From Lachnoclostridium sp. (GTDB lineage Bacteria > Bacillota > Clostridia > Lachnospirales > Lachnospiraceae), in the NCBI GenBank assembly GCA_021770065.1, contig JAETRR010000006.1, forward strand, positions 1-64,000: DNA of 64,000 nucleotides. Reading direction: 5' to 3'. Under the pieces are notes generated by a model, which saw only the letters and a program-made list of their open reading frames with translations, ran no database searches and was not told where the DNA came from. Within the stretch, counting starts at the first letter, position 1; every line of letters starts with the position of its first letter. This document shows, one piece after another, positions 1 to 64,000 of the stretch. The position numbers and the translations under genes are program-made.

Positions 1-1227
1 AAGATGCTGTACTTGAAAAGAAGCGCAAGGAGAGAGGAAGAACTTTTACAGATTATCCGGGAGCTGTACGAGAGGAAGCTTTCCCGGCAGGAGGACAGGG
101 TCGTTCAGAGCAGGGACAGCCTTGGAAATGACCAAAAAATTCATCAAGCCATACAGGAAAACAGAGACAGCGTCGGAAATGAGCGGCACCTTCATCATCT
201 GATACAGGAAGAACATCTTACACAGAAAGAACATCTCATACAGGAAGAAATCCTGGATAAGCTGCAGAACCAGCTGAAAAGAGAGTTACTGTTTTTTGCA
301 GAAGAACAGGCTTTGTCAGAGAAAAAGACAGGGAAACGTGAGGGAAAACACACCGAAGATCACACAGGAGAGTACACAGGAAACAATACAGAGAAACGGA
401 TCGAAGAGATACTGTATCGGCTGGAGCGAAAAAGCCTGCCGGAGGAATTCTTTCTGACAGAGGAGGAGCGCCGTGAGACATCCCTGCAGCTTGGCCGTCT
501 TATACACACACAGAGAACAAAAGCTCAAAGTCTGGGATTGGAATTAGAACTCTGGGAAGCTGGAAGTTTTGGCAGGAATCATATAAGTCTGGACGGCCGG
601 AAAGCCGGAGGAAGCACTCAGAAGATGCTGTACCTAAAAAGAAGCATAAGGAGAGAGGAAAAATTTCTGCAGATTTTCCGGAATCTGTATGGGAGAAGGT
701 TTTTAAAGCTCACAGAAGAACAAGAGCCGCCAAAGACAGGGACAGAAAAAAGAATCATAGACAAAGAGGTGCGGTACCGGCCGGAAAGCCCGAATCTGCT
801 GCGCCGGATATGGAAAGAAAGCGGACCGAAAACAGAATTGCGGATGTTGAAGGACAGGCTTTCGGAATATACAACTACCTGGAAGGTGGAAAACCGGAAA
901 ATTGCAGATGCACAGATGGAGCTTCGAAAAGAACAGATACATTTCAAAAGCCGGGAAGACCAGATTGTTCAAAAGGAGCGGACGGCAGAGAAGGTGCTGC
1001 TTAAGAAAGAAACAGTTCTTGTCCAAAAGAGCGTGGAAGAACAGGAAAACAGGATTCATGTTCTTCAGGAGGAACTGCAGAGACAGAAAAAAGAGATGGA
1101 GGATCTGGCAGGAAAGATATCCAGGCAGCCTTCTCTTTCTGCAGTGAATCCGGAACATCTTACAGAGCGGGTTTTGCGGGAGATGCAGAAGCAGTTTCGC
1201 CTTGAGAAAATAAGAAGAGGAATGTAA
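1..1227 (+). CDS. Coiled-coil CIS-locus protein, 5' end cut by window
   Basis: Very charged, Glu/Lys/Arg/Gln-rich protein with long predicted helical and coiled-coil stretches and no membrane segment. The first codon in the window is AAG followed by ATG; the same Lys-Met-Leu-Tyr-Leu-Lys-Arg-Ser string recurs inside the protein from base 622, where it is clearly not a start. The real gene therefore probably extends upstream of base 1, with 407 residues visible after that Met. The stop lies 12 bases before the CIS tube protein, so it belongs to the CIS operon. I do not recognise a family. By position and composition it could be an assembly, chaperone-like or tape-measure-type helical component, but that is a guess. 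Confidence 0.7.
   Translation, partial: KMLYLKRSARREEELLQIIRELYERKLSRQEDRVVQSRDSLGNDQKIHQAIQENRDSVGNERHLHHLIQEEHLTQKEHLIQEEILDKLQNQLKRELLFFAEEQALSEKKTGKREGKHTEDHTGEYTGNNTEKRIEEILYRLERKSLPEEFFLTEEERRETSLQLGRLIHTQRTKAQSLGLELELWEAGSFGRNHISLDGRKAGGSTQKMLYLKRSIRREEKFLQIFRNLYGRRFLKLTEEQEPPKTGTEKRIIDKEVRYRPESPNLLRRIWKESGPKTELRMLKDRLSEYTTTWKVENRKIADAQMELRKEQIHFKSREDQIVQKERTAEKVLLKKETVLVQKSVEEQENRIHVLQEELQRQKKEMEDLAGKISRQPSLSAVNPEHLTERVLREMQKQFRLEKIRRGM
622..681 (+). repeat. Second copy of a 60-bp coding repeat (first copy 1-60)
   Basis: Bases 622-681 closely match bases 1-60, differing at about ten positions, at a 621-bp (207-codon) offset that keeps the reading frame. The encoded module of about 27 residues begins MLYLKRS and ends near LYGRR or LYERK. 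It marks an internal duplication in the coiled-coil protein and suggests more copies upstream of the window. Confidence 0.75.
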
Positions 1228-1239
1228 GGAGGCAGAATC

Positions 1240-1869
1240 ATGGGATTTGAGACAGCAAAACTGGAAGTAGAAAACGGAAAAAAAATCCCGGTCCTATTTA
1301 ATCCGTCCGAGTACAATTTGTCCAAAAGTGTCAGTTATACGGACAAAAAGGTTCTTGGCATGAATAATCCCTTCCTTCAGTTCATATCAGGAGAAGCAGA
1401 AAACCTCAAAATCACTCTGATGTTTGATACCTATGAACCTCCTGGCAGAAATTCGAAGAAGGAGGGCGGAAAGGACGTCCGTCTGGAGACAAAAAAAGTG
1501 GCTTCCCTTCTGGAAATCGATCCTGCCAGGCACCGGCCGCCCATTGTGACTTTTCATTATGGCTCCCTCCATTTTGAGGGAGTGGTGACGGATGTCACGC
1601 AGAACTTTACCATGTTTTTGGGAGACGGGCGGCCTGTAAGGGCAAAGCTTGAGGTAACCTTCCGCTCTACAGGGAAGTCCAGGCAGGAACCCCTGGAATC
1701 CCCGGATCGGACCAAGTGCAGGATCCTTCAGGAGGGGCAGCAGCTCTGGCAGTTTGCCTGGGAGGAGTACGGAGATCCGCAGATGTGGAAATTAATTGCC
1801 AGAGCCAATCAGATTAGGAATCCTCTGGAGATAGAACCGGGAAGAGCGCTTAAGGTGCCGGCAGTCTAA
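1240..1869 (+). CDS. CIS tube / LysM-domain protein (Pvc7/Afp7-like)
   Basis: 209-residue protein resembling the CIS tube/LysM family that links the inner tube to the baseplate hub in phage-tail-like particles. The N-terminal 150 residues contain the family-type pattern of a short strand, then VLFNPSEY (about residues 19-26), then LKITLMFDTYE (about 59-69) and a GVVTDV segment. The C-terminus, starting at LWQFAWEEYGDP and ending in a GRALKVP motif, is a LysM-like fold of about 45 residues. AAGGAGG lies just before the ATG. It is followed by the hub and spike genes, the order typical of extracellular CIS loci. Confidence 0.88.
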   Translation: MGFETAKLEVENGKKIPVLFNPSEYNLSKSVSYTDKKVLGMNNPFLQFISGEAENLKITLMFDTYEPPGRNSKKEGGKDVRLETKKVASLLEIDPARHRPPIVTFHYGSLHFEGVVTDVTQNFTMFLGDGRPVRAKLEVTFRSTGKSRQEPLESPDRTKCRILQEGQQLWQFAWEEYGDPQMWKLIARANQIRNPLEIEPGRALKVPAV

Positions 1870-1888
1870 GCGGCAGGGAGAGAGTATT

Positions 1889-2950
1889 ATGGCCAGCATG
1901 GATACGCTGCAGAAAAAATACGGAAATTTTATGACCCCTGATTTCAGAATTAAAGTGGATGGGGTGGATGCGGCAAAGAGCCTGAATCTTCGCCTGGATA
2001 ATGTGAAGGTAAAGCTTTCTATGGATGCCGCCGGTTCCCTCTCTTTTGATATCCTCAATGCCTATGATTTAGAGGGACGCTGCTTTAAGAGTAATATAAA
2101 AAAGGTTTTTCTGCCGGGCAGCCGGATAACGGCCGAGATGGGATATGCCGGAAACCTGGAAAGCGTTTTTAAGGGGTATATCCATACAGTGAATTATGAG
2201 TATACGGATGTTCCCATGCTGACAGTTACCGGACTTGATGTAATCCGGTTGATGCAGGAGAATGAAGGTCTTCCCAGAAGCTATCAGGATATGAACGGCA
2301 CCGATGTTTTTAAAGAGATTATGAAAAAGTATGCAGGGCTCTGCCCGGCATCCGACATCAAGGCAGATGCATCGCAGGCAGCAAAACAGCCCATTATCAC
2401 TCAGAAAGAAAATGACTATCAGTTCATCCGGAATACACTCTGCGCTATGGAATGCCGGGATTTTTACGTATTGGACGGGAAAGCCTATTTTGTAGATACA
2501 AATGCAAAAAAGACAGAGATTCTGTCTATGGAATGGGGAAAGGATCTTCTCTCCTTCTCCTATGAAAAAAACTATCTCCACAAAAAATTGATGGTGTTGT
2601 CTTCGGATAAGGATAATGAAGTAAAAAAGATCATGTATTCTACGGCCGTTACCGGAAAAAAACAGAAAACCGTTCTGTCTTCCCCGGTGATCAAAAATAT
2701 CTCCATGGATTCCAAGGGTACAATGCAGGATGCCAAGATGCAGGCGGGAAAGGCGGCGGCAGAGGAGAAAAAGCAGAGCCTGCGCTGTACGGGAACCTGT
2801 ATCGGGATTCCGGAGCTTGTTCCGGGGAAAAGCCTGACGCTTAAGAAGCTGGATGGCGATCTGGACGGAACGTATGAGATTCTTACTGTAGAGCAGTCGG
2901 CAGGGAGTGACGGCTTTGTGACACAATTTGAATTGGGAGGGAAGCTGTAG
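1889..2950 (+). CDS. Phage late control gpD-like hub protein
   Basis: 353-residue protein of the phage late-control gene D / gp27-like hub family, the N-terminal half of a VgrG-type spike complex. Visible features are the opening PDFRIKVDG strand, a paired beta-barrel region (about residues 30-120, with FKGYIHTVNYEYTD) and a C-terminal barrel with the PELVPGKSLTLKKLDG motif near residues 310-325. It abuts the gpV-like spike gene: its stop codon directly precedes the next ATG, so the two are translationally coupled and together replace a fused VgrG. It should act as the trimeric hub at the centre of the baseplate. Confidence 0.88.
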   Translation: MASMDTLQKKYGNFMTPDFRIKVDGVDAAKSLNLRLDNVKVKLSMDAAGSLSFDILNAYDLEGRCFKSNIKKVFLPGSRITAEMGYAGNLESVFKGYIHTVNYEYTDVPMLTVTGLDVIRLMQENEGLPRSYQDMNGTDVFKEIMKKYAGLCPASDIKADASQAAKQPIITQKENDYQFIRNTLCAMECRDFYVLDGKAYFVDTNAKKTEILSMEWGKDLLSFSYEKNYLHKKLMVLSSDKDNEVKKIMYSTAVTGKKQKTVLSSPVIKNISMDSKGTMQDAKMQAGKAAAEEKKQSLRCTGTCIGIPELVPGKSLTLKKLDGDLDGTYEILTVEQSAGSDGFVTQFELGGKL

Positions 2951-3736
2951 ATGAGTTTTATAACGGAGGTTCTGTCTGCCGCGGCTCAGGAGAATACGCC
3001 CCAGAGCAGGCAGCGGACGTCAGAGCTTGCTCTGGCCGTGGTGAAAGAAAACTGGAATGATCAGTTTCCGGGCCGTGTGAAAGTGGAATATGTGCTGGGA
3101 GAAGAGGGGAAATATCTTTCGGACTGGATACGCGTTCTCCAGCCCTATGCGGCAAAGGAGTATGGAGCATATGTGCTTCCGGAGATTGGAAGCGAGGTTC
3201 TTGTGGCTTTCGTATCCGGGGACAGGGACTGTGCAGTTGTAATAGGCTGTCTGTATAACGGTGAGAATAAGCTGCCTCCTGATGTGGCGGATAAGGACAA
3301 CAATGTGAAGTTTTTTAAAACCCGGGGAGGCCATGAAATCAGGCTCAGTGAGGAGAAGGGGAAAGAAAAGATAGAGATTAAGACGCCGGGAGAACTATCC
3401 GTCACACTGGATGATGAGAACCAGAAAGCAGAACTGCGGGACAAATCCGGGAACAATCAGATCCTTCTGGATGCAAAGAACAAACAGGTATCAGTGAAAG
3501 GGGAAAAAAAGCTGGAACTGGAATGCGGAGGGTTGAAAGTTCTTCTGGACGGAAACACAAAAAAGCTGGAGATTTCGGCAGATCAGATATCCGTAAACGG
3601 AAAGCAGAGCCTGGAGCTTACCAGCCAGAGCCTGAAGGCAGAGGGCTCCATGACAGAACTGAAAGCAAAAGGAACCATGAAAATAGAGGCTTCCGGCATA
3701 GCGCAGATAAAGGGAGCCATGCTGAAGCTGAATTAA
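2951..3736 (+). CDS. Baseplate assembly protein V-like central spike
   Basis: 261-residue gpV/gp5-type spike. Residues about 30-100 form the OB-fold: GRVKVEYVLGEEGKYLSDW, then EVLVAFVSGDRDCAVVIGCLYN. The C-terminal half is a run of short strands repeating D-x-x-x-K/N with Val, Leu and Ile (about 140-261), the pattern of a triple-stranded beta-helix needle. The ATG follows the hub stop without a gap; GGAGGG lies nine bases upstream. A PAAR-like cap for this needle is encoded far downstream at 20612 rather than next door. Confidence 0.9.
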   Translation: MSFITEVLSAAAQENTPQSRQRTSELALAVVKENWNDQFPGRVKVEYVLGEEGKYLSDWIRVLQPYAAKEYGAYVLPEIGSEVLVAFVSGDRDCAVVIGCLYNGENKLPPDVADKDNNVKFFKTRGGHEIRLSEEKGKEKIEIKTPGELSVTLDDENQKAELRDKSGNNQILLDAKNKQVSVKGEKKLELECGGLKVLLDGNTKKLEISADQISVNGKQSLELTSQSLKAEGSMTELKAKGTMKIEASGIAQIKGAMLKLN

Positions 3737-3757
3737 GGAATGGGAAAGGAAGCGCTT

Positions 3758-4171
3758 ATGGCCGGAGAATACGGGAAAGAATTTCTGGGGACAGGCTTTG
3801 GTTTTCCCCTCGGGGTTCATGAGGTTACAGGAAGATTCCGGATGAGCAGCGGGGAGGAAAGCATCCGCGAGTCGATTGAGGTGATCTTGATGACGGAAAA
3901 AGGTGAACGGGCCATGCGCCCCGAATTCGGCTGCGGATTAAAAAAATACGTATATGAAACCATGGATTACGGCACATTGGTACGCATACAGGATGAAGTA
4001 AAGGCGGCTTTGGATCGGTGGGAACCACGGATCACGGATGTAGATGTGGAGGCGGAGCCTTCCGAAGGGCAGGATAATCGGATAGAAATTAAGATTTCCT
4101 GCCGGATAAGAAGCACAAACAGCCCTTATAATATGGTATTTCCTTTTTATATGCATGAGGGGTTTATGTAG
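3758..4171 (+). CDS. Baseplate wedge protein, GPW/gp25 family
   Basis: 137-residue gp25-type lysozyme-like wedge protein. The hallmark is the central ERAMRPEFGCGLKKYVYE motif (about residues 45-62), preceded by IRESIEVILMTEKGER. An ATG at 3740 sits directly on the AAGGA and has no spacing, whereas the ATG at 3758 has GGAAAGG at good distance, so I place the start at 3758. It connects the baseplate inner ring to the sheath and precedes the two J-type wedge genes, as in other contractile tails. Confidence 0.9.
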   Translation: MAGEYGKEFLGTGFGFPLGVHEVTGRFRMSSGEESIRESIEVILMTEKGERAMRPEFGCGLKKYVYETMDYGTLVRIQDEVKAALDRWEPRITDVDVEAEPSEGQDNRIEIKISCRIRSTNSPYNMVFPFYMHEGFM

Positions 4172-4196
4172 GAGAGGCAGAGGATACGGAGGCTTT

Positions 4197-7100
4197 ATGA
4201 AAACACCGGAACTGGACAGAAGAACAAAATGGGATATCCTGGACGAGCTTGGCAGACTTTCGGAAGCTTATGTACCGGAATGGCGTTTTGATCCGGAAAA
4301 CCCGGATGCCGGAACGGCACTGGCGGTGATATATGGAGAAATGTTAGAAGATGTCTATAGAAAATATAATCAGCTGCCCGTGAAAAATACGCTGGAGTTT
4401 TTCCGTGAGATTAATACGTCCCAGAGGGCGGCACAGCCGTCTTCCGGATATGCTTCTTTCGGGCTGGTAAATCATGAGGTGGAAGGAACGGAACTGCGAA
4501 AGGGAACCCGCCTTCTGGGAAGCGTTCCTGAATCCGGAGATATGGATGTGACATTTGAAACAGTAAATGACGTGTATGTGACGCCGGCCGGGATAGAGGA
4601 GGTATATCAGATCCTTCCGGGGGAGGACGGCATTTATCATGCATACAGCCGGGTAAATCCGGAAGAAGAATTCACACTGCCCTTCTCCTTTTTCCAGAGA
4701 AGGACAGAAAATGAACAGCAGCATGTTCTTTATCTTGCCCATGAATATCTTCTGCGTATGGATAAAGAGGGGCTGATTTCCCTTGCCTTCACAGATCCGC
4801 ATGGTAAAGCCGTCGATCCGGAACTTTTGCAGAAGCTTGCGGATCCTCATAGAATGGAATACGCCTATTCTACGGAAGAAGGCTTTGAGACTTTTGAAAA
4901 CGCCGAAGTAAGGGAAGGGATGATTTGCCTTAAAAAGGCAGCCGGGCAGCCGCCTTCGGCCCGGCAGGAGCGAGAGGGAAGGGAGCTTTACTGGCTTCGT
5001 ATTATCTGCAGGGATGTGCATTCCGCAGAGGAACTTGCAGTGTCCGGCATGTTCCTTCTGGCAGAGGGTGAAAATCTGCAGCCGGAATTGATTCTGGCAG
5101 GGGGAGTAGAGCAGGAAAAGGCGAGGTTCCTTCCCTTTGGAGAGCAGATGGGACTGTATGAAGAGGTTTATTTTGCTTCGGAGCAGGCTTTTTCCCAGAA
5201 GGGCGCGCAGATTACGCTTTCTTTCCGCCTTGACTTTATGAAAATTCCCTCGGACACCTACGGACAGAAGCAGGTAGACTGGAAATTCATTATGAAGCGG
5301 GAAGACTTTATTCCGGATCCGGAATATAATATCGAGATTGCCCAGGTTATCTGGGAATATTTTAACGGAAATGACTGGAGGAGGCTTCCGGAAAGCCGCT
5401 CTTATGAAAAGGTGTTTTCTCCGGCGCCCGGAACCCTGGGCAGACGGATGGAGCTGTCTTTTCTCTGTCCGATGGATATGGAACCTGTGCTTGTCTCCTC
5501 CGCGCGCTCCTGCTATATCCGGGCAAGGATTACGAAAATGGACAATATGTACCGCTGGAACGGGCAGTATATTGCTCCCGTGCTTGGCGATATGCGGGTT
5601 TCATTTTCTTATGAGCGGCCTTATCAGGTTCCGGATTTGGCTGTCATAGAAAATAACAAAGAAAAATCCGTGCTTAAAAAAAGGGAATTGACAGAGATAC
5701 AAGGCATTCTGCACCCGTTCCTCCGGCTGAAGGAAGAGGAGGATACCCTTTATCTTAGTCTTTCACACCCCATCGATCGGGGACCGGTAAGATACTATAT
5801 CCGCCTGCAGGAATATCCGCTTCAAAATAAGTCAGAACAGGGACTAAGACTTGAATATCTCAGTGAGAAAGGCTGGAAGGAACTGCCTGTCATAGACGGG
5901 ACAGCGGGATTCCGTAAAACCGGGATGCTGACCATATTTGGAAATTCCGATTTTGCCAGAAAAAAGTTCTGGGGCAGAGAAGGCTGCTGGATACGGATCC
6001 GGAGGACAGAAGCGCAGCTTTCACCAAAGCTTACAGGCCTTTATGGGAATACCACAGAGATTCTGGCAGTAGAGACAAAGGAAGCGGAATATTTTTCCAT
6101 AGAACCCAATCAGAAGAATGCTTTCTTTACACTTACAGAGAGTAATATTTACGATCTGGAGGTCTGGGTGAGGGAGGATGCGCTGGCAGGAAATCCGGAA
6201 CAGCTGGAAAAATTGAAAGAAAGCTATGAAATCCGGGAAGAGAAAGCAGAAGGCGGCGTGGACTTAGAAATTTTTGTCCGCTGGAAGGAAGCAGACAGCT
6301 TTTCCGCCTCCGGCCCGGAGGACAGGCATTTCGTCATTGACAAAAATCAGGGAATCCTTAAGTTTTCGGATGGAGTCTTTGGAAAAATCCCGGATGCAGG
6401 CGATGGGGAGACCATTATAGTACGGTATACTTTCGGCGGCGGGAGAGCCGGGAATCTTCCAAAAGGAAGCATCCAGAGGATGAACGACAGCATCGGATAT
6501 GTCAGCCATGTCAGGAATCCTGTTCCCACAGTGGGAGGAACTGACAGGGAAAGCGTGGAACAGGCCATATGGAGAAAAAGCAGGGCGCTCTGCCACAGGG
6601 AGCGGGCCATAACAAGACGGGATTATGAAGCGCTTGCTATGGAATCGGCCGGAAATATAGTCCGCGCAAAATGTTATGCCAATTGCTTTCGGGATGGAAG
6701 CAGCAGGCCCGGGCATTTAAGCATTGTCCTCCTGCTTGACAGCCACTATGAAAATCAGGAAGCTTTTGAGGAAGTAAAATGCAGGTGCATGGAAAACCTC
6801 TGCGGAAAGGTTCCGGATTTTTTGATGGAGCAGGAGAGAATCCATATACTTCCGCCGGATTTTGTGGAATTTACTGTGAAGGCGCAGGTACATACAGAAG
6901 ATATCAATCAGATTCTGGATACCCGCAGACGGATTCTGGAGCAGTTAAAAGCATTTTTCCATCCTCTCACAGGTAATTTTCATGGGCACGGATGGCAGAT
7001 AGGGGAAATTCCCAACCAGATGCAGATCCTGAATCTGCTTCGGAATGTTCCAGGAGTCCTGGGAATAGACAGGCTCCGGCTTCTGGCAGTAATTAGAAAA

Positions 7101-7211
7101 AACGGGCAGGTAAGAGAAGCAGGGCCTGAGGAACTGGAAAAAATGAAATTTGCAGCTGCAGCCGGCAGTAACTTTGAAATAGACATTACGGCAGGAGGTA
7201 ATACGGAGTGA
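4197..7211 (+). CDS. Baseplate J-type wedge protein 1 (Pvc11-like)
   Basis: 1004-residue baseplate wedge protein of the P2 gpJ/T4 gp6 group found as the first of a pair in CIS loci. The N-terminus (WRFDPENPDAGTALAVIYGEM, about residues 22-42) and the C-terminal ITRRDYEALA segment (about 810-820) are typical. A GPEDRHF motif followed by FSDGVFGKIP near residue 705 is shared with the next gene. The start is set at 4197 because ACGGAGG precedes it by five bases; the upstream ATG at 4155 lies inside the gp25 gene and lacks a ribosome site. About 1000 residues is long for gpJ but normal for CIS versions. Confidence 0.88.
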   Translation: MKTPELDRRTKWDILDELGRLSEAYVPEWRFDPENPDAGTALAVIYGEMLEDVYRKYNQLPVKNTLEFFREINTSQRAAQPSSGYASFGLVNHEVEGTELRKGTRLLGSVPESGDMDVTFETVNDVYVTPAGIEEVYQILPGEDGIYHAYSRVNPEEEFTLPFSFFQRRTENEQQHVLYLAHEYLLRMDKEGLISLAFTDPHGKAVDPELLQKLADPHRMEYAYSTEEGFETFENAEVREGMICLKKAAGQPPSARQEREGRELYWLRIICRDVHSAEELAVSGMFLLAEGENLQPELILAGGVEQEKARFLPFGEQMGLYEEVYFASEQAFSQKGAQITLSFRLDFMKIPSDTYGQKQVDWKFIMKREDFIPDPEYNIEIAQVIWEYFNGNDWRRLPESRSYEKVFSPAPGTLGRRMELSFLCPMDMEPVLVSSARSCYIRARITKMDNMYRWNGQYIAPVLGDMRVSFSYERPYQVPDLAVIENNKEKSVLKKRELTEIQGILHPFLRLKEEEDTLYLSLSHPIDRGPVRYYIRLQEYPLQNKSEQGLRLEYLSEKGWKELPVIDGTAGFRKTGMLTIFGNSDFARKKFWGREGCWIRIRRTEAQLSPKLTGLYGNTTEILAVETKEAEYFSIEPNQKNAFFTLTESNIYDLEVWVREDALAGNPEQLEKLKESYEIREEKAEGGVDLEIFVRWKEADSFSASGPEDRHFVIDKNQGILKFSDGVFGKIPDAGDGETIIVRYTFGGGRAGNLPKGSIQRMNDSIGYVSHVRNPVPTVGGTDRESVEQAIWRKSRALCHRERAITRRDYEALAMESAGNIVRAKCYANCFRDGSSRPGHLSIVLLLDSHYENQEAFEEVKCRCMENLCGKVPDFLMEQERIHILPPDFVEFTVKAQVHTEDINQILDTRRRILEQLKAFFHPLTGNFHGHGWQIGEIPNQMQILNLLRNVPGVLGIDRLRLLAVIRKNGQVREAGPEELEKMKFAAAAGSNFEIDITAGGNTE

Positions 7212-9043
7212 TCCCTACGATTGATCTGGACAGAGAAAATTTTCAGGAAATCTTTGAAAAAGCAAAAAACCGTATTCCTGTGCTGTATCCGGAATGGACA
7301 AACTATAACACTGCGGATTCCGGGATTGCACTTCTGGAATTGCTTTCCTGGATGAAAGAAATGCAGGAATTTCATATGGATCAGATTGGGGATGGGCAGA
7401 AACAGGTTTATCTGAAGCTTTTGGGATTTCAGAGAAAGAAAAGGACGGCTGCAGAGACAATCGTACACTGTTTTGATGTGGAGAAAGAAGGGATTCTGGA
7501 GAGAGGAACCGGGTTTACGGCCGGCGATATAACCTTTGAATCCCAGGAGGAAGTATTACTGTATCCCGGAAAGCTGCTGGGGTACGGGGAAGAAACCCGG
7601 GAGGAGGGAAGATGCCGCAGGCTGAAGAAAGAACGCTCAAATCTGGGACTTTCGCTTTTCGGACGGAACCCTTCGGAAGGAAAAAACATCTGCTTCTTTT
7701 TTGATAAGGCCTTTGGGAAGGGGCATGTCTTCTCCATGCATTTTCTTTTAAGGGAGGATTATGAGGTCAGGAGGACTCCCATTCCTGCAGATGCAGATTT
7801 TATTCCGCTTGTGTCCCTGTCGTATTCGGTTTTTACAAAAGAGGGATGGATTGCCTGTGAGATATGCGGGGATGAAACCTTTGGTATGCTGCAGAGCGGA
7901 ATCGTCCGGCTTCAGATGCCGGATAAAGCGGCTCTGCCATGGGAAAACGGCTGTTATGCCCTTCGGATTATGCTGGAAGAAGGAGAATACGATATTCCGC
8001 CCGTACTGGAGTATCTGGATTTAAATCCCGTCCGCGTGCAGCAGGTAAAAGCCATCCAAAACGGGACAGAAGGCAGTGTGCTCGGGGTGGGAAACGGATT
8101 TCCCGGGCAGCGCTTTTGGCTGGGGACACAGGGAATTATCGGCAGCAGCGCTGAAATAGAAGTGGAGAATATTCTGAAAAAGGGAAGCTTTGAAAGGTGG
8201 GAATACGTAGATGACTTTTGGGGATCCGGTCCGGAGGACAGGCACTTTACAGTGGATGAAGCCCGGGATGAGATTTGCTTCGGTGACGGAATCTACGGAA
8301 TGGCTCCGGAGGGAGAAATCCGCTTCCTTTCCGGACGGCAGACGGAAGGAAAAGCCGGAAATATCAAGAAAGGACAGCTTCATTATGAGGGGACACAGGT
8401 AAAGTTCCAGGCAGTGAACGAAGCCAATGCCTATGGGGGAGAAGATCCGGAGAGCATTGAGGACTGCCAGAGAAGAATGAAGAAAAGCCTGAAAGAACGT
8501 GATTATGCCATGACGGATGCAGATTATGAACGGATGATCCGGGAAGTGCCGGGGCTTATGATTCACAGGACGAAGGTAATCCGGCAGAAGGAAGAACCGA
8601 ACACGGTTAATATGGTGGTAAAACCCTATTCCCCCGATTTTACAGGAAGTCTTCTTCCGGCATACCGCAGCAATATTATGCGCTATATGGAAAAAAGGCG
8701 GCTGCTGGGTACAAAATTTGTGATTTCCGATCCCGTCTATATTCCGATAACTCTGTATCTGAATCTGGAGCTTCTGGCTTATTACAGAGAGGCGAAAGAA
8801 AAGGCGGAGAAGGAATTGTACCGGTTTTTCAGAGAAAACCAGTCGGATTTTGGAAAACCTGTGCTGGGGAGCGCTGTGTACAGCTTTCTGGACAGTATGG
8901 ATTGTGTGAAAAGGATAGAAGCCATCAACCTGGACGCAGGAGGCGAAAGAGTGGAGCGCAATGCCGGCGGGGACGTGATTCTTCCCGCTAACGGCCTGGC
9001 ATATCTCAAGGAGATTCATGGCAGCTATTCCTATACAGGTTAG
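7208..9043 (+). CDS. Baseplate J-type wedge protein 2 (Pvc12-like)
   Basis: 611-residue putative baseplate assembly protein, partner of the preceding J-type protein. The N-terminus has WTNYNTADSGIALLELLSW (about residues 29-47), the middle has the shared GPEDRHF / CFGDGIYG motif near residue 340, and DADYERMIREVPG near 440-450 is the gpJ-type signature. Translation starts with GTG, whose TG forms part of the upstream TGA stop (four-base overlap); AGGAGG lies eight bases upstream. Coupling implies fixed stoichiometry of the two wedge proteins. Confidence 0.88.
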   Translation: MIPTIDLDRENFQEIFEKAKNRIPVLYPEWTNYNTADSGIALLELLSWMKEMQEFHMDQIGDGQKQVYLKLLGFQRKKRTAAETIVHCFDVEKEGILERGTGFTAGDITFESQEEVLLYPGKLLGYGEETREEGRCRRLKKERSNLGLSLFGRNPSEGKNICFFFDKAFGKGHVFSMHFLLREDYEVRRTPIPADADFIPLVSLSYSVFTKEGWIACEICGDETFGMLQSGIVRLQMPDKAALPWENGCYALRIMLEEGEYDIPPVLEYLDLNPVRVQQVKAIQNGTEGSVLGVGNGFPGQRFWLGTQGIIGSSAEIEVENILKKGSFERWEYVDDFWGSGPEDRHFTVDEARDEICFGDGIYGMAPEGEIRFLSGRQTEGKAGNIKKGQLHYEGTQVKFQAVNEANAYGGEDPESIEDCQRRMKKSLKERDYAMTDADYERMIREVPGLMIHRTKVIRQKEEPNTVNMVVKPYSPDFTGSLLPAYRSNIMRYMEKRRLLGTKFVISDPVYIPITLYLNLELLAYYREAKEKAEKELYRFFRENQSDFGKPVLGSAVYSFLDSMDCVKRIEAINLDAGGERVERNAGGDVILPANGLAYLKEIHGSYSYTG

Positions 9044-9057
9044 GAGAGAAGAAGGAC

Positions 9058-10206
9058 ATGGCCACAGGGCGGTATTATTTTTTATTCAATAAAAAATTGG
9101 ATTTTCTTCGCGGAACCTCAGAGGATCTTGCGTTTACAAAAGAGGGATTCACGCTGAAAGAAGGCTGCAGCGCCGGCTGGTTTTTTTCACGCGTGCTGGA
9201 TGCCGGGGAAACGGAAACGGTCTGGCACAGGCTCCGGCTTACGCTGCCGGAGCACGGCGGCAGTTTCTTTTCGGTCTGTATTTATTCATCGGACCGAAAT
9301 TTCCTGGACTTCAGGGGGGAGAGGATTCCTTTGGGAGAGTTCCTCGGCTCCCGGAAAGAAACGCTGGAAGAAAAGAAGGAGGCGCTCAGGCCGTTTCTTC
9401 GAAAGACAGTGGCTCTGGCGGAGGATGTTCTGCTTTATGAGGTGAAAGGGAGGTATCTCTGGTTCTGCCTCGAGATGGAGCTAAGAGACGGGGAGCGGGC
9501 CTGCATCCGGGATCTGCGCATTGATTTTCCAAAGCGAAGCTGGGTGCAGTACCTTCCGGAGATCTATCAGAGGGAGGAGGCATCCAGGGTATTTCTGGAG
9601 CGGTATCTGGGAATTTTTCAGAGTCTCTATGAGGATATGACAGAGAAGATTGAGTATTCCGCCGGGTGGTTTGACCCGGACAGCGCTCCAAAAGAGGTTC
9701 TTTCCTGGCTGGCAGAATGGATAGCTCTTGAGGATGCCCAGATCTGGGATGACAGACAGCTGCGCTGTCTATTGAAAAACGCAATGCAGCTTTACCGGAT
9801 CCGGGGAACAGCAGAGTACCTGCAGAAAATGATCTGCCTTTATACGGGGGGCGAGGCTTATATTATTGAAAATCATCAGCTTGGCCGTTTCCGGAACAAC
9901 AGGGGAGTGTATGAGAGGCTGAAACGGCTCTATGGGGATCACGCATATATGCTCACGATTGTGATTTCCGCAAGTCAGAAGAATACACAGAAAGATCGGC
10001 ATACTCTGATGAAAATTGTAGAACATGCAGTTCCCGCCTATATGGAATATAGAATTATACAGCTTCAGCAGTACATTTTTTTAAATCAGTATTCTTATCT
10101 GGGAATCAACAGCTGCCTGGGGCCGTATCGTCCCCTGATGCTGGATGGGTTATCGGCCATGCATTTTTCGAGGATAGAAAGAGAAGCCGAAGGAGAGGAA
10201 GAATAA
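9058..10206 (+). CDS. Phage tail protein I-like baseplate protein
   Basis: 382 residues in two parts. Residues 1-160 are beta-rich and not assigned. From residue 161 (WVQYLPEIYQ) the protein matches the P2 gpI / CIS tail protein family, with FDPDSAPKEVLSWLAEWI (about 204-221) and MQLYRIRGTAEYLQKMI (about 243-260). In CIS particles this component completes the wedge near the outer baseplate, where fibres attach. A good ribosome site (AGGAGAGAAG) precedes the ATG. No tail-fibre gene follows in this window. Confidence 0.85.
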   Translation: MATGRYYFLFNKKLDFLRGTSEDLAFTKEGFTLKEGCSAGWFFSRVLDAGETETVWHRLRLTLPEHGGSFFSVCIYSSDRNFLDFRGERIPLGEFLGSRKETLEEKKEALRPFLRKTVALAEDVLLYEVKGRYLWFCLEMELRDGERACIRDLRIDFPKRSWVQYLPEIYQREEASRVFLERYLGIFQSLYEDMTEKIEYSAGWFDPDSAPKEVLSWLAEWIALEDAQIWDDRQLRCLLKNAMQLYRIRGTAEYLQKMICLYTGGEAYIIENHQLGRFRNNRGVYERLKRLYGDHAYMLTIVISASQKNTQKDRHTLMKIVEHAVPAYMEYRIIQLQQYIFLNQYSYLGINSCLGPYRPLMLDGLSAMHFSRIEREAEGEEE

Positions 10207-10207
10207 T

Positions 10208-11947
10208 ATGAAAAATTTAAAATATTTTCCCTTTGAGAGAAATAAGTACTTTTATGGAAAACTGTTGTCGGTAGAAGACTTTGAGGTAGAGCAGCGCTAT
10301 ATGAATGATAAGCGCCGGGTGCTGAATCGTTTTCTGTATGGAACGGGGATTGTGTGCGGTATGAATGTCCTGGTGGTGGACGATACAACGATTTCTGTGG
10401 AACCGGGACTTGCCCTGGATTTTTCCGGAAGGGAGATTGTCATAGACGCGCCTGTGACCAGAAGGCTTTCTGTGATTGAAGGTTTTGAAAATTTCCGAAA
10501 GGCAGAGGATGTAAAGGGATATCTCTACCTTTGCCTGGATTATGATGAGAAAGAAAAAGAAGAAGTACATAACGTAACGGGTGTTGTGCATACGGAGTAC
10601 AACCGGTATCAGGAGGGCTTTCGCCTCTATGTGACAGAACGGGAGCCGTCCACAGAAAACCTTTCCGCAGGCGCATCCTATGAGAAGACGAGAGTGCTCT
10701 ATTCGGGAAACGGGATTCGGATTAAACAGACAGTCCCCCGGTTTGCAGCTGCAGGCGGGGAGGCAGAGCTTAAGGTGACGGTAGAGAATATCGGGCAGAT
10801 TCTTCCGATTCATTTTTCCTATGAATTGGAACTGACCGGCATGGAATGGGAAGGCAGGCGTTTCCTGAAAGCGGAATTCAGGGAAGAGGATTATGAGAAG
10901 AGCCACAGCTATGAAATCTGTTACCGCCTGAAAACCATTACTTCCCGGGAGGCGGCTGCTTCGCTGGAAACGGTTCCCGGAAGTTTTGAGCTTTCCCTCG
11001 GGGAACAGGCAGAGGAAGCGGAAGTTTCCCAGAAACTGACGCTGCAGGTAATCTGCGGAGATTTGAAGGAAAAGCTCATACAAAATTATTACGAAAGCGC
11101 CATGGATGCGATTGTGCGGAATAATTACCAGCAGAGTATTTACCTGGCAAAGCTGTTTGTCATCCGGGCTGGAGAGTCCTATATTATCGATTCGGTAAAG
11201 CCGGTTCCTTTCGGCCAGTATGTGTATAACAATATGCTTTCAGATATGATGAACCGGCTGTATTTGAAGGAAGAGCGAGAGAGAAGAAAGAATACCCCGG
11301 GAGATTTTTCAAAAAATCTTCCGGATTCAGAAAAGTTCCGGGCGCTTCTGGAAGGCGGCAATATTACAAGCGGATCTGTCACCATGGATCTCGGAATGGG
11401 GGGCAGTAAGGGGCAGAGATTCTTTTCTGAGGAACTGAGCCATAACCTGGGGCTGGGAAAGGTTCGTATTTTTCTGGGACACTGCATGGATATTGAGGAC
11501 AAAGAGGTGATTTACGGATCGCCGGAAGTGTTTGAGAAAATGTCGTTCCGCGCGGAGACGGCAGCCCGTGTGAACGGTGAAAAAGGAACCTTTCAGATCG
11601 GCCTGCGCCTGATAGAACCGACTATGACCCGGTTTGTGCGGATAGACTGGATGGCAGTCAGAGATCCGGCGGATCCTCTCCACGATATGGAAGAGATGGA
11701 ACTGTTTATAAAGCCGGGGATCCTGCATATGAAAACGAGAGAATCCTTTTTCCTGAAGACGGAATTTCATGGGACAGAGCCTACGGAGGTGGTCTGGAGC
11801 GTGAAGGAAGAAGTGGGAGGCAGTATCGAACAGAACGGAAAGTATACGGCGCCGAATCTTCCCGGAATCTATGAGGTAAAGGTTCAGAGTACCGTTTATG
11901 AAAGGCTGCATGCTTCCATATTTATTATTGTACGGGATGAAGACTGA
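10208..11947 (+). CDS. CIS-locus structural protein of unknown function
   Basis: 579-residue soluble protein that begins two bases after the gpI-like stop. The N-terminal 100 residues (FERNKYFYGKLLS, RFLYGTGIVCGMNV, EPGLALDFSGREIVI) resemble a conserved CIS-locus family I associate with this position, but I cannot name its job. Later segments include a beta-sandwich-like region near 180-260 and a C-terminal Ig-like strand pattern (VVWSVKEE, GKYTAPNLPGIYEV). It could decorate the baseplate or act as a short receptor- or membrane-facing appendage. No signal peptide or membrane segment is seen. Confidence 0.6.
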   Translation: MKNLKYFPFERNKYFYGKLLSVEDFEVEQRYMNDKRRVLNRFLYGTGIVCGMNVLVVDDTTISVEPGLALDFSGREIVIDAPVTRRLSVIEGFENFRKAEDVKGYLYLCLDYDEKEKEEVHNVTGVVHTEYNRYQEGFRLYVTEREPSTENLSAGASYEKTRVLYSGNGIRIKQTVPRFAAAGGEAELKVTVENIGQILPIHFSYELELTGMEWEGRRFLKAEFREEDYEKSHSYEICYRLKTITSREAAASLETVPGSFELSLGEQAEEAEVSQKLTLQVICGDLKEKLIQNYYESAMDAIVRNNYQQSIYLAKLFVIRAGESYIIDSVKPVPFGQYVYNNMLSDMMNRLYLKEERERRKNTPGDFSKNLPDSEKFRALLEGGNITSGSVTMDLGMGGSKGQRFFSEELSHNLGLGKVRIFLGHCMDIEDKEVIYGSPEVFEKMSFRAETAARVNGEKGTFQIGLRLIEPTMTRFVRIDWMAVRDPADPLHDMEEMELFIKPGILHMKTRESFFLKTEFHGTEPTEVVWSVKEEVGGSIEQNGKYTAPNLPGIYEVKVQSTVYERLHASIFIIVRDED

Positions 11948-11970
11948 GCAGGCAGGAGAAGGAATTTGCC

Positions 11971-12852
11971 ATGAGAATAAGAACCCTGGAGAAAAACTAT
12001 GAGATCCTTTTGAAGGAGAGTGAGGATCAGAGAAGCCGGATTGTGATTGCAAGAGAAGCCGGCTCTCCTCCGGACAGCCGGTTCCTTCTGGAGGAATTAA
12101 AGCAGGAGGCAGATATCCATGCGTTTCTGCCCTTTTGTGAGGAACAGAAAAAGAATGAACCTTTTGACGACTTCGTGGAGTATTTTTCTTTGGACGGAAG
12201 CCTGTATCTGGTATTCCGGCATCCGGAGGGAGAGAATCTTAAAAAATGGCTGGAAACGTATAAAAGCTCGCTGGAAGAACGTCTCCGCGCGGCTAAAAGC
12301 CTCCTTCAGAACATGGTTTTTTTGAATATGCCGCCATATCTTCAGTATGAGGCATTGAACTTTAAGAACCTGGTGATTGATAAAAACAGTACGATTCATT
12401 TCTGCTATGGGCTGTATGAGCCGGAACGGCTTGAAAATGTAACCAGGGAAGATATCTGGAGCAGAACAGGGGAGGTTCTGACAGAGCTTTTTTTGATGGA
12501 ATTTGGTGAAAAGAGCTGTCCCTCCATAGAGCGGTTTGCGGAACTTGTGGAAAAAGGGAATTTCACTTCCTATCTGGAGGCTTACCGTGCCTTTGCCGCC
12601 GTGTATGAAGAGACTTTTGAGGCCCTTAAGAGGAATGAAATAAAACCGCAGGGCCCGGGCGCCCGCGTTATAGAAAGGGGAAAGGCGCTGCTTCGCTTTC
12701 TGCGTTATCTTCTGACTGCTGCGGTGCTTGCCTGCCTTGTATTTTATCTGATTTATACGGTGCTTCATCCACAGGGCAGCGGGGAACCGGTAAATTTTGA
12801 ACGGATCGGAACCCTGGAGCTTAAAGATCCTCATGGGGCAGAGACCGACTAG
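11971..12852 (+). CDS. Membrane-anchored pseudokinase-like protein in CIS operon
   Basis: 293 residues with one membrane span at about 246-264 and a short C-terminal tail. The cytoplasmic part reads like a degenerate protein-kinase C-lobe. A hinge-like GSLYLVFRHPEGENL lies at 76-90. A catalytic-loop-like YEALNFKNLVID at 126-137 has YEA where HRD is expected and keeps the downstream Asn. CYG at 145-147 stands where DFG is expected. All catalytic Asp residues are therefore missing. The architecture recalls the EssB/YukC pseudokinase of type VII secretion, but homology is not shown here. It lies between baseplate genes and the MORN gene with 11-24 base gaps. Confidence 0.6.
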   Translation: MRIRTLEKNYEILLKESEDQRSRIVIAREAGSPPDSRFLLEELKQEADIHAFLPFCEEQKKNEPFDDFVEYFSLDGSLYLVFRHPEGENLKKWLETYKSSLEERLRAAKSLLQNMVFLNMPPYLQYEALNFKNLVIDKNSTIHFCYGLYEPERLENVTREDIWSRTGEVLTELFLMEFGEKSCPSIERFAELVEKGNFTSYLEAYRAFAAVYEETFEALKRNEIKPQGPGARVIERGKALLRFLRYLLTAAVLACLVFYLIYTVLHPQGSGEPVNFERIGTLELKDPHGAETD

Positions 12853-12863
12853 GAGAGAAAAGA

Positions 12864-14429
12864 ATGCGCTTTACGAATGACTATAACTGGAAAAAAACCA
12901 TGGATTTTGGGTTGAAAAGGATGTTCCGGACATTTACAAGGCCTTTTGCAGCCATAAGGCTTCGATTTCGGCGGCTGAGAAATCCAAACACTCTGGTGGA
13001 TACCGTTGTGACAGATGCGCAGAAGGGGATGAAAGATGCTGTTTTCCGGACTCCGGAATCCCTGGAAGAATATGTTCCGGTGGGACGGTATTATGCGGCT
13101 AAAAAGCTGATCCTGGGTTTTATGGTTCTTTTCCTTGTGCTGGCGATTTTGTATCTGAAATTCCTCCATCCCCGGATTGTCTCCCGCTTTTTCTGGAATA
13201 CCATTCCCGTGAACAGCCAGGAAATGTACGGTTATACCGGAAAGGTGCGGCTGACGGACGGAGAAAAAGGAAGAATACTTTTTGAGGGCAGAATGGAGGA
13301 GGGACGTATCCTGGGTGAGGGAACCCTTTATGATTATGAAGGAAATCTTTTGTATGAGGGAAATTTTCTCAATCAGATGTACGAAGGAGAGGGCGTATCT
13401 TATTATCCCAACGGGCAGGTACAGTATACAGGCAGCTTTGCCCAGAACCTTTATGAGGGAGAGGGGATTCTTTATGAAGAAAACGGAAACATCCTTTATA
13501 AGGGAAACTTTTCTTTGGGTCTGTATGAAGGAGAAGGCGTTCTCTACCGGAAGGGTGTCCGGTATTTTGAGGGAAGCTTTAAGGAGGGGCGGATTGAGGG
13601 AGAGGGAATTCTTTATCAGCCGGACGGACAAATTTTAAGCCAGGGAACTTTTCTGGACGGAGAGCTCCAGGCAGGAGGCTCTATACTCTACGACGAAAAG
13701 GACAGAGTCTCTTATATCGGAGGATTGTCCGAGGGTCTTTATGACGGAGAGGGCGAGCTGTACGTGAAGGGAGATTTAACCTACAAAGGGCAGTTTAAAA
13801 AGGGCCTCTATGAGGGAGAGGGAGAGCTATATGAAGAAGAGATCCTGATTTATAAGGGAGGATTTAAAGAAGGCCTCTATGAGGGAATGGGAAAAGAGTA
13901 CCGGAAAGGTGTTCTTCTCTACGAGGGCAGCTTTGCGGCCGGAGAAAGAGAGGGAGAAGGAACGGAATATCTGTTTCAGAAGGACGGCGGACTGCTCCTC
14001 TATCAGGGTACATGGAAGCAGGGACGGTACGAAGGAGAAGGGAAGCTTTATGATACGGTCACAGGAAATCTTCTCTACGAGGGCAGTTTTGCGGCGGGAA
14101 TATATGAAGGCGAGGGGAAACTCTATGATCCGGACACAGGAAATATGATCTATGAGGGCGGATTTCATCAGGGTCTCTACGAAGGAAGCGGGAAGCAGTA
14201 CGATGCACTCACTCAATTTATCCTGTATGAGGGAGAGTTCCGTAACGGCGTTTATGACGGAGAGGGAGTTCAGTACAATATTGCAGGCGTTAAGCTGTAC
14301 GAGGGAAGATTTTTGCTGGGCCAGTATCATGGACAGGGAATAATGTATGATACCGATACGGGCCGTGTGGCGGGAGAGGGAGAATTCCGGGACGGAAATC
14401 TTCTGACACCCCAGGCGGAGCTGGAATAA
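12864..14429 (+). CDS. Membrane-anchored MORN-repeat protein
   Basis: 521 residues: a basic N-terminal 80 residues, one hydrophobic span at about 82-101, then about sixteen MORN-type repeats (consensus YEGxFxxGLYEGEGxLY) from about residue 139 to the end. MORN repeats form extended beta-ribbons that bind membranes, lipids or partner proteins. With Arg/Lys-rich sequence before the span, the repeats are probably outside the cell, though orientation is inferred. The gene is 11 bases after the pseudokinase-like gene and 14 before the DUF4255 cap gene, so it is inside the CIS operon, where fibre or tape-measure genes often lie in other loci. Confidence 0.8.
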   Translation: MRFTNDYNWKKTMDFGLKRMFRTFTRPFAAIRLRFRRLRNPNTLVDTVVTDAQKGMKDAVFRTPESLEEYVPVGRYYAAKKLILGFMVLFLVLAILYLKFLHPRIVSRFFWNTIPVNSQEMYGYTGKVRLTDGEKGRILFEGRMEEGRILGEGTLYDYEGNLLYEGNFLNQMYEGEGVSYYPNGQVQYTGSFAQNLYEGEGILYEENGNILYKGNFSLGLYEGEGVLYRKGVRYFEGSFKEGRIEGEGILYQPDGQILSQGTFLDGELQAGGSILYDEKDRVSYIGGLSEGLYDGEGELYVKGDLTYKGQFKKGLYEGEGELYEEEILIYKGGFKEGLYEGMGKEYRKGVLLYEGSFAAGEREGEGTEYLFQKDGGLLLYQGTWKQGRYEGEGKLYDTVTGNLLYEGSFAAGIYEGEGKLYDPDTGNMIYEGGFHQGLYEGSGKQYDALTQFILYEGEFRNGVYDGEGVQYNIAGVKLYEGRFLLGQYHGQGIMYDTDTGRVAGEGEFRDGNLLTPQAELE

Positions 14430-14443
14430 GGAGGCGGAAAAGA

Positions 14444-15034
14444 ATGGGAAAATATACGGCCATTTCCGAGATGAGCCGCGCGATTCTCCGTATTTTAAGA
14501 AGAGAGCTGGTTCCGGATACCATACAGAATCCGGATGCCATCGGGCTTTGCAGTCCGGATGACCGGGGCGATTTTGTCGTGGGGATTCATCTGTATGATA
14601 TTAAAACAAGCGAGGAGATACGCGCGAACTCCATGGTGCCTCAGGGAACCGGCAGCAGCCGGTATCCCTCCTGCTTTGTAAATCTTTTTTATATGATAAC
14701 GGTACACTCCATCGGTGATATCAAATTCCGTTCCGAAGAGGAACAGAAGGTGCTTGGAAAAATCGTCCAGGCCCTCCATGATAATTCCTGCCTGGATGCG
14801 CAGACCCTGGAGCCCGTGTCTGTGCGCAAGCCTATGGATGTAGTGATTCAGATGCAGACCCTGGAGCTCGAGGAAAAGGTACGGATCTACAATGTGCCAA
14901 ATGCAGGCTATAAGCTTTCCCTGTTTTATAAGGCGGCTCCTGTGGAGATTGAATCACTGAAAACAAAACAGGTATCCCGTGTTACGGATATGGAATTTAC
15001 GGTGGAACAGCAGCAGGGGGGAGCAGACTTATGA
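14444..15034 (+). CDS. DUF4255 tail terminator/cap protein (Pvc16-like)
   Basis: 196-residue protein with DUF4255 features: an N-terminal ISEMSRAILRILRREL helix, DFVVGIHLYDIKTSEEIR near 45-62, an SSRYPSCFVNLFYMIT segment near 69-84, and a C-terminal EIESLKTKQVSRV strand. In CIS particles this family caps the distal end of the tube and sheath. AAGGAGGCGG precedes the ATG. Its TGA overlaps the next ATG by four bases. Confidence 0.88.
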   Translation: MGKYTAISEMSRAILRILRRELVPDTIQNPDAIGLCSPDDRGDFVVGIHLYDIKTSEEIRANSMVPQGTGSSRYPSCFVNLFYMITVHSIGDIKFRSEEEQKVLGKIVQALHDNSCLDAQTLEPVSVRKPMDVVIQMQTLELEEKVRIYNVPNAGYKLSLFYKAAPVEIESLKTKQVSRVTDMEFTVEQQQGGADL

Positions 15035-15756
15035 TAAAGATAAAAGTGTCCTGTGTCCTTCAGTTTCTGGACGATTATACGGAAAATGTAATCACGGATC
15101 CGGTGCTTCATATAAAAGATGAAAGCGGAAGGAAACCCCTGCGCAAGGAGGGCGGTTATTATGTGTTTCTGGAAAATGGATTGCCGGTAAAGACGGTTAC
15201 GGTGACTTCTCCTTTTTATGACAGGGAAACGATCCGGGCAGGGGAAGCTGATCTTGAAGTACGGAAGGTGCGGCTGCGTCCGGGAAAGAATTATCCCGTT
15301 CCCCCGGGCATGATCTGCATGGAAGGGAAAGCTCCTGCCGGAAGCTGTGTGGGCGTTGTTATTACAGGAATGGAATCCTCTTTCCGGCTTCTCTATGATT
15401 ACATACCGGAAAAAGAGGCGGATTATCTTGAACTTTACCACCCTTCGGGAGGGGACTTAACCGGAATGGAGTTCCTGATTATGGAGAGCGGCAAGAAAAA
15501 AAGAGAGTTTTTCCGCGTGGCTGAGTACAAAAAGGAGACGGGCAGGTGCAGGCTTACAAAGCCCCTTTCCGGTTCCTATAAAAAGGCAGGTTCGCTCCTG
15601 TATCCCTTTTATTATACGCGAAGCGCTGAGGACGGGCGTTACTTTCTGCCCGTCAGGGCAAGGCTTGCAGAGCCTGTCTCCTGTCTCATCTATCTGGACG
15701 GAAAGGAAAGAGAGGGAGAGCTGGAGCCCGGAAAAAACAACAAGGTAGATTTCTGA
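15031..15756 (+). CDS. Hypothetical beta-rich CIS-operon protein
   Basis: 241 residues, start overlapping the DUF4255 stop (ATGA), so it is almost certainly co-translated. No signal peptide or membrane span. The first 90 residues look like a carboxypeptidase-regulatory or Ig-like beta-sandwich (DPVLHIKDESGRKPL, GLPVKTVTVTSPFY). The centre contains PVPPGMICMEGKAPAGS, and the C-terminus more short strands. I do not recognise a family. Its place between the cap and ATPase genes suggests a particle-associated or assembly role. Confidence 0.6.
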   Translation: MIKIKVSCVLQFLDDYTENVITDPVLHIKDESGRKPLRKEGGYYVFLENGLPVKTVTVTSPFYDRETIRAGEADLEVRKVRLRPGKNYPVPPGMICMEGKAPAGSCVGVVITGMESSFRLLYDYIPEKEADYLELYHPSGGDLTGMEFLIMESGKKKREFFRVAEYKKETGRCRLTKPLSGSYKKAGSLLYPFYYTRSAEDGRYFLPVRARLAEPVSCLIYLDGKEREGELEPGKNNKVDF

Positions 15757-15773
15757 GAGGAAAGAGGAAGAGC

Positions 15774-17864
15774 ATGCGGCGTGGGATATACAAAAGTGAG
15801 TGGGAATATACGGAAGAGCTGCTGGGACTAGCAGAAGAAAAGCTGCGTGCATACCAGGGGGCAAAAGGGCTTTTCGAGGGTCTGCCTCCCTGCCCGGAGA
15901 TCAAAAGCTATGAGGAGCACCAGGAAACTTTTCGGGAACGCATACGGATCATGGGGGAGAGGGCAAAACTTTCCGCAGGGCAGGGAGTCGTGATTCCAGT
16001 GGAATACCTGTACCGCGTATTTCGGGCAGATAATTTTATGAAGCACTGCATCATCCTGTCTCTTGCAGCAGAGCTTGACGGGGATTTCAGAAAGAGCTGT
16101 ACGCTTCTTGAGGAAAACCAGAATTATGAATTCCCTACCCTTCAGCTCTGTATTCATTCTTACACCCTCCATCGGGAGGAGCGCAGCAGGCTTTTGGGGG
16201 ATGTCTACAGGAACCGGGCAGGATACGAATATTTTTTCGGAAGAACGCCCTCCGGAAAGTTTGCATCCTCCGGCTGGACGCTCAGGCTTGACGAGCGGAT
16301 CCGAATCTTTCTTTTCCGGATGGAGGATGAAGCGCCGGAGCTTCGGGGATTCTGCCGCCTTGCCCTTCCGGGAGAGGTGAAAGAACGGCCCATGCTTTAC
16401 CGGGAGGAGCTGGCCCTGCGCCTTGCGGAGTTTTTAAAGCAGGACAAGCCCCGGGAGCGGATCTGTTATCTGTACGGGGAAGAGGGAGCCGGGAAAGAGT
16501 TTCTGGTCCGGCATGCGTTCCGGGAGCTTGGAAAGCTCTGCCTCTTTGTACAGGCCGGAGGTCTTCTTGCCGATGAAAATGATACGCGTCTTGGACAGGT
16601 CTTGAGGGAAGCGAAGCTTCGCCGGGCCGGGCTGTGTATCCGGGACTTCCAGGAGCTCACAAAGGAATGGAAGGAATACGAAGCCTGGGAAATGCTGGAG
16701 GAATGTCTAAGGGAGCTTCCTTTTTTGATACTTCTCTCCACGGAAAAATGGCCCTACAGCCGGAAAAAGCTTTCGGAAGAATTCCTGGAGATTTCCCTTC
16801 CCCTCCCGGATATCGGAAAGCGGATGCTCCTTTGGAGACAGGCATTTACAGAGGCAGGGATAGACGGGGCAGATCCGGAAGGTCTGGCCGTCAAGTTCTC
16901 TTTTTCGCCGGGAAAGATTAAGGCCAGTGTCCGGGAGGCCGTAAGGCTGGCCGGCTGGAGGGGAAAACCGGTGGATGAAGAAATCCTTTATGAAGCCTGC
17001 CGGATGCAGATTTCCCACAATCTTGGAGAAAAGGCCGCATGCATTGAGGCAGCTTTTGAATGGGAGGATCTGGTTCTGCCGCATTTTCAGAAAATGCGTC
17101 TTAGAAATGCCTGTGATCAGATTACCTTTTATCACAGGGTTTATGAAACCTGGGGCTTTGAGAAAAAGCTTCCTTACGGAAGAGGCGTATCTATGCTGTT
17201 TTACGGGCCGCCGGGAACGGGAAAGACCATGGGTGCACAGGTAGTTGCAAGGGGGCTTCATCTGGAGCTATATAAGGCGGATCTCTCTTCGGTTATGTCA
17301 AAGTATATCGGTGAGACCGAGAAAAATCTGGACAGCATTTTTGAAGAGGTGAAAAAGAGCCGGAGCATTCTGTTTTTTGACGAGGCGGACGCACTGTTTG
17401 GAAAGCGTTCCGAGGTAAAGGATGCCCAGGATAAATATGCCAATGCCGAGACGGCATACCTGCTTCAGAAGATAGAAGAATACGAGGGAATTGTGATTCT
17501 GGCCAGCAATTACCTCCAGAATTTTGACGAAGCCTTTAAACGGCGAATTAAATTTATGATAGAATTTCCGCTTCCGGATCGGGAACGCCGCCTGGAGATC
17601 TGGAAACGCATGTATCCCAAGGAAGCGCCGGTAAGCGAGGAACTGGATTTTGCTTATCTGGCCCGGCAGTTCGAGCTGTCGGGCAGCAGCATAAAGAATA
17701 TTGCGGCGGCCTCCGCTTTTCTGGCGGCTGCCCAGGAGACAGAAATAGGGATGCGCCAGGTGCTCTTTGCCTTGTCGGAGGAGCTCAAAAAGTCAGGGAA
17801 GCTTTTGCAGAGGGAAGAGTTCGGAGAATACGGATACATGACAGAAGAGATATTTCTGCAGTGA
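15774..17864 (+). CDS. CIS AAA+ ATPase (Pvc15-like)
   Basis: 696 residues with two ATPase modules. The first has a degenerate P-loop, GEEGAGKE, at about 235-242. The second is intact, with Walker A GPPGTGKT at 478-485, Walker B ILFFDEADALFG around 531-542 and a C-terminal arginine-rich region (EAFKRRIKF). The N-terminal 200 residues are helical. This is the layout of the ATPase conserved in extracellular CIS loci, thought to help assemble or load particles. Intact motifs suggest it is active. Stop at 17862-17864 is followed immediately by a repeat-rich gap. Confidence 0.9.
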   Translation: MRRGIYKSEWEYTEELLGLAEEKLRAYQGAKGLFEGLPPCPEIKSYEEHQETFRERIRIMGERAKLSAGQGVVIPVEYLYRVFRADNFMKHCIILSLAAELDGDFRKSCTLLEENQNYEFPTLQLCIHSYTLHREERSRLLGDVYRNRAGYEYFFGRTPSGKFASSGWTLRLDERIRIFLFRMEDEAPELRGFCRLALPGEVKERPMLYREELALRLAEFLKQDKPRERICYLYGEEGAGKEFLVRHAFRELGKLCLFVQAGGLLADENDTRLGQVLREAKLRRAGLCIRDFQELTKEWKEYEAWEMLEECLRELPFLILLSTEKWPYSRKKLSEEFLEISLPLPDIGKRMLLWRQAFTEAGIDGADPEGLAVKFSFSPGKIKASVREAVRLAGWRGKPVDEEILYEACRMQISHNLGEKAACIEAAFEWEDLVLPHFQKMRLRNACDQITFYHRVYETWGFEKKLPYGRGVSMLFYGPPGTGKTMGAQVVARGLHLELYKADLSSVMSKYIGETEKNLDSIFEEVKKSRSILFFDEADALFGKRSEVKDAQDKYANAETAYLLQKIEEYEGIVILASNYLQNFDEAFKRRIKFMIEFPLPDRERRLEIWKRMYPKEAPVSEELDFAYLARQFELSGSSIKNIAAASAFLAAAQETEIGMRQVLFALSEELKKSGKLLQREEFGEYGYMTEEIFLQ

Positions 17865-17894
17865 CTTTACCCTTTAGAGCTGTCGCGCAGCGGC
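17865..17894 (+). repeat. Hairpin-SD element, copy A (truncated)
   Basis: Starts CTTTACCCTTTAGAGC and continues through GTCGC-GCA-GCGGC, nearly identical to the first 30 bases of copy B but lacking the TAGAATAGGAGG tail. It begins directly after the ATPase stop codon. Confidence 0.8.
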
Positions 17895-17895
17895 A

Positions 17896-17988
17896 GGTAA
17901 AGCCGCAAAGGCGCACGAGAGGAACTTTTATGAGTGTCCTTTCGAATAAAAGTTTCTCTCAATACCAGTGTGTCGAAGCGGCTTTACC
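17896..17988 (+). repeat. Nested inverted repeat before payload gene
   Basis: Outer arms GGTAAAGCCGC (17896-17906) and GCGGCTTTACC (17978-17988) are perfect reverse complements. Inner arms at 17917-17931 and 17946-17960 pair over 15 bp with one G-U wobble, with a 14-base loop. No T-run follows, so it is not a classic terminator. It lies between hairpin-SD copies A and B and may attenuate or process the transcript between the particle genes and the payload gene. Confidence 0.75.
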
Positions 17989-18024
17989 CTTTAGTGCTGT
18001 CGCGCAGCGACTTAGAATAGGAGG
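17982..18024 (+). repeat. Hairpin-SD element, copy B
   Basis: CTTTACCCTTTAGTGC, then the perfect hairpin GTCGC-GCA-GCGAC, then TTAGAATAGGAGG. The AGGAGG is the ribosome site of the payload gene, whose ATG is at 18032, seven bases later. Confidence 0.85.
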
Positions 18025-18031
18025 AAAACAA

Positions 18032-19996
18032 ATGCCCAAGCATCATCATACGAAGACAAGAGAACAAAGCGAAGGGACAGAAAAACGTAAGCATCGCCAT
18101 CATCCCAGGCATAGACATGAGGAGCAGGCACAGCAGCAGGAGCCGGTAACTGCTGTGGAACAATCGGAACAGCCTGCCACCCGGTCGCGGAGCAATGCGG
18201 TCGGGCCGAAACAGCGCCCCGATCTTGAAGTAATTTCCAACCCGGAATGGTACACAGGCCTCAAAGAAAGACTGAATGAGTTCGGGCAATATAACAACGC
18301 CTTTGCGGGCACAAAGGAGAATCTGGCCTACACAGCGGATCTGGATCATCTGGATGCGATTGAGGCCGGCGCACATAGTAAAAAGGCTCACCTGGATGCT
18401 CTTTTTGATAAAATTACAGAACTGCATGAGGACATGTTAAATGATCCGGGAAATGCGGATAAGAAAGCAGAGGGTGAGAACTTTTACGATACCTGCTGCA
18501 AGAAAAAAGCAATCAGTGAACAGCTTTATGCAGATCTGTTATCAGCAGTAACGGATCGGAAGAAAGCAGTTCAGAACGAGCAGAATAAAATGCAGAAGCA
18601 ACAGAAGCGCAGCAGCGTGCGCGCACGCCTGCAGGCTCTTCAGAAGGATTCCCCTATGATGCAGCTTATACGCAGAGTAAAGGCCATGGAAAGCGGAGCG
18701 GCTCCGGACACTTCCGGCGTAAAGACGACTAAGACTGCAGGCCTTATGGACTGGCTCTCTGAGGACGTGCAGGAGGGCGTGAACTCGCTCATGGACACGA
18801 AAGAGACCGTGGAGGAAAGCGTAGAAGGCGGCGATCAAATGAAATCCTTTATCGAGGGTATTCAGACAGGAAGCGTGAAGGAGGAAGACGGAGGCTTAAA
18901 GGAAAAAATTACCGACGGCATTGAGACCGTGAAAAATATTGCGGAAACCGTTCGTGATGTGGTGGATGCAATCCGGAATTTTTCAAAGATGTCAAAGGAA
19001 AATAAGGAGGAAATGCTGGCAGACCTGATTTCAAACAGCATCAAAACGGCGCTGGACGCTTCGAAGTATATCGTGGATCTGATCAAAGATGTGCCGATTC
19101 TGGGAGGCATCATCGGCCTGATCAAAAATGCCATTACTTTTTTCCAGAAAGGTTTTGAGATCTATCACGCCGAAAAGCGTAAAAAGGCTATGAAAGAAGC
19201 CCGGCACAGGCTGAAAGAAAAGATGTTAAAGCGCAGGGAAAAATATGCGGGGGATGAGGATCTGAAAGACATGGGGCTTTATACCCAGGTTGAAAGGGGT
19301 GCGGACGGAGGCGCACATATGACAGCGGCTCAGAAAAAGCAGGACAAGAAAGACTACGGACGGGAAAGAAGAGGAATGGACGGTCAGGCCGGCGGACAGA
19401 ACCGGGATATTATGCGCCGGAATGCGGCGCGGCGGAAGGAAGACCCGGCAGCGAAAAAGGCATATTACGGAGCCAAGGCCCGGGAATCCCAGGCTCAGTA
19501 CGATGAAATGAAGGAAGCGTCTTACCGAAGCAAAAATATTGTAAGAGAGGCCATTCTGGATATCATTCAGGAAGGGGTTTCCGTGGTGGAGAATATTGCC
19601 TCTTTTGTCCCCGGCGTGGGAACCGTCGTGAAGGCCGGGGCAAAAGCCGTCAATACGGGAACGGGACTGGGCAGAAAGGGAGCCGCCTGGATACACAGCA
19701 GCTGGAAAGAGTTTCGGAACAATCCCCGTTCTGAAACGAATAAGGCAAAATTCCGCGCAAAATATGCGGAAAATGTGTACAGCAGCCTGGCGGATGTCTC
19801 CCAGTTTGTCAACACAGACGGAGGCATTACCATTGATGATACAAAGCTTGATGAGGTAAAACGGGTCGAGGACAGTTATAATTTTGCGGAGACACTCCTC
19901 GGCGGGGTGGGCGCCGATATGCCCGCCCTTATCAATTCAGAGTCCAAGGACGAGCTTCTTGACAATATGAGCGCTATGTTTGCCCGGGAGGGATAA
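18032..19996 (+). CDS. Candidate CIS payload: basic N-tail, two hydrophobic helical segments
   Basis: 654 residues, family not recognised. Residues 1-60 are disordered and rich in His, Arg, Lys, Glu and Gln. Residues 61-345 are helical. Residues 346-373 (DLIKDVPILGGIIGLI region) and 508-548 (SFVPGVGTVVKAGAKAV region) are hydrophobic and Gly-rich, like helical hairpins of pore-forming proteins. Between them lies a very basic helical segment (380-475). There is no signal peptide. The frame is open back to 17861, but the ATG at 18032 has AGGAGG seven bases upstream. It is followed by a chaperone-like gene and the PAAR tip. A loaded effector is inferred; a tape-measure or internal structural protein is the main alternative. 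Confidence 0.6.
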   Translation: MPKHHHTKTREQSEGTEKRKHRHHPRHRHEEQAQQQEPVTAVEQSEQPATRSRSNAVGPKQRPDLEVISNPEWYTGLKERLNEFGQYNNAFAGTKENLAYTADLDHLDAIEAGAHSKKAHLDALFDKITELHEDMLNDPGNADKKAEGENFYDTCCKKKAISEQLYADLLSAVTDRKKAVQNEQNKMQKQQKRSSVRARLQALQKDSPMMQLIRRVKAMESGAAPDTSGVKTTKTAGLMDWLSEDVQEGVNSLMDTKETVEESVEGGDQMKSFIEGIQTGSVKEEDGGLKEKITDGIETVKNIAETVRDVVDAIRNFSKMSKENKEEMLADLISNSIKTALDASKYIVDLIKDVPILGGIIGLIKNAITFFQKGFEIYHAEKRKKAMKEARHRLKEKMLKRREKYAGDEDLKDMGLYTQVERGADGGAHMTAAQKKQDKKDYGRERRGMDGQAGGQNRDIMRRNAARRKEDPAAKKAYYGAKARESQAQYDEMKEASYRSKNIVREAILDIIQEGVSVVENIASFVPGVGTVVKAGAKAVNTGTGLGRKGAAWIHSSWKEFRNNPRSETNKAKFRAKYAENVYSSLADVSQFVNTDGGITIDDTKLDEVKRVEDSYNFAETLLGGVGADMPALINSESKDELLDNMSAMFAREG

Positions 19997-20003
19997 ATGT
20001 CAA

Positions 20004-20038
20004 GTTAGTGCCATCGCGCAGCGATTTAGAATAGGAGG
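20004..20038 (+). repeat. Hairpin-SD element, copy C
   Basis: GTTAGTGCC, then the hairpin ATCGC-GCA-GCGAT, then TTAGAATAGGAGG. Both ends of the stem differ from copies B and D, but pairing is kept. The AGGAGG ends seven bases before the ATG at 20046. Confidence 0.85.
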
Positions 20039-20045
20039 AAAAGAA

Positions 20046-20573
20046 ATGACCAGGACCAAAATGCGAAAAGACATGGAGGCGCTTGCTGATTTCCTGGAAG
20101 ATATAGGCTGGGATACACAGGTTTTGATAGAAAGTGTTTCCATCCCCACCTTGACGGCTTCCCTGGCTTTGGACGAGGATTATGACGAGCTTCTTGTTTT
20201 TAATTATATTCCCATGAAAAAAGAGGACGCCGAGTTTACAAAGCTTCTACAGATTTACGGGAGAATTCCCCTGGATCTTCATACGCTGCCCCTGGAGGAT
20301 GTTCACCTTCTGATGAACCGGATGAATCTTCTGACCACTTTCGGGCATTTTGTACTAATGCCAGAGGAGGAAAAGGAAGAGGGAGAGACGTATATGGGGC
20401 TTCGCTGCGTGCTGGGAATTCCCATGGAAGAGCTTCCGGACGAGGGTGTTATTGGAGAGACGGTGCTTCATATCACGCATTACTGCCAGATTATGGAAAG
20501 CCTTCTCCTGGGACTTTTGACTGGAGAAAGCACGCTTGCAGAAACACTTGCTTCCATCGAAAGCAGATTGTAG
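20046..20573 (+). CDS. Small acidic chaperone-like protein
   Basis: 175 residues, strongly acidic, no membrane segment. Predicted alternation of helix and strands (EALADFLEDIGWD, VLIESVSIPTLTASLAL, HFVLMPEEE, LRCVLGIPME, then a long C-terminal helix) resembles the fold pattern of type III secretion chaperones and YbjN-type proteins; this is structural analogy only. Start at 20046 is set by the AGGAGG of repeat copy C; the frame is open to 19980. Being between the payload candidate and the PAAR tip, it could be the payload chaperone or adaptor. Confidence 0.55.
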   Translation: MTRTKMRKDMEALADFLEDIGWDTQVLIESVSIPTLTASLALDEDYDELLVFNYIPMKKEDAEFTKLLQIYGRIPLDLHTLPLEDVHLLMNRMNLLTTFGHFVLMPEEEKEEGETYMGLRCVLGIPMEELPDEGVIGETVLHITHYCQIMESLLLGLLTGESTLAETLASIESRL

Positions 20574-20611
20574 AAAAGGAAAAGCAGAGGATAGACAAGG
20601 AGGAGAACAGG

Positions 20612-20998
20612 ATGGGATTCTGTGTCTGCGGAGGGGCCATGTGCGCCTGTTCCTTTGGAATGGCTCCGTCAGCGCTTATGGTAACGCCGGAAAATAAAGT
20701 GGTTTCCGCAATGCCGCTGGCTACGATCATGGATTACGTTGTTATGAAAAATGTGATGCCTTTTGGCATGTGCAGCTCTATGGCCAATCCGACGGTTGCA
20801 GCGGCCACGGCTGCGGCTTTGGGGGTTCTAACCCCCATGCCCTGTATGCCGGTAACAACGGCCCCATGGGCTCCCGGTTCCCCTGCTGTGCTGATTGGAA
20901 ATAAGCCGGCCCTTACCCAGGCGTCCAAGCTCATATGCGCATGGGGAGGCGTGATACAGATTACAAATCCGGCTGTAACAAATATTCAGGCTCCATAG
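20612..20998 (+). CDS. DUF4280 PAAR-like tip protein
   Basis: 128 residues with the DUF4280 pattern: CVCGGAMCACSFG at residues 4-16, a PENKV turn, GMCSSMANP in the middle, MPCMPVTTAPWAPG, and a final CAWGGVIQI segment. Cys and Gly are enriched, as in PAAR folds that sharpen the spike of contractile systems. AAGGAGG precedes the ATG. It is separated from the spike gene by about 17 kb but is adjacent to the payload cassette, which fits a tip that carries or recruits the cargo. Confidence 0.9.
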   Translation: MGFCVCGGAMCACSFGMAPSALMVTPENKVVSAMPLATIMDYVVMKNVMPFGMCSSMANPTVAAATAAALGVLTPMPCMPVTTAPWAPGSPAVLIGNKPALTQASKLICAWGGVIQITNPAVTNIQAP

Positions 20999-21039
20999 CC
21001 GGTAACAGGATTTTGAAAAGGAAAGAGAGGAAACAAGGG

Positions 21040-22740
21040 ATGAAAAAGCGGAAAATAGGGCTGCGTGTAAAGTTTACGCTTTTATTTATACTATTTGCCG
21101 CTGTAGTCATGACGACGGTAAGCCTGGTTACCTACAAGAATTATGAGGAAGCCATGATGAAAAAATATGCGGACGAGGCCGTATCCGTTGCAAGGCTGGC
21201 AGCTTCTTTCCTGGATGGGGAGGAAATGATCCGTTACGGAAAAACTTTGACGGAGGATGAGGAATATAAACGCCTGGAGGCTCTGCTTGACAACATCAAG
21301 GAGCAGACAGGCGTGGCATATTTGTATGTGATGATGCCGGTTTCCGAGGATAACATGGTTTACATATTCGATGCCGGAACCCAGGAGGAAAAAGATTCCG
21401 GAAAGGTAGTTTATCTTGGATGGGTAGGGCTTTATGATGATAATTTCCTTTCTGCCAAGGAAGCGATGGCTACAGGCGAGCCAAGCATGAAGCTGGAAGA
21501 GACAAACACGGAGCTCGGAAACCTGGCTTCTGCTTATGTGCCCATTAAGGATGATGAGGGCGTCCCGGCGGCCTTTGTGGGCGTGGACTTCAGCATGGAA
21601 GAGATCCATAGCTTCTTGAACAGCAGCCTGGAGGAGCTTCTTAAGATTATGGCTGTTACGGTTCTTGTATGCGCCCTGCTGCTGCTGGGACTTGTCTACG
21701 GCCAGATTATTTCTCCTATACGGCTTCTGAAGGAAAAGGTTGAAGTGATGATGGAAGGAGAATTGGGCGTACAGGTTCCCGTAAAGAGAAGGGATGAAAT
21801 CGGGGAGATTATGGATGCCTTTAACCGGATGTCCGCCCACATAGGGAACCATATTAAAGAAGTTACAAAGCTGAATCAAGGCTATTATAAGTTTGTTCCC
21901 TCTGTGATTTTCCGGCTGCTGAATAAGAAAAGTGTTACGGAAATCCAGCTGGGGGATCACAACAATGTACCGCTGGAAATTCTGAGCATGCAGGTGAACG
22001 GCTTTGAGGAAAGTGCCAGAAGAATGAACCCGGGAGAACTGTTTGCCTATGTGAACCGCATTTACGGCATCAGTGTTCCGGTTATCCTGGAACATCAGGG
22101 TGTTATTGAAAACTATTTTAACAGCGGATTTCGCGCTATCTATACGAAACCCGGAAAGAATGCCCTGGAGAGCGCCATTGATATCTGCCAGAAGCTGAAC
22201 GAAGAGAAGAGGAGGGAGAAGCAGGGGACAGAATTCGGAAAAACGGAGATTGCTTTCGGTATTTCCAGAGGAACTGTGATCCTGGGCATCGTAGGCCATG
22301 ACAGACGGCTTGCGTCTGTTGCTATGTCTGAGCAGATTTCGGTAATGGAATATTTAAGGAGCATTGCCGGGAAATACCGGGCGCAGATTCTGATAACAGG
22401 CACGGCGGCGGAGGCAGTCCCGGATTTTGAGACGAGGTACCGCTCCCGTTACCTGGGGCTTCTTCATATCAGCGCCGCGGATTCTCTGGAGAGAATTTAC
22501 GATGTATATGACGGGGATGAGGACGCTGTCAGGGAAATGAAGGAGCAGACAAAGGAGCTGTTTGAAAAGGGCGTGAATCTTTTTATCCGCCAGCAGTTTT
22601 ACGATGCCAGAGGCTGCTTTGTGGAGATACTGAAGATCTCTCAGATGGATTATGCGGCCAGGGAATATCTGTATCTGTGCAATCAGTATCAAAACCGGGA
22701 GGAGACCTCCGATATTGATATTTATTTTGAGGATTTATAG
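21040..22740 (+). CDS. Cache-like/HAMP sensor with degenerate nucleotide cyclase domain
   Basis: 566 residues: membrane span 11-32, extracellular Cache-like domain about 36-198, second span 202-222, HAMP about 220-273, class III cyclase-like domain about 306-490, and a C-terminal TPR-like helical tail about 497-550. The cyclase lacks both metal Asp residues: MQVNGFEE stands where FDIxGFT is expected, and YFNSGF where the GD pair should be. It therefore probably binds rather than makes nucleotide, or only scaffolds. Start at 21040 chosen over 20935, which lies inside the PAAR gene. The 41-base gap after PAAR suggests co-transcription with the CIS. Confidence 0.8.
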   Translation: MKKRKIGLRVKFTLLFILFAAVVMTTVSLVTYKNYEEAMMKKYADEAVSVARLAASFLDGEEMIRYGKTLTEDEEYKRLEALLDNIKEQTGVAYLYVMMPVSEDNMVYIFDAGTQEEKDSGKVVYLGWVGLYDDNFLSAKEAMATGEPSMKLEETNTELGNLASAYVPIKDDEGVPAAFVGVDFSMEEIHSFLNSSLEELLKIMAVTVLVCALLLLGLVYGQIISPIRLLKEKVEVMMEGELGVQVPVKRRDEIGEIMDAFNRMSAHIGNHIKEVTKLNQGYYKFVPSVIFRLLNKKSVTEIQLGDHNNVPLEILSMQVNGFEESARRMNPGELFAYVNRIYGISVPVILEHQGVIENYFNSGFRAIYTKPGKNALESAIDICQKLNEEKRREKQGTEFGKTEIAFGISRGTVILGIVGHDRRLASVAMSEQISVMEYLRSIAGKYRAQILITGTAAEAVPDFETRYRSRYLGLLHISAADSLERIYDVYDGDEDAVREMKEQTKELFEKGVNLFIRQQFYDARGCFVEILKISQMDYAAREYLYLCNQYQNREETSDIDIYFEDL

Positions 22741-22768
22741 TATTTGTGCAAAGGAGTAACCGGAAACA

Positions 22769-23683
22769 ATGAAACAGTTTCAGAAATTAACGGCCGGGCA
22801 GAAGGAGGCCTATGACCGAAAAGCAAGGGAGCTTTCCGGCATACTTCCCTCTACTCTGTATTTTGAGAGCGTTTATGCCTGGAGCCATACATGCCGCCCT
22901 TTTTTTCGTGAAATAGATAATTATTACTGCATCCTTCTGGAGGATGAAAGCTGTATGGAACGGTACTATTACATGCCTCTGGGTACATACGAGCAGAAGT
23001 CTTTTCAGATAGTCATTGATAAGCTCATGGCGGGAGAGTGTAAAACACCGGGACAGCTTCGTTTTCGGGATGTGGGGGAGGCACAGCTCCCCTTTTTCCA
23101 AAAGCTTACCGGGTATGAGGTAAATACAGAGGATAACCGGGGGGATGCGGATTATATTTTTACAGCAAAGGAATTTAGAAACACGCTGGAAAGCCAGGAA
23201 TTCCGGTATAACAGAAATTATTTTCTGCGCAGGCAGGCTTCCCGGTGCCGTCCTATTGACAGCGCGGATGGGAAGAATATCAGAACGCTTCTGAAGGAGG
23301 CGTACTGCAGGTATCACATCTGTTCTGACTGCAGTAACGGCTGCCTGATAAGAAGCATAGATCTTTTTCTTGAGCAGCAGAAGACAATGGACTGGGAAGG
23401 GCTGGAGGTATATGCGGAAGGGATTCTCGCGGCTTATGTGGTCTGCGTTCCCTGGAAGGATACCTTAATGGTTCTTTTTAAGAAAACGCTGCGGGGATAC
23501 AGGGGGCTGGATGAATATCTCCATATGGAGATGCTGGATCGGTTCCAGAAGGATATGGCATATATCAATTATACAGAGGATATGGGGCTGTACGGTCTCA
23601 GAAAATATAAAGAAAAGTGGGGGGCTTATCAGCTGAATCACAGGTACAGAGTTACTGTCCGCACAAGGGAGGAAAAGAAATGA
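22769..23683 (+). CDS. DUF2156 (GNAT-like) protein 1
   Basis: 304-residue soluble protein resembling DUF2156, the domain that forms the catalytic C-terminus of phosphatidylglycerol lysyltransferases (MprF). Visible family-like parts are YNRNYFLRRQASRCRPI in the middle and the C-terminal YINYTEDMGLYGLRKYKEKWG, where the DUF2156 family typically has N-x-x-x-D followed by LRxxKxxY. It has no flippase domain. Its stop overlaps the next start (ATGA). Substrate unknown; lipid or peptide aminoacylation is inference. Confidence 0.7.
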   Translation: MKQFQKLTAGQKEAYDRKARELSGILPSTLYFESVYAWSHTCRPFFREIDNYYCILLEDESCMERYYYMPLGTYEQKSFQIVIDKLMAGECKTPGQLRFRDVGEAQLPFFQKLTGYEVNTEDNRGDADYIFTAKEFRNTLESQEFRYNRNYFLRRQASRCRPIDSADGKNIRTLLKEAYCRYHICSDCSNGCLIRSIDLFLEQQKTMDWEGLEVYAEGILAAYVVCVPWKDTLMVLFKKTLRGYRGLDEYLHMEMLDRFQKDMAYINYTEDMGLYGLRKYKEKWGAYQLNHRYRVTVRTREEKK

Positions 23684-26658
23684 AAAGAAATCAGAAAATA
23701 GGACTTGTGTTAACTCTGATTCTGGGGCTTATAGTATGTCTGAATTATAAAAAGCTGGGGGTAAACCCTCTGGAGCCGGTGACCGTCGATACGCCGTCGA
23801 TGGTTCTGAACCAGACGGACGGAGGAAAGATCGTAACGGATCGCTCCGGCAAACGGTTTTATAAGGTCAATGCAGACGGAACGATTGCATATATGGCCTC
23901 GGGAGCCCGCAATAGCAAAGAGTTTTATGAGGTAAAGCAGATGGTGACAGATGGGGACGGAAGTATCTATCTGCTGGACGTCCACCGGAGCGGAAGCCGT
24001 AAGGTAGAGCTGGAGCGTATCTTAAAATATAGCCCTGACGGAACGTATGAAGCGTGTATTACGGAGATTTCCTATGGGGAAACGGATCTGGTTTATAAAA
24101 ACAGGATTAACCGGCTCGCCATACTGGATGGGAAGCCTGCCTGGTTCCAATTCACGGACGGGGGCTTTTCCCTGATGTCACAGGAGGGAGAAAACGAGTT
24201 TTTCCCCTATGAGGATGCGGAGAACCTTCTCGTGGATTTTGCCGTAAATCCTGTAGATCAGAGTTTTTCTTATCTGACTAAGACGGGTGAGATCTATACC
24301 CGGAATGAGAGCGGAGATTTTAAAAGAATCTACTCTGTAGAAGGAAAGGAAGGGCATTGGATTCCCTGGTACATGTCTTACGGAAAAGACGGGGGGCTTT
24401 ACTGCGCAGATATCGGAAAGAGAGCCGTCTACCGGATTGAGGAAGGGCAGGAGATAAGCCTTGTGATGACCAACTATTCCAATGAATACACAGAGATTCC
24501 TTCCGCAGAAGAGATCCGCTCTTATCCTATTTTTTACACGCTGGATATGGGGGAACAGCTTCTGACCACAGACGGCTATGGAGTTGTGGCGGCTCCGGCA
24601 GAAGACACAGGAATCGGAGAAGTCATCTATGAGACAGAGTATCCGTTGTCCATGAGCCTCCGGGTTATTTCCGCCCTCGTGTGGGGGGCGGCAGTTTTGC
24701 TGGCGCTGCTGCTGCTTCTGGGCGCTTTTCTTGGAATTGTACATTTGATGAAAAGTGAGAACGGCAATGCGAAAATCGTGGCAGGCCTTCTTCTTGCCAC
24801 AGTGGTGATTATTGCCCTGTTTTCCATGATTATTCTCCGGGACTGGAATAACCGGATGACAGAGGAGATGACAAAGAGGACCCAGAGCGTCTCCGGCCTT
24901 GCGGCTCAGCTGATACCCGGCGACAGTATGAAGGAGATAGACTCCATTGGCGATTACGTGAGCAGCGAATATCAGGAAATCCGCCATATTATGCGGAGCA
25001 TGTTTGTAACGGACAATGCCTCCATGGATGATCTCTACTGTACCATCTACCGTATCCAGGACGGCATGATTACGGCCATGTATACCATTGAGGATTATGT
25101 GGGAGCCGTCTATCCCTATGACTGGCCCTTTGAGGGTTCGGACGAGCAGTGGATGCTGGAAAATAAGGAACAGCTTACCTACACAGGGCTTGCTGCCAGC
25201 GAAGGAAGCTTTATTTTTACCAATTCACCGATTCTGGATTCGGAGGGAAATGCTGTGGGAATCCTGGAGGTCGGGACAAGTCTGTACAGCTTCCAGCAGG
25301 AAAACCGGCAGGTGATCGTGGAAATTGTGATAAGCGCCCTTGCGATTGCTGTGGCGGGCATCTTCATCGTGTTTGAGCTTCTCGTATTCGGGAGCGGCTT
25401 CAGGAAGCTTGGGAAAGGCTGGCGGAGCTTCAAAGCGCTGCAGGGGAGGGAAATCCCTGCGGATGTGCTCCGTCTGCTGGTATTTGTTATATTTTTTGCC
25501 ACCAATATGCCGAAGGGATTTCTTCCCATTTATATCATCAATGCGGCCAAGACAGAGGAGGTATTCGGGCTTTCTCCGGCCATGCTGGTGTCCATAGCCC
25601 TTTCCGCGGAGGTGTTTTTCGGGGCGCTTTTGTCTTTCGGCGGAAATTTTGTGATTCACCGAATGGGGAGAAGAAGGGCTGCGCTTTTTGGAAGCTTTCT
25701 CTTTGCAGGCGGTTTAAGCATCCGTGCTCTTATCCCTACAATCGTGTCTTTTATTGCGGGAAATGCCGTTATGGGCGCCGGCTGGGGAATCCTTCTTCTG
25801 ATTGTACAGATTATGATTGCGGAAAAGAACGAAGAAGAAAAGGCCGACGGCTTTACCGGGTATACGGCGGCATCCTTAAGCGGGATGAACTGCGGCGTTG
25901 TATTCGGCGCATTTCTTGTAAACTGGCTGAGCCACAGGGCGGTTCTGAGTGTAATCGGCCTTATAAGCTGTACAACTCTCTTGTTTAGCTATATATTTAT
26001 CTATGACGGGGCAAATGACAGGGTAAAAACGGAAAAGAAAGAAGAGAGCCAGATGTCTCCTCTGCGGTTTATCTTTTCGCCCAGAGTGTTCTTCTATTTC
26101 ATCGGAATTGTAATCCCTGTGGTGGCAGCCGGCTACTTCCTGGCCTACCTGTATCCGCTGATGGGAGAGGAGTTTGGAATTTCCGAGACGAATATCGGTT
26201 ATTCCTACCTGCTGAACGGAATCTGTATCGTATTCCTGGGAGCGGTGCTTACAAAGATGCTGATGAGAAAGATTAGCAAAAAGGGAATTCTTGTTACGGC
26301 GGCCCTGCTGTATGCAGCGGCGTTTTTCCTGGTTTCCGCATATCCCGGCGTCCTTACGCTTCTGGCATCTCTGATTCTTCTGGGAATATCAGACAGCTAT
26401 GGCCTGCCCATGCAGTCTACATATTATACGGATTTGCCGGAGGTGCAGAGATACGGCTATGACAGGGCTATGGGCATGTACAGCCTTTTTGAAAACATGT
26501 CGCAGGTGCTGGGCTCCTTCCTCTTTGGTATTATCTATGTAAACGGGACAGGTACAGGGCTTTTCTATGCAGGCACTGTTCTTCTTGTACTGGCCGCCCT
26601 GTTTTATCTCACAGGAAGAAAGAATGCAAAAGGGGAGAAGTATGGAGATTCGTTTTAA
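23680..26658 (+). CDS. Propeller-Cache-MFS fusion membrane protein
   Basis: 992 residues. N-terminal signal-anchor 7-22; extracellular NHL/WD-like beta-propeller-like region about 35-320; spans near 328-352 and 365-387; a Cache-like extracellular loop about 392-543; another span near 548-570; then about 12 MFS-type spans from 597 to the C-terminus, including GRRRAALFGSF near the first cytoplasmic loop. MFS proteins are normally about 400 residues, so the first 590 are added sensory domains. Start at 23680 has GGGAGG upstream and overlaps the DUF2156 stop. It overlaps the second DUF2156 gene by 17 bases. Ligand and cargo cannot be read from sequence. Confidence 0.78.
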   Translation: MKRNQKIGLVLTLILGLIVCLNYKKLGVNPLEPVTVDTPSMVLNQTDGGKIVTDRSGKRFYKVNADGTIAYMASGARNSKEFYEVKQMVTDGDGSIYLLDVHRSGSRKVELERILKYSPDGTYEACITEISYGETDLVYKNRINRLAILDGKPAWFQFTDGGFSLMSQEGENEFFPYEDAENLLVDFAVNPVDQSFSYLTKTGEIYTRNESGDFKRIYSVEGKEGHWIPWYMSYGKDGGLYCADIGKRAVYRIEEGQEISLVMTNYSNEYTEIPSAEEIRSYPIFYTLDMGEQLLTTDGYGVVAAPAEDTGIGEVIYETEYPLSMSLRVISALVWGAAVLLALLLLLGAFLGIVHLMKSENGNAKIVAGLLLATVVIIALFSMIILRDWNNRMTEEMTKRTQSVSGLAAQLIPGDSMKEIDSIGDYVSSEYQEIRHIMRSMFVTDNASMDDLYCTIYRIQDGMITAMYTIEDYVGAVYPYDWPFEGSDEQWMLENKEQLTYTGLAASEGSFIFTNSPILDSEGNAVGILEVGTSLYSFQQENRQVIVEIVISALAIAVAGIFIVFELLVFGSGFRKLGKGWRSFKALQGREIPADVLRLLVFVIFFATNMPKGFLPIYIINAAKTEEVFGLSPAMLVSIALSAEVFFGALLSFGGNFVIHRMGRRRAALFGSFLFAGGLSIRALIPTIVSFIAGNAVMGAGWGILLLIVQIMIAEKNEEEKADGFTGYTAASLSGMNCGVVFGAFLVNWLSHRAVLSVIGLISCTTLLFSYIFIYDGANDRVKTEKKEESQMSPLRFIFSPRVFFYFIGIVIPVVAAGYFLAYLYPLMGEEFGISETNIGYSYLLNGICIVFLGAVLTKMLMRKISKKGILVTAALLYAAAFFLVSAYPGVLTLLASLILLGISDSYGLPMQSTYYTDLPEVQRYGYDRAMGMYSLFENMSQVLGSFLFGIIYVNGTGTGLFYAGTVLLVLAALFYLTGRKNAKGEKYGDSF

Positions 26659-27556
26659 ACACCCGAGGCTTGAGGACCGGGATCTGATTAACAGTTATTT
26701 ACGATATTCGAATAAGCGAAGCTGTGAAATGACCTTTGCCAGCCTTTATCTGTGGTCGGGACATTATAACACGGGGTTTGCGGTGGTGGAGGATATGCTG
26801 GTTCTGGGAAAAACCTCCGGCGCAGCCGCGTTCTCCATGCCTGCCGGGCCGGCCGACACAAAGAAGACCCTTGATACCCTGATGGCATACTGTGAGGAAA
26901 AGGGGATGCCTTTCCGGCTTTACGATGTGACAAAGGAGGACTTTGCACGGCTTGAGGAGTTCTATCCGGGAATGCTTGAGATAACTTATGACAGGGATTA
27001 TGCCGACTATGTGTACGAGGCGGAGAAGCTCAGAACCCTGTCGGGGAAAAAATACCACGGGAAAAAGAATCATATCAATAAGTTTAAGGCCCTTTATCCG
27101 GACTGGAGCTATGAGCCCATTACAAAGGAAAATGCGGCGGAATGCGCCGGACTGGCCCATGTCTGGGGAGAGCAGAAAGGTTATGGGGATGACGGGGAAA
27201 TGCAGGCGGAGCTCTGCGTGGCTCTCAATTTCCTGCGGCTCTTTGAAGAACTTGAGATGCGGGGCGGAATCCTGCGGGTAAACGGAAAGATTGCAGCATT
27301 TACAATCGGAGAGCCGGCGGCAAACCCGGATACGCTGCTGGTGCATGTTGAGAAGGCGCTTGCGGATGTGCAGGGAGCCTATGCGATGATCAGCCAGCAG
27401 TTTGCGGAGCATGAGGGGGCGGATTTTAACTATCTGAACCGAGAGGAGGACGTAGGGGATGAGGGGTTAAGGCAGTCCAAAATGTCATACAGACCGGCAT
27501 TTTTAATTGAAAAAGGGATCGTAAGAAAATCAACAGACTGCGCATATGAAATTTAA
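26642..27556 (+). CDS. DUF2156 (LPG-synthase C-terminal-like) protein 2
   Basis: 304 residues and a clearer DUF2156 match than the first: YVYEAEKLRTLSGKKYHGKKNHINKF-type segment near 120-145, GGILRVNGKIAAFTIGE near 210-226, FNYLNREEDVGDEGLRQSK near 264-282 and a C-terminal hydrophobic strand. The family transfers amino acids to lipids or to other acceptors. Start at 26642 is chosen because GGGGAGAAG precedes it; the frame is open farther up inside the MFS gene. Last gene of the series that runs without a clear break from base 1. Confidence 0.8.
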   Translation: MEIRFKHPRLEDRDLINSYLRYSNKRSCEMTFASLYLWSGHYNTGFAVVEDMLVLGKTSGAAAFSMPAGPADTKKTLDTLMAYCEEKGMPFRLYDVTKEDFARLEEFYPGMLEITYDRDYADYVYEAEKLRTLSGKKYHGKKNHINKFKALYPDWSYEPITKENAAECAGLAHVWGEQKGYGDDGEMQAELCVALNFLRLFEELEMRGGILRVNGKIAAFTIGEPAANPDTLLVHVEKALADVQGAYAMISQQFAEHEGADFNYLNREEDVGDEGLRQSKMSYRPAFLIEKGIVRKSTDCAYEI

Positions 27557-27559
27557 CAG

Positions 27560-27588
27560 TTTTCATAACCGCAATTTTTTGATAAAAT
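27560..27588 (+). promoter_or_regulatory. Possible sigma-A promoter for DHH gene
   Basis: TTTTCA, 17-base spacer, TAAAAT, about 35 bases before the DHH start. The -35 is weak. No terminator is visible between the DUF2156 stop and this site. Confidence 0.4.
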
Positions 27589-27623
27589 AAGAAAATATTT
27601 TAAATGGAGACAGGGGGAATTTT

Positions 27624-28592
27624 ATGAGCAATTTTAAGGAACTTGTTGCCCTGTGTCAGGGGCATAAAATTTATATTCAGACACACAATTTTCCGGATCC
27701 GGATGCGATTGCCTCGGCTTTCGGCCTGCAGAAGCTGCTTGAACACTATGGCGTGTCATCAGAGTTATGTTATGACGGCAGGATTGACAAGCTGAGCGCT
27801 TCCAAAATGCTGGGTGTTTTCCGGATTTCTATGCAGCCCTATGAGAAGCTTTGTTCCAAGCTGCAGGAGGAGGATTATATCGTATGTGTGGATTCTCAGA
27901 AGCACAGCGGAAACACAACGGATTTCATCGGGGATGAGGTGGCATGTGTGGATCATCATCCAACGTTTATACCCATAGAATACCGGTATCAAGATATTCG
28001 CATTACTGGTTCTTGTTCCACGCTGATTGCAGAGTATTATAAAGAATCAGGATATGAACCAGATCGGGATACGGCGACAGCATTGCTTTATGGATTGAAA
28101 ATGGACACGCTGCAGTTTACCCGGGGTGTGACGGATCTGGATATTCAGATGTTCCGTTTCCTGTTTAACTACTGTGATGCGGAAAAACTCTCGGATCTTG
28201 AGAGGAACAATATGGAATTTAATGATCTGAAGGCATATGGTGCGGCTATCGAGGGGATTGAGCTTTATGATAAAGTGGGATTTTCTTATATTCCCTTTTC
28301 ATGTCCCGACGCGTTGATTGCAATTATCTCGGATTTCATTTTGGCTTTGGTTGAAGTGGAGGTTGCGGTCGTATTTTCCAGCAGAGAAGACGGAATCAAA
28401 TTTTCTGTCCGATCGGAAGATCCCAAGATTCATGCAGGAAATCTGATTCATGATGCTCTGGAAGGAATTGGAAACGGAGGCGGACATGCCGCTATGGCAG
28501 GAGGGCTGATACAAAAGGATCAGGAATCCCTGCTTGGACGCTATCCGAAAGATTTTATCAGGGAGCTGTTCTTAAAAAAACTGGAGAAGTAA
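27624..28592 (+). CDS. DHH/DHHA1 phosphoesterase (NrnA-like)
   Basis: 322 residues. DHH domain with NFPDPDAIASA near 23-33, VCVDSQ near 90 and VDHHP near 111-115 (metal ligands), and a C-terminal DHHA1 domain with GNGGGHAAMAGG near 288-299. This is the layout of bacterial oligoribonuclease / pAp phosphatase NrnA and of related c-di-nucleotide product phosphodiesterases. All motif residues look intact, so it should degrade short oligonucleotides or pAp in the cytoplasm. GGGGG lies eight bases before the ATG. It has its own terminator. Confidence 0.85.
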   Translation: MSNFKELVALCQGHKIYIQTHNFPDPDAIASAFGLQKLLEHYGVSSELCYDGRIDKLSASKMLGVFRISMQPYEKLCSKLQEEDYIVCVDSQKHSGNTTDFIGDEVACVDHHPTFIPIEYRYQDIRITGSCSTLIAEYYKESGYEPDRDTATALLYGLKMDTLQFTRGVTDLDIQMFRFLFNYCDAEKLSDLERNNMEFNDLKAYGAAIEGIELYDKVGFSYIPFSCPDALIAIISDFILALVEVEVAVVFSSREDGIKFSVRSEDPKIHAGNLIHDALEGIGNGGGHAAMAGGLIQKDQESLLGRYPKDFIRELFLKKLEK

Positions 28593-28609
28593 GAAGCGTA
28601 AAACACAAA

Positions 28610-28658
28610 ACACCGGGAATTCTGGAACTGAAAAAATTCAGCATTCCCGATGTTTTTT
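28610..28658 (+). terminator. Rho-independent terminator after DHH gene
   Basis: ACACCGGGAAT (28610-28620) pairs with ATTCCCGATGT (28643-28653) with one mismatch, followed by six T. Confidence 0.8.
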
Positions 28659-28703
28659 ACATTGCCGAGAAGGACTGAACCTTAGGGCTGCACCTTATTT
28701 TTA

Positions 28704-28732
28704 TTGATCCGGTATTGATAATATGGTATATT
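28704..28732 (+). promoter_or_regulatory. Candidate sigma-A promoter
   Basis: TTGATC, 17-base spacer, TATATT, 40 bases before the membrane protein start and after the DHH terminator. Confidence 0.6.
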
Positions 28733-28772
28733 ACTTTAGAAAGTTGAAGAACAATGGCAAAGGATTTTGATA

Positions 28773-30842
28773 ATGAAAAAATATATTGCGGCTGTGAAAA
28801 AGGCAAATATATGGATTCTTCTGATCGCTGCATTTCTTCTGGCAGTGCTTCTGGAACTGTGCGTGTTCCAGTTTTCTTACTTTTCCCAAAATTTTGGCGC
28901 TTATACACGTACTGAGCTTGAACTGTCGGGGATGGAGGGCTATAACGGAGAAGCGCTTTCCCTTCTTCCGGAGAATCCCACCGTTTCTTTTGACGGCCTG
29001 TCCGAAAGGGTGCGCAGCGTCACGGTACACACCTCGGGACCGGTCCGGGTCCTGTCCGGAAATATCGGTATCTGTGATGAGGCCAATGCCTATCGGACGA
29101 TGGGGGCCGGAAGCTTTCAGGTGAATCCCGGCGGGCAGGAGTCCTCGTTCACGGTTCGCCTCAACAGCCGCGGAGATCTGACCCGGCTCCGCATCAATTT
29201 TACCGATCCCCTGGATGAGCCGGTATTTCTCCTCTCCGTAGTGCTAAATGAACGGATTCCTCTCCGGATTCACGGCCTGCGCCTGCTTCTGATGGCGGGC
29301 CTGCTTTTCGCAGTATTTTCCGTACTGCGTTTCCGGCTTTATGAGGCGGAATACTGTCCGGAGAAAAAGAGCCACGCTGTGCTGAATCTTGCGGTTCTGG
29401 TTTTCTGTGTTCTGGTTTCCGGCTGGATCCTGTATGGCGGCTCCGCGTCCCACGAGTATCTGCGTCCTTATCCTTCGCTGGAAGAAGTCCGCTCTCCCAA
29501 GATGGTGGTGGATGCCTATATGCAGCAGCTTGATGCTTTTGAAAAGGGGCAGACAGCGCTTGACCTGGATGTGAATCCGGCGTTAGAGGAGCTTGACAAC
29601 CCTTACGACAAGGGGGAGAGAGACAAAAAGGAGGTTGCCTATCACTGGGATCGGGCCTATTATAACGGACAGTACTATTCTTATTTCGGCCCGGCGCCCT
29701 TATTTATGGTGTATTATCCGGTGTACTGGCTGACAGGGAAGCTTCCCACGGAACTTCTTGCGGGCACATTACTGACCGTCTTTTCTATCGCGGCAGTTTT
29801 TGGAGCCGTTCACGGACTGTATCGGATTTTCCGTCCGAGGGCAAATCTGGTTTTGTTCTTATTGGGGGAGGCTGCCGTGGTATTTGGAAGCTTTCTGTAT
29901 CTGATGCAGGCGTCCGTAAGCTTTTATTACCTTCCGCTGATCAGCGGAACGGGCTGGCTGGCTGCCTTTACCGCCTTTTCCTGCTCTGCCTGTCTGAGTG
30001 AAAAGAAGGGCAGGCGGATGCTGCTCTTTGCCCTGGCAGGTATTTCCGTGGTGATGCTGGTGCTTTCCAGGCCGGGTATGGTGCTTTTGGCTGCAGCCTT
30101 TGCGGCGCCGCTGTTCCTGCGTATCCTTTTTGACCGGACAACGACGCCGACGGAAAAGCTTGGGTGCGCCCTGCCTTTTCTGGTTCCCGTCTTGCTGGGG
30201 GGGATTGGCGTGATGTACTATAACCAGATTCGCTTTGATTCGGTATTTGAGTTTGGAACTGCCTTTCAGCTTACGGAGAGCGACATCCGGTACAATGAGA
30301 TAACCTTAAGCCTGCACCATTTTCTGTCTATGGTATACCACTATTTTGTGGAATCCTTTGTCTATACAGAGTTTTTTCCTTTTCTTCGGTTTACTGCAGA
30401 AAAGTGTGTTGATTTTGGCAACTATCTTTATCAGGAGTATAGCGCCGGGCTTTTTCAGATGCCGCTGAACCTGGGGCTTTTTCTGGCAGGGCTGACTCTT
30501 GGCAGGAAGGAAAAGAAGGATTCCGTGAAGCGATGGATCTGCGGGCTTCTTCTTGCGGCAATTCTGGGGCTTGGATACCTTGATTTCCTTATGGGAGGGA
30601 TCCATATCCGCTATGTCTGCGATTTGAGCCTGGCGGTAAGTCTGCTTGCGTTCTTCTTGATTCTGGGGCATATTCATTTTGAAGGGACACGCTCCTCCCG
30701 TATTCTGTACGTGATTACCCTGGGGTTTTTGCTGATCACTGTCGGCAGAGGGTGGCTGACTATCTTTTCCAACGAGACCAACGCTGTCCGGCTGGCCAAT
30801 CCTGATTTTTACCTGAGTGCGGCCCGGATGTTTCGGTTATAA
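28773..30842 (+). CDS. Large polytopic membrane protein, possibly GT-C glycosyltransferase-like
   Basis: 689 residues. An N-terminal span (13-31) is followed by an extracellular beta-rich stretch of about 130 residues, then about ten to twelve spans. The motif-bearing loop between spans has YAYHWDR-like HWDRAYYNGQYYSYFGPAP, reminiscent of the extracytoplasmic loop of GT-C enzymes such as mannosyltransferases, but no clear DD or DE catalytic pair was identified. The ATG at 28773 has AAAGG nine bases upstream; a TTG at 28767 is an alternative. Single gene between a terminator/promoter and the next promoter. Function not known. Confidence 0.6.
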   Translation: MKKYIAAVKKANIWILLIAAFLLAVLLELCVFQFSYFSQNFGAYTRTELELSGMEGYNGEALSLLPENPTVSFDGLSERVRSVTVHTSGPVRVLSGNIGICDEANAYRTMGAGSFQVNPGGQESSFTVRLNSRGDLTRLRINFTDPLDEPVFLLSVVLNERIPLRIHGLRLLLMAGLLFAVFSVLRFRLYEAEYCPEKKSHAVLNLAVLVFCVLVSGWILYGGSASHEYLRPYPSLEEVRSPKMVVDAYMQQLDAFEKGQTALDLDVNPALEELDNPYDKGERDKKEVAYHWDRAYYNGQYYSYFGPAPLFMVYYPVYWLTGKLPTELLAGTLLTVFSIAAVFGAVHGLYRIFRPRANLVLFLLGEAAVVFGSFLYLMQASVSFYYLPLISGTGWLAAFTAFSCSACLSEKKGRRMLLFALAGISVVMLVLSRPGMVLLAAAFAAPLFLRILFDRTTTPTEKLGCALPFLVPVLLGGIGVMYYNQIRFDSVFEFGTAFQLTESDIRYNEITLSLHHFLSMVYHYFVESFVYTEFFPFLRFTAEKCVDFGNYLYQEYSAGLFQMPLNLGLFLAGLTLGRKEKKDSVKRWICGLLLAAILGLGYLDFLMGGIHIRYVCDLSLAVSLLAFFLILGHIHFEGTRSSRILYVITLGFLLITVGRGWLTIFSNETNAVRLANPDFYLSAARMFRL

Positions 30843-30847
30843 AAAGC

Positions 30848-30876
30848 TTTACACCCTGCACAAGGGTTGTTATAAT
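30848..30876 (+). promoter_or_regulatory. Sigma-A promoter with internal dyad
   Basis: TTTACA, 17-base spacer, TATAAT, just after the preceding stop codon. The spacer carries ACCCT-gcaca-AGGGT (30853-30867), a dyad that could be an operator. A second TTGACA lies at 30885-30890 with only a weak -10. Confidence 0.65.
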
Positions 30877-30938
30877 AAAAATACTTGACAAGGTTAAAGC
30901 ATAACAGATTTAAGAATTATAATTAAGGGGCGTGGAAT

Positions 30939-31577
30939 ATGGATAATTTTGTAATTTCTATCACAAGAACCTGTGGAAGCGGTGCAACATCCATCGGAAG
31001 AATTCTGGCCAGGGATCTGGGTGTGGAGCTGTATGACCGGAATCTTCTGCGGCTGGCCTCCGATGAGAGCGGAATCAGCCAGGAATTATTTGCCAGGGCT
31101 GACGAGGATCAGAAGAAGAGCCTTTTATTCCGGGCATCCCAGAAGGTGTACAACGGAGGACTTATCCCACCGGAGAAGGAGGATTTTACCTCCAACAACA
31201 ATCTCTTTAACTATCAGGCCAAGGTGCTCCGGGAGCTGGCAGATATGTCCTCTTATGTGGTAATCGGAAGGGCTGCGGATTATGTGCTGAATGACAAGCC
31301 GAATCTGGTGCGCGTATTCATCTACGCTTCCAGAGAGAAGTGCATCCAGAAGGAGATGAACCGCCAGAAGATCGACTGGAAGAAGGCGGACAAATTCATC
31401 ACCAAGACCGACCGCTACCGCCGGGATTATTACCGCTACTTTACCGGTCAGGAGTGGGAGAGCATGCGCAACTATGATTTGTGCATCAATACTACAGATA
31501 TGACCTATGAAGAGGCGGCAAAGGCCATCAAGGATTTTGCCTTTACGCTGCTGGAGAGCAAGAAAAAGCAAAAATAA
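30939..31577 (+). CDS. Cytidylate kinase-like family protein
   Basis: 212 residues of the cytidylate-kinase-like family common in Clostridia. P-loop-like GSGATSIGRILA near 13-24, then LYDRNLLRLAS, a VVIGRAADYVL segment near 108-118 and VRVFIYASREKCIQ near 125-138. It phosphorylates an unknown small substrate or nucleotide; the family is broader than true CMP kinase. AAGGGG precedes the ATG. Monocistronic between promoter 30848 and the terminator that follows. Confidence 0.85.
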   Translation: MDNFVISITRTCGSGATSIGRILARDLGVELYDRNLLRLASDESGISQELFARADEDQKKSLLFRASQKVYNGGLIPPEKEDFTSNNNLFNYQAKVLRELADMSSYVVIGRAADYVLNDKPNLVRVFIYASREKCIQKEMNRQKIDWKKADKFITKTDRYRRDYYRYFTGQEWESMRNYDLCINTTDMTYEEAAKAIKDFAFTLLESKKKQK

Positions 31578-31585
31578 GAAAGGAT

Positions 31586-31628
31586 CGGCAGGATTTTCCG
31601 GGATCGGCGGAAAATCCTGCCGTTTTTT
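31586..31628 (+). terminator. Strong rho-independent terminator
   Basis: Perfect 14-bp stem, 31586-31599 with 31609-31622, nine-base loop, six T. Confidence 0.92.
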
Positions 31629-31718
31629 CGGGCTGTGAAATTTTTATAAAAACTTCATACATTCTCAGGGTTTCATGTTATACTATATGTTATTATTGAG
31701 TAAGAAAGGATGACAGCC

Positions 31719-32672
31719 ATGGCAGAAAAACGGGAGTTTACCTACCTGTCCGCCGACGGAAAAACAAATATCCATGCAGTGGAATGGAAACCGGAGCAGG
31801 GAGAAGTAAAGGCGGTTCTTCAGATTATCCACGGAATGGTGGAGTTTATTGACCGCTATGAAGAATTTGCGGAATACCTGACGCAGCGGGGGATTGCAGT
31901 AGTCGGAAATGATCACCTCGGGCATGGTATGTCCGTCATATCCAGGGATGAATACGGCTTTTTCTGCGAAAAGAACGGAAATGCCGCAGTGCTCAAAGAC
32001 ATTCACCATCTGAAAAAGCTGACGGAAAAATCTTTCGGGAATATACCCTATTATATGCTGGGCCACAGCATGGGCTCCTTTCTTCTGAGACAATATCTCT
32101 GTCTGCGCGGTGAGGAGCTTGACGGCGCAGTTATCATGGGAACCGGAACAAAGCCGGTGCCGCTGCTGAAGACCGGAAGAGGGCTGTGCAGGGCAATGGC
32201 GGCAATATTTGGATGGCATCACAGGAGTATCCTCATTGACAGAATGGCCTTCGGAGGATATAATAAACATTTCAAACCGGCAAGGACGGCTGGGGACTGG
32301 CTTACCAAGGATGAGACAATTGTGGACCGCTATCTGGCGGATGAGCGCTGTACCTTCCGGTTTACCCTGAACGGATATTACAATCTGTTTTACAGTATGG
32401 AGACGGCATCTAAGAAGAGCAGCCTTCGGAGAATGCCAAAAGATCTGCCCGTACTGTTTGTGTCGGGCAGAGAAGATCCGGTAGGAGACTTTGGAGCCGG
32501 AGTGGAGCAGGTTGAAAAGAAATTCAGGGAAGCGGGGATGGAGAACATAACGCAGAAGCTGTATGAGACAGACCGGCATGAGATTCTGAATGAGACGGAT
32601 CGCAGTGCCGTATATGAAGATCTGTATCATTGGCTGAGCCGGAACCTGAGCCGTCCGCGCAGGAAACCGTAA
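31719..32672 (+). CDS. Alpha/beta hydrolase, monoacylglycerol lipase/lysophospholipase-like
   Basis: 317 residues with no signal peptide. Oxyanion-type IIHGMVEF near 37-44, DHLGHGMS near 67-74, nucleophile elbow GHSMGS near 113-118, acid SGREDPVG near 249 and a final His in TDRHEILNE. This matches the serine-hydrolase family of monoacylglycerol lipases. ATG at 31719 is favoured over 31710, which sits directly on the AAAGG ribosome site. Likely hydrolyses lipid or other short esters in the cytoplasm. Confidence 0.85.
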   Translation: MAEKREFTYLSADGKTNIHAVEWKPEQGEVKAVLQIIHGMVEFIDRYEEFAEYLTQRGIAVVGNDHLGHGMSVISRDEYGFFCEKNGNAAVLKDIHHLKKLTEKSFGNIPYYMLGHSMGSFLLRQYLCLRGEELDGAVIMGTGTKPVPLLKTGRGLCRAMAAIFGWHHRSILIDRMAFGGYNKHFKPARTAGDWLTKDETIVDRYLADERCTFRFTLNGYYNLFYSMETASKKSSLRRMPKDLPVLFVSGREDPVGDFGAGVEQVEKKFREAGMENITQKLYETDRHEILNETDRSAVYEDLYHWLSRNLSRPRRKP

Positions 32673-32713
32673 CAGAAAAAAATGCGGAACTGGAATAGGA
32701 GATCAAAAAAATT

Positions 32714-33604
32714 ATGAAAAAGCGGATTTTATCACTGATACTGGCAATGACAATGCTGTTTGCTTCCGGAATTACGGCATCAGCAGCAGAGGATGACACG
32801 CCGATTCTGGCTCTGGGAGCCAACTTGAGTGAGGAACAGAAAGCAACGGTGCTGAATCTTCTGGGCGTGAATCCCGCAGAGCTGGACAGCTATAAGGTAA
32901 TTTATGTAACCAACGAGCAGGAGCACCAGTACCTGGATCAATATCTGGGCGCCGGCGTCATAGGAACAAAGGCACTGTCCTCCGTACTGATACGTCCGGC
33001 AGCGGAGGGTGCCGGCCTTAACGTGACCACCTATAACATCAGCTACTGTACCATCGATATGTACCGGAACGCCCTCATAACAGCCGGGCTTAAAGACGCG
33101 GACGTATATGTGGCGGGCCCGACCAATCTGTCGGGAACGGCGGCTCTCATCGGAGCGGTTAAGGGCTACGAGGAGATGACCGGTGAAAACGTAGGCGAGG
33201 AAGCGCTGGAGGCGGCGGTAAACGAGATTGTAGTAACGGGAGATCTGGGAGATATCCTGGGCGATTCCGAGGCGGCTTCCGATATAATTGCTTACATCAA
33301 GCAGCAGATAGCAGAAGAGCATGTGGAGTCCGATGAAGATATTGAGCGGATTATCCGCAACGCCATGAAAGAATTCAATATCGATCTCTCCGACGAGCAG
33401 GTGCAGGAACTGATTAAGCTGATGAACAAGATCAGCAAGCTGGATCTGGATGTGGATGCCCTGGCAAAACAGGCTGGAGAGCTGTATGAGAAGCTCAAAG
33501 GCATGGGCCTTGATCTGGACAGCGTTAGCACGGAGCAGGTAGGGAACTTTATTACCCGGTTTTTTGACGCGATTGTAAGCTTTATAAGCAATCTTTTCGG
33601 ATAG
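32714..33604 (+). CDS. Secreted DUF1002 protein
   Basis: 296 residues. Signal peptide 1-25 (KKRILSLILAMTMLFASG, cleavage near ASA-AE). The mature part has the DUF1002 (YpuA-like) pattern: LGANLSEEQKATVLNLLG near 34-51, IRPAAEGAGLNVTTYNISYCT near 93-113, and a helical C-terminus rich in Asp, Glu and Leu that ends in a hydrophobic FISNLFG. Role unknown; the family occurs in many Firmicutes. GGAGATC precedes the ATG at a somewhat long distance. Confidence 0.85.
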   Translation: MKKRILSLILAMTMLFASGITASAAEDDTPILALGANLSEEQKATVLNLLGVNPAELDSYKVIYVTNEQEHQYLDQYLGAGVIGTKALSSVLIRPAAEGAGLNVTTYNISYCTIDMYRNALITAGLKDADVYVAGPTNLSGTAALIGAVKGYEEMTGENVGEEALEAAVNEIVVTGDLGDILGDSEAASDIIAYIKQQIAEEHVESDEDIERIIRNAMKEFNIDLSDEQVQELIKLMNKISKLDLDVDALAKQAGELYEKLKGMGLDLDSVSTEQVGNFITRFFDAIVSFISNLFG

Positions 33605-33648
33605 GGATTTTCAAAGTAAAAAACCGGAATCTCGGGGAGAAGAGAGTT

Positions 33649-35265
33649 ATGTATAAAGTATTGCTGGTAGACGATGAGGCATTGATCCGCGAGGCAATCA
33701 GTGAAAACATTCCTTGGGAGGAGATGGGATTTGAGCTGATTGCAAGCTGCGAAAACGGGCAGGAGGCTATGGAGCAGATGAAGCAGGTCACACCGGATCT
33801 GCTTCTGACGGACATTTATATGCCTTATGTGGACGGGATTGAACTGGCGCGCTATGTCCACGAAAATCATCCGGACACAAAAACCGTGATCATCAGCGGC
33901 TATGATGAGTTTGAATATGCAAAACAGGCAGTGCGTTACCAGGTGATGGAGTATATTCTGAAGCCGGTGACGCCGTCAGAGCTTATGGAAGTCCTTCTTC
34001 GAGCCAAAGAAAGCCTGGATGAGAGATGCGCGAAAACAAAAACTCTGAAAAAACTGCAGGCGGCCTATATCAGTAATAGGCCTTTTCTGCGCGGACGTTT
34101 TTTAAACAGCCTTTTAAGGGGAAATGAACAGCCGGAAGGCTTGAGAGATAAAATGGCAGAGCTGGACATTTCCCTGACAGGGGCTTTTTTTAATACGGCA
34201 ATTGTGGAGGGTGATGATTTGTCGCCGTTTTTAAATCAGTATGCCGATGTCCGCGATGAATTGGCGTTGTTTGCCATCTGCAATATTACCCAGGAATTAA
34301 TAGACAGGAAAAAACTGGGGACGGCTTTTCAGAACATGGAGGAAAAAACGATTGTTATCTTTTGCGGCGATTCAGAGGAAGAACTGGGAAGACAGATGGA
34401 AGAGACTCTGCAGGAGATTCAAGAGACTATCCGCCGTCTCCTTCTGATCGAGACGACAATCGGCGTGGGACAGACGGTGCCGGATATCTGCCGCCTGTAT
34501 CAGTCCTATGAGAGAGCCTGGGAGGTGATGGAGCAGAAGTTTCTTATGGGAGGCGGAAGGATTCTTAAGCCGGAGCTTCTGGAAGAACCGGACAACGGCA
34601 GATCCATTGATGTGCCCAGATGGGCAGGACGGGTGCTCCAGGAGATTAAAAGCGGAAGCACGGAATCCATCGGGGAAAGCATTAGGGAATTTGCCCAGGA
34701 GATCCGGGATTCCTATGCCAACCGCAACCGCTCCATCATCTATATGCAGAATCTGCTTCTGACCGTGATCGGGACGGCGAATCTCATAAAAGAAAAGGAA
34801 AATCTCATTGTAGAAGAGGAAAAAGAGTTTCTGAACCGGATTTACGCCTATGAGCACTTGACGGATATGGCGGCGGATGTGACGGCTATCTGTGTTCACA
34901 TTTCGGAGCTTCTGGGAGAACAGAGGGACAGCTACGGAAAGAAGCAGGCTATGATGGCCTTAGACTACATCCGGGAGAATTATATGAATTCGGAGGTAAA
35001 CCTCAATTCTGTGTGCAGCCATCTTGCCATCAGCACCAGCTATTTCAGTACGCTGTTTAAGAGCTGTACGGGAGAAACCTTTATCGAGGCGCTGACAAAA
35101 AAGCGGATGGAGGAGGCGAAGAAGCTTCTGGAAAATACCGCCATGAAAACCTACGAGGTTGCGAGAGAGGTGGGCTTTTCCGATCCCCACTATTTCAGCA
35201 TAGCTTTTAAGAAGTCAACAGGCAGAACGCCAACGGAGTATGCAAAGGAGAACAGGACCGAATGA
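33649..35265 (+). CDS. YesN-type response regulator with AraC DNA-binding domain
   Basis: 538 residues. Receiver domain 1-120 with DDE at 8-10, phospho-acceptor Asp55 in LLTDIYMP and Lys in YILKPV near 105. A central region of about 300 residues is typical of YesN-type regulators. C-terminal AraC double helix-turn-helix from about 435 (YIRENYMNSEVNLNSVC, then VGFSDPHYFSIAFKKSTG). Stop overlaps the kinase start by four bases. Should activate sugar transport genes on signal from the kinase. Confidence 0.92.
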   Translation: MYKVLLVDDEALIREAISENIPWEEMGFELIASCENGQEAMEQMKQVTPDLLLTDIYMPYVDGIELARYVHENHPDTKTVIISGYDEFEYAKQAVRYQVMEYILKPVTPSELMEVLLRAKESLDERCAKTKTLKKLQAAYISNRPFLRGRFLNSLLRGNEQPEGLRDKMAELDISLTGAFFNTAIVEGDDLSPFLNQYADVRDELALFAICNITQELIDRKKLGTAFQNMEEKTIVIFCGDSEEELGRQMEETLQEIQETIRRLLLIETTIGVGQTVPDICRLYQSYERAWEVMEQKFLMGGGRILKPELLEEPDNGRSIDVPRWAGRVLQEIKSGSTESIGESIREFAQEIRDSYANRNRSIIYMQNLLLTVIGTANLIKEKENLIVEEEKEFLNRIYAYEHLTDMAADVTAICVHISELLGEQRDSYGKKQAMMALDYIRENYMNSEVNLNSVCSHLAISTSYFSTLFKSCTGETFIEALTKKRMEEAKKLLENTAMKTYEVAREVGFSDPHYFSIAFKKSTGRTPTEYAKENRTE

Positions 35266-37046
35266 AAAAGAACTTTCTCATGCGTTTCCGCAGTATCCGG
35301 ACATCGATTATATTTTCCTTTGCGGTACTTATTGTGTTTGCCCTTATGATTTTCCTGGTACTGTCCCTGCGGTTTACCAGAGAGACGGTACTGGAGAATT
35401 CTACGGAATACACTTCTCAGCTGATCGGGCAGGTAAACAATGATATTGACTCTTATATCGGCTATCTGGAGAATATATCCCTGATTGTGGCGGGCAATTC
35501 CGATGTGCGCGATTATCTGTCGGGACAGACATTTCCGGAAGAGCGGCAGCAGGAGCTGAGGGAACGGATTGCGGGAGTGTTTAAGACCATTACAGATATC
35601 CGGAACGATATTGTCAATATCGCGCTTCTGCCCAGGAAGGGCGAGCCTCTTATCAACAGGGGGAGCGCCAGGCTGAATCCTTATATCCGCATTTCAGAGC
35701 TGCCCTGGTACCAGGAAGCGGAAGCGGCGGGAGGAAATACGGTAGTTTCTTCTTCCCATGTGCAGAATGCCATACACGGAAGCTATGACTGGGTTGTAAC
35801 TTTAAGCCGCAATATATCCAAGCCGGAGGAGCCGGAAGGAGGCGGCGTGTTTTTCGTAGATCTGAATTACAGTTCCATCAGTGATCTGTGTGAGCGGCTC
35901 AGCCTTGGCAATAAAGGCTACATTTATATACTGGATCGGAACGGAGGGATCATATATCATCCCCAGCAGCAGCTTATCTACAGCGGCATGAAGCAGGAGA
36001 TGATTTCCCAGGTAATGGAAGCCGGGGAGCCTTCCTTTGTAACGGATGACGGCCGGCTCTACACCATTTCCAGATCTGAACGGACGGGGTGGATTGTTGT
36101 GGGCGTGTCCATGGTATCGGAGCTGATGCACAGGGCAGATGCCGCCAGGAAAATTTATCTCGTTATTGCCCTGGTTCTTTTTATGGCTGCCCTGGCTCTT
36201 GCCTATCTGCTGTCCGATGAGATTACAAAGCCGATCAAAGCCCTGGAAAAGTCCATGAAAGAGGTGGAACGGGGAAACTTTGACCATGCGGCGCTGGCAG
36301 TCCGTGAAGAGAATGAGATCGGGCACTTAAGCCGGAATTTCAATATGATGACAGACAAAATACAGAACCTTATAGAACAGAGAGACCGGGAGCAGCAGAT
36401 AAAGCGGAAGTCGGAACTTAAAGCCCTCCAGTCCCAGATTAACCCTCATTTTCTTTACAACACGCTGGACTCCATTATCTGGATGGCGGAATGGGGGAAA
36501 AACCAGGAGGTAGTGCGTATGACGTCTTCCCTGGCAAAGCTTCTGCGCCGCAGTATCAGCAACGAACAGGAGGCGGTAACCGTTGCGGAGGAGACAGAAT
36601 ATACAAAGACTTACCTGACTATTCAGAAAATGCGCTATAAGGACAAACTGGAGTATGAGATCCTGGTGGATCCGGAGGTAATGCAGGAGAAAGTTATTAA
36701 ACTGATTTTACAGCCTCTGGTGGAAAATGCTATTTACCATGGAATCAAGTATAAAGAAGGGAAGGGAATGATCCGCATCCGGGGCTTCCGGCAGGGGGAA
36801 TGCCTGATTCTTATAGTTCAAGACGACGGAAAGGGAATGGAAGCGGATATCCTGGCCCATATTTTTGAAAAACATACCAGGGATACACGTTCGAACGGAG
36901 TAGGGCTTAACAATGTGAATGAGAGGATTCAGCTTTACTATGGGGAGGATTACGGCATCAGCTTTAAAAGCAGTCCGGGAAAAGGGACGGAAGCAATTAT
37001 AACGCTTCCCTTTGGAAGGAAGGAGGGAAGTGATGGGGAGTTATAA
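35262..37046 (+). CDS. YesM-type sensor histidine kinase
   Basis: 594 residues. Spans near 15-37 and 296-316 flank an extracellular Cache-like sensor. HAMP follows at about 316-370. The histidine kinase box (QSQINPHFLYNTLDS) has His at 396. ATPase motifs include PLVENAIYHG (N box), QDDGKGM (G1) and GVGLNNVNER (G2). All key residues are present. The order regulator-kinase-binding protein suggests the kinase reads the next gene product's ligand state. Confidence 0.92.
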   Translation: MKKNFLMRFRSIRTSIIFSFAVLIVFALMIFLVLSLRFTRETVLENSTEYTSQLIGQVNNDIDSYIGYLENISLIVAGNSDVRDYLSGQTFPEERQQELRERIAGVFKTITDIRNDIVNIALLPRKGEPLINRGSARLNPYIRISELPWYQEAEAAGGNTVVSSSHVQNAIHGSYDWVVTLSRNISKPEEPEGGGVFFVDLNYSSISDLCERLSLGNKGYIYILDRNGGIIYHPQQQLIYSGMKQEMISQVMEAGEPSFVTDDGRLYTISRSERTGWIVVGVSMVSELMHRADAARKIYLVIALVLFMAALALAYLLSDEITKPIKALEKSMKEVERGNFDHAALAVREENEIGHLSRNFNMMTDKIQNLIEQRDREQQIKRKSELKALQSQINPHFLYNTLDSIIWMAEWGKNQEVVRMTSSLAKLLRRSISNEQEAVTVAEETEYTKTYLTIQKMRYKDKLEYEILVDPEVMQEKVIKLILQPLVENAIYHGIKYKEGKGMIRIRGFRQGECLILIVQDDGKGMEADILAHIFEKHTRDTRSNGVGLNNVNERIQLYYGEDYGISFKSSPGKGTEAIITLPFGRKEGSDGEL

Positions 37047-38034
37047 AAGAAGAGTTCTGACTGCCGGTATTCTGCTTGGTGCGGCGGCGGTTCTGGGGCT
37101 CTGGTACTGGCAGAGCCACAGAGAAAGCTCCAGGCCCCTAAAAATAGTGCTGATTCAGAAGGCGGTAGACGATACAGACTTCTGGACCAGTATCTATGAA
37201 GGCGGGCAGATGGCGGCGAATGAGCTGGGCGCAGAGCTGACTGTCATGGGGCCCCGGCGTGAGAGTGAAACAGAGCTTCAGCATCAGATGATACTGGAAG
37301 CGATTGAGGAAAAGCCGGATGCCATTGCCCTGACACCCAGCAGCTTTGAGGAAACCATACCCTATGCGGAGCAGATCGAAGCGGCAGGGATCACCCTGGT
37401 GCTGATGGATTCCACTATGAAGAAGGATATGGGGAAATCGCTGATTGCAACGGACAATTACGCGGCGGGATATAAAATGGGCTTTTATATGAAGCAGTTT
37501 GTGGATGCGGATACGGTAATCGGAGTTGTGGGGCATGTAAAGGGGACTTCCACGGCAACGGAGCGTGAGCGCGGGTTCAGGGCAGGGCTGGGAGATGCGC
37601 AGGAACAGATTGCCGAGGTGGTATTCTGCGATTCCTCTGCGGAGAAAGCATATGAGCTTACCTGTGAACTTATGAAAACATATCCGGATATGAATTTGAT
37701 TGTGGGGCTTAATGAATATTCGGCTGTGGGCGCAGCCCTTGCGGTGAAGGAACTGGGGCGTTCCGCGGACTGCCACATGGCGGGCTTCGACAGCTCCTTT
37801 GAGGAAATCCAGCTTCTGGAGGAAGGGGTTTTCGATGCCATCGTGATTCAGAAGCCGTTTAATATGGGCTATCTGGGAATTGAGACGGCCGTGAAAGCCG
37901 CCCAGGGAAAAGAGGTAGAGCCGTATGTGGATTCGGGATCGGAGCTGATTACAAAGGAAAATATGTACACGGAAGAAAATCAGAAATTATTATTTCCGTT
38001 CTTCGGAAAACGTAAAGGGGCTGCCGCAAAATAA
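37033..38034 (+). CDS. Membrane-anchored periplasmic-binding-protein-like sugar sensor
   Basis: 333 residues of the type 1 periplasmic binding protein family (ribose/galactose type). The N-terminal span (about 8-25) lacks a lipobox Cys, so the protein is probably membrane-anchored. Ligand-domain landmarks are KIVLIQKAVDDTDFW near 35, IATDNYAAGYKMG near 138-150 and MAGFDSS near 247. Start at 37033 has AGGAGGG six bases upstream and overlaps the kinase by 14 bases. It is likely the extracellular ligand-sensing partner of the YesM-type kinase rather than a transporter subunit. Confidence 0.82.
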   Translation: MGSYKRRVLTAGILLGAAAVLGLWYWQSHRESSRPLKIVLIQKAVDDTDFWTSIYEGGQMAANELGAELTVMGPRRESETELQHQMILEAIEEKPDAIALTPSSFEETIPYAEQIEAAGITLVLMDSTMKKDMGKSLIATDNYAAGYKMGFYMKQFVDADTVIGVVGHVKGTSTATERERGFRAGLGDAQEQIAEVVFCDSSAEKAYELTCELMKTYPDMNLIVGLNEYSAVGAALAVKELGRSADCHMAGFDSSFEEIQLLEEGVFDAIVIQKPFNMGYLGIETAVKAAQGKEVEPYVDSGSELITKENMYTEENQKLLFPFFGKRKGAAAK

Positions 38035-38044
38035 GGCAGCCCTT
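38015..38044 (+). terminator. Hairpin across the stop codon, weak terminator
   Basis: GGGCTGCC (38018-38025) pairs with GGCAGCCC (38035-38042). The TAA stop lies in the loop. T-run is interrupted. Between convergent genes. Confidence 0.5.
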
Positions 38045-38079
38045 CTGCTGCTTTTGACAGGAAAAGAGAAAAGCCTTTA

Positions 38080-38970
38080 TCACTTCTTTTTGAATTGTCC
38101 GTGTGTTTTCCGGTAAAGGCCCGGCGGGACGCCCCGGGCTTCTTTGAATAATTTCCCAAAATAGGCGCTGTTGGAGAAGCCTGTCTGAAGGGCGATGTCC
38201 AGGACAGAGGCATCCGTGGTGCGCAGCAGGCGCTCGGCCGATTCAATACGGTAATCAAGGAGATATTCAAAGGGCGTCCGGTGAATGCTGCTGCGAAAGC
38301 AGCGCAGACACTCGCTCTTGCTGACGGAGGCGGAACGGGCAATGTCCTCAAGCGAGAGCTTTTCCCGGTAATTCTGCTGAATAAAGGCAATCATGGTCTG
38401 GATGCGGTCCTGAGAGACGCCTTTGACAGAGCCGGAAGGCACTTCTGTATTCTGAAGCTCTTCAAGGAGAAGAAGCCAGATCTCGGAAAATATGTTCCGC
38501 GTCTGGAATTCTGTGTTCTCCTTCTTCTGAAGCAGGGCGGCACGGCGCAGAAGTTCCAGGAGCTTCTTCTGGCATGCGTCTGTTCCGCGGAATTCCAGAA
38601 GCTCCAGGTGCTTATTCTGGAGGACCGGTTCCAGATATTTTGTAGAAAATATGCTTTTAAAATGGCCGCCCAGAAAGGCGGGATGGAAAAGGTGGGAATC
38701 TACAATACAGGGCTGGCCTTCCTCAGAAGAAGCCAGGGTGCAGAGAATATTGGTATTAATAAAAAAAGCTTCACCTTTCTTAAAGACACAGCTTTGATTG
38801 GCTGTGGTAAATACGGCAGTGCCGCTTACAATATAATTAAATTCCAGTTCCTCATGCCAGTGCCAGGGAACCCTGGTATCTGCCAGGTTTATATGGTGGA
38901 AGGCGTAAGGATATTCGGTTGTCAGACCTTCGATCTCTTCGGATTGATTTTCCCGGATTCGGATTTTCAC
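38080..38970 (-). CDS. AraC-family transcriptional regulator 1
   Basis: 296 residues, minus strand. N-terminal cupin (HWHEELEFNYIVSG near 37-50) for ligand binding; C-terminal two helix-turn-helix motifs (LSLEDIARSASVSKSECLRCF and VLDIALQTGFSNSAYFGKLFKEARG near 205-285). It is divergent from the small genes and ABC operon that begin at about 39058, so it probably controls them or the sugar locus as a whole. Confidence 0.88.
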   Translation of the reverse strand: MKIRIRENQSEEIEGLTTEYPYAFHHINLADTRVPWHWHEELEFNYIVSGTAVFTTANQSCVFKKGEAFFINTNILCTLASSEEGQPCIVDSHLFHPAFLGGHFKSIFSTKYLEPVLQNKHLELLEFRGTDACQKKLLELLRRAALLQKKENTEFQTRNIFSEIWLLLLEELQNTEVPSGSVKGVSQDRIQTMIAFIQQNYREKLSLEDIARSASVSKSECLRCFRSSIHRTPFEYLLDYRIESAERLLRTTDASVLDIALQTGFSNSAYFGKLFKEARGVPPGLYRKTHGQFKKK

Positions 38971-39057
38971 AGCTGCTCCTATTTTAATAAAAAATGGGTT
39001 AATTTGGCGATATACTTATATTTTATTGCGATATTTATATAGTTTATATGTAAATTT

Positions 39058-39288
39058 GTGATTATAATTATAGTAAAGAAAGGGGAAGAAGTAAAGGGGG
39101 AATTCACAATTTTCTTTGAAACCTTTGAGAAGCTGAAACAGTTTGCAGCCCAGAACCCGGAGAAACTGGAGGAATTGACGGAAGAGGGGCTCGCATATTG
39201 GATGAACAGAAAAAGCGAGGTGAAACGGGATGACAGTAATGATAATAGCGGGAGTTTTCTTGTGCACGATGGGCCTTTGTGTGTTTGA
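39058..39288 (+). CDS. Small hypothetical protein, start uncertain
   Basis: Up to 76 residues, if the GTG at 39058 is used. A TATAAT box at 39063-39068 overlaps that start, and AAGGGGG occurs at about 39095, so translation probably begins later, near residue 15-22, possibly at a non-standard codon. The central part (ETFEKLKQFAAQNPEKLEEL) is a charged helix. No family recognised. It overlaps the next tiny ORF. Confidence 0.35.
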   Translation: MIIIIVKKGEEVKGEFTIFFETFEKLKQFAAQNPEKLEELTEEGLAYWMNRKSEVKRDDSNDNSGSFLVHDGPLCV

Positions 39289-39307
39289 GGAGCGGCTTTC
39301 CAGGTAA
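39230..39307 (+). CDS. 25-residue membrane microprotein candidate
   Basis: ATG at 39230 gives 25 residues: a hydrophobic VMIIAGVFLCTMGLCVF core and a charged EERLSR tail. GAGG lies about eight bases upstream. Composition is that of a one-span small membrane protein. It overlaps the preceding small ORF in another frame, suggesting coupled translation, and is followed by a terminator. Too short for family assignment. Confidence 0.4.
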   Translation: MTVMIIAGVFLCTMGLCVFEERLSR

Positions 39308-39355
39308 AAGCTGCTGGTAAAAAGTCTCTAAAAATGAAATAGTTATATAGAAAAT

Positions 39356-39396
39356 AGTCACAAATCTTGTATTTCTATGGTTTGTGACTGTTTTTT
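39356..39396 (+). terminator. Rho-independent terminator after small ORFs
   Basis: AGTCACAAA (39356-39364) pairs with TTTGTGACT (39381-39389), then G and six T. Ends the short unit before the ABC operon promoter. Confidence 0.75.
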
Positions 39397-39431
39397 CGTA
39401 AAATATTTACCTTTTCCAAGAGGATTTTCTA

Positions 39432-39460
39432 TTACTTTATTCATAATTTGGACATATAAT
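39432..39460 (+). promoter_or_regulatory. Promoter of sugar ABC operon
   Basis: TTACTT, 17-base spacer, TATAAT, 70 bases before the permease start. The -10 is perfect, the -35 is weak, which fits a promoter needing an AraC or YesN-type activator. Confidence 0.55.
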
Positions 39461-39529
39461 AGACATAAATTCAACGGATAGACAAGGCGCCTTTGACGCC
39501 TTTTCGACGGGTGTATTGGAGGGAAAAAG

Positions 39530-40531
39530 GTGGAAAAAATTAAACAAAATGCAATCGTGAAAAAGATTGGGTTTAACCGGGTGGTGCTGTTGTGTGTTAT
39601 GGTGCTGCTGTATCTTCTGTTTGCGCTCATTACACCGATGGTCAAGGCAAATGCAAGCTTTGTGAGCTATGCGCGTATGGTCAGCGCTCTGAAGTATGCA
39701 TATTTCCTGGGATTTTTATCTCTGGGAGTTACCTTCGTGATTGCCACCGGCGGAATTGACTTTTCGATTGGACCGGTAATGTTCTGCGCAGCTTTGATAT
39801 CGGGATATCTTCTGACAGCGAAGGGATGGCCTCTGGCGCTTTGCCTGCTGGTATGTATCCTGGTGGGAACGGCATTCGGAATTCTCAACGGAGTTCTGGT
39901 GGCTTACGCGGGACTGCCGTCTTTCATTACATCTATGGCGAGTATGATGCTTGCCAAGGGTATCGGTTCCGTGTGTACCAAGACCCAGTCAGTGAGCTGG
40001 CCTCAGCTGGCGGATGCCAACGGCTGGTACCGCAACCTGGTAGGGATTAAGATGGGCAGCGGGGAATTCCCGACCGGACTTGTTCTTTTGATTCTGGGAG
40101 CCGTCATCTGTGCGATTATTCTGAATAAGACCATGGCAGGGCGCTATATTCTTTCCATCGGAAGCAACCGGGAAGCGGTGCGCCTCTCCGGTGTAAATAC
40201 AAAGAGATGGGAGACCCTGGCATATATCATCTGCGGCACCCTGGCCGGAATGGCAGCCATCTTCTATGTGGCAAAGAATACCACCGTTCTTCCGGGCCTG
40301 GGCGATGCTTTCAACAACGAAGCCATTGCCGGCTGTGTAATGGGGGGCACCTCCATGACCGGCGGCGTTGCATCTATCGGAGGAACCTTGATCGGCGTGC
40401 TGATCATTGCACTTCTGCAGGAAGGCATCCTGGCCATGGGCTTCCAGATTCATTATCAGTATATTATCACCGGATTGATTGTTCTGGTAGTAGTATGGGC
40501 TGACCTGCGCAGCAGACGCAGACGCAATTAA
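39530..40531 (+). CDS. Sugar ABC transporter permease 1 (RbsC/MglC-type)
   Basis: 333 residues, about nine to ten spans. Family motifs: LGVTFVIATGGIDFSIG near 62-78, RYILSIGSNREAVRLSGVNTKRW near 205-227 and GGTSMTGGVASIGGT near 270-285. Begins with GTG; GGAGGG lies seven bases upstream. First gene of a permease-ATPase-permease-binding-protein operon, which implies a heterodimeric channel with the second permease. Confidence 0.9.
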   Translation: MEKIKQNAIVKKIGFNRVVLLCVMVLLYLLFALITPMVKANASFVSYARMVSALKYAYFLGFLSLGVTFVIATGGIDFSIGPVMFCAALISGYLLTAKGWPLALCLLVCILVGTAFGILNGVLVAYAGLPSFITSMASMMLAKGIGSVCTKTQSVSWPQLADANGWYRNLVGIKMGSGEFPTGLVLLILGAVICAIILNKTMAGRYILSIGSNREAVRLSGVNTKRWETLAYIICGTLAGMAAIFYVAKNTTVLPGLGDAFNNEAIAGCVMGGTSMTGGVASIGGTLIGVLIIALLQEGILAMGFQIHYQYIITGLIVLVVVWADLRSRRRRN

Positions 40532-40552
40532 GCGGAAGGGGGAAGATAAGAA

Positions 40553-42046
40553 ATGGGCGACGTTATTTTAACCATGAAAGGCATTGACAAATCGTTCCCC
40601 GGCGTACATGCGCTGGATCACGTAGACCTGGAGGTCAGAAAGGGTGAAGTCCACGCACTGATGGGCGAGAACGGTGCCGGAAAATCCACCTTGATGAAGG
40701 TTCTGACAGGTATCTATTCCAAGGATGAAGGTACGATTACATATGAGGGAAAAGAAGTAGAATTTTCCAATCCGAGAGCAGCCCAGGATGCGGGTATTGT
40801 GATTGTTCATCAGGAGCTGAATATGCTGGGACACCTGACGGTGGCACAGAACATCTTCATCGGCCGTGAGATTATGAACGGTAAGCTGATTGATGATAAG
40901 AAGATGAATGAGGAGGCCGCAAAGCTGTTTGACCAGCTTGGCATTGACATTGACCCCAAGGAGACAATGAGCCGCCTGACTGTTGGAAAGCAGCAGATGT
41001 GTGAGATTGCAAAGGCTATCTCCCATGAGGCCAAAGTTATTATCTTTGACGAACCCTCTGCCGCACTGACAGAGGCAGAGATTGAGGAGCTGTTTAAGAT
41101 TATCCGGGATCTGCGGGATAAGCAGATGGGGATTGTATATATTTCCCACCGTATGGATGAAATCAAGGTGATTACCGACAGGGTAACAGTCATGCGTGAC
41201 GGCGGCTACGTGGGAACTCTGATTACCAAGGACAGCACCAAGGACGACATCATCAACATGATGGTAGGCCGTGTTATCTATGAGGATCCCAAGACCGAAA
41301 GCGCGGTGGCAAAAGATGCGCCTGTGGTGCTTAAGGTAGAGCATCTGAATGCGGGCAGAATGGTCCGGGATGTAAGCTTTGAGCTGAGAAAAGGAGAGAT
41401 CCTGGGCTTCTCGGGACTTATGGGAGCCGGGCGGACGGAGACGGCCAGAGCGCTCTTCGGGGCAGATCCCAAGGAGAGCGGCGATATATACGTAAACGGC
41501 CAGAAGGTAGACATAAAGACGCCGCAGGATGCGGTAAAATGCGGAATCGGCTATCTTTCCGAGGACCGGAAACGCTATGGAATCGTAGTAGATAAGACCG
41601 TGGCGGAGAATTCTACCATGGCAAGCCTGGAAAGCTTTATGAAGGGCATGTTCATTGATAAGAAGAAAGAGAACCAGATAGCCCAGCAGTATGTGGAGAC
41701 TCTGAAGACAAAGACTCCCGGCGTGGATCAGCTTGTTGTGAACCTTTCCGGAGGAAATCAGCAGAAGGTGGTTATCGCCAAGTGGCTGGTCCGTAACTGT
41801 GACATCCTGATTTTTGACGAGCCTACCCGCGGTATTGACGTAGGAGCGAAGAGTGAAATCTATCAGCTGATGAATGAGCTGGTGGCGGAAGGAAAGTCCA
41901 TTATTATGATTTCCTCGGAGATGACGGAGATTCTGCGAATGAGTGACCGGATTGTGGTTATGTGCGAAGGCAGAAAAACCGGCGAGCTGGATATTGCGGA
42001 AGCCACGCAGGAGCGCATCATGCATGCGGCAACGCTTAGGGATTAG
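40553..42046 (+). CDS. Sugar ABC transporter ATP-binding protein (MglA/RbsA-type)
   Basis: 497 residues with two ABC domains in tandem. Domain 1 has Walker A GENGAGKST near 36-44, signature LTVGKQQ near 142 and Walker B VIIFDEPSAAL near 162. Domain 2 has a modified P-loop (GLMGAGRTETAR) usual for this subfamily, signature LSGGNQQK near 400 and DILIFDEPTRGID near 421. Cytoplasmic energy module for import of a mono- or oligosaccharide. Confidence 0.94.
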   Translation: MGDVILTMKGIDKSFPGVHALDHVDLEVRKGEVHALMGENGAGKSTLMKVLTGIYSKDEGTITYEGKEVEFSNPRAAQDAGIVIVHQELNMLGHLTVAQNIFIGREIMNGKLIDDKKMNEEAAKLFDQLGIDIDPKETMSRLTVGKQQMCEIAKAISHEAKVIIFDEPSAALTEAEIEELFKIIRDLRDKQMGIVYISHRMDEIKVITDRVTVMRDGGYVGTLITKDSTKDDIINMMVGRVIYEDPKTESAVAKDAPVVLKVEHLNAGRMVRDVSFELRKGEILGFSGLMGAGRTETARALFGADPKESGDIYVNGQKVDIKTPQDAVKCGIGYLSEDRKRYGIVVDKTVAENSTMASLESFMKGMFIDKKKENQIAQQYVETLKTKTPGVDQLVVNLSGGNQQKVVIAKWLVRNCDILIFDEPTRGIDVGAKSEIYQLMNELVAEGKSIIMISSEMTEILRMSDRIVVMCEGRKTGELDIAEATQERIMHAATLRD

Positions 42047-42059
42047 GGGGGATGAGACG

Positions 42060-43061
42060 ATGACAGACAAAAAACAGGGAAATGCTTTTACAAATAATCC
42101 GATTGTGAGAGCAATCGGAGTACAGAAAATCGTTGTCGTAATCGTGCTGATTGCCATGATCCTTTTCTTCAGCGCCATGAGCCCGGCTTTCCGGCAGTAT
42201 TCGACACTTCTGAGTATTATGGATTATACCTATTACCTGGCGTTCCTGGGGATAGGAGTTACTTTCTGCCTGATTACCGGCGGCGTGGATCTTTCCATCG
42301 GAACAGGAATGTTCTGTTATGCGCTGATTGGCGGTTATCTGATTAATTATGTACATACACCGGTTATTGTAGGAATTCTGGCGACCGTGGCATGCGGATT
42401 GATAGCAGGTACAATCAATGGACTGATTGTATCAAAAGGAGGCCATGCTCCCTTCCTTGCAACGCTGTGTATGATGATGATTTTAAGAGGCTTAGGCGCG
42501 CTTGTAACCGGCGGAGCCAGTATAACCTGGCCGGGAGCAACGGCTCCAAACGGCTGGACCCGTACACTGTTCAAGATGGATATGGGTGGAACGAAGGTTC
42601 CCTTAGGCTTTCTGTGGGTGCTGATTCTGGCGGTGGTCATGAGTATCTTTTTGAACAGAAGCAGACCGGGCCGTTATATTATCGCAATCGGAAGCAACAA
42701 AGAGGCAACCCGCCTGTCCGGCGTCAACGTAGCCGTATATCAGACGCTGGCCTATATTATCTCCGGTTTGTTTACAGGACTTGCCGCCCTGGCTTACAGC
42801 TCGGCTTTCCAGTCCATGACTCCCGGAGGAGGCGGCGGAATTGAGCTGAACGCTATCGGAGGAGCAATTATCGGCGGAACCTCCATGAGCGGCGGAGCCG
42901 GCACCATAGCCGGAACTATCCTGGGCGTGTTCATCATGTCCGTCCTGCAGACGGGACTGCCGCTGATTGGCATACAGGCCAATTTCCAGCAGATTATCAT
43001 TGGCATTGTTTTGATTGTAGCGGTTTATATTGACGTATTGAAGAACAAAAAACTTGCGTAG
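42060..43061 (+). CDS. Sugar ABC transporter permease 2
   Basis: 333 residues, about nine spans, homologous to permease 1. Motifs: GVTFCLITGGVDLSIGTGMF near 64-83, RYIIAIGSNKEATRLSGVNV near 207-226 and GGTSMSGGAGTIAGT near 277-291. The frame is open back into the ATPase gene, but ATG 42060 follows GGGGGGATGAG and begins a normal cytoplasmic N-terminus. Pairs with permease 1. Confidence 0.92.
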   Translation: MTDKKQGNAFTNNPIVRAIGVQKIVVVIVLIAMILFFSAMSPAFRQYSTLLSIMDYTYYLAFLGIGVTFCLITGGVDLSIGTGMFCYALIGGYLINYVHTPVIVGILATVACGLIAGTINGLIVSKGGHAPFLATLCMMMILRGLGALVTGGASITWPGATAPNGWTRTLFKMDMGGTKVPLGFLWVLILAVVMSIFLNRSRPGRYIIAIGSNKEATRLSGVNVAVYQTLAYIISGLFTGLAALAYSSAFQSMTPGGGGGIELNAIGGAIIGGTSMSGGAGTIAGTILGVFIMSVLQTGLPLIGIQANFQQIIIGIVLIVAVYIDVLKNKKLA

Positions 43062-43131
43062 GTGTTTACTGCATAAGCAGTTTACATAGAAATGCTCCAA
43101 TAAGGAGAATAATAAAAGGAGGAACTTAAAC

Positions 43132-44283
43132 ATGAAAAAGAAAGTTTTGGCAGCATTGCTCTCCGCAGCAATGGTAGCAACCCTGTTAAGCGGCTGCGGC
43201 AGCAAGGCTGAGGAGCCTGCAGCACCGGCAGAGACAGAGGCACCGGCAGAGACCGAAGCACCGGCAGAAGCTGAGGAACCGGCAGAGGCACCTGCAGCAG
43301 ATGCAGGCAGCATGTCTTTTGAGATTGTTTCCAAAGGTCTGCAGCATCAGTACTGGCAGGCAGTGCTTCAGGGTGTAAACAACAAGGCTCAGGAGCTTGG
43401 CGTTACCGTCAACTTCGTCGGCCCGGACAGCGAGTCTAACATTGACCAGCAGGTACAGCAGCTTCAGAGTGCTCTGAATGCAAATCCGACTGCAATCGGA
43501 CTGGCAGCTCTTGATACCAATTCCGTTATGGATCTGCTTCAGCAGGCAAAGGACGGCGGAATCCCTGTTGTTGGATTTGACTCTGGTGTTCCGAATGCTC
43601 CGGAAGGATCCGTACTGGCTAACTGCGCAACCGACAACTATGCTGCAGGAGAGATGGCAGCTGAGAAGGTTTACGAGGCAGTTAAGGATCGTATCGACGG
43701 AACTGTACGTATCGGCGTTGTAGCACAGGATGCAACCTCTGAGTCCGTTGTAAACCGTGGTCTTGGTTTCATTGACAAATTTGCCGAGCTGGCAGTGGCT
43801 GACGGTCATACTGCTACCGTTATCGGAAACGACAGGTACATCTCTGATTCCAAGTGTGAGAAGACCGAAGGCGCTAACGTAGTACTTGATGTACGTGTTC
43901 CCGCACAGGTTACCTCTGAGCTTTCCGCAGCAGACGCTACCGCTCTGATGAACGAGTCTGATACCATTGCTATCTATGGTTCCAATGAGCACTCTGCAAA
44001 CGCAATCATTACCGCAAACGAGAACCTGAGCAAGTGCGGAACTGGCGAAGGCCAGATCGTTGCAGCAGGATTTGACTCTGGCGCAGCTCAGAAGCAGGCT
44101 GTAAAGGACGGCGTTCTTCTTGGTTCCATTACACAGGCTCCTGTAAAGATGGGCGAGATTCTTGTTGAGACTCTGTATGCAGCAGCTACAGGCGGCACCG
44201 TATCTGATACTGATACCGGATGCCAGTGGTATACCGCTGAGAACATTGATGATCCGGATATTGCTCCCAACCTTTATGACTAA
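43132..44283 (+). CDS. Sugar-binding lipoprotein of ABC transporter
   Basis: 383 residues. Lipoprotein signal with lipobox LLSGC (Cys22), then an Ala/Pro/Glu/Thr-rich repeat linker (about 25-60), then a type 1 periplasmic binding domain with WQAVLQGVNNKAQELG near 80 and VVGFDSG near 146. AAAGGAGG precedes the ATG. Followed at once by a strong terminator. Related to other LacI-type sugar binding lipoproteins; the ligand is not evident. Confidence 0.9.
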   Translation: MKKKVLAALLSAAMVATLLSGCGSKAEEPAAPAETEAPAETEAPAEAEEPAEAPAADAGSMSFEIVSKGLQHQYWQAVLQGVNNKAQELGVTVNFVGPDSESNIDQQVQQLQSALNANPTAIGLAALDTNSVMDLLQQAKDGGIPVVGFDSGVPNAPEGSVLANCATDNYAAGEMAAEKVYEAVKDRIDGTVRIGVVAQDATSESVVNRGLGFIDKFAELAVADGHTATVIGNDRYISDSKCEKTEGANVVLDVRVPAQVTSELSAADATALMNESDTIAIYGSNEHSANAIITANENLSKCGTGEGQIVAAGFDSGAAQKQAVKDGVLLGSITQAPVKMGEILVETLYAAATGGTVSDTDTGCQWYTAENIDDPDIAPNLYD

Positions 44284-44300
44284 TCTCTTGTTGTAAATAG

Positions 44301-44332
44301 AAAAAGGGCACACCACAAGGTGTGCCCTTTTT
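44301..44332 (+). terminator. Strong terminator after binding lipoprotein
   Basis: Perfect 14-bp stem (44301-44314 with 44319-44332), loop ACAA, ending in five T. Symmetric, so could act on both strands. Confidence 0.9.
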
Positions 44333-44398
44333 CAAAATAAAATATGACTGGAACAGGAAAATATATTACGGAACTGGAACTGGAATGGAGGCAGACAT

Positions 44399-44839
44399 AT
44401 GTTAAAAGGAATTCCCTCAATTTTATCCCCGGAACTTCTGATGGTTCTCTGCGAGATGGGCCACAGCGACCGTCTGGTAATCTCGGACGGCAACTTCCCT
44501 GCAGAGTCCATGGGAAAAGACGCTATTGTGATCCGCTGCGACGGCCATGGGGTGCCGGAGCTTTTGGAGGCTATATTAAAGGTATTCCCGCTGGATACCT
44601 ATGTGGAGCATCCGGTGAACCTTATGGAGGTTATGCCCGGGGATGATGTGGAGACTCCGATTTGGGACACCTACAAAGAGATTATCACAAAGTACGATGA
44701 AAGAGGAGCTGCCTGTGTGGGCAATATCGAGCGGTTCAAATTCTACGATGAAGCAAAAACAGCTTATGCAATCATTGCCACCGGCGAAAAAGCTCTGTAT
44801 GCCAATGTGATGCTTCAAAAAGGTGTTGTTGTGGAGTAA
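44399..44839 (+). CDS. fucU: RbsD/FucU-family sugar mutarotase
   Basis: 146 residues with the FucU pattern: GIPSILSPELLMVLCEMGHSD-type opening with the catalytic His in MGHSDRLVI near 20-28, DGNFPAES near 30, and the C-terminal ATGEKALYANVMLQKG. Converts alpha and beta sugar anomers, fucose for the best known members. GGAGG precedes the ATG. It lies behind the lipoprotein terminator, so it may be expressed by read-through or a weak own promoter. It is a hint that the ABC system imports fucose or a related sugar. Confidence 0.82.
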   Translation: MLKGIPSILSPELLMVLCEMGHSDRLVISDGNFPAESMGKDAIVIRCDGHGVPELLEAILKVFPLDTYVEHPVNLMEVMPGDDVETPIWDTYKEIITKYDERGAACVGNIERFKFYDEAKTAYAIIATGEKALYANVMLQKGVVVE

Positions 44840-44883
44840 TCTTAACAAAAACATATAAGTTTCTTAAGAATTCTTATCTTTTG

Positions 44884-44913
44884 GGGATATGCCTTGCGGT
44901 ATATCCCTTTTTT
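44884..44913 (+). terminator. Terminator after fucU
   Basis: GGGATATGCC (44884-44893) pairs with GGTATATCCC (44898-44907) with one G-U pair, then six T. Confidence 0.82.
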
Positions 44914-45015
44914 GTTTATACTGATAAGCATTAGAATTATGTAAAGCAGATGAGAGGGGGAAAGCCGGATTCAGAGGGGGAAATGCAGCCGTGGGCGTAT
45001 GAGGAGTAAAATAAA

Positions 45016-47712
45016 ATGAAAAAGTGGAAAGCAGCGGGACTGGCGCTGGCCTGCGTTTTTTCTCTTTTCTGCAGCAGGGAAACTTTGGCGGGGGAGAAAG
45101 AGAAGGCGGCAGAGGCCGGATTAGAGCAGCAGATGACATCAGAGGAAGATGCGGCGTTCCAGGATGGAGATGTGATAGGCTTTATCGGAGACAGCATTAC
45201 GCATGTGGAATACACGGATGTAAACTATACAGATTTTCTCTATCAGTATTATTTATGCCGTTTTCCGGACAGAGATATTGAATTCCGCAATCTGGGAACA
45301 ATAGGATATACCGTTCGGAATGTGCTGAATATCTATGACAGGGATCCGGCATTTCGGGGAATAAATAAAGCAGTCATTCTTTTGGGAATGAATGAGGCGA
45401 TACAGGAGATATCCGCAGAGGCGTATATTGCCGATATGGAAGAACTGATCACACGTTTGAAGGAGGACGGGCTTGAAGGCCGTGATATTCTTGTGCTTAC
45501 ACCTACGCCCTACGATCAGACCTGTGCACTTAATTATGATAAAAACGGGCATCCTTATCAGACCAGCGACGACAGGCTGTCCGCATATACGGAACAATTG
45601 GTGATAAAAACGGAGGAATGGGGCGTGCGCTGCACGGATCTCCACACCCCTCTGAAGAAACTATTTATAGAAGCGCAAAAAGAGGATCCCGGAAAAACAC
45701 TGACCCGGGGCGATTGTATTCACCCGGATGCGGGAACGCACCTTATTATGGCCTATGAGATTCTGAAGGCTCAGGGAGCTGTAGGAGAGCCTCCCGGAAT
45801 TACGGTTCCGGAAGAGCCAGGGGAAGATGCACAGAATATTTACCGCAGTGAAAGGGGGATACGGCTTACCTGGAAGCCGGAATGCCTGCCCGCATTCGCT
45901 GTGGATGAATCTGAAGAGCTCTGCACACGGATACCGTCGGCAGAGATTCCGGGCAGAGAAATGCTCCGGGTGGAAAGCCTGGTGCAGGGGGCAGACTATG
46001 AGCTGGCTCTGGAAGACCGGGTTCTGGGAAATTTTACGGGGCAGGAACTGGCAGAGGGCATTGATTTGGCAGTTCTGGAAGAGAATCCTTTGCTGGAGAC
46101 GGCAGCGGTGATAGATGAGAAATCCAGAGAGCGTCAAAAGCTTGCAGCACAATATCGCAGTGAGGTATATCTGGCAGCGGAAGCGGGAACAGATGAGGCA
46201 TGGGAGCAGCTTAAAGATATCTGGGAGGAATGGCAGGGCACGGACAGCAGACTGCGGGAGGAAATGAAAGAACAGGCAGGAGAAGCCGTGTCCCGGACCT
46301 ATACCGTAAGCATCACGGCAGAAGGCTGTTCCAGAGAGGCATTGGATATAGAGGCCGGACCGGAAGAGGCATTTCTTTTTGAGGACGGAGATGTCGTAGG
46401 CTTTATCGGAGACAGTATCACCCGGATAAGCTATAGCGGAATCAGCTATCCGGAATTTCTGCAGCAGTATTATATCACGCGCTATCCGGGGCGGGAGCTG
46501 GAGTTTCGCAATCTTGGAACAGGCTATTATACGGCAGAGGATGCAAAAAAGCTTTACGGCAGAGAGAGCGGCATTTATGACGCATCCCTGGAGGGGATTA
46601 CAAAAGCTGTGATTATGTTTGGCATGAACGAAGCCCTGGATGGAGTAGAGACGGAAGTTTATATCCGGAACATCCGCGGACTCGTAGAACTTCTGAATGA
46701 GCGCGGCATTCCGAATGAAAATATCATCTTGACGGCATCAACTCCCTTTGATCAGACCAGGAGTTCCAACTATCTGGAAAACGGAGAGCAGAAACACACG
46801 GTTGATGATTCCATTCTGGAATATGTGACAAGCCTCAGAGAGCTGTCCAAAGAGCTGGGGACGCATTTCGTAGATCTCCACACGCCTCTGCTGTGGGCTA
46901 CGGATATTCTGCAGGAAAAGGATGAGGATGCCACACTGACCATTGACGACAACATCCATCCGAAAGCGGAAGGGAGCATTCTTGCAGGCTATTTCTTTCT
47001 GCGCCAGCAGGGTGCCGGAAATGAGGTAGCAGATATCCGGATTTCCAGAGAAGCGGAAGCAGAGGCCGGGAATGCAGAGGTTGGCAGAGCAGAATGGAGA
47101 GGCGACGATGACTATGTCAGATTCACATATCAGCCGCACAGTCTGCCTATGGCCGTTCCGGGTGAAGCGGCCCGGGTTGATGCGGATTTTTCAATCATGG
47201 ACTTGATAAGCTGTGAGAATCTGCAGATAGCGGGGCTGAAAAGCGATGAGAAATATACGGTTTATATGGATAAGGTGCCGGTAGGAGATTTTACCGGAGA
47301 GCAGCTTGAGACCGGGGTGAACCTGGCAGGCTGCAGGCTGAACCCCGGGCAGATGGCGGCGATGGAGATTGAAGCACTGAACCAGAAATGGCATACATGT
47401 TCCTCCGAATACCGCAAGGTTCTGGAAAACGCAACGCTGGGAGAGAAAAGTGCATCCCAGGAAGACGTGGACGCTGCCTATCAAATCTGGAAGGAGCAGA
47501 CAGAACAGCTGAGGAGACAGATGTATGAGATTGCACGTACCAGTGTATCCAGAACTTATCTGGTAGAGATCGCCGGCACGAATGGCCGGCGTATCTGGAT
47601 GAGACTGGACCGCTGGAAATGGGTGATTCTGTCTGCCGCCCTGGGCGGACTCCTGGTAATTGCGGTTTCGGCTGCAGTGATCCGGACAAGAAAAAGGAAA
47701 AACAGATATTAA
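45016..47712 (+). CDS. Tandem SGNH/GDSL hydrolase, membrane anchored
   Basis: 898 residues. Signal peptide 1-25. Two SGNH hydrolase domains. Domain 1 has GFIGDSIT with Ser60, LGMNEA near 119 and DCIHP near 235. Domain 2 has GFIGDSIT with Ser467, FGMNEA near 535 and DNIHP near 645. Each is followed by a beta-helical linker region with a VSRTY motif. The C-terminus has a span (about 872-890) and a KRKNRY tail, so the enzyme is held at the cell surface. Both catalytic triads look intact. Probable esterase or deacetylase on surface or dietary glycans, given the sugar genes around it. Confidence 0.85.
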   Translation: MKKWKAAGLALACVFSLFCSRETLAGEKEKAAEAGLEQQMTSEEDAAFQDGDVIGFIGDSITHVEYTDVNYTDFLYQYYLCRFPDRDIEFRNLGTIGYTVRNVLNIYDRDPAFRGINKAVILLGMNEAIQEISAEAYIADMEELITRLKEDGLEGRDILVLTPTPYDQTCALNYDKNGHPYQTSDDRLSAYTEQLVIKTEEWGVRCTDLHTPLKKLFIEAQKEDPGKTLTRGDCIHPDAGTHLIMAYEILKAQGAVGEPPGITVPEEPGEDAQNIYRSERGIRLTWKPECLPAFAVDESEELCTRIPSAEIPGREMLRVESLVQGADYELALEDRVLGNFTGQELAEGIDLAVLEENPLLETAAVIDEKSRERQKLAAQYRSEVYLAAEAGTDEAWEQLKDIWEEWQGTDSRLREEMKEQAGEAVSRTYTVSITAEGCSREALDIEAGPEEAFLFEDGDVVGFIGDSITRISYSGISYPEFLQQYYITRYPGRELEFRNLGTGYYTAEDAKKLYGRESGIYDASLEGITKAVIMFGMNEALDGVETEVYIRNIRGLVELLNERGIPNENIILTASTPFDQTRSSNYLENGEQKHTVDDSILEYVTSLRELSKELGTHFVDLHTPLLWATDILQEKDEDATLTIDDNIHPKAEGSILAGYFFLRQQGAGNEVADIRISREAEAEAGNAEVGRAEWRGDDDYVRFTYQPHSLPMAVPGEAARVDADFSIMDLISCENLQIAGLKSDEKYTVYMDKVPVGDFTGEQLETGVNLAGCRLNPGQMAAMEIEALNQKWHTCSSEYRKVLENATLGEKSASQEDVDAAYQIWKEQTEQLRRQMYEIARTSVSRTYLVEIAGTNGRRIWMRLDRWKWVILSAALGGLLVIAVSAAVIRTRKRKNRY

Positions 47713-47744
47713 CTTACCGGTTGCAAAATGAGGGGAAGAGAAAT

Positions 47745-48614
47745 TCAGTTTATCCATTTTTTGCGAAAGTCAGAAGCGCGGATGCCTTCTGACTTTTTAA
47801 ATTGCCGGTTAAGGTAGCTGGCATCGTAAAAACCGCAGTTTTCCGCGATCTCCTCAAGGGTGTAATCCGAAAACCGGAGAAGTTTCTTCGCCAGAGTAAT
47901 GCGCCTGGCAATAACATAGTGGTTCAGAGTAATCCCGTAAAGGGAACGGAACTCTCTGGAGAGATGAAATTTGCTGATAAAAAACTGCTCCGACAGCGCG
48001 TCCAGGGAAAATTTTTCCGTGTAATGTTCATCCAGATAATGACGCACCTGAGCCATCTTCTGCTTGCCGGGGTGCTTCTTTGCACGGTTTTCCGTAATAT
48101 CCAGAAGTAAAATGGAGAGAAGCTCTACAATCAGCCGGGAAGAAGAGATTTCGGCCGGGAGATCGGAGGCTGCATTTACCTCCAGTAAATGCTCTAACGT
48201 CTCCTGAAGCTCCGGAAAAGCCTGAGGCCGGAAAGCCGGGGCGCTTTTGGAGGAGAAGCAGCGGTAGTACTGTGAAGAACTGGAGCCGTTGAAATGAACC
48301 CAGATAAGTTCCCAGGGATCGGATCTGCTGCTCTGATGATAGTAGGGAACCGTACAGTCGATAAAAAAACAGGAACCCTTTTTTAAAGGATAAGAGGTAT
48401 CGCGGTACATCAGCGTTCCGCTTCCGGAGAGGACAAGAACCACGAGATAGGATTCCAGATTTTTCCTCTTGGCAAGGTGGCTTTCGCGCAGTTTCAGATA
48501 GCCGGTCTCCTGTACATAAAAAAGGGCGGATCGGGCAAAAGCGCTGGGAGTCTGAATCATGCGCCGTGAACTTTCCATATAAGAATCCGGGAATTTATCA
48601 AAATAATTATTCAA
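47745..48614 (-). CDS. AraC-family transcriptional regulator 2
   Basis: 289 residues, minus strand. N-terminal cupin sensing part (LVVLVLSGSGTLMYRDTSYPL near 35-55) and C-terminal AraC domain (FSLDALSEQFFISKFHLSREFRSLYG and LEEIAENCGFYDASYLNRQFKKSEG). It is divergent from the GDP-sugar operon and convergent with the SGNH gene, so either could be its target. Confidence 0.88.
   Translation of the reverse strand: MNNYFDKFPDSYMESSRRMIQTPSAFARSALFYVQETGYLKLRESHLAKRKNLESYLVVLVLSGSGTLMYRDTSYPLKKGSCFFIDCTVPYYHQSSRSDPWELIWVHFNGSSSSQYYRCFSSKSAPAFRPQAFPELQETLEHLLEVNAASDLPAEISSSRLIVELLSILLLDITENRAKKHPGKQKMAQVRHYLDEHYTEKFSLDALSEQFFISKFHLSREFRSLYGITLNHYVIARRITLAKKLLRFSDYTLEEIAENCGFYDASYLNRQFKKSEGIRASDFRKKWIN
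47766..47798 (+). terminator. Terminator embedded in 3' end of AraC gene 2
   Basis: AAAGTCAGAAG (47766-47776) pairs with CTTCTGACTTT (47786-47796), nine-base loop, five T at 47794-47798. It would end the plus-strand SGNH transcript while lying inside the coding end of the convergent AraC gene. Confidence 0.7.
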
Positions 48615-48688
48615 GAACAGGGGCCTCCTTTCGGTGATGCAGCGTCGGTGAACAGCAATATAATACCTGTTTTGAGCAACATCTTCAC

Positions 48689-48717
48689 TTGTTATCTTAA
48701 ATATACAGGTTTATACT
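48689..48717 (+). promoter_or_regulatory. Promoter of GDP-sugar operon
   Basis: TTGTTA, 17-base spacer, TATACT, 34 bases before manC, between divergent AraC 2 and manC. Confidence 0.6.
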
Positions 48718-48751
48718 GTCAAAAGCAATGTTAAAGATGATGAGGAGATAA

Positions 48752-50119
48752 ATGATGACGTATTATGCACTGCTCTCCGGAGGATCCGGCAGGCGCCTAT
48801 GGCCTTTATCCAGCGAGGCAAGGCCCAAGCAGTATCTAAAACTGGTGAACCGGGAGACGAATTCCATGGAGCGCTGCTCGATGCTCCAAAGAGTCTGGGA
48901 TCAGCTTACAGAGGCCGAAATGGCTGAATATACCGTCATTACGGCAGGAGAGAGCCAGGCAGAATTAATACAGAGCCAGGTTCCCGGAGCAAGGATTGCC
49001 GCGGAACCTTCAGGAAGAGATACTTTTGGAGCGGTACTGCTTTCCTGTGCGTATCTATACAGCCGTCTGGGAGCCGCAAGAGAGGATTACGCAGTTATAA
49101 TGCCGGTAGATCCCTATACGGAGGGCCTGTATTTTGAGACGGTAAAGGGGCTCGCAGATGTGGTGAAGCGTTCCGGTATGGAGATCGGGCTGCTGGGAGC
49201 AGTGCCTTCTTACCCGGCAACAAAATACGGATATATACTGCCCGGCGAGAGAAAGGAAGATTATTTTAAGGCAGAAGGTTTTGTGGAGAAACCGGACGAG
49301 AGCCGTGCCGGGGAGCTGATACGCCGGGGAGCTCTCTGGAACTGCGGCGTATTCTGCGTCCGGATCGGCAGCATGCTGGATCATGCGGCAGCTTATGGGG
49401 TTCCGGAAGATTATGAGGGGTTATGCAGATCCTATGAGAAACTGCCCGCAGCCAGCTTTGACTATGAAGTACTGGAAAAAACAGAAAAACTGGCTGTTGT
49501 AGAATTTCGCGGGTTCTGGAAGGATCTGGGCACCTGGGATGCTATGGCGGATCAGATGAGTACCGATACGGTCGGAAGGGCAGTTTTGTCTGACACCTGC
49601 AGGAATACCCAGATTATCAATGAATTAAAGGCACCTGTAACGGCGGTGGGCACAAGGGATCTGGTCATTGCGGCAGGCCCGGACGGAATTCTGGTGGCCG
49701 ATAAGGGCGAAGCTTCAAAGGTAAAGGAGCTGACGGCAGATTTTCAGATGCGTCCCATGTTTGAGGAACGCCGGTGGGGCACTCTGGAGACTCTGGATGA
49801 TACGAACGGCCCTGAAGTGTCCACCCTGACGAGGAAGATACGAATCTATGATGGTATGGCTTCCAGCTACCATTACCATCAAAACCGGGATGAGATCTGG
49901 ACGATACTTAAGGGGACGGGAGAGCTGATTCTGGAGGGAAACAAGATTCCTCTGTCCCCGGGGAAGGCTGTCTGTATCCGGAAGAACCAGCGGCATGCAG
50001 TAAAAGCATTCCGGGATTTTGAGTATATAGAAATTCATGTGGGATGCAGTGTGGGAAATGCGGACATACACAGGATAACCTTTGAGTGGGATGAAATAGA
50101 GCTGGCCCATATTCTGTAA
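48752..50119 (+). CDS. manC: Mannose-1-phosphate guanylyltransferase / cupin isomerase
   Basis: 455 residues. Nucleotidyltransferase domain 1-270 with LSGGSGRRLWPLSSEARPKQYL near 8-29, VMPVDPY near 111 and GFVEKPDE near 173. C-terminal cupin domain near 345-450 (MASSYHYHQNRDEIWTILKGTGEL) typical of the type II phosphomannose-isomerase part. Makes GDP-mannose from mannose-1-phosphate and GTP. Either of two adjacent ATG codons could start it; GAGGAG precedes both. First gene of the GDP-sugar operon. Confidence 0.9.
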   Translation: MMTYYALLSGGSGRRLWPLSSEARPKQYLKLVNRETNSMERCSMLQRVWDQLTEAEMAEYTVITAGESQAELIQSQVPGARIAAEPSGRDTFGAVLLSCAYLYSRLGAAREDYAVIMPVDPYTEGLYFETVKGLADVVKRSGMEIGLLGAVPSYPATKYGYILPGERKEDYFKAEGFVEKPDESRAGELIRRGALWNCGVFCVRIGSMLDHAAAYGVPEDYEGLCRSYEKLPAASFDYEVLEKTEKLAVVEFRGFWKDLGTWDAMADQMSTDTVGRAVLSDTCRNTQIINELKAPVTAVGTRDLVIAAGPDGILVADKGEASKVKELTADFQMRPMFEERRWGTLETLDDTNGPEVSTLTRKIRIYDGMASSYHYHQNRDEIWTILKGTGELILEGNKIPLSPGKAVCIRKNQRHAVKAFRDFEYIEIHVGCSVGNADIHRITFEWDEIELAHIL

Positions 50120-50179
50120 CGGAAAACAGGCCGGTGCAGGGACATTCATAATGATATGAAACGAAAGGAATTATTGAAT

Positions 50180-51253
50180 ATGATGAATAAGACAGCGTTG
50201 ATCACAGGAATCACAGGCCAGGACGGTTCCTATCTGGCAGAACTTCTCCTTGAAAAGGGCTATGAGGTATACGGCCTGTTCCGCAGGGGATCCACCAATA
50301 CGGCGGGACGGATTGCTCATCTTCTGGAAAAACGATCAGCAGAAAACCGGCGCCTTCACCTCATCTATGGAGATATGACGGATTCCCTGAATCTGGTACG
50401 TCTGATGCTTGAGATACGGCCGGATGAGGTCTACAATCTGGCGGCCCAGTCTCATGTTGCAGTGTCGTTCGAAGAGCCGGAGTACACGGCCAATACGGAC
50501 GGAATCGGCGTTCTGCGCATTCTGGAGGCAGTGCGCGCGGCAGGACTGGCAGATATGACGCGGATTTACCAGGCATCCACTTCGGAGCTCTACGGAAAGG
50601 CAGAGGAAATTCCCCAGAGGGAGACCACGCCTTTCCATCCCCGTTCCCCCTATGCGGCTGCAAAGCTTTACGGCTACTGGATCATCCGGAATTACAGAGA
50701 AGCTTATGGCATGTTTGCAGTCAACGGAATTCTTTTCAACCACGAGTCCCCCAGACGGGGGGAGACCTTTGTTACGAGAAAAATCACCCTGGCAGTTGCA
50801 GATATACTGGCAGGGTGCCGGGAAAAGCTGTATCTGGGGAACCTGGATGCCAGACGCGACTGGGGATATGCCGGCGATTATGTGGAATGCATGTGGAGAA
50901 TGCTGCAGCATGAGACGCCGGAGGATTTTGTGATTGCCACAGGAGAGGCCCATACAGTCAGAGAATTCGCGGAGGAAGCCTTTCGGCAGGGAGGCATAGA
51001 GCTTCTTTGGAGGGGCAGGGGCGCAGAGGAACAGGGAATTGACCGAAGGACCGGAAAGGTGTTGGTGGAGGTGTCGCCGGAATTTTTCCGTCCTGCAGAG
51101 GTAGATCTGCTCCTGGGCGACCCCTCAAGGGCAAAAGAGCTTCTCGGGTGGAATCCGGGAAAAACTTCCTTTCAAGAACTGGTAAAGATGATGGTTGAGC
51201 ATGATATGGCAGAGAAGATATATCAGAAAGGAGGCCATGGGAATGAACTGTGA
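50180..51253 (+). CDS. gmd: GDP-mannose 4,6-dehydratase
   Basis: 357 residues. Rossmann start [16 protein letters not shown] near 8-23, RRGSTNT for NADP, catalytic TSELYG near 125-130 and [10 protein letters not shown] (YxxxK) near 149-158, plus [16 protein letters not shown] near 177-192. All match GMD. An upstream ATG at 50156 lacks a ribosome site; ATG 50180 has AAAGGA upstream. Makes GDP-4-keto-6-deoxymannose, the substrate of the next gene. Confidence 0.94.
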
Positions 51254-52208
51254 GCCGTTAGACAGAGAAAAAAAGATCTATGTAGCCGGACACCGGGGCC
51301 TGGCGGGGTCTGCGTTTGTGCGCCGTCTTGAGAGGGAGGGGTTTACCCGGATCATTACCAGAACCCATGCAGAACTGGATTTGACAAGACAGGCAGAGAC
51401 GGAAGCATTTTTTGCAGAGGAAAAGCCGGACTATGTGATCCTGGCGGCGGCCAGGGTAGGCGGAATCCATGCCAACGATACCTGCCCGGCGGATTTTATT
51501 ATGAAAAATCTTCAGATAGAATGCAATGTGATTGACAGCGCTTACCGTAATCAGGTGAAAAAGCTGTTGTTCCTGGGAAGCTCCTGTATTTATCCCAGGG
51601 AATGTTCTCAGCCGATCCGGGAAGAATATCTGTTAAGCGGATATCTGGAAAAGACCAATGAAGCTTATGCTCTGGCGAAAATTGCAGGTCTGAAAATGTG
51701 TGCGTTTTACAATCAGCAGTACCACACGAATTATATCAGCGTGATGCCCTGCAACCTCTATGGGATAAATGATAATTTTTCCCTAGAGAGTTCCCATGTG
51801 CTTCCGGCTTTTATAAGGAAGTTCCATGAGGCAAAGCTGAACGGCGCGCCTGCCGTAACGGTATGGGGAAGCGGAACGCCTTTAAGAGAGTTTCTCAATG
51901 TGGACGATCTGGCAGATGCCTGTCTGTATCTGCTGGATCATTATGAGGGAAATGAATTCTTTAATGTGGGTTCGGGGCAGGAGATCCGTATCCTTGAATT
52001 GGCAGAGCTGGTGAAGCGTATCACAGGCTACCAGGGAGAAGTCATCCTGGATCCCTCAAAGCCTGACGGGACACCGAGAAAGGTTACGGATATCAGCCGC
52101 ATCCTGAATACAGGATGGAGGCCGAAAATTGATCTGGAAACGGGAATCCGCAGAACTTATGAATGGTTTTGTGAAAAATATGCGGCAGGGACATTTACGG
52201 AGCGGTAA
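51243..52208 (+). CDS. fcl: GDP-L-fucose synthase
   Basis: 321 residues, SDR epimerase/reductase. NADP motif [10 protein letters not shown] near 18-27, [13 protein letters not shown] near 69-81, SSCIYP near 110-115, YALAKIAG (YxxxK) near 139-146 and [12 protein letters not shown] near 166-177. Start at 51243 has AAAGGAGG eight bases upstream and overlaps gmd by 11 bases. Converts the keto-deoxymannose to GDP-L-fucose, a donor for fucosylated surface polymers. Confidence 0.94.
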
Positions 52209-52277
52209 GAGGGCGGAAAGAGAATCTGCCCATAAAAAGGGAATTCAGACAGGCATACCTAAACTGTGGAGGTTTAA

Positions 52278-53090
52278 ATGGATCCGGTAAAGCTGAAGCC
52301 AGTGCGGAAAAATTATATATGGGGAACGGAAGACTGGATGCTTTCCAGGCTCCATGAGGGATTGGAGGACATCCCTCTTTTGATTAAAATTATTACAGCC
52401 AGGGAAGCCCTGTCTGTCCAGGTACACCCGGAGGATGCCCTGGCCCGGGAGCTGGAACACGCAGGGGGAAAAACGGAAATGTGGTACGTGCTTGACTGCG
52501 AACCGGGAGCATATCTTTATTACGGTTTAAAACACAGGATATCTGTAAATGAATTTCAAAAAAGGGTTCGGAACCAGACCATTCTGGAGGTGTGCCGAAA
52601 GACGGCAGTAAAAAAAGGAGATGTTTTTTACATTCCGGCCGGACAGATTCACGCCATAGGGAAAGGCATTACCGTGGCAGAGGTGCAGCAGAGCTCCGAT
52701 ATCACCTACCGGGTGTACGATTATAACCGGGAGGACGCAAATCATCAGAGACGGGCGCTCCATATAGACAAGGCGCTTTTGGCAGCAGATTTCATGCCGC
52801 CCCTCTCGGGGTGCCATCCTATGGGCCCTCGCGTACAGAAAAATGGATATTCCAGAACTTTATTAGTGCAATGTCCGCATTTTGTGGTACAATTATACGA
52901 GATAGAGGAATATATGGAGGAAAATGTCAGAAAATCGTTTCAGTCCCTTCTTGTTCTGGAGGGTGAGGGAAGCTTAACAAGTGCACATAAAAGCATAAAG
53001 CTTTCAAAAGGCGACAGCATATTTCTTCCAAAGGAAGCGGGAGCCTGCCGGGTGACCGGAAGGCTGCAAATACTTTTAAGCGAGGTATAA
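52278..53090 (+). CDS. manA: Type I mannose-6-phosphate isomerase
   Basis: 270 residues. Zinc-cupin motifs: QVHPEDALA near 49-57, GGKTEMWYVLD near 63-73 and GQIHAIGKGITVAEVQQSSDITYRVYD-type region with the His near 128. Short type I enzyme of Firmicutes. Interconverts fructose-6-P and mannose-6-P, feeding GDP-mannose. Four bases before the phosphohexomutase start. Confidence 0.92.
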   Translation: MDPVKLKPVRKNYIWGTEDWMLSRLHEGLEDIPLLIKIITAREALSVQVHPEDALARELEHAGGKTEMWYVLDCEPGAYLYYGLKHRISVNEFQKRVRNQTILEVCRKTAVKKGDVFYIPAGQIHAIGKGITVAEVQQSSDITYRVYDYNREDANHQRRALHIDKALLAADFMPPLSGCHPMGPRVQKNGYSRTLLVQCPHFVVQLYEIEEYMEENVRKSFQSLLVLEGEGSLTSAHKSIKLSKGDSIFLPKEAGACRVTGRLQILLSEV

Positions 53091-53093
53091 CGG

Positions 53094-54587
53094 ATGAATT
53101 TAAAATTTGGAACAGGAGGCATTCGTGCCGCTATGGGGCAGGGGCCGGATCATTTAAATCTGGAGACCATACAGGAGGCGGCTCTGGGAGTGGCGGCCTA
53201 TGTAAAAAGCCGGAGCAAAGATCCGTCTGTGGCAGTGGCCTATGACAGCCGGAACCATTCGGAGGAATTTGCGCATGAGACTGCGAGGGTGCTGGCTCTA
53301 AAAGGATGCAAGGCATATATTTATCCCAGGCTGATGCCCGCGCCCGCGCTTTCATTTGCCGTGCGCCATTTAAAATGTGATGCCGGCGTGTGTATCACGG
53401 CCAGCCACAATCCCAAGGATTACAATGGTTTTAAGGTCTATGGAGCTGACGGGTGTCAGGTGACAAGCGGGGCGGCCGCGGCAATCCAGATGTATATTGA
53501 GAAAGCAGAAGTGAAGGAGGCCGGGGAAGATCTGCCCTTTGAATATTTCCTGGAATCCGGAGAGATAGAAGAGATTAGCGATAAGGTGATTAAGGCGTTT
53601 CTGGCAGCAGTGATTAAGAAGCGCACTCAGAAGGAACTGACCTCTGATCTTAAGGTGGTTTATACGCCGCTCCACGGGACGGGCTTAAGCTGCGTAAGCA
53701 GCATTCTGAAACATATCGGAGTAAAGAATCTTCAGATTGTAAAAGAGCAGGCAAAACCGGACGGAAACTTTCCGACCTGTCCCTATCCGAACCCGGAAGA
53801 GAGCGAGGCTCTGAAACTGGGACTCGATTACTGTAAAAAGCAGAAGGCGGATCTTCTGATTGCCACAGATCCGGACAGTGACCGCATCGGCGTGGCCGTC
53901 CGGCATGGAGAGGAGTATCGGCAGCTGACGGGCAACCAGGTGGGGATTCTGCTTCTTGATTATATCCTGAGATGCCGGCAGGAAGCGGGAACACTTCCTG
54001 CAGAACCTGTTGTCATCAAGACGATCGTGACAACCTCTATGGCGGATCGGATTGCGGAGCATTACGGCGCAGAGGTGATCAATACGCTCACAGGGTTTAA
54101 GTATATCGGAGAGCAGATCGGACTTCTGGAGCAGGCAGGCGGTGCGAAGCGCTTTGTGTTCGGCTTTGAGGAAAGCTGCGGCTATCTGATCGGAAGCTAT
54201 GTGCGTGATAAGGATGCAGTGGGAGCTGCGATGGCCGTCTGCGAGATGGCTGACGCTTACAAGTCCATAGGCAAGACGCTCGTAGATGTATTGGAAGAGC
54301 TGTATGAGACTTACGGTCATTATACGACTGAGCTGAAAAATTATACCTTTGAGGGGGCTGAGGCGGACCGGCGCATGAGCCTGATCCGCAAAGGCCTTGC
54401 GGAAAAACCGGATATGAAGATGCGCGGTTCCAAAGTTGTCCGCTATGAGGACTATCAGGAAGGCGTTGAAGGATTCCCGAAGGCGGATGTGATAAAGCTG
54501 TGGCTGGAGGACGGGGCGGAGGTCGTTATCCGTCCTTCCGGAACGGAGCCGAAGATCAAAGTTTATACGGAGAGGAAAGGCGGTTGA
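53094..54587 (+). CDS. Alpha-phosphohexomutase (phosphomannomutase/phosphoglucomutase)
   Basis: 497 residues. Opening FGTGGIRAAMG near 5-15, active Ser in TASHNPKDYNGFK near 103-115, metal loop DPDSDRIG near 262, sugar loop GFEESCGYL near 358 and phosphate loop RPSGTEPKIK near 482-491. Supplies mannose-1-P from mannose-6-P for ManC, which completes the set in this operon. Could also act on glucose phosphates. Confidence 0.9.
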   Translation: MNLKFGTGGIRAAMGQGPDHLNLETIQEAALGVAAYVKSRSKDPSVAVAYDSRNHSEEFAHETARVLALKGCKAYIYPRLMPAPALSFAVRHLKCDAGVCITASHNPKDYNGFKVYGADGCQVTSGAAAAIQMYIEKAEVKEAGEDLPFEYFLESGEIEEISDKVIKAFLAAVIKKRTQKELTSDLKVVYTPLHGTGLSCVSSILKHIGVKNLQIVKEQAKPDGNFPTCPYPNPEESEALKLGLDYCKKQKADLLIATDPDSDRIGVAVRHGEEYRQLTGNQVGILLLDYILRCRQEAGTLPAEPVVIKTIVTTSMADRIAEHYGAEVINTLTGFKYIGEQIGLLEQAGGAKRFVFGFEESCGYLIGSYVRDKDAVGAAMAVCEMADAYKSIGKTLVDVLEELYETYGHYTTELKNYTFEGAEADRRMSLIRKGLAEKPDMKMRGSKVVRYEDYQEGVEGFPKADVIKLWLEDGAEVVIRPSGTEPKIKVYTERKGG

Positions 54588-54626
54588 CCAAAAAGAGAAT
54601 AAGAACTCAGATAACAGGGCTGTTAA

Positions 54627-54676
54627 AAAAGAGAGAGCGCCCGCAATCCGGCCGGATTGCGGGCGCTCTCTCTTTT
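54627..54676. terminator. Bidirectional terminator between convergent operons
   Basis: Near-perfect palindrome of 50 bases centred at 54651/54652 with A-run on the left and T-run on the right. Serves the GDP-sugar operon and the minus-strand LacI gene. Confidence 0.92.
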
Positions 54677-54685
54677 CAATCTTTT

Positions 54686-55717
54686 TTAGATTGTGTTCTT
54701 TCGCGGCGGCCCGCAGCTTTCTCTCACTGCAAGATAAAAAGGCATGGAAATCCGCATGGGAAGGTGGTGGCCTCCCTGGATGCGGTCAATCAGGGTCTTG
54801 GCAGCCATCCGCCCCATCTCGTCCAGGGGAACATGAATCGTAGTGAGCATAGGGGAGAGGTACTGCGCCATATCAATATCGTCAATACTGATAACAGAGA
54901 TATCTTCGGGGATTCTTAACCCCTCTTCCTGGATAGCCCGCATAACTCCGATAGCCGTCAGATCATTTGGGGCAAAGACGGCAGTCATCTCATGTGTCCT
55001 TGCAAGCAATGCCTTGGTGCCCCGGTAACCGCCCTCAGAACAGAGCATCACATTAGAGATAAATTCATTCCGAACCGGTATTTTGTGCTTGCTCAGAGTA
55101 GAACAGTAGCCGATATAACGCTCCTCGTTCTGGGTTTCTCCCACGTAAGCGATTTTTGTGTGCCCGAGGCCGATCAAATATTCAATCACATGTTCGCTTG
55201 CCAGGATGCTTTCGCAGAGAACCTGGTCGTACTTGGCGTTGAGGCTGTTCAGGCCTGTGTAGATAACATAGTTAAAATGCTTCTTAAGAAAGCTCAGAAG
55301 CTGCTTATTGCAGCGTCCCAGTATGGCAACACCATCTACATGATTATCGGTAATGAGATGAAAGGTGCTGGGGTGCTGGATATCAATGGCCGTAAAGGAG
55401 TATTTCAAAATATAATTCTGTTTAAAGGCTTCTTTTTCGATGCTCCGGGCCAGCTGGGAAAAGAAAGGATCGGTAATGGCATCCGGCTCACGGGCAAACA
55501 GGCAGGCGATGGAGTGGGAAGAGGCCTGTCCGGAGGGCGCTTTCCCGGCCTTGAGATTCCGGGCGCTGGTATTGGGCGTGTAGTTTGTCCGGCGGACAAT
55601 CTCCCAGATGCGGTCCTGGACCTCCTTGCTGGCAGCTCTGGAATTACTTTGATTAATCACTCTTGAAACGGTGGAAATGGACACACCTGCTTCTTGGGCA
55701 ATTTCTTTCAGCGTCAT
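54686..55717 (-). CDS. LacI-family transcriptional regulator
   Basis: 343 residues, minus strand. N-terminal helix-turn-helix TLKEIAQEAGVSISTVSRVIN (residues 2-22) with hinge near 50-60; the rest is a periplasmic-binding-protein-like effector domain (VDGVAILGR, AVFAPNDLTAIGVMRA, SVISIDDIDMAQYLSP). It is divergent from the catabolic operon at 55995 and has its own promoter. Probably controls that operon in response to a sugar phosphate or sugar. Confidence 0.92.
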   Translation of the reverse strand: MTLKEIAQEAGVSISTVSRVINQSNSRAASKEVQDRIWEIVRRTNYTPNTSARNLKAGKAPSGQASSHSIACLFAREPDAITDPFFSQLARSIEKEAFKQNYILKYSFTAIDIQHPSTFHLITDNHVDGVAILGRCNKQLLSFLKKHFNYVIYTGLNSLNAKYDQVLCESILASEHVIEYLIGLGHTKIAYVGETQNEERYIGYCSTLSKHKIPVRNEFISNVMLCSEGGYRGTKALLARTHEMTAVFAPNDLTAIGVMRAIQEEGLRIPEDISVISIDDIDMAQYLSPMLTTIHVPLDEMGRMAAKTLIDRIQGGHHLPMRISMPFYLAVRESCGPPRKNTI

Positions 55718-55762
55718 ATGAAAAATCCCTCTCTTTTTTCGTAAAATGTGCTCAAATCTATA

Positions 55763-55786
55763 TTTATCATAGATATAAATGATAAA
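55763..55786. promoter_or_regulatory. Palindrome at LacI gene promoter
   Basis: TTTATCAT-8 bases-ATGATAAA, perfect 8-bp arms, overlaps the -10 and spacer of the minus-strand promoter. Candidate autoregulatory operator. Confidence 0.5.
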
Positions 55787-55794
55787 AGTGTCAA
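55766..55794 (-). promoter_or_regulatory. Sigma-A promoter of LacI gene
   Basis: On the minus strand: TTGACA (55794-55789), 17-base spacer, TATGAT (55771-55766), about 50 bases before the start codon. Confidence 0.75.
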
Positions 55795-55864
55795 TAAAAT
55801 TAAGGGGAATAATCAGAAAAAGTCAGAGCAGATAATCCTAAAACAGACAATATTCACAAATAGA

Positions 55865-55876
55865 GCAAACGATTGG
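55865..55876. promoter_or_regulatory. Candidate LacI-type operator 1
   Basis: GCAAACGATTGG, imperfect palindrome around a central CG. It lies 11 bases before the candidate -35 at 55888 and resembles the site at 60530. Confidence 0.5.
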
Positions 55877-55887
55877 GTAATTATTTG

Positions 55888-55915
55888 TTGATTTTTGCGT
55901 AAATTCAGATACAAT
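55888..55915 (+). promoter_or_regulatory. Candidate promoter of catabolic operon
   Basis: TTGATT, 16-base spacer, TACAAT, about 80 bases before the first epimerase gene. Confidence 0.5.
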
Positions 55916-55994
55916 AATTTATAACAGAAGCAAAAACACACAGATTTTCTAAAAGGCAGAAAAATCAAGAAAAATAACTACAAGAGGGGTGAAT

Positions 55995-56732
55995 ATGAGA
56001 AAAGAAGCGGAAATTCAGGATAAAAAGCGGAGGATTAAACTTGCAGCCAGTATGCTGTGTGCGGATCAGGGAAGCTTGAACGGCCAGATAAAAGAGATTG
56101 AATCAGCCGGGGCGGATATGCTGCATATAGACATTATGGACGGCCGCTTTGTTCCCAATATGACAGGAGGAAGCGATTATGCAAGTGATATCCGGTCAGT
56201 CAGCAGTATTGTGTGTGATTATCATTTTATGGTGGAAAAACCGGATGAGCAGATTGCTATGCTGAAAGGGCTTAGAAGCGGCGACAGAATCTGCTTTCAT
56301 GCAGAATGCGGCTGTGACTGTTTAAAAGTAATCGATCAGATCCACCGGATGGGTGCAGAAGCGGGCCTTGCAATAAACCCGGGAACACCGGCTGCGGCAA
56401 TTAAAAAATTCTTAAATGAAACGGACTATATTTTATTGCTGATTGTTAACCCGGGATTTAAAGGCCAGCCCGTTATCCCCAGAACACTGCACAAGCTGTC
56501 AGAGCTTAGAAAAACATTGGATGAGATGGGAAAAGATGCGGAGGAGATTCTGATAGACGGTGCGGTAACATTTGACAATATACTGGAGATTGTCCGCCTG
56601 GGAGCAGATAATCTGGTGTGCGGGCCTTATACCTGTTTTAACAAAGAACTGGGCGGAATTGAACCGACTCTGAACAGAGTTAAGGAAGTATTGAGAAAGG
56701 AAGGATATGATGTGGAGAGGAGGGGCAGATGA
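55995..56732 (+). CDS. Ribulose-phosphate 3-epimerase family protein 1
   Basis: 245 residues, TIM barrel. Family motifs: MLHIDIMDGRFVPN near 43-56 (metal Asp), FHAE near 98, AINPGTP near 122, LIVNPGFKGQ near 144 and the catalytic IDGAVTFDN near 180-188. Epimerises a ketose phosphate at C3: ribulose-5-P, or allulose-6-P in sugar-specific paralogues. ATG 55995 follows AGAGGGG; a GTG six bases earlier is possible. Its stop overlaps the next start. Two different paralogues in one operon suggest an unusual substrate. Confidence 0.85.
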   Translation: MRKEAEIQDKKRRIKLAASMLCADQGSLNGQIKEIESAGADMLHIDIMDGRFVPNMTGGSDYASDIRSVSSIVCDYHFMVEKPDEQIAMLKGLRSGDRICFHAECGCDCLKVIDQIHRMGAEAGLAINPGTPAAAIKKFLNETDYILLLIVNPGFKGQPVIPRTLHKLSELRKTLDEMGKDAEEILIDGAVTFDNILEIVRLGADNLVCGPYTCFNKELGGIEPTLNRVKEVLRKEGYDVERRGR

Positions 56733-57394
56733 AAAAAATATTATTTAGTCCGTCAATCTGCACAGGAGGGTATGGAGAGGTAAAGGAAACCATTTCCTGG
56801 CTGGAAAGCAAAGGGGCGGATCATATACATATTGATATCATGGACGGCCGGTATGTACATCCGATTATGGGCGGAGTGGATTATGTAAACATGATAAGAG
56901 AGAATACCTCTCTTCCGATAGAACTTCATTTTATGACGTGCGGCACGGAAAGATTTCTTGAAATGTATGATATCAGAGAAAATGAGATTATATACATTCA
57001 TCCGGATTCCACGTACCATCCCCATCGGCTGCTGCAGACTATCCGCGGAAAAAAAGCGAAGGCCGGAATTGTTATTTCGGTTGATGACGAGCCGGAAGAT
57101 TTTGTGGAACTATATGAGGAAAGCGAATTTATCTTGCTCATGGGTGTGACGCCGGGATGCCCGGGATCGGAATTTCAGGAATCCGTATTTGAAAAAATCA
57201 GAAAAGTCCGGGAGATCTGCAGGGAACAGGGAATAAAAAGACATGTTGAGATTGACGGAAGCGTCAGCCCCGGGAATATAGAAAAGCTCATTGAAGCAGG
57301 ATTTGACAGTGTGGTTCTGGGATATCCCGGCTGCTTTGATCCGGTAAACGGGAGAGAAAAAACAATGAATACAATGATACGCCTGGCTCAATAA
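56729..57394 (+). CDS. Ribulose-phosphate 3-epimerase family protein 2
   Basis: 221 residues, overlapping the previous stop by four bases (ATGA). Motifs: SPSICTGGYGEVKE near the N-terminus, HIHIDIMDGRYVHP near 33-46, ELHFM near 70, VISVDDEPED near 115 and EIDGSVSPGN near 170-179. It retains the family's metal and catalytic Asp residues, but the loop VTPGCPGSEFQ differs from the usual VNPGFGGQ, so the substrate may differ from that of paralogue 1. Confidence 0.82.
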   Translation: MKKILFSPSICTGGYGEVKETISWLESKGADHIHIDIMDGRYVHPIMGGVDYVNMIRENTSLPIELHFMTCGTERFLEMYDIRENEIIYIHPDSTYHPHRLLQTIRGKKAKAGIVISVDDEPEDFVELYEESEFILLMGVTPGCPGSEFQESVFEKIRKVREICREQGIKRHVEIDGSVSPGNIEKLIEAGFDSVVLGYPGCFDPVNGREKTMNTMIRLAQ

Positions 57395-57419
57395 GCCGGG
57401 ATATTCCAAAGAAAAACCA

Positions 57420-57460
57420 TTTACCCTTTAGTGCCGTCGCGCAGCGACTAGAATAGGAGG
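57420..57460 (+). repeat. Hairpin-SD element, copy D
   Basis: TTTACCCTTTAGTGCC, hairpin GTCGC-GCA-GCGAC, TAGAATAGGAGG. AGGAGG ends six bases before the ATG at 57467. Same element as the three copies in the CIS payload region, about 37 kb away. Confidence 0.85.
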
Positions 57461-57466
57461 TATAGT

Positions 57467-58486
57467 ATGAAAGCGATTTACATGGAAAAGAGAGGAAGCA
57501 TGGAACTGGCGGATCGTCCGGTTCCGGAATTTACAGAAGGACGTGCGATTATCAAAATGGATATGTGCGGTATCTGCGGCACGGATGTGGCAGGATACCG
57601 GGGAATTGCTGACAATTATGAATATCCGGTTATTATCGGCCATGAGGCAGTGGGGCACATCTGGAAGATAGATGAGAACAATCCATACGGTTTAAAGGAG
57701 GGGGATCGCGTTACCTGTGAACCTTATACACACTGCAAAGAATGCTATGCCTGCAGACAGGGACAGTACGGAGCCTGTGATAATCTGAGTAATACCGGTA
57801 TCCACCAAAACGGGATGATGGCAGAATTCCACAGCCATCCGCTGGAGCTGATTCATAAGATCCCGGATTATATGTCGGATGAGCAGGCCTGTATGGTAGA
57901 ACCTTTTGCCATAGGCGTAAACGCCACACGCCGCCTGAATGTGCAGGAAGGAGATGTCTGTCTGATCACAGGAGGAGGGGCAATCGGACTGATCTGCGCT
58001 ATGGTCTGTAAGAGCAGGGGAGGAATTCCGGTTATTGCGGATCCTCTGGAGTCACGGCTTGCCACGGCGAAAGAAATGGGTGTGGAATATGTCTGCAATA
58101 ACGTAAAAGAGGATTTGCCGGCGTATATAAAAAGCATAAATCACGGTCATCTGGCAAACAGGATGTATGAATGCTCGGGGGCGACGCCTGTTCAGCAGAG
58201 CATGTTTGACTATGTAGAGAGCGCAGGCACCATTGTTATGGTGGGATGGCCCCATGCCGTTTTTGAGATGGATATGGCGAAGGTGATCCGCAAGGCCCTC
58301 ACCATTGTGGGATCCAGGAATGCGGCAGACAGTTTCCCAGAGGCAATCCGGCTGGTGGCGGATAAAGTAGTAGATGCCGACAAGTTTGTTACTTCCGTGG
58401 TGCCGATTGATAAAACGCTGGAGGTCCTTAAGGATATGGTTGATAATCCGGCCCGGCACTTAAAGACATTAATCAAAATAAGCTGA
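57467..58486 (+). CDS. Zinc-dependent polyol/alcohol dehydrogenase 1
   Basis: 339 residues, medium-chain dehydrogenase. Catalytic zinc ligands in MCGICGTD near 26-33 and GHEAVGH near 55-61; structural zinc Cys in CKECYACRQGQYGAC near 87-101; MVEPFAIG near 144-151 and NAD fold GGGAIGL near 168-174. Closest in type to sorbitol or threonine dehydrogenases. Probably oxidises a polyol or sugar-derived hydroxyl. Its ribosome site comes from repeat copy D. Confidence 0.88.
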   Translation: MKAIYMEKRGSMELADRPVPEFTEGRAIIKMDMCGICGTDVAGYRGIADNYEYPVIIGHEAVGHIWKIDENNPYGLKEGDRVTCEPYTHCKECYACRQGQYGACDNLSNTGIHQNGMMAEFHSHPLELIHKIPDYMSDEQACMVEPFAIGVNATRRLNVQEGDVCLITGGGAIGLICAMVCKSRGGIPVIADPLESRLATAKEMGVEYVCNNVKEDLPAYIKSINHGHLANRMYECSGATPVQQSMFDYVESAGTIVMVGWPHAVFEMDMAKVIRKALTIVGSRNAADSFPEAIRLVADKVVDADKFVTSVVPIDKTLEVLKDMVDNPARHLKTLIKIS

Positions 58487-58547
58487 GACCTATAAAAACA
58501 GGGAAGCGACGGCTGAAAAGTGCAGGACAGGAAGAAAGGAGAAATTC

Positions 58548-59510
58548 ATGCCGGTTATCAGAGATATTCACAGACTGTATGCGCATGCACTGAAAAATAA
58601 ATATATTATACCTGCATTTCATGTGTGGGGAATCGAGTCGGTAAAAGCAGTTCTGCGGGCTGCTGCCGATGAAGACTCGCCGGTGATTATGCAGATTTTG
58701 ACGCCCACATTGGACAATGTTGCTCCGTTTCCGGCTTTTTTGGAAACGATTCGGAAGTATGCGGAGGAATATCCCGTACCGGTAGTGGTAAACCGCGACC
58801 ACAGCCCGTCCGCAGAGGCGGCTGTAAAGGCGGTTGATATGGGCTTCCCCTCCGTGATGTTTGACGGTTCATCGCTGCCTTTTGATGAAAATGTGCAGAA
58901 GACCAGGCAGGTGACGGACTATGCCCATGAACGCGGCGTCTGGGTGGAAGCAGAACTGGGGTCGATTCCGGGTCTTGAGGATGAGGCATTCAGTACCTGT
59001 ACCCGCTATACAGAGCCGGAACAGGCATCTGAGTTTCTGGAAAAAACGGGCTGTGATTCCCTTGCGGTTGCAGTCGGGACGGCGCATGGAGGAGTGAGGG
59101 CAGAGGAGCATCTGAAAATTGACTTTGAACGTCTGGAGAATATACACAAAGCAGCGGGAAGGGTGCCTTTAGTTCTGCATGGAGCGGCCGCCCTGCCCTG
59201 GGAGCTGGTTGACGAAGTGAACCGGTATGGGGGAAAAGCGGAACATCTGATGATGTGTACAGAAGAAACGATAGAAAGGACGCGCCTGTACGGAGTGGCA
59301 AAAGCCAACATGGATGTCGATAACTGGCTGGCAGTGACTGCGGCTCTGAGAAAACAGTTTGTACAAAAACCAGAACAATTCAATCCAATCGTGTATATGA
59401 AAGAGACGGAGAATGCCATGTACAGAGTAGTGCGGCATAAAATGCACAATGTTTCCCGAAGTGCGGGAATGGCGTCCCGTTTTATGAATGAAGGAGGTGC
59501 CGGTCTGTGA
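58548..59510 (+). CDS. Class II ketose-bisphosphate aldolase
   Basis: 320 residues. Motifs: IIPAFHVWGIESVKAVLRAA near 19-38, VVNRDHSPSAEAA with zinc His near 84, VMFDGSSLPFDEN near 105-117, AELGSIPGLED near 135-145, GTAHGGV near 181-187 and LHGAAAL near 213-219. It fits the zinc FBA/tagatose-bisphosphate aldolase family. The usual HLDH is NRDH here, a change next to the metal ligand. Would cleave a phosphorylated ketose in this pathway. GTGA overlap with next gene. Confidence 0.87.
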   Translation: MPVIRDIHRLYAHALKNKYIIPAFHVWGIESVKAVLRAAADEDSPVIMQILTPTLDNVAPFPAFLETIRKYAEEYPVPVVVNRDHSPSAEAAVKAVDMGFPSVMFDGSSLPFDENVQKTRQVTDYAHERGVWVEAELGSIPGLEDEAFSTCTRYTEPEQASEFLEKTGCDSLAVAVGTAHGGVRAEEHLKIDFERLENIHKAAGRVPLVLHGAAALPWELVDEVNRYGGKAEHLMMCTEETIERTRLYGVAKANMDVDNWLAVTAALRKQFVQKPEQFNPIVYMKETENAMYRVVRHKMHNVSRSAGMASRFMNEGGAGL

Positions 59511-60526
59511 AAGCAGTGGTAATTGTTGATAAAAAAACGGTGGAATTACAGGAAAGGCCCGTTCCGGAGCTGAAAGCAGATGAGGTTCTGCTGAAGATAG
59601 AGCGGTGTATGCTCTGTACATGGGAGCAGAGAGTATTTCTGCGTATGCAGCCTTTCCCGCTGCCTTATATAGGGGGGCATGAATTTGCAGGAACTATCGC
59701 AGCCCTTGGAAGCGGACTGGATCCCGGGAAATATCCTGTCGGAAGAAAGGCAACGGGACGTGTAATTCCGTTTTGCGGAGAATGCCCTTCCTGCAGGCGG
59801 GGAGCGGAAAATATGTGTGAAACCCAGAACCAGGAAAATAATTTCGGCGGCCTTGCCGAATATATTGCAGTTCCTGTTACGCAGCTTTATATGGTAAATG
59901 ATTCCGTACCCTTTGAAAGACTGGCGTTTGCGGAGCCTCTGGGCTGTGTAATTACCTGTTTCGATAAGCTGGATATAAAGCTGGGGGACTATGTGGTGAT
60001 TGTGGGTGCCGGCATGATGGGAATGCTGAACCTTTTAACGGCAAAATTACAGGGAGCCTATGTGATTGTCAGCGAGCCGGACGAAAGAAAGCGTGAACTG
60101 GCAGAAAAGCTTGGAGCAGATGCGGTTGTTAATCCTCTTGAAACGGATGCGGCCGAATTTGTAAAGAGAGAGACATCCGGACAGGGAGCCAGGGCAGTCA
60201 TTAACTGTGTAGCCTTTAAGGAGATTATTCCCCAGTGTATGGATATGCTGGGTATCAAAGGAACATTTCTGATGTTTGGAAAAATGTTCCCGGACGGAAA
60301 AACGGAATTTGATTTAAATGCTATCCATGACAGGGAGTATGTGGTAACCGGGACTATGAGCGCCAGTGTTTCTGCTTTTCAAAGAGCAGTTAATCTGCTG
60401 GAGAGAGGGATTGTCAGACCGGATGAGCTGTGCCTGCTGGAGAAAACATTTGATAAAGCCCAATGTCAGGAAGCCTTTGAAGCGGCAGTCAGACCGGATA
60501 CCTATCGGATCGCAATCCGGTTTTGA
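59507..60526 (+). CDS. Zinc-dependent alcohol dehydrogenase 2
   Basis: 339 residues, GTG start overlapping the aldolase TGA; AAGGAGG lies nine bases upstream. Motifs: CMLCTWEQ near 32-39, GGHEFAGT near 58-65, structural zinc CGECPSCRRGAENMC near 90-104, FAEPLGC near 146-152 and VIVGAGMMGML near 164-174. Different subgroup from dehydrogenase 1 (CTWEQ in place of CGTD). Likely second oxidation or reduction step of the same pathway. Confidence 0.86.
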   Translation: MKAVVIVDKKTVELQERPVPELKADEVLLKIERCMLCTWEQRVFLRMQPFPLPYIGGHEFAGTIAALGSGLDPGKYPVGRKATGRVIPFCGECPSCRRGAENMCETQNQENNFGGLAEYIAVPVTQLYMVNDSVPFERLAFAEPLGCVITCFDKLDIKLGDYVVIVGAGMMGMLNLLTAKLQGAYVIVSEPDERKRELAEKLGADAVVNPLETDAAEFVKRETSGQGARAVINCVAFKEIIPQCMDMLGIKGTFLMFGKMFPDGKTEFDLNAIHDREYVVTGTMSASVSAFQRAVNLLERGIVRPDELCLLEKTFDKAQCQEAFEAAVRPDTYRIAIRF

Positions 60527-60529
60527 TAG

Positions 60530-60541
60530 ACAAACGTTTGT
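60530..60541. promoter_or_regulatory. Candidate LacI-type operator 2
   Basis: ACAAACGTTTGT, a perfect 12-base palindrome, in the 124-base gap before the TIM-like gene. It is 11 bases before a candidate -35, as for the site at 55865. Confidence 0.6.
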
Positions 60542-60552
60542 GTAAAATTGTG

Positions 60553-60581
60553 TTGTGCGTTTGCTTAAACCGTAATAAAAT
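60553..60581 (+). promoter_or_regulatory. Candidate internal promoter before TIM-like gene
   Basis: TTGTGC, 17-base spacer, TAAAAT, 70 bases before the GTG start at 60651. Confidence 0.45.
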
Positions 60582-60587
60582 TTAAAC

Positions 60588-60618
60588 AAACAAATCAATA
60601 AAAAAGAAAGATTTGTTT
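60588..60618 (+). repeat. AT-rich inverted repeat in leader
   Basis: AAACAAATC (60588-60596) and GATTTGTTT (60610-60618), perfect 9-bp arms with 13-base spacer, just after the candidate -10. Possible leader hairpin or operator. Confidence 0.4.
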
Positions 60619-60650
60619 CAGTTTTGGGAATATGGTTTAGGAGGTGCACT

Positions 60651-61580
60651 GTGAAAGAGATTTATGTAAATCTGAAACGATTTGATGTTCCAAAGGAAAT
60701 GGGAGGCATCTGCCCCCAAAAAAATCCGGTTGAGTGGATTTGCAGCACGGTCAGTAAAACAATTGAGGAAGGATTGGGAAATATATCCGGTGTATCCGTA
60801 ACCTATTTTCTGCCGGAAGCACTGCTGGTTCCTGCTTTCCATGAGCTGTCACGGTATAGTGAGAAAGAGATCGGCTGCTTTTCCATAGGATGCCAGGGAG
60901 TATTCCGGGAAGATGTTGTTCCGGGCAAGAACTTTGGGGCATTTACAACGAACCGTCCGGCGGCTGCCATGAAAGCACTGGGGTGCAGCTGGACCATGAT
61001 CGGACACAGTGAAGAGCGCAAGGATAAAATGAGTATTCTCACGGCTTATGAGGAAAAAATAGGCCGGGATAAAGAGGCATATGAACATGCAGAGCAGTCG
61101 GTATCTTCTATGCTGAATCAGGAAGTCTGTGCGGCACTGGACAGAAAAATGAATGTTTTGTTCTGCGTAGGCGAGACTGCAGGGCAAAAAGGATCCGATT
61201 TACCGGAAGAATATGAACCCAGGGTGAGGGAAGTATTAAGGGAGCAGATTATCCATGGACTGAAAGGGGCAGCTGAGAAAAAAGGTGACTTAAAAATTGC
61301 AATCGGATATGAACCCATCTGGGCGATCGGGCCGGGAAAGACACCTCCCGGGGGCGGTTATGTATCATTTGTCAGCAGTTATATTAAAGAAGTGTGCCGG
61401 GAAGAGCTTGGAATGGAACTGCCGGTTGTCTACGGTGGGGGCTTGAAAGAAGAAAATGCTTCAGAGATGGCAGCCGTTGAGACACTGGACGGAGGGCTGG
61501 TAGCACTTACAAAGTTTACACAGCCCATAGCATTTGATGTAAACAGCTTAAAAAACATTATCAGCGCTTATGTAAAATAA
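60651..61580 (+). CDS. Triosephosphate isomerase family protein
   Basis: 310 residues, longer than usual TIM (about 250). N-terminal VNLKRFDVP gives the Lys of the active site, catalytic His119 in GHSEER, catalytic Glu221 in YEPIWAIG, phosphate-loop GGG near the C-terminus. The extra residues are an inserted AEQSVSSMLNQEV helix and a longer N-terminal half. GTG start with AGGAGG six bases upstream. May act on triose or tetrulose phosphates rather than being the housekeeping enzyme. Confidence 0.85.
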   Translation: MKEIYVNLKRFDVPKEMGGICPQKNPVEWICSTVSKTIEEGLGNISGVSVTYFLPEALLVPAFHELSRYSEKEIGCFSIGCQGVFREDVVPGKNFGAFTTNRPAAAMKALGCSWTMIGHSEERKDKMSILTAYEEKIGRDKEAYEHAEQSVSSMLNQEVCAALDRKMNVLFCVGETAGQKGSDLPEEYEPRVREVLREQIIHGLKGAAEKKGDLKIAIGYEPIWAIGPGKTPPGGGYVSFVSSYIKEVCREELGMELPVVYGGGLKEENASEMAAVETLDGGLVALTKFTQPIAFDVNSLKNIISAYVK

Positions 61581-61595
61581 AGGAGAGACTTAAGA

Positions 61596-63056
61596 ATGGA
61601 AATTCAATTTGAATACGGAAACGGCCTGATGTCAGCGAAGCTTCCGGACAGCACAGACGTGTTTATCCCGGGAGAGACCGTTAAAGATCCGCCCTGCCTT
61701 TTGCAGGACTGGGACAGCCTGTATGGCGCCACGCTGGAAAGCATCCGCAATCCCATAGGAATGGAGCCCTTACGCAAGCTGGCAGGACCGGGGAAAACGG
61801 TGGTATTTGTGATACCGGATATCGTAAAAGGCGGATGCCAGCCTACCAGCCACCGGAAAATCGCCATCCGCGCATGCCTGGACGAGCTGTACGCGGCAGG
61901 CGTGGAGAAAAAAGATATTCTGCTGCTGATCTCCAACGGCCTCCACCCAAGAGCAACCGTTCCGGAGATGAAGCAGATTCTGGGTGAAGAGCTGTTCCAT
62001 GAATTTTACGGGAGCGGCCAGATTACCAGCCACGACAGCGAGGATCCCGAGCATATGGTGGATTTGGGAAGAACTCGCAGAGGCGATCCGGTTCTGATGA
62101 ACAAATATGTATATGAGTGCGACATACCGATTTTAATCGGCCACTGCCAGGGAAACCCTTACGGCGGATATTCGGGAGGCTATAAGCACTGTGCCACGGG
62201 TATCACACACTGGCGCTCCATTGCGAGCCATCATGTGCCGGATGTGATGCACGGTTCAGACTTTACACCGGTATCCAATCACAGCCTGATGCGGACAAAA
62301 TTCGACGAAATCGGGATGTGGATGGAAGAAAAAATGGGACACAAATTTTTCTGCTGCGACGCGGTACTGGATACCTATTCCCGCCAGATAGCGATTTACA
62401 GCGGTTATGCGGCCGAAATGCAGCCGGAGAGCTGGAAGATCGCAAACAAACGGACTTATGTGCCTTATGCAGAAAAAAAATACGACATTATGGTGTTCGG
62501 AATGCCCCAGGATTTCCACTACGGCAACGGAATGGGAACGAATCCTATTCAGATGATGCAGGCCCTCAGCGCACAGGTTATCCGCCACAAACGCGTAATG
62601 AAAGAAAACTGCGTGATTATCTGCAGCTCCGTCTGCAACGGATATTTCCATGACGAGAGATGGCCGTACTTAAGAGAACTCCATGAGATGTTCCAGCATG
62701 ATTATATGCAGACGCTCCCGGATCTCAACCGCTACGGAGAGTACTTTGCAACGAATAAGGAATATATCCGGAGATACAGATTTACAAACGCGTTTCACCC
62801 GTTCCACGGTTTTTCCATGATGTCCTGCGGACATATAGCGGAGATGAATACCAGTGCAATTTATATTGTGGGAGCACAGGAGCCGGGGATCGCGCGCAGC
62901 ATGGGCCTGAAAACCCGGGCGACGTTTGAGGAAGCCCTTGAGGATGCCATGAAGAAATTTACAGGCCCGAATCCGAATATCCTTGCACTTCCAAAGACGT
63001 TTAAGCTCGGAGCCGTGCATCTTTGCATGAAAGATGATGATCTTTCAAATGTATAA
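61596..63056 (+). CDS. LarA-like nickel-pincer racemase/epimerase
   Basis: 486 residues, LarA (DUF2088) family. SNGLHPRAT with His117, IGHCQGNPYGGYSGGYKHCATG with Lys197 (place of the pincer-bound Lys) and following ASHH give the family catalytic pattern. LarA needs the nickel pincer nucleotide made by LarB, LarC and LarE, none of which are in this window. Members racemise lactate or epimerise other 2-hydroxy acids and sugar acids. Its position suggests a sugar-acid or related substrate. Confidence 0.87.
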   Translation: MEIQFEYGNGLMSAKLPDSTDVFIPGETVKDPPCLLQDWDSLYGATLESIRNPIGMEPLRKLAGPGKTVVFVIPDIVKGGCQPTSHRKIAIRACLDELYAAGVEKKDILLLISNGLHPRATVPEMKQILGEELFHEFYGSGQITSHDSEDPEHMVDLGRTRRGDPVLMNKYVYECDIPILIGHCQGNPYGGYSGGYKHCATGITHWRSIASHHVPDVMHGSDFTPVSNHSLMRTKFDEIGMWMEEKMGHKFFCCDAVLDTYSRQIAIYSGYAAEMQPESWKIANKRTYVPYAEKKYDIMVFGMPQDFHYGNGMGTNPIQMMQALSAQVIRHKRVMKENCVIICSSVCNGYFHDERWPYLRELHEMFQHDYMQTLPDLNRYGEYFATNKEYIRRYRFTNAFHPFHGFSMMSCGHIAEMNTSAIYIVGAQEPGIARSMGLKTRATFEEALEDAMKKFTGPNPNILALPKTFKLGAVHLCMKDDDLSNV

Positions 63057-63079
63057 GGAAAATATGAGGTAGAAATCAA

Positions 63080-63919
63080 ATGATGAATGCGGAAAAAATA
63101 ACGGAATTAAGAAAATTTGCCTGTGATATCCGAATCAAATGCATGGAGCAGTTTGGGGCTCTGGGCATCGGGCACGTAGGAGGAAGTTTATCCTGCTGTG
63201 ATTTGATGGCATGCCTGTACGGCGGAATTATGAACATCAATCCCCAAGAACCCAGATGGGAAGAAAGAGACCGGTTTATTATGTCCAAAGGCCATGCGGG
63301 ACCGGCTATGTATGCGGCGCTCGCCCTCAGGGGATACTTTGAGGAAGAGAAACTCCTGACATTAAACAGGCCCGGCACTATGCTGCCGAGCCACACGGAC
63401 AGTAACAGGACGCCGGGAGTAGACATGACGACAGGCTCCCTTGGACAGGGCTTTTCAACGGGCCTTGGAATCGCACTGGCCTGCAGGCTGAAGAAGCTGG
63501 ACAATTACATCTACATTCTGCTGGGAGACGGTGAATGTGACGAGGGACAGGTCTGGGAGTGCGCCATGTTTGCACCGGCAAAGAAACTGACAAATGTGAT
63601 AGTGTTTGTGGATGCAAATAAGCTGCAGCTTGACGGCGCCACAGATGAGGTCTGTGCACTTCTGGACTTAAGGAAAAAGTTTGAGGATTTTGGCTGGCAG
63701 GCAATTGAGACCGAGGACGGAAATGACGCGGCACAGATTGTCCGGGCAGTCGAGGAAGCAAAAGCAGATACAGAACACCCTTCTGTCATTATTCTGAATA
63801 CGGTAAAGGGAAAAGGATGGAGCTACGCAGAGACTCACTTTAATCACAATATGCCGGTGACACCAGAGCAGGCGCAGGAAGCAATCGCAGAGATTCGTGC
63901 GGCAAAAGCAGCGCTGTGA
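63080..63919 (+). CDS. Transketolase N-terminal subunit
   Basis: 279 residues, thiamine-diphosphate-binding half of a split transketolase. Motifs: GHVGGSLS near 30-37, SKGHAGPAMYAALA near 70-83, TTGSLGQGFSTGLGIA near 115-130, and the TPP motif GDGECDEGQVWE near 151-162 with VDANK near 180. Partner C-terminal half follows. In this operon it may process pentose or tetrose phosphates. Confidence 0.93.
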   Translation: MMNAEKITELRKFACDIRIKCMEQFGALGIGHVGGSLSCCDLMACLYGGIMNINPQEPRWEERDRFIMSKGHAGPAMYAALALRGYFEEEKLLTLNRPGTMLPSHTDSNRTPGVDMTTGSLGQGFSTGLGIALACRLKKLDNYIYILLGDGECDEGQVWECAMFAPAKKLTNVIVFVDANKLQLDGATDEVCALLDLRKKFEDFGWQAIETEDGNDAAQIVRAVEEAKADTEHPSVIILNTVKGKGWSYAETHFNHNMPVTPEQAQEAIAEIRAAKAAL

Positions 63920-63948
63920 CTCGTGCCTGCAGGAAAGGATTTGAAGAG

Positions 63949-64000
63949 ATGATTCAGATTGCGAAAGAAAATTTAATAGATGATATGGAAATGCGGCAGG
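63949..64000 (+). CDS. Transketolase C-terminal subunit, cut by window end
   Basis: Only the first 17 codons are visible, starting MIQIAKENLIDDMEMRQ. The start has GGAAAGG upstream and lies 29 bases after the N-terminal subunit, the usual order for split transketolases. Identity is inferred from context. Confidence 0.65.
   Translation, partial: MIQIAKENLIDDMEMRQ

Follow-up and report, generated by a model that had tools for sequence, protein, structure and literature searches.

The window, by which we mean the whole stretch of 64,000 nucleotides that was analysed, is the start of the 82-kb contig C58 in a 4.14 Mb genome assembled into 145 contigs. It carries a contractile injection system (CIS) locus with a baseplate run at 1240-10206 and cap and ATPase genes at 14444-17864, as recognised by Pfam families. 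The genes are the following, where X10, PK, X15 and CYC are our own labels.

4..1227, + strand: candidate tape measure, coiled-coil-like and rich in repeats; the contig edge leaves only the 3′ part of this long gene
1240..1869, + strand: LysM-bearing tube/baseplate protein, Cis7-like (CIS_tube PF19266, 4.6e-33)
1889..2950, + strand: spike hub, gpD-like (Phage_GPD 0.011, below cut-off; position conserved in relatives)
2951..3736, + strand: spike OB protein, VgrG/gpV-like (Phage_base_V, 1.6e-18)
3740..4171, + strand: gp25 baseplate wedge (GPW_gp25, 8e-28)
4155..7211, + strand: Baseplate_J protein 1 (PF04865, 1.3e-7)
7208..9043, + strand: Baseplate_J protein 2 (PF04865, 9.5e-14)
9058..10206, + strand: gpI-like baseplate protein (Tail_P2_I, 6.9e-8)
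10208..11947, + strand: X10, putative fibre-type adaptor; N-terminal docking domain of about 115 aa, C-terminus without known family
11971..12852, + strand: PK, predicted pseudokinase domain, one transmembrane (TM) helix (247-265), short tail with an invariant Ile-Gly
12864..14429, + strand: MORN-repeat protein, basic N-terminus, one TM helix (82-100) (PF02493, 3.8e-26)
14444..15034, + strand: cap protein, Pvc16_N (PF14065, 1.6e-23)
15031..15756, + strand: X15, conserved protein after the cap (no Pfam match; 65 homologous ORFs in the loci scanned)
15774..17864, + strand: AAA ATPase (PF00004, 9.7e-33)
17861..19996, + strand: 711-aa protein, accessory or cargo candidate (no Pfam match)
19980..20573, + strand: 197-aa protein, accessory
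20612..20998, + strand: DUF4280 PAAR-like tip (PF14107, 5.3e-36)
20935..22740, + strand: CYC, two-TM HAMP sensor with degenerate class III cyclase domain (HAMP, 9.5e-12; true start probably near 21040)
22769..23683, + strand: LPG_synthase_C-like protein, possible accessory (PF09924, 7.6e-14)
23617..26658, + strand: multi-span protein with MFS domain, accessory in some relatives (MFS_1, 3.3e-36)

The core of an Afp/PVC-type eCIS is present, with sheath, tube, LysM-tube, gp25, Baseplate_J, AAA ATPase and Pvc16 cap. The sheath sits on a separate contig, C69, whose last 99 bases are exactly the first 99 of the window (1-99). As this overlap lies within a tandem-repeat gene, the locus was probably broken there by the assembler. 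The notion of a CIS without a sheath was rejected. The near-identical repeats of the gene at 4..1227, for which no Pfam family scored above cut-off, carry on into C69, and all 11 relatives that were inspected have a gene at the corresponding position, whose length varies and which ends in RRG in 8 cases. In relatives G037, G003 and G031 the order runs sheath, tubes, long tape-like gene, LysM-tube, hub, spike, gp25, two Baseplate_J, gpI, X10, PK, MORN and cap. Contig C69 also carries a second AAA ATPase paralogue ahead of the sheath gene (L009:7500-9320); the protein after it is 248 aa long and has relatives in both G037 and G003. Between the ATPase and PAAR genes of the window, the pair at 17861-20573 may be a cargo and its partner; relatives of each gene came up in just two of the scanned loci, L017 and L029. 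Homologues of the MFS-domain gene occur in G003, G095, L018, L021 and others.

The initial annotation saw no recognisable tail-fibre gene between gpI and the cap and proposed that membrane anchors had taken the place of fibre and tape genes. Neither statement is supported, as X10 (10208-11947) begins with the N-terminal docking domain of S74 fibres and a tape-like gene lies upstream at 4..1227. Judged by its sequence, X10 is a fibre-type docking protein, so that a fibre-type gene is present in the interval. At a cut-off of E 1, a profile of the docking domain matched just two PDB sequences, 9wt0_a (0.0017) and All3314 (0.0019), the latter a protein of the Anabaena baseplate 7B5H (tCIS), whose 18 All3314 chains would agree with the six Cis19 trimers described for the crown in the accessible text of PMC8894136. 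The full-length X10 profile matched no CIS protein in the PDB, where the N-terminal profile alone did, and X10 had no match among 50,697 phage records at E 0.001. From the description in the accessible part of PMC12923769, the docking domain can be equated with the eBAP3 of that work, to which group X10 probably belongs; the An92 protein NFGZ01000037_8 named there lies on the same contig as L025 and is probably the X10 of that locus. Compared with the fibres of Afp and PVC, X10 keeps the docking domain, no S74-like end was found in it, and a role as a shaft-and-tip fibre is putative. No TM helix is predicted in the X10 of the window or in 79 of the 84 X10 ORFs.

The two single-span membrane genes that had been reported between gpI and the cap, one pseudokinase-like and one with MORN repeats, are real, a TM helix being predicted in each, and the membrane set extends past the 9058..15756 interval to CYC at 20935-22740. 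The predicted structure of the window's PK and its fold matches give a two-lobed kinase fold. The catalytic HRD Asp is missing from 52/52 PK sequences and the DFG Asp (its column placed by eye) is found in 5/52, and with a modelled kinase fold and absent active-site residues PK is a predicted pseudokinase. The family is not CIS-specific: its profile matches 69/391 genomes at E 0.001, mostly through short matches to kinase-like stretches, with longer matches also to proteins away from CIS genes. In the 13 stretches examined for such relatives, the outside parts of the proteins look, by eye, like PKD or LysM domains. In T7SSb, EssB/YukC joins a pseudokinase, a TM helix and a large outside domain within the T7SS locus; an assignment of the non-CIS relatives to EssB/YukC was set aside as less likely than the PKD/LysM-like reading, and EssB/YukC was not among the listed fold matches of the window's PK. 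CYC-like genes stand beside non-CIS pseudokinase-type proteins in 2 of the 13 stretches (L153:5592 and L156:7024), which hints at an older PK-CYC pairing.

The MORN proteins are long (401-904 aa among ORFs of at least 400 aa), and their repeats are predicted to lie outside, a topology with weak charge support (44/71). CYC has two TM helices and a cyclase domain whose profile matches the PDB at 2.6e-16. In columns taken from the CyaB alignment, its catalytic residues are mostly lost (Asp1 and Asp2 each kept in 1/28, Asn and Arg each in 2/28), and without the metal Asp pair and the catalytic Asn/Arg it is predicted not to act as a class III nucleotide cyclase. A CYC-like ORF was found in 56 of 58 loci with an 8 kb flank, a count from a one-round search that may include unrelated HAMP/cyclase proteins; the CYC-free loci, L017 and L029, carry the extra genes found ahead of the sensor in the window.

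Conservation of the membrane pair was assessed with X10, rather than the membrane genes, as the query against a collection of 84,980 species genomes. This gave 217 stretches encoding an X10 relative, of which the best 80 were analysed with at most 10 kb per side, and 69 of these 80 were testable, having at least 3 kb of flank behind X10. A PK domain (counted with profile A4) and a MORN protein (counted by a pattern of at least three repeats) were each present in 69/69 testable loci, in three of them fused, and many of the A4 members are themselves among the 80 counted loci (A4, A6 and A7 hold 52, 28 and 18 hand-picked members, respectively). X10, PK and MORN were contiguous, with gaps below 400 bases, in 67/69, the exceptions being L084 (MORN ORF split) and L092 (a sensor gene between). 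The co-occurrence in related Clostridia that the initial annotation had put forward as a check is therefore found, and the view that the membrane genes are sporadic was rejected. In the fused cases (L036, L054, L056 and the contig-cut L039), PK runs straight into the TM helix and repeats of the MORN protein; a quick Baseplate_J tree, with long branches, places all four in a single clade. In a sample of 391 genomes from the class, 15 have the cap family PF14065, and each of the 8 in which the MORN anchor N-terminus occurs belongs to those 15; in a ninth cap genome, G412, the MORN ORF is cut by the contig end. By their titles, the records with related loci are mostly Lachnospiraceae and other Clostridia, including the cultured isolates Sporofaciens musculi, Petralouisia muris and Bacilliculturomica massiliensis, with two titled as Bacteroidota. 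L048 and L070, titled Bacteroidales/Muribaculaceae, group inside Lachnospiraceae loci in the tree, L070 adjoining Blautia L073, and their titles or bins may be wrong.

It could be argued that the membrane proteins are transmembrane cargo, immunity proteins or an unrelated sensory operon that hitch-hikes with the CIS, much as there are PK-like proteins, with PKD or LysM domains on the outside, that occur away from CIS genes. Cargo and immunity genes would be expected to vary between strains, whereas here both genes are present in every testable locus, can be fused, persist across relatives whose PK is only 19-33% identical to that of the window, and, for the MORN anchor, are confined to cap-positive genomes of the 391-genome sample. 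We regard this explanation as highly improbable.

The docking domain of X10 also heads the fibres of a second type of Clostridia CIS, which we call type B. Our sample of these comprises the six remaining cap genomes and the second locus of G122, seven loci in all, with G294 cut by a contig end and not counted. In each of the six complete type B loci, gpI has behind it between one and three genes for proteins headed by the X10 docking domain; these fibres, of 851-1975 aa, end in a Peptidase_S74-like chaperone. Loci with S74 fibres include L130, L135 (G232), L159 (G336) and L160 (G387); in G122a one fibre is intact and the others appear as short ORFs. PK and MORN were absent from 6/6 complete type B loci within the stretches examined, and conversely no S74-like end was found within the flanks examined of the 80 anchor-type loci (the best 80 of 217), in a search with a single query, the C-terminal 125 residues of one G232 fibre. 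Pfam confirmed S74 on two of the type B fibres. PF13884 was not found in the window's own genome. MORN anchors and S74 fibres thus exclude each other per locus among the loci examined. The genome of G122 has one locus of each type (L118/L158/L162 and L129/L137), offering a natural internal comparison of fibre-type and anchor-type CIS. Together, the exclusion and the 69/69 co-occurrence support a link between the CIS and the producer's own membrane. Of the earlier proposal that the CIS is docked there, this part is supported, while the replacement of fibre and tape genes is not.

Some loci are rearranged. The block X10-PK-CYC-MORN stands away from gpI in G183 and G317, and occurs in G075 and L092 with no baseplate gene in the stretch examined. 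In G095, G429 and G122b, X10 follows gpI with MORN and CYC elsewhere in the locus, so that X10 can stand apart from the membrane genes. In two of these MORN-bearing loci, G429 and G122b, no PK was found. In G429 an ABC-type substrate-binding protein (PF04392; L133:2867-4003) lies beside X10, where PK would be expected. Behind the MORN gene in G183, G317, G075, G095 and L092 there is an OEP-type protein of the TolC family, then a large coiled-coil-like protein. The OEP-type genes directly after MORN are the following.

L015:8635-10710, - strand: OEP-type protein
L125:9109-11268, + strand: OEP-type protein
L121:13211-15262, + strand: OEP-type protein
L092:17156-19234, + strand: OEP-type protein

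Pfam confirmed OEP in G095, G183 and G317. Our profile was built from these three and G075, so that the match in G075 is by construction while those in L092 and G429 are not. Among the 80 loci (the best 80 of 217), OEP was found within the flanks only in L092, and the part of the locus in the window gave no match; OEP is thus not a general part.

These arrangements bear on whether the system is an ordinary free eCIS, with X10 as a short target-binding fibre, release by lysis, and PK, MORN and CYC serving to regulate, to aid assembly at the membrane or to protect the producer. Such a reading would agree with the fibre-type docking domain of X10, with the view of such proteins as fibres in the accessible text of PMC12923769, with the rarity of TM helices among X10 ORFs, and with the place of X10 behind gpI in G095, G429, G122b and the common gene order. 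In G183 and G317, however, X10 keeps company with PK, CYC and MORN away from gpI; it has neither the S74-like end nor the long shaft of type B fibres; and the loci that do bear such fibres are without PK and MORN. We consider a free eCIS to be quite unlikely.

X10 occupies the fibre position with the same docking domain and another partner, for which PK-MORN-CYC is the simplest candidate, suggesting that the CIS is held at its own membrane. We think it likely that this set attaches the CIS functionally to the producer's membrane, whatever the direction of firing, and on balance probable, by a modest degree, that the CIS is docked to the cytoplasmic membrane via X10-PK-MORN and fired outward from inside the cell. 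In such a mechanism, the N-terminus of X10 would bind gpI/baseplate, as fibres do, and its C-terminus would hold PK by its cytoplasmic domain, not a foreign receptor. Where the CIS docks, PK and MORN may make up a complex that reaches from inside to outside, with the MORN repeats in the wall zone; for a small subset of loci, the lining of a channel may come from a TolC-like OEP protein. The CYC sensor could report an outside signal that leads to release of the baseplate trigger. Interaction, location, trigger, target, docking and firing direction are alike conditional in this scheme. Several observations weigh against this reading. The accessible text of PMC12923769 treats eBAP3 proteins, including the probable X10 of L025, as target-binding fibres; X10 follows gpI in G095, G429 and G122b, and PK was not found in the latter two; the PK of G358 has no TM helix; topology support for MORN is weak; PK-like domains exist outside CIS; G122 has both locus types; and the 80 loci, the best of 217, were found through X10.

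The direction of firing could also be turned against the producer. In Streptomyces, as described in the accessible part of PMC12237407, the single-pass membrane protein CisA is encoded at the fibre position beside the baseplate genes, is needed for contraction and triggers self-destruction. Applied here, free cytoplasmic particles would be recruited to the membrane under stress by PK, MORN and the sensor, and firing would kill the producer, making the membrane genes a trigger rather than a permanent anchor. A HAMP sensor with degenerate cyclase and a pseudokinase would suit such a checkpoint role, but CisA has an SBP-like domain, not a kinase or MORN repeats, and the long MORN proteins, with OEP/TolC-like partners in a small subset, lean towards an envelope-spanning structure. 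For the same reason we lean to outward, T6SS-like firing over CisA-like self-destruction, which we hold to be unlikely, if a serious contender. As a tentative and bolder extension of outward firing, possible but short of probable, the locus may represent a separate trans-envelope machine for monoderm cells that evolved in Clostridia from eCIS parts, with X10 as a TssK-like adaptor, PK and the dead-cyclase sensor as membrane ring and trigger, and MORN rods (in the subset, with OEP tunnel and coiled-coil partner) forming a passage across the thick wall.

Among the work cited here, only Streptomyces CisA has been worked out for CIS action in Gram-positive bacteria. A conserved and readily recognised membrane set, present in 8/391 genomes of the class and in cultured isolates, makes such action testable. 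In one type of Clostridia CIS the fibre-type docking domain forms the start of S74 fibres, and in the other it adjoins membrane genes; it is thus no proof of an extracellular particle, and we offer a gene-content rule in which the pairing of the domain with an S74 fibre or with membrane genes would predict the mode of action. In the open-licence literature we found nothing that joins contractile injection systems with MORN repeats or a pseudokinase, and one paper that mentions them together with Lachnospiraceae.

One close likeness is to the CisA system, as far as the accessible text of PMC12237407 describes it, with a single-pass membrane protein at the fibre position of a Gram-positive CIS. 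By that description the N-terminus of CisA is unstructured and its outside domain SBP-like, and the present set differs in having two to three partners, kinase-like and MORN, plus a fibre-type adaptor; at that position in the window we found a predicted kinase fold in PK and MORN repeats. The SBP gene beside X10 in G429 may be set against the outside domain of CisA, described as SBP-like. The thylakoid-anchored CIS of Anabaena (PMC8894136, in its accessible part; PDB 7B5H) likewise re-uses fibre-like proteins as a hold on its own membrane, and the X10 N-terminal profile matches its All3314 (E 0.0019). There the fibre-like Cis13 carries its own TM helix, whereas X10 lacks one, and the hold would fall to separate membrane proteins. 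In the haloarchaeal T6SS (main text of PMC11566945) the CIS stands perpendicular to the cytoplasmic membrane and a putative anchor gene, Hbor_38620, is common to 29/41 loci, but kinase and MORN are absent from that text and the envelope is an archaeal S-layer. The Bacteroidales BIS, or T6SS subtype iv, is a gut CIS without classical fibre genes, for which the accessible text of PMC12210884 proposes that an Aasi_0556-like protein aids inner-membrane anchoring; its hosts are diderm Bacteroidota, and no Clostridia are named in that text. The eBAP3 fibres are read as target-binding in the accessible part of PMC12923769, which mentions no membrane module, and which finds eBAP3 fibres to resemble TssK and Tail_P2_I to resemble TssG. 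Our proposed scheme shares with the proteobacterial T6SS (TssK-TssJLM) the layout of baseplate, RBP-like adaptor and membrane complex, while PK, MORN and CYC have, as far as could be seen, different folds, so that a T6SS-like layout would be built from unrelated parts. We know of no Gram-positive bacteria with a T6SS trans-envelope complex, and if our reading is true, some of them may possess an anchored injection machine of their own type.
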